From Caulobacteraceae bacterium (GTDB taxonomy: Bacteria > Pseudomonadota > Alphaproteobacteria > Caulobacterales > Aquidulcibacteraceae), in NCBI GenBank assembly GCA_009773335.1, contig WRPF01000024.1, forward strand, positions 1 through 38,929: a stretch of 38,929 bases of DNA, written 5' to 3'. Of the stretch, positions 1-38,929 are shown one piece after another. The notes under the pieces were generated by a model. That model was not told where the DNA came from, made no database searches, and saw only the letters and a program-made list of their open reading frames with translations. Numbering within the stretch: position 1 is the first letter of the stretch; the number at the start of each line of letters is the position of its first letter. Position numbers and translations under genes: made by a program.

Positions 1-252
1 TGGTGTTCGGGGGCGTTGATCGGTCGTCACCGGCGCCTTTTCGCACGAAGACGCCGGGGCTGTCGCGCGGCGCGGCAGTCGCCTCCGGCGCGGCTCCTGC
101 TGCACGCGCACGCCCTGACCATCCCGCACCCCGCCGGCGGCGTCCTGCACATCGCCGTGCCGCCGCCGTCCGCGTTCCGCGACGCCGCCGCCGCACTCGG
201 CCTCGCAAACGCCCTGCCGATGGGCGATACCCCCGTCATGCGCATTGAATGA
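1..252 (+). CDS. C-terminal fragment of an RluA-family RNA pseudouridine synthase (partial at window edge)
   Basis: The open frame runs in from the left edge and stops at 250-252. Its last ~55 residues (RLLLHAHALTIPHP, then a short strand and APL/PPP-like segment ending in an LGL helix) look like the C-terminal end of RluA-type synthases, where the R-L-x-L-H-A motif precedes a T/I-x-H-P turn. The same signature occurs in the complete family member at 1186. The catalytic domain lies outside the window. Upstream of about position 85 this frame is oddly arginine-rich and lacks the usual G-D-x-x-Y segment, so a frameshift or a frame misjudgement is possible. The family converts uridine to pseudouridine in rRNA or tRNA; the target cannot be told. 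Confidence 0.5.
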   Translation, partial: WCSGALIGRHRRLFARRRRGCRAARQSPPARLLLHAHALTIPHPAGGVLHIAVPPPSAFRDAAAALGLANALPMGDTPVMRIE

Positions 253-263
253 GGATGACGCCG

Positions 264-755
264 ATGACCCGCACGCTCCGCCTGCTCTGCATGGCCGCCC
301 TCGCCGCGACCCTCGCCGCGTGCGCGACACCCGGCCCCTACGCCGCCGCCAGCCGTCCGGGCGGCGCGGGCTATTCGGAGCTGCGCATCGAGAACGACCG
401 CTACCGCGTGAGCTATCGCGGCGCCCCCGGCCAGGAGGCGGCGTCGAACTTCGTGCTCTACCGCGCCGCCGAACTCGCCGTGAACAACGGCTACGACTGG
501 TTCATCGTCGACCAGCGCAATATCGAAGCGAACCGCGCATCCGGGCCGCGCGTGTCGGTAGGCGTCGGCGGCGGCTCCTATGGCCGCCACACCTCTGTCG
601 GCATCGGCACCAGCGTGGGCATCCCGATCGGCGGCGGCGGCCGTTCAGCGGACGCCTCCCTTGAAGCGCGTTTCGGCCGCGGCCCCAGGCCCGCCGACGC
701 CAACGCCTACGACGCGCGCCAGATTCTCCAGTCGCTTCGTCCGCCGGGACGGTGA
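264..755 (+). CDS. CC0125/CC1285-family lipoprotein
   Basis: The N-terminus is a short basic, hydrophobic signal peptide ending in a lipobox (LAATLAAC), so the protein should be lipidated on Cys20 and held in the cell envelope. The mature part has the pattern GYSELRIENDRYRVSYRG followed by an alanine-rich helix and NNGYDWFIVD, which I recognise from the Caulobacter CC0125/CC1285 lipoprotein group, and then a glycine-rich tail. Function is unknown. An upstream in-frame ATG at 249 overlaps the previous stop codon (ATGA). I prefer ATG 264 because a GAGG lies nine bases before it and it gives a typical signal peptide. Close packing with the upstream gene suggests cotranscription. Confidence 0.75.
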   Translation: MTRTLRLLCMAALAATLAACATPGPYAAASRPGGAGYSELRIENDRYRVSYRGAPGQEAASNFVLYRAAELAVNNGYDWFIVDQRNIEANRASGPRVSVGVGGGSYGRHTSVGIGTSVGIPIGGGGRSADASLEARFGRGPRPADANAYDARQILQSLRPPGR

Positions 756-826
756 TTTCGCCACCCCTGTCCTCCGCGAAGGGGAGAGAGGGAGACGGCG
801 CGCGCAAAGCGAACTAAGACACGCCC

Positions 827-1189
827 ATGCGTGAATTTCTTCTTGTGGCGCTGGGCGGCGCGCTCGGCGCGAGCGGCCGTTTCGGCGTCAATCTCATTGC
901 GCCGTGGAGCGGCGCGGGCGTGCCGTGGGCGACGCTCATGGTGAACGTGATCGGCGGCGCAGCCATGGGCGCGCTGTTTGCGGTCGCCGCCGACAACCGC
1001 CCGCTCATGCTGCTGCTTGGCGTCGGCGTGCTCGGCGGGTTCACGACCTTCTCGGCGTTCTCCATCGAAACCGTGCGCCTGCTGCAGCGTGGCGACGCCG
1101 CAACCGCGGTGATCTACATCGCGCTCTCCGTCACCCTCTCCATCGCCGCCGCCTTCGCGGGCCATGCGCTTGCGCGGAGCGTCGCATGA
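827..1189 (+). CDS. crcB: Fluoride-specific ion channel CrcB/FluC
   Basis: The 120-residue product is a small inner-membrane protein with four hydrophobic helices, the normal size for CrcB/Fluc. The family works as a dual-topology dimer that exports fluoride. Visible signatures are GGALGASGRFGVN near the N-terminus, the conserved Asn segment ATLMVNVIGG around residues 37-46, and GGFTTFSAFSIE around residues 71-82, which carries the phenylalanine-lined pore and the sodium-site turn. The stop overlaps the start of the next gene in ATGA, so translation of crcB and the pseudouridine synthase is probably coupled. This crcB-rluC pairing is common in alphaproteobacteria. No fluoride riboswitch was recognised in the short 756-826 gap. 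Confidence 0.95.
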   Translation: MREFLLVALGGALGASGRFGVNLIAPWSGAGVPWATLMVNVIGGAAMGALFAVAADNRPLMLLLGVGVLGGFTTFSAFSIETVRLLQRGDAATAVIYIALSVTLSIAAAFAGHALARSVA

Positions 1190-2172
1190 AGACCGTCGAG
1201 ACAATCACCATCGCGGAAGAGGAGGGCGAGGTCCGCCTCGACCGCTGGTTCCACCGCCACTTCCCGCATCTGACTCAAGGCCAGATCGGCAAGATGATCC
1301 GCACCGGACAGGTGCGCGTCGACGGCGCCCGCGCGAAGGAAAACGACCGGGTGCGGCCGGGTCAGACGGTGCGTGTCCCGCCGTTGCCGGAAGAAAAGGA
1401 ACGCGTCGAGCGCGTCACGATCACCGATGAGGAAATCGCCTTTGTGCGCGGCCTCGTGATCTTCAAGGACGACGACGTCCTCGTGCTGAACAAGCCTGCA
1501 GGCCTTCCCGTGCAGGGCGGCATGAAGACCGGCCGTCACCTCGACCTGCTGATGGACGGCCTCAAGTTCGAGTACGACGCGAAACCCAAACTCGTGCACC
1601 GCCTCGACCGCGACACGTCGGGCTGCCTCGTGCTCGCACGCACGCCGCGCGCGGCCGCTGCGATGGCGAAATCCTTCAAGAGCCGCGAGACGACGAAGAT
1701 CTACTGGGCCGTCGTGCTCGGCTGTCCGCGCCCCGCCGAAGGCGAGATCCGCGGCTGGCTCAAGAAATCGACGGGGCCGCTCGACGGCGACCGCGAGATG
1801 GTGCGCCAGGCCAAACACGGCGAGAAGGACGCGCTGTTTGCGATCACCGAGTACGTGACGATTTCGGAAGCCTATCCGCGCGCGGCCTGGATGGCGCTGA
1901 AGCCGATCACCGGGCGCACCCACCAGTTGCGCTTCCACATGGCCGGCATCGGTCATGCCATCCTCGGCGATCCGAAATACAAGTGCGACCGCGAAACGCC
2001 CGGCGCGCTGAGCGAACGCATGCACCTGCACGCCCGCGCCATCGAGATCCCGCACCCCGTGAAAGGCCTCGTGCGCGCCATCGCGCCGCTGCCGCCGCAC
2101 ATGAAGAAGACCTTCGACTCCCTCGGCTTCGTCGAGGGCGAGGCGAAGGACCCGTTCAAGTCGATGAAGTAG
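1186..2172 (+). CDS. rluC: RluC-type 23S rRNA pseudouridine synthase
   Basis: The 328-residue product has an N-terminal S4 RNA-binding domain (about residues 15-65, with LDRWFHRHFPHLTQGQI), then a RluA-family catalytic domain. The catalytic motif HRLDRDTSG places the nucleophilic aspartate at about residue 141. The C-terminal part carries GRTHQLRFHMA, GDPKY and RMHLHARAIEIPHP. The S4 plus RluA layout and the length fit RluC/RluD enzymes, which modify uridines of 23S rRNA; the neighbourhood (crcB before, HAD phosphatase and ATP12 after) fits the alphaproteobacterial RluC locus. ATG 1186 is chosen over longer in-frame extensions because it overlaps the crcB stop (ATGA) and begins the S4 domain correctly. 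Confidence 0.93.
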   Translation: MKTVETITIAEEEGEVRLDRWFHRHFPHLTQGQIGKMIRTGQVRVDGARAKENDRVRPGQTVRVPPLPEEKERVERVTITDEEIAFVRGLVIFKDDDVLVLNKPAGLPVQGGMKTGRHLDLLMDGLKFEYDAKPKLVHRLDRDTSGCLVLARTPRAAAAMAKSFKSRETTKIYWAVVLGCPRPAEGEIRGWLKKSTGPLDGDREMVRQAKHGEKDALFAITEYVTISEAYPRAAWMALKPITGRTHQLRFHMAGIGHAILGDPKYKCDRETPGALSERMHLHARAIEIPHPVKGLVRAIAPLPPHMKKTFDSLGFVEGEAKDPFKSMK

Positions 2173-2180
2173 CCGGCAAG

Positions 2181-2537
2181 CTACTGCTCGCAGGCGACGC
2201 CATTGCCGTCCATGTCGTGGTGGCGCCAGTAGCCGGGCTGTCCGTAGCGCGCATTCGCGACGCCGAGCCTGTCGGCGAACGCGCAGTGCGGGGCGGCGGC
2301 GAAGTGCTTCAGCCCGACGACGGGATCGCTGTAGCCCAGCATGATCAGCCCGAAGCCCACGCCCGCGCCGATGACCGCCGCGATCATCGCCACGCGCAGG
2401 AGACGCCCCGTTTCAACGACAAGACCGCGCAGCAGGGCGAAGACGCCGCGACGTAACTCGCCGAGGCGATCATGGCGCGCGGCCATCCGGAACGATTCAT
2501 GGATCGCGCTGCGCTGCGCATTCTCGAAGATGGCCAT
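2181..2537 (-). CDS. Membrane-anchored protein with C-terminal Excalibur calcium-binding domain
   Basis: The product (118 residues) has a single hydrophobic segment about residues 45-68 (VAMIAAVIGAGVGFGLIML) and ends in an Excalibur domain: a cysteine in AAPHCAF, GQPGYWRHHDMDGNGVACE, with the D-x-D-x-D/N-G-x-A-C-E calcium loop at the C-terminus. Such domains are extracytoplasmic and occur in surface proteins and nucleases. No nuclease domain is present here, so the function is unknown. The start at 2537 is preferred over a longer frame to 2570 because an AGGGA-like ribosome-binding sequence lies about eight bases upstream. It converges with rluC, leaving only eight bases between the stops. 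Confidence 0.72.
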   Translation of the reverse strand: MAIFENAQRSAIHESFRMAARHDRLGELRRGVFALLRGLVVETGRLLRVAMIAAVIGAGVGFGLIMLGYSDPVVGLKHFAAAPHCAFADRLGVANARYGQPGYWRHHDMDGNGVACEQ

Positions 2538-2609
2538 CCGCGCGGTCCCTGCCCAGGTTGAACGGGGCAACCTAGCGCGTTCCGGCTAACGCTTGCCTAA
2601 GCCGCAGCG

Positions 2610-3095
2610 TTAACGCACGAGCGGGTCCGGACCGAAGCGGTTGTCGCCGTCCTGGCCGGCCAGGAACAGCACGATGACCGCGGTGCGCAGCACCATCAGC
2701 GCGCCGAGCACGAGAGCCATGATCGCGATCAGCCGGCCCGCATCTCCCGGCAGGAGGTTTTCCGCGTTCAGCATGAGCCAGGCGAGGCCGCCGAGAACCA
2801 CCAGCTTCCAGACCAGCAACATCCCGCCGAAGCCGCGATCGTGCAGGCGCTTGAGCACCATCATCGCACTCGCCCATGGCACGAGCACCAACACCGCCAG
2901 CACCAGCGGCCCGCCGACGATGTCGAGCGCCGGCTGCAGTGCGATCAGCTGGTCCGGCAGCACGACGGCGCCCCGCGCGGCGAGCGCCCGGTCGCCGAAA
3001 TACGCCGCCACGCCGAGGACGGCGAACGTCAGCACATAGCCGAGCCAGAGCCCCCTGCGGCTCACGCGCCCGGACGGCGACAGCAGAAATCCCAT
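2610..3095 (-). CDS. DUF805 family membrane protein (first copy)
   Basis: The 161-residue protein has the complete DUF805 plan: a short N-terminal segment (GFLLSPSGRVSRR), several membrane helices, the motif KRLHDRGFGG about residues 82-91, two further helices and the terminal GQDGDNRFGPDP. The family consists of small inner-membrane proteins without an assigned biochemical role. AGGAG lies nine bases before the ATG. A second DUF805 gene of different base composition lies directly upstream in the same orientation (3196-3732), separated by about 100 bases, so this is a tandem pair. Confidence 0.9.
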   Translation of the reverse strand: MGFLLSPSGRVSRRGLWLGYVLTFAVLGVAAYFGDRALAARGAVVLPDQLIALQPALDIVGGPLVLAVLVLVPWASAMMVLKRLHDRGFGGMLLVWKLVVLGGLAWLMLNAENLLPGDAGRLIAIMALVLGALMVLRTAVIVLFLAGQDGDNRFGPDPLVR

Positions 3096-3195
3096 TGAGT
3101 CAGGCTCCTACCCTGCGCCCCAATAGCCGCAAGGTGCATCGAGGTCACGACGCTTCCCTTGGACCATGAATTTGACCCCAAAAAGTCAGTTAGAC

Positions 3196-3732
3196 TTAAC
3201 CGACCGCCGGATCGGCGCTCTTGCTCAATGGGTCTGGCCCGTAGCGGTTTTCTCCCTTTCTGCCGGGCCAGAAGAGCATCAGCAGCCCGCCCCAAAAACC
3301 GACTAACGTTCCTGCGGCAACAACAGCAGAGATAAGAATCGTCGCCGATTGCCATTGGGTAGGGGGCGCAGCGAACACCAACTCCTTAGAGAAATGGATC
3401 GAGGCGAACAAGCCGACGTATGGCGCGATCCAAGTGGTCGCCGCAAACACTACCCCCCGCCCGACATCGTGAAGCCGCCGCAGGCCGGTCGCAAAAAGCG
3501 GCCACGCGGCGACAACAGTCAGCCCGATCTGCGCTGGCCCTTCGCCCAAGGTAAGGATGGCGCTCCGTATCAATTTCGATTGGACATGGTCTTCGAGCGT
3601 TGTGGTGAACTCGGGAAAGTACGCCCAGTCCAACCCGCCAGTAGCGACTCCCAGTCCAATGATTGGCAGCACCACGTAGAGCCAGTAACTCTCCCGGCTC
3701 ATGCGTCCCTTCGAACCAAACAGAAATCCCAC
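3196..3732 (-). CDS. DUF805 family membrane protein (second copy)
   Basis: The product has the same plan as the neighbouring copy: VGFLFGSKGRMSRESYW at the start, the motif LRRLHDVGRG, membrane helices and the terminal PGRKGENRYGPDP. I take the start as GTG 3732 (178 residues): a GGAGG sits eight bases before it, and it lines up with the start of the sister gene at 3095. An ATG at 3747 would add five residues but would place the ribosome-binding site inside the coding region. The gene is less GC-rich (about 57% in a hand-counted line) than its surroundings and differs clearly in sequence from the first copy, so independent acquisition is likelier than recent duplication. Confidence 0.85.
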   Translation of the reverse strand: MGFLFGSKGRMSRESYWLYVVLPIIGLGVATGGLDWAYFPEFTTTLEDHVQSKLIRSAILTLGEGPAQIGLTVVAAWPLFATGLRRLHDVGRGVVFAATTWIAPYVGLFASIHFSKELVFAAPPTQWQSATILISAVVAAGTLVGFWGGLLMLFWPGRKGENRYGPDPLSKSADPAVG

Positions 3733-3799
3733 GAAACACGCCTCCACATCGCCCGAATCGGTTGGTGAGTAGTCAGTTCAAGGAATGATGCAAACCTCC

Positions 3800-4462
3800 A
3801 TGTCAAAACTCGCCGTTTTCGATGTCGACGGCACCCTCGTCGACAGCCGCCGCTCCATCGCGGAGGCCATGGGATCGGCGTTCCGTTCGCTGAACCTGCC
3901 CGCGCCGGGCTATGACGAGACCCGCCGGATCGTGGGGCTGTCGCTGGAGCCGGCCATCGCCGTGCTGGCGCCCGATCTCGATCGCTCCCGCTATCCGGTG
4001 CTGGCGCAGGCCTACAAGGACGCGTTCGTGGCCAACCGCGACGCGGGTCTTGTGGAGCCGCTCTACGAGGGCGCGAAGGAAATCGTCACGGAACTGCGCG
4101 CGGCGGGCTGGCGGCTCGGCGTCGCCACCGGCAAGGCGCGGCGCGGCGTGGACGCCTTCCTCGAACGCCACGGCTTCGAGGGCCTTTTCGATGCCGCCTT
4201 CTGCGCCGACGACGGCCCCGGCAAACCCGACCCGCACATGCTTAACCTCGTCATCGAGGCCGTCGGCGCGCGCGCCGCCGACACCATCATGATCGGCGAC
4301 ACGAGCTTCGACATGGCGATGGCGCGCGCCGCTGACACGTATGCGCAGGGCGTGACGTGGGGCTTCCACACCGTGGAGGAAATCCAGTCGGGCGGCGCCC
4401 ACCACATCGCGGAAGACTTCGCGATCCTGCGCGCCGAGCTTGATCGCTGGGCAAACGGCTGA
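3800..4462 (+). CDS. HAD-IA family hydrolase (phosphoglycolate phosphatase-like)
   Basis: All HAD motifs are visible: motif I FDVDGTLVDS at the N-terminus (nucleophile and acid/base aspartates at about residues 8 and 10), motif II GVATGK, the lysine in GPGKPDPHML, and motif III IMIGDTSFDMAMA. The helical cap between motifs I and II is that of subfamily IA. The enzyme should dephosphorylate a small phosphorylated metabolite; the substrate is not determinable. In many alphaproteobacteria this gene lies between rluC and ATP12, and it does here once the minus-strand insert is discounted. ATGs at 3785 and 3788 would add a few residues (MMQTS); I chose 3800 because motif I then sits at the usual distance. 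Confidence 0.88.
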   Translation: MSKLAVFDVDGTLVDSRRSIAEAMGSAFRSLNLPAPGYDETRRIVGLSLEPAIAVLAPDLDRSRYPVLAQAYKDAFVANRDAGLVEPLYEGAKEIVTELRAAGWRLGVATGKARRGVDAFLERHGFEGLFDAAFCADDGPGKPDPHMLNLVIEAVGARAADTIMIGDTSFDMAMARAADTYAQGVTWGFHTVEEIQSGGAHHIAEDFAILRAELDRWANG

Positions 4463-4487
4463 CGACAATCCGCCGACGGAGGGAACG

Positions 4488-5042
4488 ATGATCAGATTCC
4501 TGTTGGGCGTTCTTGCGGGCGCAGTGTTCGCGTTCGCCTTCGTGCGCTTCGATCTCGCCCCGCCGGGCCTTTTCGGGCTGCCGGACAAGGTGCGCGGCAA
4601 TCTGGTCTCCGCGGCGGTCGAGGAAGATCTCTACGACCTCTCGCGCACCCCCGAGGCGCACACCCGGGCGCTGAAGGTCTATTTCGCCAATCGCGCCGAC
4701 GACGCCGCCCGGGTCGATGCGGAGGCGGGCTTTCCCTTTCTCGACGCGCTGCACCGCAAGCGCGCAGTCCGCGAAGCGCGCCAGCTGTCGGCGCAGTGGT
4801 CGGCGTTCGACGCTGTCCTTGAGCAACCCGCCCTGCGCGCGGCGCTCGAAAAACGGCACGGCGCAACCGACACAGAGACCCTCAAGCGCGCGCAACTCCA
4901 TGCTGCGTATCTGGAGACGCCGTTCCTGCGGCGCTGGTACGCAGCGCAAGGACGGACGGTCGATGCCGACACGCTGCGCGCCGCACTCGCCGAAACGGCG
5001 AAAGACGACGCGCCGGGGAACGGACCTGCATCGCCGCGCTGA
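4488..5042 (+). CDS. Hypothetical membrane-anchored protein
   Basis: I do not recognise this 184-residue protein. It starts with a hydrophobic N-terminal segment (MIRFLLGVLAGAVFAFAF) that could be a signal anchor, followed by a charged, mainly helical region with no cysteine and no motif I can name. ATG 4488 is supported by GGAGGGA five bases upstream; a longer frame from 4440 lacks such support. The gene lies 25 bases after the HAD hydrolase and 46 bases before ATP12, so the three probably form an operon. Base composition is like its neighbours. Confidence 0.7.
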   Translation: MIRFLLGVLAGAVFAFAFVRFDLAPPGLFGLPDKVRGNLVSAAVEEDLYDLSRTPEAHTRALKVYFANRADDAARVDAEAGFPFLDALHRKRAVREARQLSAQWSAFDAVLEQPALRAALEKRHGATDTETLKRAQLHAAYLETPFLRRWYAAQGRTVDADTLRAALAETAKDDAPGNGPASPR

Positions 5043-5088
5043 TGCGCCTGCTTGACGGAACACGGGCGGCGCCCGAGGCACACGCCCC

Positions 5089-5808
5089 ATGAGCACCGAC
5101 GATCTCCACGCCCACAGGCGCGCCTACAAGCAAGCGACCGCGCGTCCCAAGGACGGCGGCGCGGCAGTGCTCATCGACGGCATGCACCTGCGCACGCCCG
5201 GCAAGATAGCGTTCCTCACGCCGACGCTGGCGCTGGCGCAGGCCTGCGCCGACGAATGGAACGCGCAGGAGGAGGTCGTGCGGCCGGATACGATGCCGGT
5301 CACGCGGCTCGTCAACGTCGCGCTCGATCACACCGCGCGCACGCGCGACATCATCGTCGAGAGCATCAGTGGCTACGCCGCGACCGATCTCGTCTGCCAC
5401 CGCGCCGAGCATCCCGAGGCGCTCGTGGTCCGGCAGGCGACGGCGTGGGATCCGCTGGTGGCGTGGGCGGGCGAGAAACTCGGCGCGCCGCTAAACGTGG
5501 TCGCGGGCGTCATCGCCGCCGACCAGCCGCTCGAAGCGCGCGAGGCGTTCGAACGCGCCGCGCGCGAACACGACGACTTCGCGCTCACCGCCCTTGCGCA
5601 CACGGTGGGCATTTCCGGTTCGGGCGTGCTGGGCTTTGCACTCTCCGCCGGACGCCTCGATTCCGTGGCGGCCTTCGAGGCGGCCTGCCTCGACGATATC
5701 TGGCAGCTCGATACGTGGGGCGAAGACCACTTCGCCCGCAAACGCCTGGACGATCTCGAAGCGGAGTTCGTGGCGCTGGGGCGCTACTTCGCGGCGCTTC
5801 GCGCCTGA
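5089..5808 (+). CDS. ATP12 family F1-ATPase assembly chaperone
   Basis: The 239-residue protein matches the bacterial ATP12 family, which binds the F1 alpha subunit and helps assemble the F1 head of ATP synthase; it is known from mitochondria and alphaproteobacteria. Visible features are the N-terminal strand region IDGMHLRTPGKIAFLTPTLA, the helix ALAQACADEWNAQEE, TMPVTRLVNVALD, and later VAWAGEKLGAPL and the C-terminal acidic helix with WGEDHFARKRLDDLEAEF. The length is as expected. Its place after the RluC and HAD genes is typical for alphaproteobacteria and is one of the reasons for assigning the window to that class. Confidence 0.9.
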   Translation: MSTDDLHAHRRAYKQATARPKDGGAAVLIDGMHLRTPGKIAFLTPTLALAQACADEWNAQEEVVRPDTMPVTRLVNVALDHTARTRDIIVESISGYAATDLVCHRAEHPEALVVRQATAWDPLVAWAGEKLGAPLNVVAGVIAADQPLEAREAFERAAREHDDFALTALAHTVGISGSGVLGFALSAGRLDSVAAFEAACLDDIWQLDTWGEDHFARKRLDDLEAEFVALGRYFAALRA

Positions 5809-5833
5809 GCGGGTCCGTGGTAGGTTCTGCCCC

Positions 5834-6004
5834 ATGACCAAGCGCCTCCCCACCGGCGAAGAGATCCGTCTTGCGGCCCATGAACGGGTGAAGGCGGCTG
5901 TGGCCAAGCAGGTGCGCCCGACATCGCCGACCAAGACGGTCGCCGCAAAGAAAGCGGCCGCAAAGAAAAAGGCAGCTGCGCGCCGCCCTCGCGCCAGCGC
6001 CTGA
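5834..6004 (+). CDS. Small lysine/alanine-rich protein upstream of the zeta-like kinase
   Basis: This 56-residue product begins with MTKRLPTGEEIRLAAHERV, an amphipathic helix, and ends in a strongly basic tail rich in K-A-A-A-K repeats, like histone H1-type tails. It lies 25 bases after ATP12, and only one base separates its stop from the TTG proposed for the next gene, so the two are probably translated together. The basic tail could bind nucleic acid, or the protein could be a partner or antitoxin of the kinase; neither is shown. The ribosome-binding site is weak. I believe it is real because of its codon pattern and tight coupling. Confidence 0.6.
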   Translation: MTKRLPTGEEIRLAAHERVKAAVAKQVRPTSPTKTVAAKKAAAKKKAAARRPRASA

Positions 6005-6005
6005 G

Positions 6006-6674
6006 TTGTCGTCCCCGGAGGAAGCGCCGCTGCTCGTGATCGTCGCGGGCCCCAACGGCGCGGGCAAGACGACGATCGCCGCGCCGGGACCGGGCGGACT
6101 GCTTGAACTTTTCGGGCTCGACGCGACCGAGCGGCTCAACGCCGACGACGAGGCCGCAGCGCGCGTCGCGGCAGGCGACGCCCCCGGCCCGGAGACACAG
6201 CTCGCCGCCGCCCGCGCCATCGACGCGCGCCTCGCCGAGGCCGTCGAGGCCGGGCGCTCCGTGCTGGTGGAGACGGTGCTCTCCTCGGAGAAGTACCGCC
6301 CCCTGTTGGAGCGCGCCCGCGCGCGGGGCTACCGGACGGCGCTGGTCTATGTCGCGCTCCAGCATCACCTGCTCTCGGCCAAGCGCGTGAAGCTCCGCGT
6401 CGCCGCGGGCGGCCACGACGTCCCCGCCGACCGGCTCGCACCGCGCTGGAAGCGCTCGCTGGAAAACCTCGTGTGGTTCGGCGCCCGCGCGGACGCGGTC
6501 TACGTGCTCGACAACAGCGCCGGCGCATCCGGCCCCGCGCTGCTGGTGGCGATCACGCCGGAGGCGGACTACGCCGACCGCGACTTCATCGCCATGCTGC
6601 CGCAGCGTCTGCGCGACGCCCTGCAGGCGATGCTCGCGGAGCGGAAGGCGCTGCGTGAGAGCGGAACCTATTAG
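6006..6674 (+). CDS. Zeta toxin-like P-loop kinase
   Basis: A Walker A motif (AGPNGAGKTT, residues 14-23) opens the protein. It is followed by an aspartate-rich ERLNADDEAA segment, VLVETVLSSEKYRPLLERA, GYRTALVYVAL and R-V-x-x-GGHDVPADRLAPRW with a RSLENL helix. This is the pattern of the chromosomal zeta-toxin/ATPase family; true zeta toxins phosphorylate UDP-N-acetylglucosamine and block wall synthesis. The family also contains members without proven toxicity. The TTG at 6006 is one base after the stop of the small basic gene and has no clear ribosome-binding site. A GTG at 6036 after GGAGGA is possible but would start very close to Walker A. The stop overlaps the signal peptidase stop by four bases. 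Confidence 0.75.
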   Translation: MSSPEEAPLLVIVAGPNGAGKTTIAAPGPGGLLELFGLDATERLNADDEAAARVAAGDAPGPETQLAAARAIDARLAEAVEAGRSVLVETVLSSEKYRPLLERARARGYRTALVYVALQHHLLSAKRVKLRVAAGGHDVPADRLAPRWKRSLENLVWFGARADAVYVLDNSAGASGPALLVAITPEADYADRDFIAMLPQRLRDALQAMLAERKALRESGTY

Positions 6675-7444
6675 GGTCGCATCGCGCCCAAAACCTGAGG
6701 AATGTACGTTTCATTCCCCATCACATACGTGACTTTTCCGCAGACGCTTGCCACCGGCACATACCCGAAGCCCCCCATCTCAAAGCGGCTGTCAGCGGAA
6801 TTGTCGCGATTGTCACCCAGCATGAAGAGATAACCGTCGGGCACCTTGTAGACTTGCGTGTCGTCGCCCGGCGTCACCCCTTCCGGTTTGGATTCGGAGC
6901 ACATGCTCTCCGCCCCTGGCGTATCGGCGGGCAGGCCTGCAGGCACATCGCACGTCTGCGTGACAACCCCAGGTTCCGCGTGAAGGGACAGGACGCGATA
7001 CCGCACGCTATCCGCGCTGGTCTCGTTCGAGACATCGTAGGCGACTTCACCGCCCCAGCTGTCATCGAGCGTGAGCGTGCTTGTCGGCGCCGAGGTGATC
7101 GCACGGCCGTTCACGCGCAGAACGCCGTCACTGATCTGCACTGTATCGCCGCCAATCCCCACGACGCGCTTTACAAAGCTCCTGTCGGGATGGGTGTCAG
7201 GCCGGAAGACGACGATGTCGCCGCGCTTCGGCGAGCGCCCGTTGGCGTAGGCGAACTTGTCGGCAATGAAATAGTCGCCCGGCGCGATCGCCGGCTGCAT
7301 GGAGGCAGAAGGCGCGCGGAATGGTCGATAGACGACGCGAGCACCGAGAAATCCGAGCGATACGCACGCCGACAGCGCCGCGAGGATCGCGATCGGCAGC
7401 GGCATATCGAGAATATAGATGTCCTTCGAGCGGTCCCGCGCCAT
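6671..7444 (-). CDS. lepB: Signal peptidase I
   Basis: This inner-membrane serine protease removes signal peptides from secreted preproteins. The N-terminus has one hydrophobic helix (about residues 14-36), followed by box B with the catalytic serine in APSASMQP (about Ser48), box D with the catalytic lysine in SFVKRVVG (about Lys92), and box E GDNRDNSADSR. An insertion with two cysteines (TQTCDVP and ESMCSES) lies between boxes D and E, as in many proteobacterial enzymes. I chose ATG 7444, preceded by a GGGGG stretch, over TTG 7456. The gene overlaps the zeta-like gene tail to tail by four bases and is divergent from pccB. It is not next to lepA or rnc, so it may be a second copy. Confidence 0.92.
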   Translation of the reverse strand: MARDRSKDIYILDMPLPIAILAALSACVSLGFLGARVVYRPFRAPSASMQPAIAPGDYFIADKFAYANGRSPKRGDIVVFRPDTHPDRSFVKRVVGIGGDTVQISDGVLRVNGRAITSAPTSTLTLDDSWGGEVAYDVSNETSADSVRYRVLSLHAEPGVVTQTCDVPAGLPADTPGAESMCSESKPEGVTPGDDTQVYKVPDGYLFMLGDNRDNSADSRFEMGGFGYVPVASVCGKVTYVMGNETYIPQVLGAMRP

Positions 7445-7592
7445 GTCATCCCCCAACCATGCGAAACCTTAACCGCCGACGAACGCGGGGGAAAGCGCAA
7501 CTTGATCCTGCCGGAAGGGTCAGTTCTTGCCACCCGCCCCCGCCATCGCTAGCACCGACGCAACATTCTCCCCACCCGGAAGGCCCCGCCCC

Positions 7593-9125
7593 ATGAAGCA
7601 CATCGTCGAAGCGCTCGAAGCCAAGCGTGCAGCCGCCCGCGCCGGCGGCGGCGCCAAGCGCATGGCCAACCAGCACGCCAAGGGCAAGCTCACGGCCCGC
7701 GAGCGCATCGAGCTGCTGCTCGACGACGGCTCCTTCGAGGAGTTCGACATGTTCGTCGAACACCGCTGCGCCGACTTCGGCATGGCCGACCAGAAGGTCC
7801 CCGGCGACGGCGTCGTCACCGGCTGGGGCACGGTCAACGGCCGCGTGGTCTATGTGTTCTCCAAGGACTTCACCGTCTTCGGCGGCTCGCTCTCGATGGC
7901 GCACGCGGAAAAGATCGTGAAGGTGCAGGAGATGGCGATCCAGAACGGCGCACCGGTGGTGGGCATCTTCGACGCGGGCGGCGCGCGCATCCAGGAAGGC
8001 GTGCAGTCGCTGGCGGGCTACGCCGACATCTTCATGAACAACATCCTCGGCTCCGGCGTCGTGCCGCAGATCTCGGTGATCATGGGCCCGTGCGCGGGCG
8101 GCGATGTCTATTCCCCCGCGATGACCGACTTCATCTTCATGGTCCGCGACACGAGCTACATGTTCGTGACCGGCCCCGACGTCGTGAAGACGGTGACGAA
8201 CGAGACGGTGACGGCCGAGGAACTCGGCGGCGCGCGCGTGCATGCGTCGAAGTCCGGCGTGGTGGACGGCGCGTTCGAGAACGATTTCGAGACGCTCAGC
8301 GAGATGCGCCGTCTGATCGACTTCCTGCCGAGCTCGAACCGCGACAAGCCGCCCGTGCGGCCGAGCTTCGATGACGGCGAGCGCGAGGATCCCTCCCTCG
8401 ACACGCTCATCCCCGACAATCCCAACAAGCCTTACGACATGAAAGAGCTCCTGGAAAAAGTCGCCGACGAAGGCGACCTGTTCGAGATCGGGAAAGATTT
8501 CGGCAAGAACATCATAACCGCCTTCGGGCGCCTCGAAGGCTCCACCGTCGGCTTCGTCGCCAACCAGCCGATGACGCTCGCGGGCGTGCTCGACATCGAC
8601 GCCTCGCGGAAAGCCGCGCGCTTCGTGCGGTTCTGCGACGCGTTCAACATCCCGATCGTGACCTTCGTCGACGTCCCCGGCTTCCTCCCCGGCACGAAGC
8701 AGGAGTACGGCGGGCTCATCAAGCACGGCGCGAAACTGCTGTTCGCGTACGGCGAGGCGACGGTGCCGAAAGTCACCGTCATCACGCGCAAGGCCTACGG
8801 CGGCGCCTATGACGTTATGTCTTCCAAGCACCTGCGCGGCGACGTGAACTACGCCTGGCCGACCGCCGAAATCGCGGTGATGGGCGCGAAAGGCGCGGTG
8901 GAGATCATTTTCCGCGCCGATATCGGCGACGCCGACAAGATCGCTGCGCGAACAAAGGAATACCAGGACCGCTTCGCCAACCCCTTCGTGGCGGCCTCCC
9001 TCGGCTACCTCGACGACGTGATCATGCCGCGCGAAACGCGCAGGCGCCTCGTGCGCTCACTACGCGCGCTGAAGGGCAAGAAGCTCGAGAACCCGTGGAA
9101 GAAGCACGATAATATTCCGCTATGA
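7593..9125 (+). CDS. pccB: Propionyl-CoA carboxylase beta subunit (carboxyltransferase)
   Basis: The 510-residue protein is a biotin-dependent acyl-CoA carboxyltransferase, transferring CO2 from carboxybiotin to propionyl-CoA to give methylmalonyl-CoA. It has the PccB landmarks: [17 protein letters not shown] near the N-terminus, [27 protein letters not shown], the oxyanion-hole regions [10 protein letters not shown] and [16 protein letters not shown], and later [12 protein letters not shown] and [18 protein letters not shown]. The biotin carboxylase (alpha) subunit is not nearby. ATG 7593 is chosen because family members start with MK-(D/H)-I-x-E-x-L-E just there; a longer frame from 7527 lacks homology-like character. 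The stop overlaps the start of the next gene (ATGA). Confidence 0.95.
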
Positions 9126-10027
9126 GAGAGTTTTCTGCGAACTATTACGGCCTCAAACGCACAGCGTTCATTTTCTGCGTCGTTACACTCTTGTTCTGCG
9201 CGGGTGGGACGACGGTTTCGACACTCTCTATCGCCGGCGTCACACTCTCCGGAATTAGCTTCGGACTTCTGCTGTTCTTCTGTTTTGCAGCCGCCACTTA
9301 CTACACCACATTGTTCGGGCTCGCCGCGTATGTCGAAGGCAAAACGAACCTGCTCTCACAGAACAACAACGAGACGGAACTGAAATTACTTCTTGCACAA
9401 GGATTAGATCGACTCCTTGCAGCCACTCAGTCTTTGCAGCCAGTGCTGCAAAGTTACGCAACCCGATTTGATGCGGAAGATTTGGTGACGCTTAAGAATG
9501 AGGTGGAAGAAGCGCTATCGAGCAAAAAACTCTCCATCCAGCTTCAAGATATCAATTCTAACTTGCTAGGAACCGGCCCTGTCTCGGCCTCCCTATTTAA
9601 TCTGACTAGCGCGTACCTTCGATCCACCGAAAAGAGAGAACCTGCCACCAAGCAACTCAACCTTGCCCAATTTCATGACGATGTAATCCAGGCAACAAAA
9701 GAAGATTTTCCTGGAATTGTCGAAACGGCGGTGCGGCGCACGATGGCGCAAAAGGTTGTCGAGGAGAGAGAGCGCATCGACAGGGCAATTGCCTCGATGA
9801 CCGCTTTCTCTACTGCCTTCAAGGCGGAGCTCGCGCAACACGAAGAGTACATCAGAAACTACCGCGCGCCAATTGAAGCAAACCTCTTGCAGATTCAGGT
9901 TTTGAGAAATGTCCGAAGTACAAAATTTTGGGTGCTCGAAGTTGGGGCAGTCGCGGTTCTATTTCTAATAGCGCTGTTTCACTATATAGGTCGGTATTGG
10001 GCGTTGTTTCCCACGTTGATCGCATGA
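9122..10027 (+). CDS. Unknown protein with three membrane segments and a helical central region, AT-rich
   Basis: I do not recognise this 301-residue protein. It has two hydrophobic segments near the N-terminus (about residues 14-33 and 44-70), a long hydrophilic, mostly helical middle (about 75-265) with heptad-like stretches, and one C-terminal membrane segment (about 269-291). The middle should therefore lie on one side of the inner membrane. Base composition is strikingly different: hand-counted lines give 40-47% GC, against well over 60% in pccB. Its start overlaps the pccB stop (ATGA), and a repeat cluster follows its stop. The composition and isolated position suggest recent acquisition. 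Confidence 0.75.
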
Positions 10028-10036
10028 CCGAACGCG

Positions 10037-10120
10037 CGTAGGGTGGATTGAGCGGCGCGAAATCCACCATGGCCTCGCGCGAACGGCGGTGGATTTCGCT
10101 TTCGCTCAATCCACCCTACG
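10037..10120. repeat. Imperfect palindrome 1 of the 10.0-10.4 kb repeat cluster
   Basis: A perfect 18-bp inverted repeat (10037-10054 and 10103-10120, containing TAGGGTGGATTGAGC) encloses a second perfect 12-bp inverted repeat (10057-10068 and 10088-10099, GCGAAATCCACC). Together they can form a long interrupted hairpin on either strand. It starts ten bases after the stop of the AT-rich gene, where it could also act as a transcript end. No coding function is seen. Confidence 0.85.
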
Positions 10121-10150
10121 GAACGCGCTTCGTTCTCCGCGAGGAGGACC

Positions 10151-10232
10151 GCGCACCTCCCGGTGCGCATGGGCTGAACGTGGGGGTGCCGGCGTCTGGA
10201 ACGGTCGCGCCGTTGCGCACCGGGAGGTGCGC
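10151..10232. repeat. Inverted repeat 2 of the cluster
   Basis: Two perfect 19-bp arms (10151-10169 and 10214-10232) are separated by 44 bases. Each arm is itself a small palindrome: GCGCACC, TCCC, GGTGCGC. The match extends outward with one mismatch. The element can fold either as one long hairpin or as two short ones. Confidence 0.85.
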
Positions 10233-10278
10233 AGTCCTGTTTCGGCGTCGCGTTTTTCCTCGTTCCCACGTCGACAAC

Positions 10279-10305
10279 GGCGGATTGCGCTTCGCTGCAT
10301 CCGCC
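10279..10305. repeat. Short hairpin in the repeat cluster
   Basis: GGCGGAT (10279-10285) and ATCCGCC (10299-10305) form a perfect 7-bp stem, with partially paired bases inside the loop. It lies between the second and third large inverted repeats. Confidence 0.6.
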
Positions 10306-10314
10306 CTGCGGTTC

Positions 10315-10418
10315 GTGATCGGGACCGCCGGCGCCCTCGCCGGCAAAGCGGGTCGTCCTGATGGAGTGTATCCAGTTTGAACACCAATGCCGGCGGGGGC
10401 GCCGGCGGTCCTGATCAC
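10315..10418. repeat. Inverted repeat 3 of the cluster
   Basis: Two 31-bp arms (10315-10345 and 10388-10418) match as inverted copies with two mismatches, with GACCGCCGGCGCC at their core and 42 bases between them. It ends 84 bases before the next gene. With the preceding elements it fills almost the whole gene-free stretch 10028-10502. Confidence 0.85.
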
Positions 10419-10502
10419 CGGCGTTAGTGAGTAGGGGCCCGCATTAACGCGACCTTGAGACGCCGGTGGTAGCGTCCGCGCGCCTTGCGCCCGGAGTACG
10501 CC

Positions 10503-11441
10503 ATGAGCCCGCCTGCCGCCGCCGTCCTCCTCGACCTTGTGGACCGCATCGCCGCGGACGCGCGGGTGGACGCCGACGAGGCCTCCGCATTCCGCCGCGC
10601 GGTGTTTTCCGGCGGCATTGTGAGCCGGGGGAAGAGCCGCGCGTTCTTCACGCTTGCCGGCGAGATTTCGGACGGTTGCGACGGCTGGGCGGCGGCGGTC
10701 ATGGACGCCATCGGCGACCACGTCCTCGGCGCCGACAACGTGATCTCCAATGGCGCCGCAGCCTGGCTCGCCGCGCATGCGCCGTTCGCCGGCGCGCTCG
10801 CGGCGCCGTTGCTTGTGCGGATCGTCGAGCGTGCGGAAAGCGCGCCGCACGCCCTCGTCGCCGCCGCCCGCGGCGCGGTGTCGGCGGCGGTCGCGCAGTC
10901 GCCCATGGGTCCGCGCGAAACGGCCTGGGTGCGCAGCTGCCTCTACGCCCTCGCCAGCGACGAGGCTGTGCATGTGAGCGACGCCGAAGTCCGCTGGCTC
11001 TTCGCGCTCGACGCCGCCACCGAGGGCCGCGCCAACGATCCGGCGTGGGGCGATCTCTTCGTCAAGGCGGCGCTCAATCACGTCACGGGCCAGCGCCGGT
11101 CGGCGCTGCTGTCGCCCGAAGGTCAGCACGAAAGACGCGCCTGGCTAGAAAAGCCGGTTGATCCGTCCCCGGTCAGGTTCTTCGCGCGCGCGTTTGAGAA
11201 CGGGCTCGACGGATACCGCGCGGGCGTGAACGCGCCGGGAGAGACCGAGGCCTTTGAGGCGCACTACGCGCAACGGCTGACGGAAGCCGCCGAGGACGAG
11301 CGCCTGACGCTCGCGGAGGTCTCCGTCGTCATCGCTCTCGTGCATGCCGATGGCGTGCGAACGGCCAACGAAACCCGCCTGCTGGAAGAGATGCGCCGCC
11401 TCGAAGCCGCGCAGCCCACACGGGCGGCGTTGTTGAATTAG
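10503..11441 (+). CDS. Hypothetical protein, 312 residues
   Basis: I do not recognise the family. The product is alanine-rich, predicted all-helical and without signal peptide or membrane segment. Two regions with similar texture ([15 protein letters not shown] near the N-terminus; [14 protein letters not shown] and [17 protein letters not shown] near the C-terminus) resemble the acidic helix pairs of TerB-like proteins, but this is only an impression. ATG 10503 follows a GGAG at six bases; a TTG at 10485 is the alternative. The gene is GC-rich like the bulk of the window, unlike the AT-rich gene on the other side of the repeat cluster. Confidence 0.65.
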
Positions 11442-11539
11442 GCCCGCGCCGGGCGCATACCCAGGCTCGACGAGGATTTCAGCATCGCCGATCTCGCGCC
11501 CCTGATGCGCGCGGTGGATGCGGCGAAGGGATAATCGCC

Positions 11540-11896
<357 letters not shown>

Positions 11897-11907
11897 CTCT
11901 GGAGCAT

Positions 11908-12071
11908 CCTTCTCCCCCGTGAGGGGGAGAAGGTGGCCCCAAACCCATTTGGGGCCGGATGAGGGGGTGTCGAACAGAACTAGGCTCTGCATCGACACTG
12001 CACCGAATCTCCCACTCGCCCCCTCATCCGACGGCTTCGCCGCCACCTTCTCCCCCTCGCGGGGGCGAAGG
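11908..12071. repeat. Pair of REP-like palindromic elements in opposite orientation
   Basis: Copy 1 (11908-11967) consists of a hairpin of CCTTCTCCCCC and its complement (11908-11933), a GGCCCCAAA/TTTGGGGCC hairpin (11935-11956) and GGATGAGGGGG. Copy 2 (12019-12071) is the same arrangement reversed: CCCCCTCATCC, a CGGC-TTCG-CCG hairpin and CCTTCTCCCCC-type palindrome. Elements of this CTTCTCCC...GGTGGC...GGATGAGGG type are familiar as dispersed intergenic repeats in alphaproteobacteria. The inner hairpin differs between the copies. The pair occupies about half of the gene-free stretch 11897-12231; the remainder (12072-12231) shows nothing I can name. Confidence 0.8.
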
Positions 12072-12231
12072 AAAACGCACACGGGTTGCTGTAACGCCAG
12101 CTCCCATCACCACACCCATTCCCACACAAATTCCGGCGCCGTTTGTTGGCGCGCATGCGCTTGCGGCGCGAAGACGCGAAAACATTCCGCAATCTATCCG
12201 ACCGGCATCGCGGGCCTGTCATGCTCCGCGG

Positions 12232-13008
12232 ATGAAACACGCAACCCCTCCTTCCCACATCGCCAGAAACGCCCTCTGGATCACCGTCCTCACGCTGCTC
12301 GCGCGTCTGGCGCCGATGCTGGAGGGCGTGTGCGAGGCGCGTGCGTGGCGGGCGGCGGCGCGGTGGCTGAAGGATGCGGAGGCGCTCGCGCGGCGCATCC
12401 TGTTTGCACACGCGGTGGGGCTGGCGGCGGGGATGCAGTTTGCGCCGCGCGATGCGACAGCGACGTCTCCACTATCCATGCCGGGAACGCCTGCGGGCGG
12501 CGGCGCTGTCCATACCGGGTTCCGTCTGCGGTTTCTCGCGCGCAGGCGCCGTGTCTGCGCGATACGACGCGCACGCGCTGAACCCGATTACGACGGCGCG
12601 CGGCTCCAGATGCGCGCCGACGCCTTGCGCGCAGCATGCGCCGATCCCCTGCCGCTGGCGCTGAAACTCGCACGGCGCATCGCGCGGCGACGCGAGATGG
12701 TTCCACAGATTCTGATGGGCTTGCGGCGCGTGCGCCCGCATGCGGCGTTGCGCGACGTGCTGTGGCGCATCTTCGCCGAGCCGCCGGAAATCTTCATCGC
12801 GCAAGCGCTGCGGCCGGCCACCGGCGCCGATCCGCCGTCGCACCTGACGCTGCTTGACTCCGACGTTCCGCCACTCCCGCACGCGCCGGAGGGAACGCCT
12901 GCGCACGCCTGCACATCCGCCGTTCCCCATCGCCGCGAAAAAACAGGCGCCGCGCCCGCGCTTCCGCTACCAACGCGCGCCGGCAGACCAGCATGGAGCG
13001 CCTCGTGA
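12232..13008 (+). CDS. Hypothetical arginine/alanine-rich protein, 258 residues
   Basis: I do not recognise this protein. It begins with a hydrophobic helix (NALWITVLTLLARLAPML) and is rich in alanine and arginine throughout, with several amphipathic helices (ARRILFAHAVGLAAGM, LARRIARRREMVPQI) and a proline-rich, low-complexity C-terminus from about residue 210. No catalytic motif is visible. The last 16 bases overlap the start of the UPF0114 gene in another frame. The ribosome-binding site is weak, and the frame stays open far upstream, so the start is uncertain. It may be a fast-evolving lineage-specific gene. Confidence 0.5.
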   Translation: MKHATPPSHIARNALWITVLTLLARLAPMLEGVCEARAWRAAARWLKDAEALARRILFAHAVGLAAGMQFAPRDATATSPLSMPGTPAGGGAVHTGFRLRFLARRRRVCAIRRARAEPDYDGARLQMRADALRAACADPLPLALKLARRIARRREMVPQILMGLRRVRPHAALRDVLWRIFAEPPEIFIAQALRPATGADPPSHLTLLDSDVPPLPHAPEGTPAHACTSAVPHRREKTGAAPALPLPTRAGRPAWSAS

Positions 13009-13526
13009 AGAACCCCGTCGAACGCATTCTCGAAAGCGGGCTTTTCGCTTCGCGCTGGCTGATGGCGCCGATCTATGTGGGGCTCGCGCTGGCGCTGGCG
13101 GGGCTCGTGGTCGTGTTCGCACGCGAGATGATGCACGAGGCGCCGCATCTTCTGTCCATGGGCCCGGAGGATGCGATCCTCGCCATCCTGTCGCTGATCG
13201 ATCTGTCGCTGGCGGGCAACCTGCTGCTGATCGTGATCTTTTCCGGCTACGAGAACTTCGTCTCGCGCATCGACAAGACCGAACTGGAAGACCGCCCCGA
13301 ATGGATGGGCACGGTCGATTTCTCGGCGCTGAAGATGAAGCTGCTGGCGTCCATCATCGCCATCTCCGCCGTGGCGCTGCTGCGGCAGTTCATGATCATG
13401 GGCGAGCCCGGCGCCATGGCCAAGGACCAGCTCGTGTTCCTCATCGTCATCCATCTCACCTTCGTGGTCTCGGGCCTGCTGATGGCGGCGATGGACTGGC
13501 TGTCGAGCCGGTCGGGAGGCCACTGA
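12993..13526 (+). CDS. UPF0114 (YqhA) family membrane protein
   Basis: The 177-residue product has the family's hallmarks: NPVERILESGLFASRWLMAP at the N-terminus, LSLIDLSLAGNLLLIVIFSG with the conserved YENFVSR just after, and the KMKLLASIIAISAVALL and HLTFVVSGLLMAAMDW helices. It should span the inner membrane about four times. The function of this family is unknown. Start ATG 12993 lies inside the end of the preceding open frame; the family alignment supports it. The gene converges with the PspC-domain gene, eight bases apart. Confidence 0.92.
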   Translation: MERLVKNPVERILESGLFASRWLMAPIYVGLALALAGLVVVFAREMMHEAPHLLSMGPEDAILAILSLIDLSLAGNLLLIVIFSGYENFVSRIDKTELEDRPEWMGTVDFSALKMKLLASIIAISAVALLRQFMIMGEPGAMAKDQLVFLIVIHLTFVVSGLLMAAMDWLSSRSGGH

Positions 13527-13534
13527 CGAAGCGG

Positions 13535-14605
13535 CTAGAATCCACCCGGCGCGACAATGGCGCGGAACCATTGGTAGATCGGCGCGATCACCTCGCGTGC
13601 GGCGGGCCAGTACTGGTAAGCGTACCAGAGCCCGCCGACCGTGAAGATGAACGAGAAGAGGCCGTAGCTCAGCTCCGAAGCGGCCGCGTTGTATCCCAGC
13701 GCCGCAAACGAAGCACGGCGCATGGCGCGGAACGGCCAGGTAGCGACAATGATGGCGAACGCCGCGACAAATATCGCGCCCCAGAGCGACCAGTCCGCAG
13801 GCGGCTCGACGCCGAGCACCGCGCCGGTGGTGAACAGCGACCACACCGTGAAGACAAGCGCGAGGCCGAGCGATGCTTCCACAAGCGCGCAGATCGACGC
13901 GACCACGCCCGCCAGCATCTGCGTGCCGTAGCCCACGTGCGGCTGCGGCGCAGGCGTTGCGAACGCGCTCATCTTCGACGCCGTACGCCGCCGACGTTCC
14001 CGACGTCGCCACGCGCTCTGCTGGTTCCGCGCGATCTCGGCGAACTGTTTCTTGGCGCCATCGATCACTTCCTGCGCGTTGAACGGAAGCCCATGCGCCG
14101 CCGCCCACTCCGCACTCGTCTGCGCCGACGGCACGACGAACATCATCACGGCGTACACAAGCAGGCCCGCGCCTTGCGTGAGCACGGTGGCCACAACAAA
14201 TATGAAGCGCACCAACGTGGGATCGGTCTTGAAATAGGCGGCGATCCCCGAACATACGCCGGCGAACATCGCGCCCTCGCGCAAGCGGTAGAGACGCTTG
14301 TCAGCATCGGACGAGGCGTTTGGCGCTTCAGCCTGTTCGTGCGTCGACTCGGTGTCGGTCACGGGTCCCATTTCCTTTAGGATCGCACCCATCTCCGCGC
14401 CGCTCACCACCGTCTTGCGCGCACCGAGCACGCCCGCGCATTTGTCGGCGACGGCCTGTTCGAGGTCGGAAAGAATTTCCGCGCGATCGGGATTGTCCTT
14501 CAGCCCTGTCTCGGCGGCGTCGAGCCACTTGCGCAAGGCGTCATAGGCGCCCTGCTCCAGCTGAAAGGCGTTGCCATTGAGATTGATCGTGACGACGTGT
14601 TCCAT
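13535..14605 (-). CDS. PspC domain membrane protein
   Basis: The 356-residue protein starts with a soluble region (residues 1-105; VTINLNGNAFQLEQGAYDAL) common in PspC-domain proteins of Bacteroidetes and proteobacteria. The PspC domain follows (about 105-165: KRLYRLREGAMFAGVCSG, AAYFKTDPTLVRFIFV, LLVYAVMMFVVP), and then further membrane helices. PspC-type proteins sense or respond to inner-membrane stress. The gene lies three bases after the PadR regulator gene in the same orientation, the common padR-pspC operon, so PadR presumably controls it from the operator upstream of padR. Confidence 0.9.
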   Translation of the reverse strand: MEHVVTINLNGNAFQLEQGAYDALRKWLDAAETGLKDNPDRAEILSDLEQAVADKCAGVLGARKTVVSGAEMGAILKEMGPVTDTESTHEQAEAPNASSDADKRLYRLREGAMFAGVCSGIAAYFKTDPTLVRFIFVVATVLTQGAGLLVYAVMMFVVPSAQTSAEWAAAHGLPFNAQEVIDGAKKQFAEIARNQQSAWRRRERRRRTASKMSAFATPAPQPHVGYGTQMLAGVVASICALVEASLGLALVFTVWSLFTTGAVLGVEPPADWSLWGAIFVAAFAIIVATWPFRAMRRASFAALGYNAAASELSYGLFSFIFTVGGLWYAYQYWPAAREVIAPIYQWFRAIVAPGGF

Positions 14606-14608
14606 CGT

Positions 14609-14932
14609 TCAGCGCCCCAGAGTGTCGAGAGTGGTGTTGAGCCCGGCCCAGTAGGCCTGCAGGGCGTCGAGAAGCTCACGGCCCTTGTCGGTGAGCCGGT
14701 AGTATTTGCGCGGTGGCCCCGCCTGGCTTTCCTGCCAGGCGTAGTCCACGAGTTCGTCGCGCCGGAGCCGGGAGAGAAGCGGATAGAGCGTGCCTTCCTG
14801 CGTGGCGAAGTCCGTCCCCTGCAGGCGGGCGAGAATGTCAGCAGCGTAGACGGGCGGCCCCGAAATGACCTTGAGCAGGACGAATTCGAGCAGGCCTTTC
14901 CGGAGCGGCGCGAACTTTTCGTCGGGATTCAT
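14609..14932 (-). CDS. PadR family transcriptional regulator
   Basis: The 107-residue product is a minimal PadR winged-helix repressor: RKGLLEFVLLKVI, YAADILARLQ, the wing region TQEGTLYPLLSRLRRDELVDY, GPPRKYYRLTDKGRELLDAL, and a short dimerisation helix. It forms an operon with the PspC-domain gene downstream. A perfect palindrome (14936-14957) overlaps its predicted -10 box and reaches its ribosome-binding sequence (AAGG), so autorepression is very likely. The ligand or stimulus that releases it cannot be read from the sequence; envelope stress is a reasonable inference from its partner gene. Confidence 0.93.
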   Translation of the reverse strand: MNPDEKFAPLRKGLLEFVLLKVISGPPVYAADILARLQGTDFATQEGTLYPLLSRLRRDELVDYAWQESQAGPPRKYYRLTDKGRELLDALQAYWAGLNTTLDTLGR

Positions 14933-14935
14933 AAG

Positions 14936-14957
14936 CTACCTTTCGTGATAAAGGTAG
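14936..14957 (-). promoter_or_regulatory. Probable PadR operator
   Basis: CTACCTTT (14936-14943) and AAAGGTAG (14950-14957) form a perfect 8-bp inverted repeat with a six-base spacer, directly before the padR start codon. Spacing and length suit a dimeric winged-helix repressor. Confidence 0.75.
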
Positions 14958-14979
14958 TATGTCGATCAAAGGTCGTCAA
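14951..14979 (-). promoter_or_regulatory. Predicted promoter of the padR-pspC operon
   Basis: On the minus strand TTGACG (14974-14979) is followed after 17 bases by TACCTT (14951-14956). The -35 box is good, the -10 box is weak and lies inside the palindromic operator, as expected for repression by occlusion. Confidence 0.5.
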
Positions 14980-15049
14980 GGGCGTTTGCGCCGCAAGGCC
15001 CGGCGGGCTACCCGATGGTCAGAACATCCCCGAACGGAGCACGCGATCG

Positions 15050-15577
15050 ATGCGCCTTCCTCACACCCTCACCATCGCCGCCGTGGCCCTGCTCGCCGCC
15101 TGCGACCCGCAGAAGCCCGAAGCACCGCCTGTCGAGGCGCCGTCGGTCGCCGAGGCGCCGACCTATCAGGCGCTCACCGGCCTCTTCGGCGCGACGTCCA
15201 GCACCGCCATGGGGATCACCGGCGATCTCGCCGTCACGCCCGAACGCGTGACCCTCTCCAAGGGCGAACAACTTGACACCGCGCCCGCGACGGAGATCTT
15301 GCCCACCGCGCTCATCGCCGCCGGTGGAAAGAGTTTCGCTGAAACCTATGTCGGCCCCACAAGCCTCGCGCTCGAGCTGCGCAAGGTCACCGCCGCAACC
15401 GTTCTTGAGGGAACCACGCCGCAGAAGGTGTGCGGCGACACCCCCGTCAGCTACCTCGCCTTCGCCTATGACGCCGATCGCGCCGTGGTGACGATGCTCG
15501 CCTTCTCCGGCGCCGAGGCGCCCGGCGATGCGGCGACGAATTCGCAGCTGTGCGGCACGTTCTCGTACGGCGAATGA
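15050..15577 (+). CDS. Hypothetical lipoprotein
   Basis: A 16-residue signal peptide ends in the lipobox LLAAC, followed by a proline/alanine/glutamate-rich linker (about residues 20-40) and a compact domain with two cysteines (KVCGDTPVSYLAFAYD and SQLCGTFSYGE) that may form a disulfide. I do not recognise the domain. ATG 15050 is chosen because it begins a clean lipoprotein signal after a GGAG. The gene is divergent from padR and stands 15 bases before the MaoC-like gene, so cotranscription is possible. Confidence 0.75.
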   Translation: MRLPHTLTIAAVALLAACDPQKPEAPPVEAPSVAEAPTYQALTGLFGATSSTAMGITGDLAVTPERVTLSKGEQLDTAPATEILPTALIAAGGKSFAETYVGPTSLALELRKVTAATVLEGTTPQKVCGDTPVSYLAFAYDADRAVVTMLAFSGAEAPGDAATNSQLCGTFSYGE

Positions 15578-15592
15578 TCAGGGAGGAAACAG

Positions 15593-16039
15593 ATGCGTGA
15601 AGTCGCCTATGCGGACATCCAGTCGCTCGTCGGACAGGAAATCGGCGTGTCGGACTGGCTCGAAGTCAGCCAGGAACGCGTGAACCAGTTCGCCGAAGCC
15701 ACCGGCGATCACCAGTGGATCCATGTCGATGTGGAACGCGCGACGAAGGAAATGGGCGGGCCGATCGCGCACGGCTATCTCACCCTGTCGCTGATCCCGT
15801 TCCTCGGTGCGAAACTGCTGAAGATCAACGGCGTCACCCGCGGCATCAACTACGGCTCCGACAAGGTGCGTTTCACCGGCATGGTGCGCGTCGGCAAGCG
15901 CGTGCGGATGCGCCAGAAACTGCTTTCCGCCGAGCCGAAATCCGGCGGCATGCAGCTGAAGAACGAGTGCACGATCGAGATCGAGGGCGAGGACCGTCCG
16001 GCCTGCGTCGCCGAGACGATCTCGGTGGTCTACGGTTGA
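15593..16039 (+). CDS. MaoC-like (R)-specific enoyl-CoA hydratase
   Basis: The 148-residue protein is a single hot-dog domain of the MaoC type. The active-site aspartate and histidine lie in [11 protein letters not shown] (about residues 39-49), followed by [15 protein letters not shown], the overhanging segment typical of (R)-hydratases. Members hydrate trans-2-enoyl-CoA to (R)-3-hydroxyacyl-CoA in fatty-acid breakdown or polyhydroxyalkanoate synthesis; the exact substrate is not visible. AGGAGG-like GGAGG precedes the ATG by seven bases. Confidence 0.92.
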
Positions 16040-16085
16040 AACCCGCGCGTGGGCGGCCACGTATGAGCCTCATCCGGAGCCGCCC

Positions 16086-16481
16086 ATGACCAGGATCACC
16101 CGCACCGACGCCGAATGGCGCGCGCGCCTCACGCCCGAGCAGTACCGTGTCGCGCGCCAGGAAGGCACCGAGCGCGCGTTCACGCCCGGCAACTTCAACG
16201 ACGAGAAACGCCGGGGCGTGTTCCACTGCGTCGGCTGCGACACCCCGCTCTGGTCGAGCGAACACAAATACGACAGCGGCACGGGCTGGCCGTCCTTCTT
16301 CCAGCCCATCGCGCCCGAAGCGGTGGGCACGAAGTCCGACCGGAAGCTCTTCTCGGCCCGCACCGAGGTCCACTGCGCGGTCTGCGACAGCCACATGGGC
16401 CACGTCTTCAAGGACGGACCGGCGCCCACGGGCCTGCGCTACTGCATCAATGGCGCTGTACTGAACTTCGTCCCCAGCTGA
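16086..16481 (+). CDS. msrB: Peptide-methionine (R)-S-oxide reductase
   Basis: MsrB reduces methionine-R-sulfoxide in oxidised proteins. The 131-residue product shows both zinc-binding CxxC pairs (HCVGCD and [11 protein letters not shown]), the conserved [11 protein letters not shown], and the catalytic cysteine in LRYCIN. The residue after Asn is Gly (RYCINGA) where most MsrBs have Ser; the nucleophile itself is present. There is no signal peptide, so it is cytoplasmic. Confidence 0.96.
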
Positions 16482-16487
16482 AGCGAT

Positions 16488-16508
16488 GCATATCGATTGA
16501 CGATATGC
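16488..16508. promoter_or_regulatory. Palindrome between msrB and the oligopeptidase gene
   Basis: GCATATCG and CGATATGC form a perfect 8-bp inverted repeat with the five-base spacer ATTGA. It is AT-richer than its surroundings and lies 55 bases before the next start codon. No T-run follows, so an operator is more likely than a terminator. The binding protein is unknown. Confidence 0.45.
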
Positions 16509-16562
16509 CGTAACTCTGTAACGTCGGGCCCAACCGCTTTGACAGCCCCAGAGGGTCACTCC

Positions 16563-18779
16563 ATGAACCGACGTTCCCTTCTCCAGGCCGGAGCCGCCGC
16601 GCCCGTTCTCTTCGCTCTCGGCGCCTGCGCCACGGGTGCGGACGGGTCGCCCGCCGCCGCGCCGCAGTCCCCGGCCCCGCCCATGCCCCCCGTCGCCAAG
16701 AAAGAACCCTTCACCGTCACCCAGCTCGGGCGCACCCGCACCGACGACTATCACTGGCTGAAGGACGACAACTGGCAGCAGGTCATGCGCGACCCTGCGG
16801 TCCTGCGCGCCGACATCCGCGAGTACCTCGTCGCCGAGAACGCCTACATGAACGCCATGCTCGCCCCGACGGCGGCGCTGCAGGAGACGCTCTTCAAGGA
16901 GATGAAGGGCCGCATCAAGGAAGACGACAGCACCGTCCCCGATCCCGACGGCGCGTGGGAATATTACACCCGCTTCGACGCCGGCGCCGAATATCCGCGC
17001 CACTACCGCAGGCCGCGCAATGGCGGCGCGGAAGCCGTTCTTCTCGACGAGCCCGCGCTCGCGCAGGGCAAGGCGCATTTCGATATCGGCGCCGCCGCGC
17101 ATTCCTCCGACCACGCGCTCTACGGCTACTCGATCGACGAGCAGGGCAGCGAATACTACGCCATCGCGATCAAGGATCTCGCCACCGGCGCGATCCTTCC
17201 CGATGGCCCGCAGAGCACGACGGGCGACTTCGTCTTCTCGCCGGATTCCAAATACCTCTTCTGGCTCTGGCGCGACGAGGAAGGTCGTCCGAAGAAGGTC
17301 TATCGCCGCCCCGTTCGCGGCGGCGCGGCCGATGATGCGCTGATCTATGAAGAGAAGGACGACGGCTTCTTCGTCGGCCTCGGCGTCACCAACAGCCGCG
17401 AGTTCATCGTCATCGGCTGCGGCAATCAGGAAACGTCGGAATCGCTGGTCATTCCGGCGCGCACGCCGACCGCCGCGCCACGCCTGTTTGCGGCCCGCGA
17501 GCCCGGCGTGCTCTACGACATCGAGCACTGGAACGGCGTCTGGTACATCCGCACGAACGCCGACGGCGCCGTGGATTTCAAAGTGATGACGACGTCGCTT
17601 TCGGCGACGCCGCGCCGTAACTGGCAGAACTTCCTCGCGCACGAACCGGGCCGCCTCATCATCGGCCTCGGCGCATTCAAGAACCACCTTGTGAGGCTCG
17701 AGCGCGTCAATGCCCTGCCACGCGTGGTCGTGCGCGAGACCGGCGGCGCAGAGCATACGGTGTCGTTCCCCGAGGAAGCCTACGCGCTCGCGCTCGACGG
17801 CGGTTACGAGTGGGACACCACCGTGATGCGCTACATCTACAACTCGCCGACGACGCCGCGCTCGTGGGTCGACTACGACATGACCACGCGCGCGAAGACG
17901 GTGCGCAAGGTGCAGGAAATCCCGTCGGGCCACGACCCGTCGAAGTACGTCACGCGTCGCCTCATGGCCAAGGCGCCCGATGGCGCCGAAGTGCCGGTCA
18001 CCATCCTGATGAAGGCCGGCACGCCGCTCGACGGCTCCGCGCCGATGCTGCTGTACGGTTACGGCTCGTACGGCAGTTCGATGGAGGCGGACTTCTCGAT
18101 CCGCCGTTTCAGCATGGTCGATCGCGGCTGGGTCTGGGCCATCGCCCACGTGCGCGGCGGCTCCGAGAAGGGCTGGCAGTGGTTCCTCGACGGCCGCAAG
18201 GACAAGAAGAAGAACACCTTCACGGACTTCATCGCCTGCGCTGAACATCTCATCGCCAGCGGCTACACCTCGAAGGGCAAGATCGTCGCCGAGGGACGAT
18301 CCGCGGGCGGCCTGCTGATGGGCGCGATCACGACGATGCGCCCCGATCTCTGGGCCGGCGTCATCGCCGGCGTGCCGTTCGTCGACGTGCTCAACACGAT
18401 GAGCGACACGAGCCTGCCGCTCACGCCGCCGGAATGGCCCGAGTGGGGCAACCCGATCGAGGATCCGGCCGCGTACGACTACATCGCGAGCTACAGCCCC
18501 TACGACAACATCCGTCCGGCGGCGTATCCGGCGGTGCTGGCGACGGGCGGCCTCTCCGATCCACGTGTGACCTACTGGGAGCCGGCAAAATTCGTGGCGC
18601 GCCTGCGGCCGGCGACCACAAGCGGACGGCCTGTGCTGCTCAAGATCAACATGGAGGCGGGCCACGCCGGCGCCTCCGGCCGGTTCGACTACCTCAAGGA
18701 GCTGGCGCTCGACTACGCCTTCGCCCTGCGGGCCGTTGGGTCGCCGGAAGCGGGCTCATTCGCCACGGCCGCCCCGTAG
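16563..18779 (+). CDS. Prolyl oligopeptidase family (S9A, oligopeptidase B-like) serine peptidase
   Basis: The 738-residue protein has the S9A layout: a beta-propeller domain (KKEPFTVTQLGRTRTDDYHW near the N-terminus) and a C-terminal alpha/beta-hydrolase. The catalytic triad can be placed at about Ser580 (GRSAGG), Asp666 (GLSDPRV) and His701 (EAGHAGASGR); SPYDNI is also present. Oligopeptidase B cleaves small peptides after basic residues. Most are cytoplasmic, but this one starts with MNRRSLLQAGAAAPVLFALGAC: a twin-arginine-like start and a lipobox cysteine at residue 22. That suggests export and lipidation. ATG 16563 gives this signal; a longer frame from 16497 would bury it. Confidence 0.92.
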   Translation: MNRRSLLQAGAAAPVLFALGACATGADGSPAAAPQSPAPPMPPVAKKEPFTVTQLGRTRTDDYHWLKDDNWQQVMRDPAVLRADIREYLVAENAYMNAMLAPTAALQETLFKEMKGRIKEDDSTVPDPDGAWEYYTRFDAGAEYPRHYRRPRNGGAEAVLLDEPALAQGKAHFDIGAAAHSSDHALYGYSIDEQGSEYYAIAIKDLATGAILPDGPQSTTGDFVFSPDSKYLFWLWRDEEGRPKKVYRRPVRGGAADDALIYEEKDDGFFVGLGVTNSREFIVIGCGNQETSESLVIPARTPTAAPRLFAAREPGVLYDIEHWNGVWYIRTNADGAVDFKVMTTSLSATPRRNWQNFLAHEPGRLIIGLGAFKNHLVRLERVNALPRVVVRETGGAEHTVSFPEEAYALALDGGYEWDTTVMRYIYNSPTTPRSWVDYDMTTRAKTVRKVQEIPSGHDPSKYVTRRLMAKAPDGAEVPVTILMKAGTPLDGSAPMLLYGYGSYGSSMEADFSIRRFSMVDRGWVWAIAHVRGGSEKGWQWFLDGRKDKKKNTFTDFIACAEHLIASGYTSKGKIVAEGRSAGGLLMGAITTMRPDLWAGVIAGVPFVDVLNTMSDTSLPLTPPEWPEWGNPIEDPAAYDYIASYSPYDNIRPAAYPAVLATGGLSDPRVTYWEPAKFVARLRPATTSGRPVLLKINMEAGHAGASGRFDYLKELALDYAFALRAVGSPEAGSFATAAP

Positions 18780-18795
18780 GCCGGGCGCGGCGTAC

Positions 18796-18827
18796 GCCTG
18801 ACCTGTGACCATGGGCACAGGTCAGGC
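18796..18827 (+). terminator. Strong hairpin after the oligopeptidase gene
   Basis: A perfect 12-bp stem (GCCTGACCTGTG at 18796-18807, complement at 18816-18827) with an eight-base loop follows the stop codon by 16 bases. No T-run follows it, so it may protect the RNA end or be a regulatory site rather than a full intrinsic terminator. Confidence 0.5.
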
Positions 18828-18949
18828 GCCCCGGAGACTGTAGGCATTGCGGCTTCCGGCGTCCGTGCCGATCTGTTAAGACACGGCCCTGCGGAGGCGC
18901 GGGGGCATCTCCGCGCGGGATCAGGTTCGTTTTTCGGGGAGATTGAAGC

Positions 18950-20005
18950 ATGGCGCTTCTACGTAATTTGGCGATTGGTGCGGTGGCCCTCGCGGGCGCC
19001 GGCATAGGCGGCAGCTATGTCGTGTTGCCCGGCAAGGTCGAGCGCGAGCAGACCATCACGATCGATCGCCCGCTGGCGACCGTCTACGCGATGCTGGCGT
19101 CCGCGCCGGGCGAAGCGGCGGTTTCCGAAGGCATCACCCAGACGGTGACGGCCGTCGACCTGCGCAAGTCGGTCGAGGCCAGCGTTGATTTCGCGACGAA
19201 CAAGCACGCGAAGGTCACCTACACCCTGACGCCGGCGGCGAACGCGACTTCGGTCGTCGTCAAGGTCGTCCAGGATCTCGGCTACAACCCGGTCGAGCGT
19301 GGCCAGGGCGGCAACGGCGTCCAACTCGATCCTGTGATCGGCGCGCTCGTCACCTGGGCCGGTGCGGAAGCGGCGAAGACCAAGACCGCGGACTTCTCGG
19401 ACCTCACCTACGAAGTCGTGACGCGCACGGCGCAGCCCTACCTCTATCTCGAAGGCTCCACGACCAAGGGTCCCGGCCAGATCGCCGATGGCGCGCGTCA
19501 GGCCACCGCCATCCTCAAGACCGTGTTCACGAGCAACAACCTCGCGCTCACCAACCCGATCGCGATCGAAACGGCGTGGACCGGCGACACCTACGGCTTC
19601 AACTTCGGCATGCCCTACAGTGGCCAGCGCCCCGCGGTGCTGATCGGCGTGAAGGCCGGCGAAACGCCCGCCGGTCAGGCCATCAAGGTCAACTACACGG
19701 GCTCCGAGGACACGATCATCACGTCGGTCTACGACAAGATTGACGCGCTGATCGCCGCGACCCGTCTCACGGAAGGCGCGAACTTCGAGGTGTACCTCGA
19801 TGACCCGACCCAGCCAGGCGGCTCGCGCAACCGCGAGATCTACTACATCGTCACGGGCGATACCGAAGGCCTCGTGAAGTATGCGCCGTCGGCGCCGCCG
19901 CAAGCGCTGGCGCCGGCCCCGACCGTCGCTCCAGCCGAGGCCTCGTCAACCGTCACGCCGGCGCCAGCTCCGGCGACGCCCCCGGCTCCCGCGCCGACGA
20001 AATAA
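18950..20005 (+). CDS. SRPBCC-like plus GyrI-like domain protein, membrane-anchored
   Basis: An N-terminal hydrophobic helix (residues 5-26, LAIGAVALAGAGIGGSYVVL) is followed by PGKVEREQTITIDRPLATVY, the usual opening of SRPBCC (START-like) ligand-binding domains. The C-terminal half (about residues 180-305) resembles a GyrI/SOUL-type effector-binding fold with PAGQAIKVNYTGSED and YDKIDALIA. From about residue 308 the chain is a proline/alanine-rich tail. The plan resembles membrane-linked SRPBCC proteins of unknown role. A strong intrinsic terminator follows. The ligand cannot be predicted. Confidence 0.7.
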   Translation: MALLRNLAIGAVALAGAGIGGSYVVLPGKVEREQTITIDRPLATVYAMLASAPGEAAVSEGITQTVTAVDLRKSVEASVDFATNKHAKVTYTLTPAANATSVVVKVVQDLGYNPVERGQGGNGVQLDPVIGALVTWAGAEAAKTKTADFSDLTYEVVTRTAQPYLYLEGSTTKGPGQIADGARQATAILKTVFTSNNLALTNPIAIETAWTGDTYGFNFGMPYSGQRPAVLIGVKAGETPAGQAIKVNYTGSEDTIITSVYDKIDALIAATRLTEGANFEVYLDDPTQPGGSRNREIYYIVTGDTEGLVKYAPSAPPQALAPAPTVAPAEASSTVTPAPAPATPPAPAPTK

Positions 20006-20031
20006 CGTCGCGAAAGACCGCAAACGGAAAG

Positions 20032-20062
20032 GCCGGCGCGCTTCAGGGTGCGCCGGCTTTTT
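20032..20062 (+). terminator. Intrinsic terminator
   Basis: GCCGGCGC (20032-20039) pairs with GCGCCGGC (20050-20057) and is followed by TTTTT. It ends the transcript of the SRPBCC/GyrI-like gene and shields it from the oppositely oriented tRNA-Gln gene. Confidence 0.9.
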
Positions 20063-20085
20063 CTTGCGTGGAATCCCGGACAAAT

Positions 20086-20160
20086 TGGCTGGGGCGCCAG
20101 GATTCGAACCTGGGAATGGCGGTACCAAAAACCGCTGCCTTACCGCTTGGCGACGCCCCA
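20086..20160 (-). tRNA. tRNA-Gln (anticodon TTG)
   Basis: Read on the minus strand, a complete cloverleaf is visible: 7-bp acceptor stem TGGGGCG/CGCCCCA, a D arm, the anticodon stem GCGGT/ACCGC with loop TTTTGGT giving anticodon TTG, and the T arm with GGTTCGAATCC. The CCA end is encoded (20086-20088). Confidence 0.97.
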
Positions 20161-20331
20161 ATGCACGCCGGGACTCGGTGCCCCCCGGCGCGGGAGGCGA
20201 CTGTTTAGTGCCCGCGCCCGCGCGATGCAACACTCGCGAGGAGCGACAAACATATCCGCCTCGAACGGCTCCCGCCCCCGCGCCCTCAGAGCCGGCTTTC
20301 ACCTGAGGTTCGCCGTCACATCGGACAAATG

Positions 20332-20368
20332 AAAGCGGCCCGCCGCTCACAAGAACGACGGGCCGCTT
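20332..20368 (-). terminator. Terminator of the rpoBC transcript
   Basis: On the minus strand GCGGCCCG and CGGGCCGC (20359-20366 and 20335-20342) form an 8-bp GC stem, extended by A-T pairs, followed by TTTCATTT. It lies 22 bases after the rpoC stop codon. Confidence 0.8.
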
Positions 20369-20389
20369 CCTGTCAGGTCGTGCAAGCGC

Positions 20390-24607
<4,218 letters not shown>

Positions 24608-24714
24608 GCGGGAAGTTCTCCCAGTCTGGTCTCGCGGTCATCGGCGCGCCCGCCGGTGATCCGCATCAAGGGCGACAAGCCGGCCCGGAACAGTCCGGAC
24701 CGGCATGCGAGCCC

Positions 24715-28809
<4,095 letters not shown>

Positions 28810-29003
28810 CGCTCTCCCCGTTGGTCACATCCCGGTCGGCGCCGCCGAACCTTCCGGAATGCGACGCTGGTCGCCGCCTCGCCCGCTGTCGATGTCCCTT
28901 GCGGCAGGGACGAGTTCCGAGCATTCGGCTCGAACGGAGTTCCACGGGCGAGAAGAACTCCGGCGCGGAAACAAACAACCGCGCACGAGATAGAAACGCA
29001 TCA

Positions 29004-29034
29004 GGCCGAGCCGCGTTTGATGCGCGGCCCGGCC
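29004..29034 (-). promoter_or_regulatory. Hairpin in the rplL-rpoB intergenic region (attenuator-like)
   Basis: A 12-bp stem with a single G-U pair (29004-29015 and 29023-29034) and a seven-base loop lies 20 bases after the rplL stop. In many bacteria a partial terminator or processing site between rplL and rpoB lowers polymerase synthesis relative to ribosomal proteins; this hairpin is in the matching place. The T-run is weak, in line with partial read-through. The rest of the 244-base gap shows no promoter I trust. Confidence 0.6.
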
Positions 29035-29053
29035 CATGCGTCGGTCTTTCAGA

Positions 29054-29431
29054 TCAGGTCAGATCGACCTTGGCGCCGGCCTTTTCGAGCTGGGCCTTGA
29101 ACTTCTCGGCGTCAGCCTTGTTGACGCCTTCCTTGACTGCCTTCGGCGCGCCTTCAACCAGATCCTTGGCTTCCTTGAGGCCAAGGCCCGTGATTGCGCG
29201 CACTTCCTTGATGACTTCGATCTTCTTGTCGCCGGCGCCCGTGAGCATGACGGTGAATTCCGTCTTCTCTTCGACTGCCGCCGCGCCGCCGCCGGCCGCC
29301 GGAGCCGCCGCCACTGCAACCGGAGCTGCGGCGCTGACGCCCCACTTCTCTTCGAGCAGCTTGGAGAGCTCGGCCGCTTCGAGAACGGTCAGGCTGGAAA
29401 GGTCGTCGACGATTTTTTCGAGTTTGGACAT
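29054..29431 (-). CDS. rplL: 50S ribosomal protein L7/L12
   Basis: The 125-residue acidic protein is the ribosomal stalk protein that recruits translation factors. It has the N-terminal dimerisation helices ([19 protein letters not shown]), the alanine/glycine-rich hinge (residues 35-52) and the C-terminal factor-binding domain with [26 protein letters not shown] and the end KAGAKVDLT. It lies 69 bases downstream of rplJ, with which it forms the L10-L12 pair. Confidence 0.98.
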
Positions 29432-29500
29432 GTGGTTACACCCCTGAAGTTTTTCAACGTGGCGTTGCGAATACGACTGCTGCGGCCCAGAATTCTGGAT

Positions 29501-30016
29501 CTAGGCCGCGTCCTTGGTGGCGTAGGCGTTGATGACCCGTGCGAGCTGGCCGCCAGGCGCCGCGAGGACGCCAGCGATCTTGGTCGCGGGCGCCTGGATA
29601 AGGCCCACGATCTTGCCGCGCAGTTCATCGAGCGACGGAAGCGTCGCCAATGCCTTCACCGCGTTCTCGTTGAGAATGTCCGCGCCCATGATGCCGCCGA
29701 GCAGGACGAACTTGTCCTTCTCCTTGGCGTAGGCGACGGCGACCTTGGTGGCCGCCACGGAATCAGCGGAGTACGCGATGGCGACCGGACCGGTGAACAT
29801 GCCGGAACCCGCCGCGCCCGGCGTGCCGTCAAGAGCGATCTTGGCGAGCCGGTTCTTCACGACCTTGAGACTCGCGCCCGCCTCACGAAGGCGCACGCGA
29901 AGTGCAGTCATGTCCGCAACGGTCAATCCCGCATAGTGGCTGACAACCACCACGCCGGACTTGGCGAAGATCCCTTTCAGGTCCTCCACCGCTTGCGCTT
30001 TTTGAGCACGATCCAT
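29501..30016 (-). CDS. rplJ: 50S ribosomal protein L10
   Basis: L10 anchors the L7/L12 dimers to the ribosome and represses its own translation. The 171-residue product shows [47 protein letters not shown] and the C-terminal L12-binding helix. The start at 30016 follows GGAGA at five bases; a longer frame to 30241 would run into the leader. It is preceded by a long untranslated leader with its own promoter and a terminator behind rplA. Confidence 0.98.
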
Positions 30017-30340
30017 TGCGGTCTCCTCAATTCGGTCGCCGGCCCATCCGACGCCCGGACCGCGGGCGATAGATCCGCGCCGCGCACCGCTGCCGATCAC
30101 CTCGGAAGCGCCGCGCGACCCCGATGTCGCACGCGCCCCGTCCAGCCAATGAATTGGCCCAGCGCCTCGGTAGCGTAGCCCTCGCCCACGCTCGCGCGCG
30201 GGAAGGGGTGAAACCTTCAGCTCTGTCTCCTGCGGGCCCAAACGGTTTAAGCCCCGTGCTGACCGGCCTTGACCGACCGACGGGACACCTGCATTCTCGG
30301 ACAGGAATTCGGGCGGCGCAGTTAATGCGTCAACCCGAAC
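30017..30340 (-). ncRNA. Probable L10 leader (autoregulatory 5' untranslated region)
   Basis: Between the predicted rplJ promoter and the rplJ start lie about 320 bases without a gene. On the minus strand the segment contains GAGAATGCAGGTG, a GGGCTTAAAC/GTTTGGGCCC helix and CCCGCAGGAGACAGAG, which resembles the kink-turn site bound by L10 or the L10(L12)4 complex in other proteobacteria. Binding would block translation of rplJ and rplL. The assignment is from pattern memory and position. Confidence 0.55.
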
Positions 30341-30347
30341 GGCGGTC

Positions 30348-30376
30348 TATAGCGAGCCCTGCGCCATGTTGGCAAG
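30348..30376 (-). promoter_or_regulatory. Predicted promoter of rplJL-rpoBC
   Basis: On the minus strand CTTGCC (30371-30376) and GCTATA (30348-30353) are spaced by exactly 17 bases, close to the alphaproteobacterial housekeeping consensus CTTGAC-N17-CTATA. It lies between the rplKA terminator and the L10 leader. Confidence 0.65.
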
Positions 30377-30540
30377 GGCCTGTGCTGCATTTGCGTTCCG
30401 CCGCCCGCTGTTTTCCACAGTCTTGACGCAATCATCCCCAGCTCAGCGTGCTTGCGCCCCGCGCGCGGCAGGCCGGGCCGTTGCCGGTCCATGGTGAATC
30501 GGTGCGCGACGGCGCGGAAGCGGATCCGGGATCGAACAGG

Positions 30541-30570
30541 AAAAGACCGGCGCACCTCGCGATGCGCCGG
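30541..30570 (-). terminator. Intrinsic terminator after rplKA
   Basis: On the minus strand CCGGCGCA and TGCGCCGG (30563-30570 and 30547-30554) form an 8-bp stem with an eight-base loop, followed by TCTTTT. It separates rplKA from the rplJ transcription unit. The stretch 30377-30540 between this terminator and the rplJ promoter holds no gene. Confidence 0.85.
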
Positions 30571-30618
30571 ACCCTTCGGCATAGGCCTTGTTTCGCGGAC
30601 GTCAGCCCGCGCAGACTT

Positions 30619-31332
30619 TTAGGCTTGCGTCGCGCTCGAGGTATCGATGCGCACGCCGGGGCCCATGGTGGAGCTGAGCGCGATCTTCTTCACGAAGACG
30701 CCCTTCGCGCCGGACGGACGGGCTTTCGCGACGGAGTCGATGAAGGCGCGCGCGTTCTGGATGAGCGCATCCTTCGAGAAGCTCGCCTTGCCGACGCCGG
30801 CGTGGATGATGCCGGCCTTTTCGACGCGGAACTCCACGGCGCCGCCCTTGGCGTCCTTCACGGCCTTGCCGACGTCCATCGTCACGGTGCCGACCTTCGG
30901 GTTCGGCATCAGGCCGCGGGGCCCGAGCACCTTGCCGAGACGGCCGACGAGGGCCATCAGGTCGGGCGTGGCGATCAGGCGATCGAACTCGATCTTGCCG
31001 CCGTTGATCGTCTCGAACAGGTCCTGTTCGCCGACGATGTCTGCGCCGGCGGCCTTGGCTTCGTCAGCCTTCGGGCCCTTGGCGAACACGGCGACGCGCA
31101 GCGTCTTGCCGGTGCCGTTTGGCAGCTGGCACACGCCGCGGACCTGCTGGTCGGGATACTTCGGGTCGACGCCGAGGTTCATCGAGATTTCGATCGTCTC
31201 GTCGAACTTCGCCTGCGCGCGTTCCTTCAGCATGCCGATCGCCTCTTCCAGCGAGTGCAGCTTGCGGCTGTCGATTCCGGCATGGCTCTTGGCCATGCGC
31301 TTGGTGACGTTCACGCCATCAATCTTCGGCAT
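30619..31332 (-). CDS. rplA: 50S ribosomal protein L1
   Basis: L1 forms the mobile stalk at the tRNA exit site and represses translation of the rplKA mRNA. The 237-residue product has the typical opening [37 protein letters not shown], the signature [16 protein letters not shown] and [13 protein letters not shown]. The start is ATG 31332, four bases after the rplK stop, preceded by AGGA; longer frames run into rplK. Confidence 0.98.
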
Positions 31333-31336
31333 TGTC

Positions 31337-31783
31337 CTACCCCACCACTTCCAGGCCCATGGAACGGGCGGTGCCGGCGATCTGGAGCGCGGCGGCTTCA
31401 ATATCGTTGGCGTTGAGATCCTTCATCTTGGTTTTCGCGATCTCGCGGCACTGGGCCATCGAGACCTTGCCGACCTTGTCGCGTCCCGGCAGCTTCGATC
31501 CGCCGCCCGGCTTCTTGCCGAGCTTCAGACCCGCCGCCTTCTTCAGGAGGAAGGACGCCGGCGGCGTCTTGATGACGAAGGTGAAGGACTTGTCCTGATA
31601 GTAGGTGATGACCACCGGGCACGGATCGCCCTTGGTCATGTCCTGCGTGCGGGCGTTGAAGCCCTTGCAGAATTCCATGATGTTCAGACCGCGCTGACCG
31701 AGCGCGGGACCAATCGGGGGTGACGGGTTGGCCGCAGCCGCCGGCACCTGGAGCTTGATCTGCCCCATGACTTTCTTCGCCAT
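31337..31783 (-). CDS. rplK: 50S ribosomal protein L11
   Basis: L11 is part of the GTPase-associated centre of the large subunit. The 148-residue product has the proline-rich start region ([20 protein letters not shown]), [20 protein letters not shown] and the conserved C-terminal segment with [15 protein letters not shown] precedes the ATG. Normally nusG lies directly upstream; here about 4.5 kb of other genes intervene, and rplK has its own predicted promoter. Confidence 0.98.
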
Positions 31784-31861
31784 GTAAACCTCACAAAAAG
31801 GCGGAGGGTCGTGGTGCGGCCCGGCTGGACTTTGCCGGAACCTCCCACGGAAGACCGGGGC

Positions 31862-31890
31862 GTATAGGGGAGGACGGGGACGTTGTCACT
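31862..31890 (-). promoter_or_regulatory. Predicted promoter of rplKA
   Basis: On the minus strand AGTGAC (31885-31890) and CTATAC (31862-31867) are separated by 17 bases, about 80 bases before the rplK start. A dedicated promoter is expected here because nusG is far away. Confidence 0.5.
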
Positions 31891-31908
31891 ACCCGTCGCC
31901 GTTCGGCG

Positions 31909-31960
31909 GCCCTGGGGTATGCCCTGGGCGGCACGCCTGCCCCAATGAATACCCCAGGGC
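31909..31960. repeat. Inverted repeat upstream of the rplK promoter
   Basis: GCCCTGGGGTAT (31909-31920) is repeated as its exact complement at 31949-31960, and an overlapping second pair (GTATGCCCTGGG at 31917-31928 and its complement at 31953-31964) gives an alternative fold. The element ends 18 bases before the -35 box. It could be a protein-binding site, a transcript end for the small upstream gene, or just a repeat. Confidence 0.55.
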
Positions 31961-32037
31961 ATACGCCGGCGCCCGCGGAACCGTTTCTGTAAAAACGACG
32001 CCGCGTCGGGCCTGCCAGCGATGGAAACGAACGCACG

Positions 32038-32382
32038 TCAGCAGCGCGCGGGCGACGACCTCCCGGGCGCACGAGCCCTGAAGGGGGCCTTTACGGGAGC
32101 CTTTGCGGGGGCCTTTACGGGAGCATGGCGCGAGGCCCGCCCCTTGGCGCCGCGCGCAGGGAAAAAAGAGACAAAGGCCCGCTCACACAACGGACCCGGC
32201 GCGCGCGACGCATGAAAAGAGGACCGCCGGACGCCGGCGCCGCGCGAGGTCTCACGACGGGGAGCGCCTACGCGCCGCGCCGGCCCGCACGCGCCCTTGG
32301 CGAGGACCGGACGCGCCGACACCGCCTGCCACAGCAGGAGCCCTCCGACCGCCAGAACCAACACCACAAGACACGCGAACAC
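32038..32382 (-). CDS. Small putative membrane protein with K-A-P repeats
   Basis: The frame encodes 114 residues: an N-terminal hydrophobic helix (residues 2-24, FACLVVLVLAVGGLLLW), then a basic, low-complexity region ending in alternating APVKAPAKAPVKAP. GTG 32382 follows a GGAGG at six bases, which is the main support for it being a gene. I recognise no family. It lies upstream of rplK on the same strand and is divergent from the restriction-modification gene. The repeat part derives from a 12-bp tandem DNA repeat. It could be a leader-type spurious frame. Confidence 0.45.
   Translation of the reverse strand: MFACLVVLVLAVGGLLLWQAVSARPVLAKGACGPARRVGAPRRETSRGAGVRRSSFHASRAPGPLCERAFVSFFPARGAKGRASRHAPVKAPAKAPVKAPFRARAPGRSSPARC
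32087..32122. repeat. 12-bp tandem repeat, three units
   Basis: GCCTTTACGGGA, GCCTTTGCGGGG and GCCTTTACGGGA follow each other directly; a fourth unit is degenerate. On the minus strand each unit encodes four residues of the K-A-P-V/A repeat of the small membrane protein, so copy-number changes keep the frame. Confidence 0.8.
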
Positions 32383-32550
32383 GGCTGACCTCCGTCAAAA
32401 CCTGACGCCTTTGTTCCCTTTTTGTTCCGTTGCTTCAAGTGACAATATGGAAAGGTTCGGGGCGACCCAGGCTCTCGGTCCGAACCGGCGCCGACCCGTT
32501 CCCGTCCGCCCCCGCCCCCTCTAAGGTGCGAGCCGGTCGAGGGGGTGCGG

Positions 32551-35346
32551 GTGCGGCTCAGTTGGAACGAAATCAGAGTGCGGGCGAAGGCCTTCGCCGA
32601 CGAGTGGGCGAGCGAGACCTACGAGCACGGCGAGGCCAAGAGCTTCTACGACGACCTCTTTCAGGTGTTCGGAGCCCGCCGACGCGGCTCAGCCAGCTTC
32701 GAGGCGCGGGTCAAATTGGCGGGCGCCCGCAACGGTCGGATCGACCTCTTCTGGCCCCGGGTTCTGGTGGCCGAACACAAGAGCGCCGGCGGCGATCTCA
32801 TCCGCGCCCGCGATCAGGCCGTGAACTACCTGACCGGCATCAAGAACGAGGAACTGCCCCGCTACATCCTCGTCTGCGATTTCCAGACCTTCGATCTCCT
32901 CAATCTGGAGACTGGCGACAACGCGGTGTTCACCCTCGCGGACCTTCCGAAGCACGTCGAGAAATTCGGCTTCATCATCGGCGTCGAGAAGCGCACGTTC
33001 CGGGATCAGGACCCCGTCAACATCCTCGCCGCCGAGCTGATGGGCAAACTTCACGATGCGCTGGAAGCGTCGGGCTACACCGGCCACGATCTCGAACGAC
33101 TGCTGGTGCGCCTGCTGTTCTGCCTGTTCGCGGACGACACGGGCATATTCGAGCCGCGCGGCATCATGGAGGACCTGATCCGCACCCGCACAAGCGAGGA
33201 CGGCGCCGACACCGGGCAATGGCTGGCCAACCTGTTTCAGGTACTGGACACGCCCAAGGACAAGCGGCTGAAAAACCTGGACGAGGACCTCGCCCAGTTT
33301 GACTACATCAACGGCAACCTGTTCGCCGAGCGCCTGCCGATTGCGCAGTTCGACGCAAAGATGCGAGCGCTGCTTCTGGAAGCATGCAGTTTCAACTGGG
33401 ATGCAATCTCCCCGGCCATTTTCGGCTCCCTTTTCCAGTTCGTCATGGCGCCGGTGGAACGCCGAAAGGAAGGCGCGCACTACACAAACGAAAAGTGCAT
33501 TCTCAAAGTCATCGAGCCGCTGTTCCTTGATGATCTGCGTGCGGAGTTCGCGCATATCAGCGGCCTCAAGCGAGATCGCGACAACCGCCTGCGCGCGTTC
33601 CACGACAAGTTGGCCAGGCTGACCTTCTTCGACCCCGCTTGCGGATGCGGCAACTTCCTCGTCATCGCCTACCGCGAAATTCGCGCCATCGAGATCGAAT
33701 TGCTGAAGCTGCTTTACGCGGATATCTACAACCGGCCCGGCTACACGCGATCCGACTTCAAGTTCAACGTCGGCTCGCTGACGAAACTGAGCGTCGATCA
33801 GTTCTACGGCATCGAACTGGGCGAATTTCCTGCGCGCATCGCCGAAGTCGCGCTCTGGATGATGGATCACATCATGAACGGCCGGCTCTCCATTGAGTTC
33901 GGCGAGAACTACGCCCGCATCCCCTTGCGCCAGTCGCCGCACATCAAGCACGGCGATGCACTGGAAGTGGATTGGGAAACGGTACTGCCCGCCGAGCAAT
34001 GCAGCTATGTGATGGGCAATCCGCCGTTCATCGGCGCCAAGATGCAGAGCGAGGCGCAGCGCGCGCAGGTGCGCCGCATCGCCGATCTCGGCGGGTCCGG
34101 CGGCACGCTCGACTATGTGGCGGCGTGGTTCATCAAGGCGGGTGAATATGCCAAGGGCGGAACACCGCGCATCGCATTCGTTTCCACCAATTCGATCACG
34201 CAAGGCGAACAGGTGGCGCAGCTCTGGCCGGTGCTGTTCGACCACTGCGGACTGGAGATCGCCTTCGCACACCGCACGTTTGCATGGGAAAGCGAGGCCC
34301 GCGGCAAGGCGCACGTGCACGTGGTGGTGCTGGGCCTGACGCGCGCGGACGATGAGCCGAAGGATAAACGACTCTTCTCCTACGACGACATCAAAAGCGA
34401 TCCCGTAGAGAGCCGGCACGCGGGGCTTTCACCGTATCTGCTTGATGCGAGCAGACTGGCTGATCGCCACTTAGTAATTCTTGGTGCCGCATCTCCTCCC
34501 CGACACTTGGCCTCGCTCTACAATGGGAACATCGCCGCTGACGGCGGCAGCCTTGTATTTGAAGAGTCAGAACGGCTGAGAATATTGGATGCGGAACCCG
34601 ATCTGGCTGATCTGATTCATGAGTTCCTGGGAGCAGAGGATTTGATCCAAGGCAGCACGCGTTACTGCCTTTGGCTCGTCGACTGCCCGCTAACCCGCCA
34701 GTCGAGCAGCCTCGTGCTAAGACAAAAACTTCATGCCGTGCGAACCATGAGGCTAGCAAGCACCAAGGCCGCCACACGCGATAAGGCCAACTCACCTGCG
34801 CTCTTCACCGAACGCCGACAACCAACAGAGGGACGCTACCTAGCAATTCCTCGCACCAGTTCCGAGCGGCGCCCCTACATACCGATGAAATTTCTCAGCG
34901 CGAACGTGATAGCCGCAAACGATTTGCAGATTGTTCCGAACGCCACGCTCGGCAACTTCGCACTTTTGACCTCGCGCATGCACATGGCTTGGATAGAGAT
35001 AACTTCGGGCAGGCTAAAAAGCGATGTTCGCTACTCGGCGAAGTTTACACACAATACCTTTCCAACGCCCGATACCCCCAGCTTGAGCAACTTGGAGCAT
35101 CCCGCCCAAGCCATTCTTGACGCCCGCGCCGCGCACCCCAACGCCACGCTCGCCGATCTGTACGACCCCGATCTCATGCCCGCCGACCTGCGCAATGCGC
35201 ACCGCGATCTCGATCTGGCGGTGGACAGGCTCTATCGCCGCGAGCCGTTCGACAGCGACCGCGCGCGGGTGGAGCACCTGTTCGGGCTCTACGAAAATCT
35301 CGCCGCGCCGCTGATCGCGGCGTCGCGGGCGAAACGGAAGAAATAG
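32551..35346 (+). CDS. MmeI-like type IIL restriction-modification enzyme (nuclease-methyltransferase fusion)
   Basis: One 931-residue chain carries restriction and adenine methylation, as in MmeI. The N-terminal domain (LSWNEIRVRAKAFADEWASE, then RIDLFWPRVLVAEHKSAG) contains D-X9-E-X-K at about Asp65, Glu75 and Lys77, the same spacing as the MmeI nuclease. A helical spacer follows. The methyltransferase domain has motif I DPACGCGNFL (about residue 361) and the catalytic motif IV NPPF (about 490). Target recognition (about 630-850) and a C-terminal helical domain complete the chain. GTG 32551 has GAGGGG six bases upstream and gives the usual LSWNEI start; GTG 32545 is the alternative. Such enzymes need no separate modification gene. 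It lies opposite to the ribosomal operon. Confidence 0.93.
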   Translation: MRLSWNEIRVRAKAFADEWASETYEHGEAKSFYDDLFQVFGARRRGSASFEARVKLAGARNGRIDLFWPRVLVAEHKSAGGDLIRARDQAVNYLTGIKNEELPRYILVCDFQTFDLLNLETGDNAVFTLADLPKHVEKFGFIIGVEKRTFRDQDPVNILAAELMGKLHDALEASGYTGHDLERLLVRLLFCLFADDTGIFEPRGIMEDLIRTRTSEDGADTGQWLANLFQVLDTPKDKRLKNLDEDLAQFDYINGNLFAERLPIAQFDAKMRALLLEACSFNWDAISPAIFGSLFQFVMAPVERRKEGAHYTNEKCILKVIEPLFLDDLRAEFAHISGLKRDRDNRLRAFHDKLARLTFFDPACGCGNFLVIAYREIRAIEIELLKLLYADIYNRPGYTRSDFKFNVGSLTKLSVDQFYGIELGEFPARIAEVALWMMDHIMNGRLSIEFGENYARIPLRQSPHIKHGDALEVDWETVLPAEQCSYVMGNPPFIGAKMQSEAQRAQVRRIADLGGSGGTLDYVAAWFIKAGEYAKGGTPRIAFVSTNSITQGEQVAQLWPVLFDHCGLEIAFAHRTFAWESEARGKAHVHVVVLGLTRADDEPKDKRLFSYDDIKSDPVESRHAGLSPYLLDASRLADRHLVILGAASPPRHLASLYNGNIAADGGSLVFEESERLRILDAEPDLADLIHEFLGAEDLIQGSTRYCLWLVDCPLTRQSSSLVLRQKLHAVRTMRLASTKAATRDKANSPALFTERRQPTEGRYLAIPRTSSERRPYIPMKFLSANVIAANDLQIVPNATLGNFALLTSRMHMAWIEITSGRLKSDVRYSAKFTHNTFPTPDTPSLSNLEHPAQAILDARAAHPNATLADLYDPDLMPADLRNAHRDLDLAVDRLYRREPFDSDRARVEHLFGLYENLAAPLIAASRAKRKK

Positions 35347-35388
35347 TAGACCCGTTGACAGCCCCCGTCCGCCGCGCCGAGTAGCGCG

Positions 35389-36249
35389 ATGGCGCGCATT
35401 CTCATCCCCCTGCCGCAACGCGACTTCGATCCGACCGAGGCGGCCGTGCCGTGGCGCATCCTGTCGCGCGCCGGGCACGACATCACGTTCGCCACCCCGG
35501 ACGGACGGCCGGCGGCGGCCGATCCGGTCATGGTCACTGGCGTCGGGCTCGACCCGTGGGGCTTCCTGCCGATGGTGCGCGGACTGGTGCTCTTCGGCCG
35601 CATCCTGCGCGCCGACCCGCGCGGGCGCGCGGCCTACGCCGAGATGATCGCGAGCCGGGCCTTCCAGGCCCCGATCGCGTGGGACGCGATCGATCCCGAC
35701 GCGTTCGACGGGCTCGTGCTCCCCGGCGGACACCGGGCGCGCGGCATGCGCGAATTTCTCGAAAGCAAGGTGTTGCAGCGCGTCGCGACGGCGTTCTTCC
35801 GCGCGCAAAAACCTGTCGGCGCGATCTGTCATGGCGTGTTGCTGCTCGCGCGCAGCATAGATGACACGACCGGATGCTCGGTGCTCTGGGGGCGCAGGAC
35901 GACGGCGCTGACGTGGCGGCTCGAACGGAAGGGCAATGCGATGGGCAATGCCTTGCGCTTCTGGGACCGCGACTATTACCGGACCTACCGCGAGGCGGCG
36001 GGCGAGCCACCGGGCTTCATGTCGGTGGAACAGGAGGTCACGCGCGCGCTGAAGGCGCCGTCCGATTTCCTCGACGCCGACGCGCACACGCTCAAGGGAA
36101 AGCGCAAGCTCTCCGGACTGGCGCGGGACTCCGAGACGGATGCGTCGCCCGCGTTCGTCGTGCAGGACGGCGTCTATGTTTCGGCACGGTGGCCCGGCGA
36201 CGCGCACACGTTCGCAAACACGTTCGCGGCGCTCTTCAAATCAGGTTGA
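35389..36249 (+). CDS. DJ-1/PfpI family (type 1 glutamine amidotransferase-like) protein
   Basis: The 286-residue protein has the DJ-1/PfpI fold: ARILIPLPQRDFDPTEAAVP at the N-terminus with an acidic residue in the usual region, GLVLPGGHRARGMREF, and the nucleophile elbow VGAICHGVLLLARS with the reactive cysteine followed by His. Members act as glyoxalases, peptidases or stress chaperones; this long form with a helical insertion (about residues 55-90) resembles hypothetical DJ-1 homologues of unknown activity. It stands 42 bases after the restriction-modification gene on the same strand and converges with nusG 24 bases away, so it shares the insertion with that gene. Confidence 0.88.
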   Translation: MARILIPLPQRDFDPTEAAVPWRILSRAGHDITFATPDGRPAAADPVMVTGVGLDPWGFLPMVRGLVLFGRILRADPRGRAAYAEMIASRAFQAPIAWDAIDPDAFDGLVLPGGHRARGMREFLESKVLQRVATAFFRAQKPVGAICHGVLLLARSIDDTTGCSVLWGRRTTALTWRLERKGNAMGNALRFWDRDYYRTYREAAGEPPGFMSVEQEVTRALKAPSDFLDADAHTLKGKRKLSGLARDSETDASPAFVVQDGVYVSARWPGDAHTFANTFAALFKSG

Positions 36250-36273
36250 TCGTTGTGCGGGAGCCGATGGGCC

Positions 36274-36810
36274 TCAGCGCATCTTCTCCACCTGCGCGTA
36301 TTCCAGGTCCACGGGCGTCGCGCGGCCGAAGATGGAGACGGCGACCTTCAGGCGGCCCTTTTCCTCCTCGACCTCTTCCACGAGGCCCTCGAAGGACTGG
36401 AACGGGCCATCGGTCACCCGCACGCGCTCGCCGATGTCGAACGAGATCACCGGGCGCGGACGCGAGGCGGCGGCCTGCTCCACTTCGCCGAGGATGCGTT
36501 TGACTTCCGTGTCGCTGACCGGCTGCGGCCGGTTCTGCTGGCCGAGGAAGCCCGTGACCTTCGGCGTGTTCTTGACGAGGTGATAGGCCTCGTCGGTCAT
36601 GTCCATCTTTACGAGGACGTAGCCGGGGAAGTGCCGCTGCTCGCGGATCTTCTTCTTGTTGCGGACGATCTCGGTGACCTCTTCGGTCGGCACGCGGATG
36701 TCCTCGAAGGCTTCTTCAAGCCCCTGCCGCGCCGCCTGGTCGCGGATCGCCTCGGCGACCTTCTTCTCGAAGTTCGAGTAGGCGTGAACGATGTACCAGT
36801 GATGCGCCAT
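36274..36810 (-). CDS. nusG: Transcription termination/antitermination factor NusG
   Basis: NusG binds RNA polymerase and couples it to Rho or the ribosome. The 178-residue product has the NGN domain (HHWYIVHAYSNFEKKVAEAI, FPGYVLVKMDMTDEAYHLVK) and the C-terminal KOW domain (IGERVRVTDGPFQSFEGLVE). It is 13 bases after secE. Its 3' neighbour is the convergent DJ-1-like gene instead of rplK. Confidence 0.98.
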   Translation of the reverse strand: MAHHWYIVHAYSNFEKKVAEAIRDQAARQGLEEAFEDIRVPTEEVTEIVRNKKKIREQRHFPGYVLVKMDMTDEAYHLVKNTPKVTGFLGQQNRPQPVSDTEVKRILGEVEQAAASRPRPVISFDIGERVRVTDGPFQSFEGLVEEVEEEKGRLKVAVSIFGRATPVDLEYAQVEKMR

Positions 36811-36823
36811 GTCGGTTCAGAAC

Positions 36824-37069
36824 TCAGGAGGGCAGGATGAAGCCGATAGCCCAGCGGATGAGGGCGTCGACGATGAAGAAGAAGATGGCGGCCGCCGCGA
36901 CCATGATCATGACCATGATCGTCGAGACGGTGACTTCCTGACGGGTCGCCCAGGTCACGCGCTGACCTTCCTGGCGGACCTGACGGAAGAACTCGAAGGG
37001 GTTCTTGGCCTTCAGGCGCTCGCTGCCGGGGGTTGGGCTGTCGTCGCGATCGTCCGTCGTACTGGCCAT
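36824..37069 (-). CDS. secE: Preprotein translocase subunit SecE
   Basis: SecE is the small essential clamp subunit of the SecYEG channel. The 81-residue product is the single-membrane-span form: a charged N-terminus, NPFEFFRQVRQEGQRVTWAT, TRQEVTVSTIMVMIM and one hydrophobic helix. ATG 37069 follows AGGACAGGTA and gives the normal length; longer frames are not supported. Confidence 0.96.
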   Translation of the reverse strand: MASTTDDRDDSPTPGSERLKAKNPFEFFRQVRQEGQRVTWATRQEVTVSTIMVMIMVAAAAIFFFIVDALIRWAIGFILPS

Positions 37070-37140
37070 TACCTGTCCTTCACGTGGAATGCCGCCGGCA
37101 GTCCGGCGCACTCCCTCAAATAGTCACTCACACGGGCCGA

Positions 37141-37216
37141 TGGCAGGGGCGGAGGGACTCGAACCCACGACACCCGGTTTTGGAGACCGGTACTCTACCA
37201 GCTGAGCTACACCCCT
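37141..37216 (-). tRNA. tRNA-Trp (anticodon CCA)
   Basis: On the minus strand the acceptor stem AGGGGTG/CGCCCCT, D arm with AGCTCAGCTGGTAGAG, anticodon stem CCGGT/ACCGG with loop CTCCAAA (anticodon CCA) and T arm GGTTCGAGTCC form a full cloverleaf with encoded CCA. It precedes secE as in most bacteria. Confidence 0.98.
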
Positions 37217-37276
37217 ATCGCTGACGGATATGATCCGGCAGCGGGCGGTCGCCTTCGGCTCTTTGCGAAGCAGGGC

Positions 37277-37305
37277 TTATGCCCGAGCGTCTTTCCCTCG
37301 GCAAG
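37277..37305 (-). promoter_or_regulatory. Predicted promoter of tRNA-Trp-secE-nusG
   Basis: On the minus strand CTTGCC (37300-37305) and GCATAA (37277-37282) are 17 bases apart, about 60 bases before the tRNA. The -35 box is identical to the one predicted for rplJ. Confidence 0.6.
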
Positions 37306-37330
37306 GCCGCTCGCAGCCCCGCATGCGAAA

Positions 37331-37354
37331 CGGTCCCGGCGCAAACCGGGACCG
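37331..37354 (-). terminator. Terminator after the DUF2807 gene
   Basis: CGGTCCCGG and CCGGGACCG form a perfect 9-bp stem with a six-base loop, followed on the minus strand by TTTCGC. It separates the DUF2807 gene from the tRNA-Trp promoter. Confidence 0.75.
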
Positions 37355-37385
37355 TTCTTCCTGGACCGGGGCGCGGCGACCCCGC

Positions 37386-38414
37386 TCAGTCTATCGTGAT
37401 CGGCCCGACGTGCACGGATCCCGAGCCCATCACCGCCTTCTGCACGCCGCCGGCGACCGAGACGACCTGCACGTCGCCCGAACCCATGATGCTGGCGTCC
37501 ACCGCCGCCGCCGGGCCGCGCACGGTCACGTCGCCGGAACCCATGATCGCCACCTCAAGCCGGCCGACGCCCGATGCGATGTCCACGCTGCCGGAGCCGG
37601 CGATCGAGATGTCCGCATCGGCGACCGCGCCGCCCGAGATCAACACGTCGCCGGAGCCTGCGATCGAGACCTCCAGCGGTCCGGTGAGCGAGGCCGCGGT
37701 CACGTCGCCAGACCCGGCGACGGACACTTCGAGCTTTTCGCCCACTGCGCCGAGGGTCGTGTCGCCGGAGCCCGCCGCCGACACCGACGCCGACTTCGTC
37801 GCGCCGACGGTCACGTCGCCGGACCCGGCCGAATTCAGGTCAAGCGCGCCCGCCACGTCCGCCACGGTCGTGGGGCCGCATCCCGTGAACGCGAGATCGG
37901 CGCTGGCGGAGGGGCCGACGTCCGTCCGCGCCGCGCCGCCGACGGAGAGATCGACCGCGCGCGGCACACGCGCCGTGATGACCGGCATCTCCGCCTCGTC
38001 CACCTCGCCGACGCCGTTGACGGAGACTTCAAACTTGCCCAGCCGCGTGTTGCAGTGGCGGATGCGGCGATCGAGGCCGCCGTCCACCACCAGCACGCCG
38101 CCGTCCATCCGCACCCGCGGCATGGCGAGGGCGCCCGGATTGGCGATCTCGATGGAAATGTCCGCGCGGTCTTCCGGCAGGATCTTCACCACCGCGACGG
38201 CGTCGCGGATCTTCAGTTCCGTGGCGGCGTAGGTCGTGGCGGCGATGTTTGTCGCCACCCCGGAGCCCTTGGCCTGCGCCGGCCCGCCCCCGCCGCCCCG
38301 GTCGCCGATCTCGAACCGGAAACCCTCGCCATCGCTCACGCCATGGCCGAAATAGCCGCCTACGGCGATCAGGACCGCCACTGTCACCGCCGCACCAATC
38401 ACGAACCGCTCCAT
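37386..38414 (-). CDS. Head-GIN (DUF2807) domain protein, membrane-anchored
   Basis: The 342-residue product has one N-terminal membrane helix ([20 protein letters not shown]), a glycine-rich linker and a long repetitive domain in which AGSGDV/MGSGDV recurs about every 20 residues, as in DUF2807 putative auto-transporter adhesin/head-GIN proteins that fold as a beta-helix. Four cysteines at most are present (for example RHCNTRL, TGCGPTT). The family's role is unknown; it often goes with PspC-domain proteins. ATG 38414 has GGAGG seven bases upstream; longer frames lack it. The gene sits between tuf and tRNA-Trp in the same orientation but with its own terminator. Confidence 0.88.
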
Positions 38415-38525
38415 CTTCTGCCTCCCGCCTGGTCCGAACGCACGTTCGCGCCCTTGCCGGCATTCAGGAACGGGATGCGGCCGGGGGCGTGTCTGGATGC
38501 ACCCTAGACCGGAAAAGACCACAAT

Positions 38526-38558
38526 TGAAAAAGGCCGCCGGGTCGCCCCGACGGCCTT
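38526..38558 (-). terminator. Terminator after tuf
   Basis: On the minus strand AAGGCCG-T-CGGG and CCCG-G-CGGCCTT form a GC-rich stem with loop GCGA, followed by a run of T. It lies about 25 bases after the tuf stop. Confidence 0.9.
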
Positions 38559-38583
38559 CTGTCTGTGCGAGGAGGCTTTGGGC

Positions 38584-38929
38584 CTACTCGATGATCTTGG
38601 CCACGACGCCGGAGCCCACGGTGCGGCCGCCTTCGCGGATGGCGAAGCGCAGGCCCTGGTCCATGGCGATCGGGGTGATCAGCTCGACGGTGATTTTGAT
38701 GTTGTCGCCCGGCATCACCATCTCCACGCCTTCCGGCAGGTTGCAGATGCCGGTCACGTCGGTGGTGCGGAAGTAGAATTGCGGACGGTAGTTGGTGAAG
38801 AACGGCGTGTGCCGGCCGCCTTCGTCCTTGGTGAGGATGTAGGCTTCGGCCTCGAACTTCTTGTGCGGCTTGATGGAGCCGGGCTTCGCCAGCACCTGGC
38901 CGCGCTCGACGCCTTCACGGTCGATGCCG
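38584..38929 (-). CDS. tuf: Elongation factor Tu, C-terminal fragment (partial at window edge)
   Basis: The open frame enters from the right edge and encodes about the last 115 residues of EF-Tu: [67 protein letters not shown] and the terminal [14 protein letters not shown]. This covers domain 3 and the end of domain 2. EF-Tu delivers aminoacyl-tRNA to the ribosome. The GTPase domain is outside the window. Confidence 0.98.

What the first reader, a model, noticed from the sequence alone, without database searches (positions are those of the whole stretch)
32551..36249. Type IIL restriction-modification gene and a DJ-1-like gene inserted between nusG and rplK
In most bacteria secE-nusG-rplK-rplA are contiguous. 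Here about 4.5 kb separate nusG from rplK, and two opposite-strand genes, an MmeI-like bifunctional enzyme with intact D-X9-E-X-K, motif I and NPPF, and a DJ-1/PfpI protein, occupy it. This placement splits an essential operon, so the locus is protected against simple loss by recombination across it. The DJ-1-like gene, 42 bases downstream on the same strand, may be a cargo or an accessory of the restriction system, which would be new.
Basis: partly seen in the sequence, partly recalled or inferred. Interest (0 to 1): 0.75.

Follow-up and report, generated by a model that had tools for sequence, protein, structure and literature searches.

The report
Variable gene pocket beside rplK operon

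Summary
In detail: 4,490 bases between nusG and rplK hold an intact MmeI-type (Type IIL) restriction-modification gene and a DJ-1/PfpI-like gene. Most of the interpretation does not. (1) The gap is old and shared: in a supported clade of 30 genomes, 23 of 24 measurable gaps are 1.0-14.9 kb, one is 189 bp; cargo varies (TonB receptors and lipid enzymes recur; caspase-like and Uma2 genes in some). secE-nusG and rplK-rplA stay tight. (2) No essential operon shields the insert: a promoter-like element and leader directly before rplK are conserved, and in nine relatives nusG and rplK lie far apart. (3) The DJ-1-like gene is not linked to the enzyme: 0 of 19 enzyme neighbourhoods examined hold it, 0 of 13 DJ-1 neighbourhoods hold the enzyme. 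(4) The spacer before rplK holds a small gene behind a LexA (SOS) box: 9 copies in this genome, 9 in one congener, none detected in 99 other relatives. All 18 share box, ribosome site, GTG start, one hydrophobic helix, basic tail and terminator-like motif; no credible database match. This family is the novel part; its function is inferred only.

The parts
36274..36810 (-). nusG, core gene at one border of the interval
   Evidence: ORF; homologs in 94 of 101 genomes
35389..36249 (+). DJ-1/PfpI (ThiJ-like) protein, 286 aa, convergent with nusG; AICHG motif
   Evidence: homologs in 8 of 101 (E<=1e-10) and 17 of 348 genomes (E<=1e-30), window genome included
32551..35346 (+). MmeI-type Type IIL restriction-methylation enzyme, about 931 aa (ORF open from 32545)
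   Evidence: homologs at E<=1e-100 in 22 of 348 genomes, window genome included
32413..32427 (-). LexA (SOS) box GAAC-N7-GAAC, 30 nt before the small gene's start and 123 nt before the RM start on the other strand
   Evidence: lexA and ruvB of the same genome carry the same box type
32038..32382 (-). 114-aa small gene, hydrophobic N-terminal helix and basic tail; one of 9 paralogs found in the genome
31996..32008 (-). terminator-like hairpin with T run after the small gene
   Evidence: a GGCGTCG plus T-rich motif starts 32-49 nt after the stop in 18 of 18 copies, one mismatch allowed
31809..31890 (-). rplK upstream region: promoter-like TGACAA / CTATAC (read by eye) and leader with CGTGG...CCACG
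   Evidence: alignment of rplK upstream regions; homology to the congener G002 resumes here
31337..31783 (-). rplK, core gene at the other border of the interval
   Evidence: ORF; homologs in 94 of 101 genomes

Best explanation
The nusG-rplK junction is a variable pocket that opened in an ancestor of this clade of Hyphomonadaceae/Terricaulis-like Alphaproteobacteria; different genes come and go there while the two flanking core gene groups stay put. SHOWN: the gap is long in nearly all measurable clade members, cargo differs among them including within the genus, and both core borders are conserved. In this genome the pocket holds three separate units. (a) A Type IIL enzyme that by family knowledge methylates adenine in an asymmetric site and cuts unmethylated DNA about 20 bases away; INFERRED from sequence. 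Its site should end in A-G, because K825/D827 stand where the pair specifying G at position 6 stands in MmeI relatives. (b) A DJ-1/PfpI-like protein, probably a small-molecule or glycation-repair enzyme (INFERRED), not part of the restriction system. (c) A small gene with a LexA box in its promoter region, hence INFERRED to be switched on by DNA damage, making a single-helix membrane protein with a basic tail; by analogy with SidA, TisB or DinQ it may arrest division or weaken the membrane. How cargo enters is INFERRED: no flanking repeats were found and no integrase was seen among the families displayed, so homologous recombination through the flanking core genes is most likely.
For: Gap positions over 101 genomes and named loci. 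Controls: in 28 clade-like named loci plus the window, nusG-rplK is >=1 kb in 18 of 19 measurable, secE-nusG in 0 of 29, rplK-rplA in 0 of 18; in 52 other loci nusG-rplK is >=1 kb in 2. Tree: clade of 30 with support 100. Cargo of 105 interval proteins: TonB receptors 24, LPG_synthase_C 10, acyl-CoA dehydrogenases 6, TetR 6, Uma2 5. Congener G002: homology to the window ends at the nusG end and resumes about 90 bases before rplK, with caspase-domain and Uma2-cluster genes on its contig ends. RM identity; K/D rule from passages of PMC4833311. Small gene.
Against: Entry by homologous recombination is not shown. The check for integrases saw only the 25 commonest of 93 Pfam families and of 36 PHROG families. 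Many genomes are MAGs; in 5 of the 30 clade members nusG and rplK are on different contigs and in 1 rplK was not on the fetched stretch. The tree rests on two short proteins and on rows I chose. The generic sigma-70 scan found no promoter anywhere in 31500-37300, so not the rplK pair either; that pair rests on conservation alone. For the small gene pN 0.274 is close to pS 0.326, so protein-level selection is weak, and no expression data exist.
Confidence: 0.8

Rival explanations
1. The RM gene and the DJ-1-like gene form one mobile defence cassette, the DJ-1-like protein being an accessory of the enzyme.
For: Same strand, 42 bases apart. Both families occur in G050, which carries the highest-identity relative of each (76% over part of the RM, 63% DJ-1), and in G070.
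Against: 0 of 19 RM neighbourhoods hold DJ-1 and 0 of 13 DJ-1 neighbourhoods hold RM. In G050 they are on different contigs, in G070 about 176 kb apart. Co-occurrence is not clearly above chance (p 0.08 with, 0.25 without the window genome). Base composition differs: RM 0.56-0.65 GC, DJ-1 0.66-0.73. In three g11 genomes DJ-1 lies in a block with mltG-, yicC- and gmk-type genes. PADLOC gives no hit for DJ-1.
Confidence: 0.06
2. The nusG-rplK pocket is a defence hotspot and the RM enzyme is its typical cargo.
For: MmeI-like gene here; Uma2 (putative endonuclease fold) in 5 of 105 interval proteins.
Against: At E<=1e-10 PADLOC matches among the 105 only the candidate PDC-S03 (5 member-hits over four models) and one mad2; the commonest cargo is transport and lipid metabolism.
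Confidence: 0.05
3. The small-gene repeat is not a gene but a dispersed repeat or structured RNA whose open frame is incidental.
For: pS 0.326 and pN 0.274 are close, and codon position 3 varies hardly more than 1 and 2 (0.209 against 0.166 and 0.198). Terminator-like hairpins occur inside. GC-rich DNA is poor in stops.
Against: 18 of 18 copies keep box, ribosome site, GTG start, hydrophobic stretch and stop in one frame although spacers differ in length. AlphaFold gives a confident helix 2-22.
Confidence: 0.2
4. The RM gene is itself under LexA control, because it is divergent from the small gene and their starts are separated by a 168-base region that contains the box.
For: Box 32413-32427 lies 123 nt before the RM start.
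Against: None of the other 17 copies has an RM or DJ-1 gene on its 4.7-5.5 kb stretch; the juxtaposition may be chance. The promoter scan found nothing there.
Confidence: 0.1

Closest known systems
MmeI and the Type IIL restriction-modification family (PDB 5hr4; PMC4833311, passages seen)
   Same: Full-length single-chain nuclease-methyltransferase-TRD, all five MmeI Pfam domains, catalytic motifs intact.
   Different: TRD contact residues differ: N660/I663, R770 and K825/D827 replace MmeI Y642/K645, E751 and E806/R808, and D793 replaces A774 (N792 and R829 are kept); so probably a different site, ending in AG.
Chromosomal gene-transfer hotspots, many without mobile elements (PMC5635113, abstract and outline seen)
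   Same: One interval between fixed core genes with cargo turnover and no integrase among the families displayed.
   Different: Seen here across genera of a clade, between nusG and a ribosomal operon; recombination in the flanks not tested.
SidA, SOS-induced 29-aa inner-membrane division inhibitor of Caulobacter (PMC4211646, passages seen)
   Same: Small membrane protein behind a LexA box of type GTTC-N7-GTTC (same site on the other strand), same order.
   Different: 97-139 aa with a long basic tail, about nine copies per genome; SidA itself was not compared by sequence; no function shown.
TisB and DinQ of E. coli, SOS-controlled membrane peptides (DinQ: start of abstract of PMC3567139 in a listing; TisB recalled)
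   Same: LexA-controlled small membrane protein logic.
   Different: Multicopy; antisense RNA was not looked for; no sequence comparison made.
DJ-1/PfpI (ThiJ-like) superfamily
   Same: PF17124 and PF01965 over cut-off, AICHG motif.
   Different: 286 aa; far below the NCBIfam cut-offs, so exact activity unknown.

Membership tests
Type IIL (MmeI) restriction-modification | MmeI_N, helical spacer, N6-MTase, TRD and C domains in one chain | tested here: met
   all five over cut-off, 849 bits to MmeI
Type IIL (MmeI) restriction-modification | PD-(D/E)XK nuclease residues and MTase motifs I and IV | tested here: met
   D67-X9-E77-X-K79, PACGCGNF 364, GNPPF 491
Type IIL (MmeI) restriction-modification | adenine methylation of one strand of an asymmetric site and cutting about 20/18 nt away | not testable with these tools
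   needs methylome or assay
DJ-1/PfpI superfamily | domain match over cut-off with nucleophile Cys motif | tested here: met
   AICHG read in the ORF
HGT hotspot | variable gene content between fixed core genes in related genomes | tested here: met
HGT hotspot | elevated homologous recombination in flanking core genes | not tested
   needs many genomes of one species
LexA (SOS) regulon | LexA box of the host's own type before the gene | tested here: met
   18 of 18 copies; lexA and ruvB of the same genome too; consensus GTTCN7GTTC in PMC4211646
LexA (SOS) regulon | induction by DNA damage through LexA | not testable with these tools
   needs experiment
SidA/TisB/DinQ-like SOS membrane peptides | single membrane helix | tested here: met
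   Kyte-Doolittle 19-residue maximum 2.08-2.73 in 18 of 18; window copy: helix 2-22, pLDDT 90-95 in the first two blocks
SidA/TisB/DinQ-like SOS membrane peptides | match to a named protein family | tested here: not met
   5 copies scanned; best Pfam E 0.049 (Leu_leader, under its cut-off), best NCBIfam E 9.9; no direct comparison with SidA, TisB or DinQ was made

The most novel reading that the evidence does not exclude
The genus carries a dispersed, multicopy family (9 plus 9 copies in two species, not detected in a third) of complete mini-genes: LexA box, ribosome site, single-helix membrane protein with basic tail, terminator. They act together as a dosage-amplified DNA-damage effector that arrests division or depolarises the membrane. 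They move or turn over between species, and in this genome one copy shares a divergent control region with a Type IIL restriction gene, so restriction damage and the SOS effector could be coupled.
Probability: 0.3. Interest if true: 0.7.

Novelty: new variant of a known kind. Interest (0 to 1): 0.45.

Why it matters
It corrects a tempting reading: a familiar gene order does not lock an insert in place, and neighbours 42 bases apart need not work together. It marks the nusG-rplK junction as a clade-wide pocket of gene turnover with clear borders and one compact state. It also uncovers a multicopy SOS-box small-gene family; SOS membrane effectors known to me are single genes (recalled), so about nine copies in one genome would be a surprise, and it can be tested directly by DNA-damage transcriptomics.

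Tried and rejected
DJ-1 as RM accessory: rejected on linkage. Defence hotspot: rejected on cargo. Insertion by an element with terminal repeats: no repeat pair of 14 bases or more brackets the insert in the list shown (25 of 27 inverted pairs shown), and the tRNA-Trp of the window lies beyond secE. A Uma2 remnant in the window pocket: none at E<=0.01; three weak matches (E 7.6e-4 to 0.004) to ORFs of L134, L146 and L147 were not interpreted. Rfam at E<=0.5 gave only the tRNA in 28500-38929, so the rplK leader matches no listed family. Phages, plasmids and IMG/VR gave no relative of the small protein (the IMG/VR scan used one peptide pattern). AlphaFold of the DJ-1-like protein without an alignment failed (pLDDT 36.7) and is not used. 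Literature, listings only: nothing on a nusG-rplK insertion site is apparent in the titles and abstract starts of the 2 papers; nothing on this SOS family in those (6, 5 and 1 papers) and none found; no paper listed holds MmeI. Searches gave background only. The library lacks most subscription journals.

The first gene caller, trained on ribosomal genes, under-called and was replaced. The second still under-calls in lower-GC genomes, so linkage was re-tested with tblastn.
Full report
What is there. The interval between nusG (36274-36810, -) and rplK (31337-31783, -) is 4,490 bases. It holds a 931-933 aa ORF (32545/32551-35346, +) and a 286 aa ORF (35389-36249, +). The large ORF matches MmeI_N, MmeI_hel, MmeI_Mtase, MmeI_TRD and MmeI_C, all over cut-off, a Type IIG PADLOC model at 1093 bits, and MmeI (PDB 5hr4) at 849 bits. 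D67-X9-E77-X-K79, PACGCGNF and GNPPF are intact. The smaller ORF is a DJ-1/PfpI protein.

Whose genome. The window is contig C250 of a 4.04 Mb assembly in 285 contigs. The best NusG matches in named collections are MAGs labelled Alphaproteobacteria, Hyphomonadaceae, Caulobacterales or Terricaulis; NCBI places Terricaulis in Caulobacteraceae. The congener G002 appears to be the pond MAG E1_MAG_00003, by equal contig length.

Specificity of the enzyme. From the printed alignment with MmeI I read off by eye the contact positions named in PMC4833311 (passages seen). MmeI E806/R808 are K825/D827 here, and the paper says the K-D pair exclusively specifies G:C at position 6. T752 and L805, which specify the base opposite the methylated adenine, are kept as T771 and L824. 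E751 is R770, N773 is N792, A774 is D793, R810 is R829, Y642 is N660 and K645 is I663. The site should therefore end in AG; positions 1-4 I leave open.

The gap is not special to this genome. NusG and RplK were each found in 94 of 101 genomes. Seven genomes lack each, five of them both, including the congener G001, perhaps from missing contigs. I fetched 40 stretches covering intervals or interval ends and 20 chosen from other, mostly compact-gap genomes. A tree of NusG plus RplK for 56 of these genomes puts the window in a clade of 30 with support 100. Of these 30, window included, 24 have a measurable gap: 23 are 1,013-14,894 bases and one (G017) is 189. In five the two genes are on different contigs, and in one rplK was not on the stretch. 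Of 12 rows of the neighbouring branch, 9 are compact (112-210 bases), two open (G005, G008) and one not measurable. The 14 outgroup rows have 10 gaps of 89-274 bases and four of 667-4,062; they were picked partly because some were wide, so they are no rate estimate. In 28 clade-like named loci plus the window, nusG-rplK is >=1 kb in 18 of 19 measurable, against 0 of 29 for secE-nusG and 0 of 18 for rplK-rplA; in 52 other named loci it is >=1 kb in 2. Several named loci and handles seem to be the same genome, so the two sets overlap.

Cargo differs. ORFs in all fetched intervals fall into 67 clusters, 47 of them singletons, the two window genes among these. Of 105 proteins of 100 aa or more from 29 clade stretches, 24 are TonB receptors, 10 carry LPG_synthase_C, 6 are acyl-CoA dehydrogenases, 6 TetR, 5 fatty-acid hydroxylases and 5 Uma2. 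The two G012 stretches and L150 were left out of this count. TonB and lipid genes recur, so turnover is not complete. In the congener G002, homology to the window stops at the nusG end and resumes about 90 bases before rplK; its two contig ends carry a caspase-domain gene and a Uma2-cluster gene, and its genome has no match to the RM (E<=1e-30) or the DJ-1-like protein (E<=1e-10). At E<=1e-10 PADLOC finds only PDC-S03 candidates (5 member-hits) and one mad2, so the pocket is not a defence island. No integrase or transposase is among the 25 displayed of 93 Pfam and 36 PHROG families; the rest were not displayed.

No operon is held hostage. Upstream of rplK a promoter-like pair (TGACAA / CTATAC at about 31888-31862) and a leader with CGTGG...CCACG are seen. 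In the alignment the leader and part of the -10-like stretch reach over 70% agreement; the pair is weaker outside the clade. Against this, the generic sigma-70 scan found no promoter in 31500-37300 at all (0 found, 0.6 expected). In E. coli secE-nusG and rplKAJL-rpoBC are known as separate transcription units (recalled, not from a call). In nine relatives (G064, G071, G072, G076, G079, G083, G091, G095, G099) nusG and rplK lie on one contig 75 kb or more apart. Loss of the insert would not touch nusG or rplK, so the protection argument fails.

DJ-1 is a passenger. RM homologs (E<=1e-100) occur in 22 of 348 genomes and DJ-1 homologs (E<=1e-30) in 17 of 348; both in 3, expected 1.07, p 0.08; without the window genome 2, expected 0.97, p 0.25. 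Within about 6 kb, cut at contig ends, 0 of 19 RM regions (18 genomes) hold DJ-1 and 0 of 13 DJ-1 regions hold RM. These are the regions I fetched, not every homolog. In G050, G018 and G055 the DJ-1 gene lies in a shared block with mltG-, yicC- and gmk-type genes (Pfam run on the G050 genes). Against my reading: G050 holds the highest-identity relative of both genes (76% over part of the RM, 63% for DJ-1), though on different contigs and with its RM gene in pieces.

The overlooked gene. A DNA search of the own genome with the spacer 31880-32540 returned eight further places, their main pieces at 69-74% identity. Aligned, the nine copies share GAAC-N7-GAAC, a ribosome site, a GTG start, a hydrophobic N-terminus, a middle motif like ISRGAGVRRS...SRAPGPLCERA, a stop and a GGCGTCG-T run. 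There are two C-terminal types...PA[RH]C (window and L231-L234) and ...[LM]RA (L235-L238). An alignment search of 101 genomes found 9 copies in the window genome and 9 in G001, none in the third congener G002 or the other 98. For most genomes listed only the 45 best first-look candidates were scored, so distant copies may be missed. All 18 copies have a perfect box 29-32 nt before the start, a ribosome-site-like stretch, a hydrophobic stretch (maximum mean 2.08-2.73), a tail with net charge +7 to +20, and the terminator-like motif 32-49 nt after the stop, one mismatch allowed. In 17 copies the frame is kept through spacers of differing length, but pS 0.326 and pN 0.274 show weak protein-level constraint (L265 left out there because its start had been misplaced). 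AlphaFold of the window copy gives one confident helix, residues 2-22, and no other structure.

Is the box real? The Caulobacter LexA consensus is GTTCN7GTTC, the same site on the other strand (PMC4211646, legend passage). The window genome has 114 perfect sites against 62 for the backward control, so many single sites may be chance. Of 14 further sites that I picked by eye and fetched, one lies 54 nt before lexA and one 24 nt before ruvB. For the other 12 no SOS gene was recognised; of those, two candidate ORFs were scanned and gave no Pfam match. recA was not looked up. So it is the host's own LexA box type, and its fixed place in 18 of 18 copies is part of the family.

Mobility. Two of 9 window-genome sites share flanks with a G001 copy, 1.8 kb compared on each side; the window's own site could not be tested because G001 lacks nusG and rplK. 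At the L231 site, G001 keeps the flank to about 36 bases before the element and then lacks it together with the DNA beyond; G002 keeps the flank up to the element's edge and has no copy. At the L236 site, a tRNA-Thr leads into a small-gene copy in the window genome but into a different MmeI-like gene in G001. The copies thus seem to turn over. I did not look for terminal repeats at the copies and have not shown transposition.

Function. For the small gene I commit to a DNA-damage-induced membrane effector (about 0.45), most likely one that arrests division or lowers membrane potential, by analogy with SidA (29-aa inner-membrane protein that binds FtsW, PMC4211646 passages) and DinQ (PMC3567139, start of abstract in the listing). 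The box, the predicted helix and the copy number are shown; induction, membrane location and effect are inferred.

Verdict. As posed, the finding is a new member of the known Type IIL family plus an unlinked gene in a clade-wide variable pocket. What deserves follow-up is the multicopy LexA-box gene family found in the same interval.

Noticed in passing
L231-L238 and window (own genome), L257-L265 (G001): Eighteen copies of a LexA-box small membrane-protein gene in two congeners, none detected in the third; described in the report.
   Followed up: yes
L180, L184, L187, L197: In 4 of 19 MmeI-like regions (four genomes, three families, two of the genomes in one genus) a uvrB-type gene lies within about 1.3 kb (Pfam run on the L180 gene); a second possible preferred site.
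   Followed up: partly
L236:2397-2471 and L185:9085-9160: The same tRNA-Thr flank carries a small-gene copy in the window genome and an MmeI-like gene in G001.
   Followed up: partly
L180:8787-9647: An Mrr-type endonuclease gene (Mrr_N, Mrr_cat) follows the MmeI-like gene in G319, and a homolog follows it in G325.
   Followed up: no
window:31908-31973: A near-palindrome (CCCTGGG...CCCAGGG type) between the small gene and the rplK promoter-like region.
   Followed up: no
window:31809-31850: Conserved rplK leader with a CGTGG...CCACG stem, no Rfam match; possibly the L1 feedback site (recalled idea).
   Followed up: partly
L135:281-3637: Two related genes in the G002 pocket, the larger with a caspase domain (PF00656).
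   Followed up: no
L194 and L195 (G050): The highest-identity RM relative (76% over residues 3-540) lies in pieces on two contigs with a further frame break near residue 793.
   Followed up: no
L134 (G002), window about 31860-32030: A 205-aa ORF next to nusG in G002, without Pfam match, has a weak match (E 0.003) to the window DNA near the rplK upstream region.
   Followed up: no
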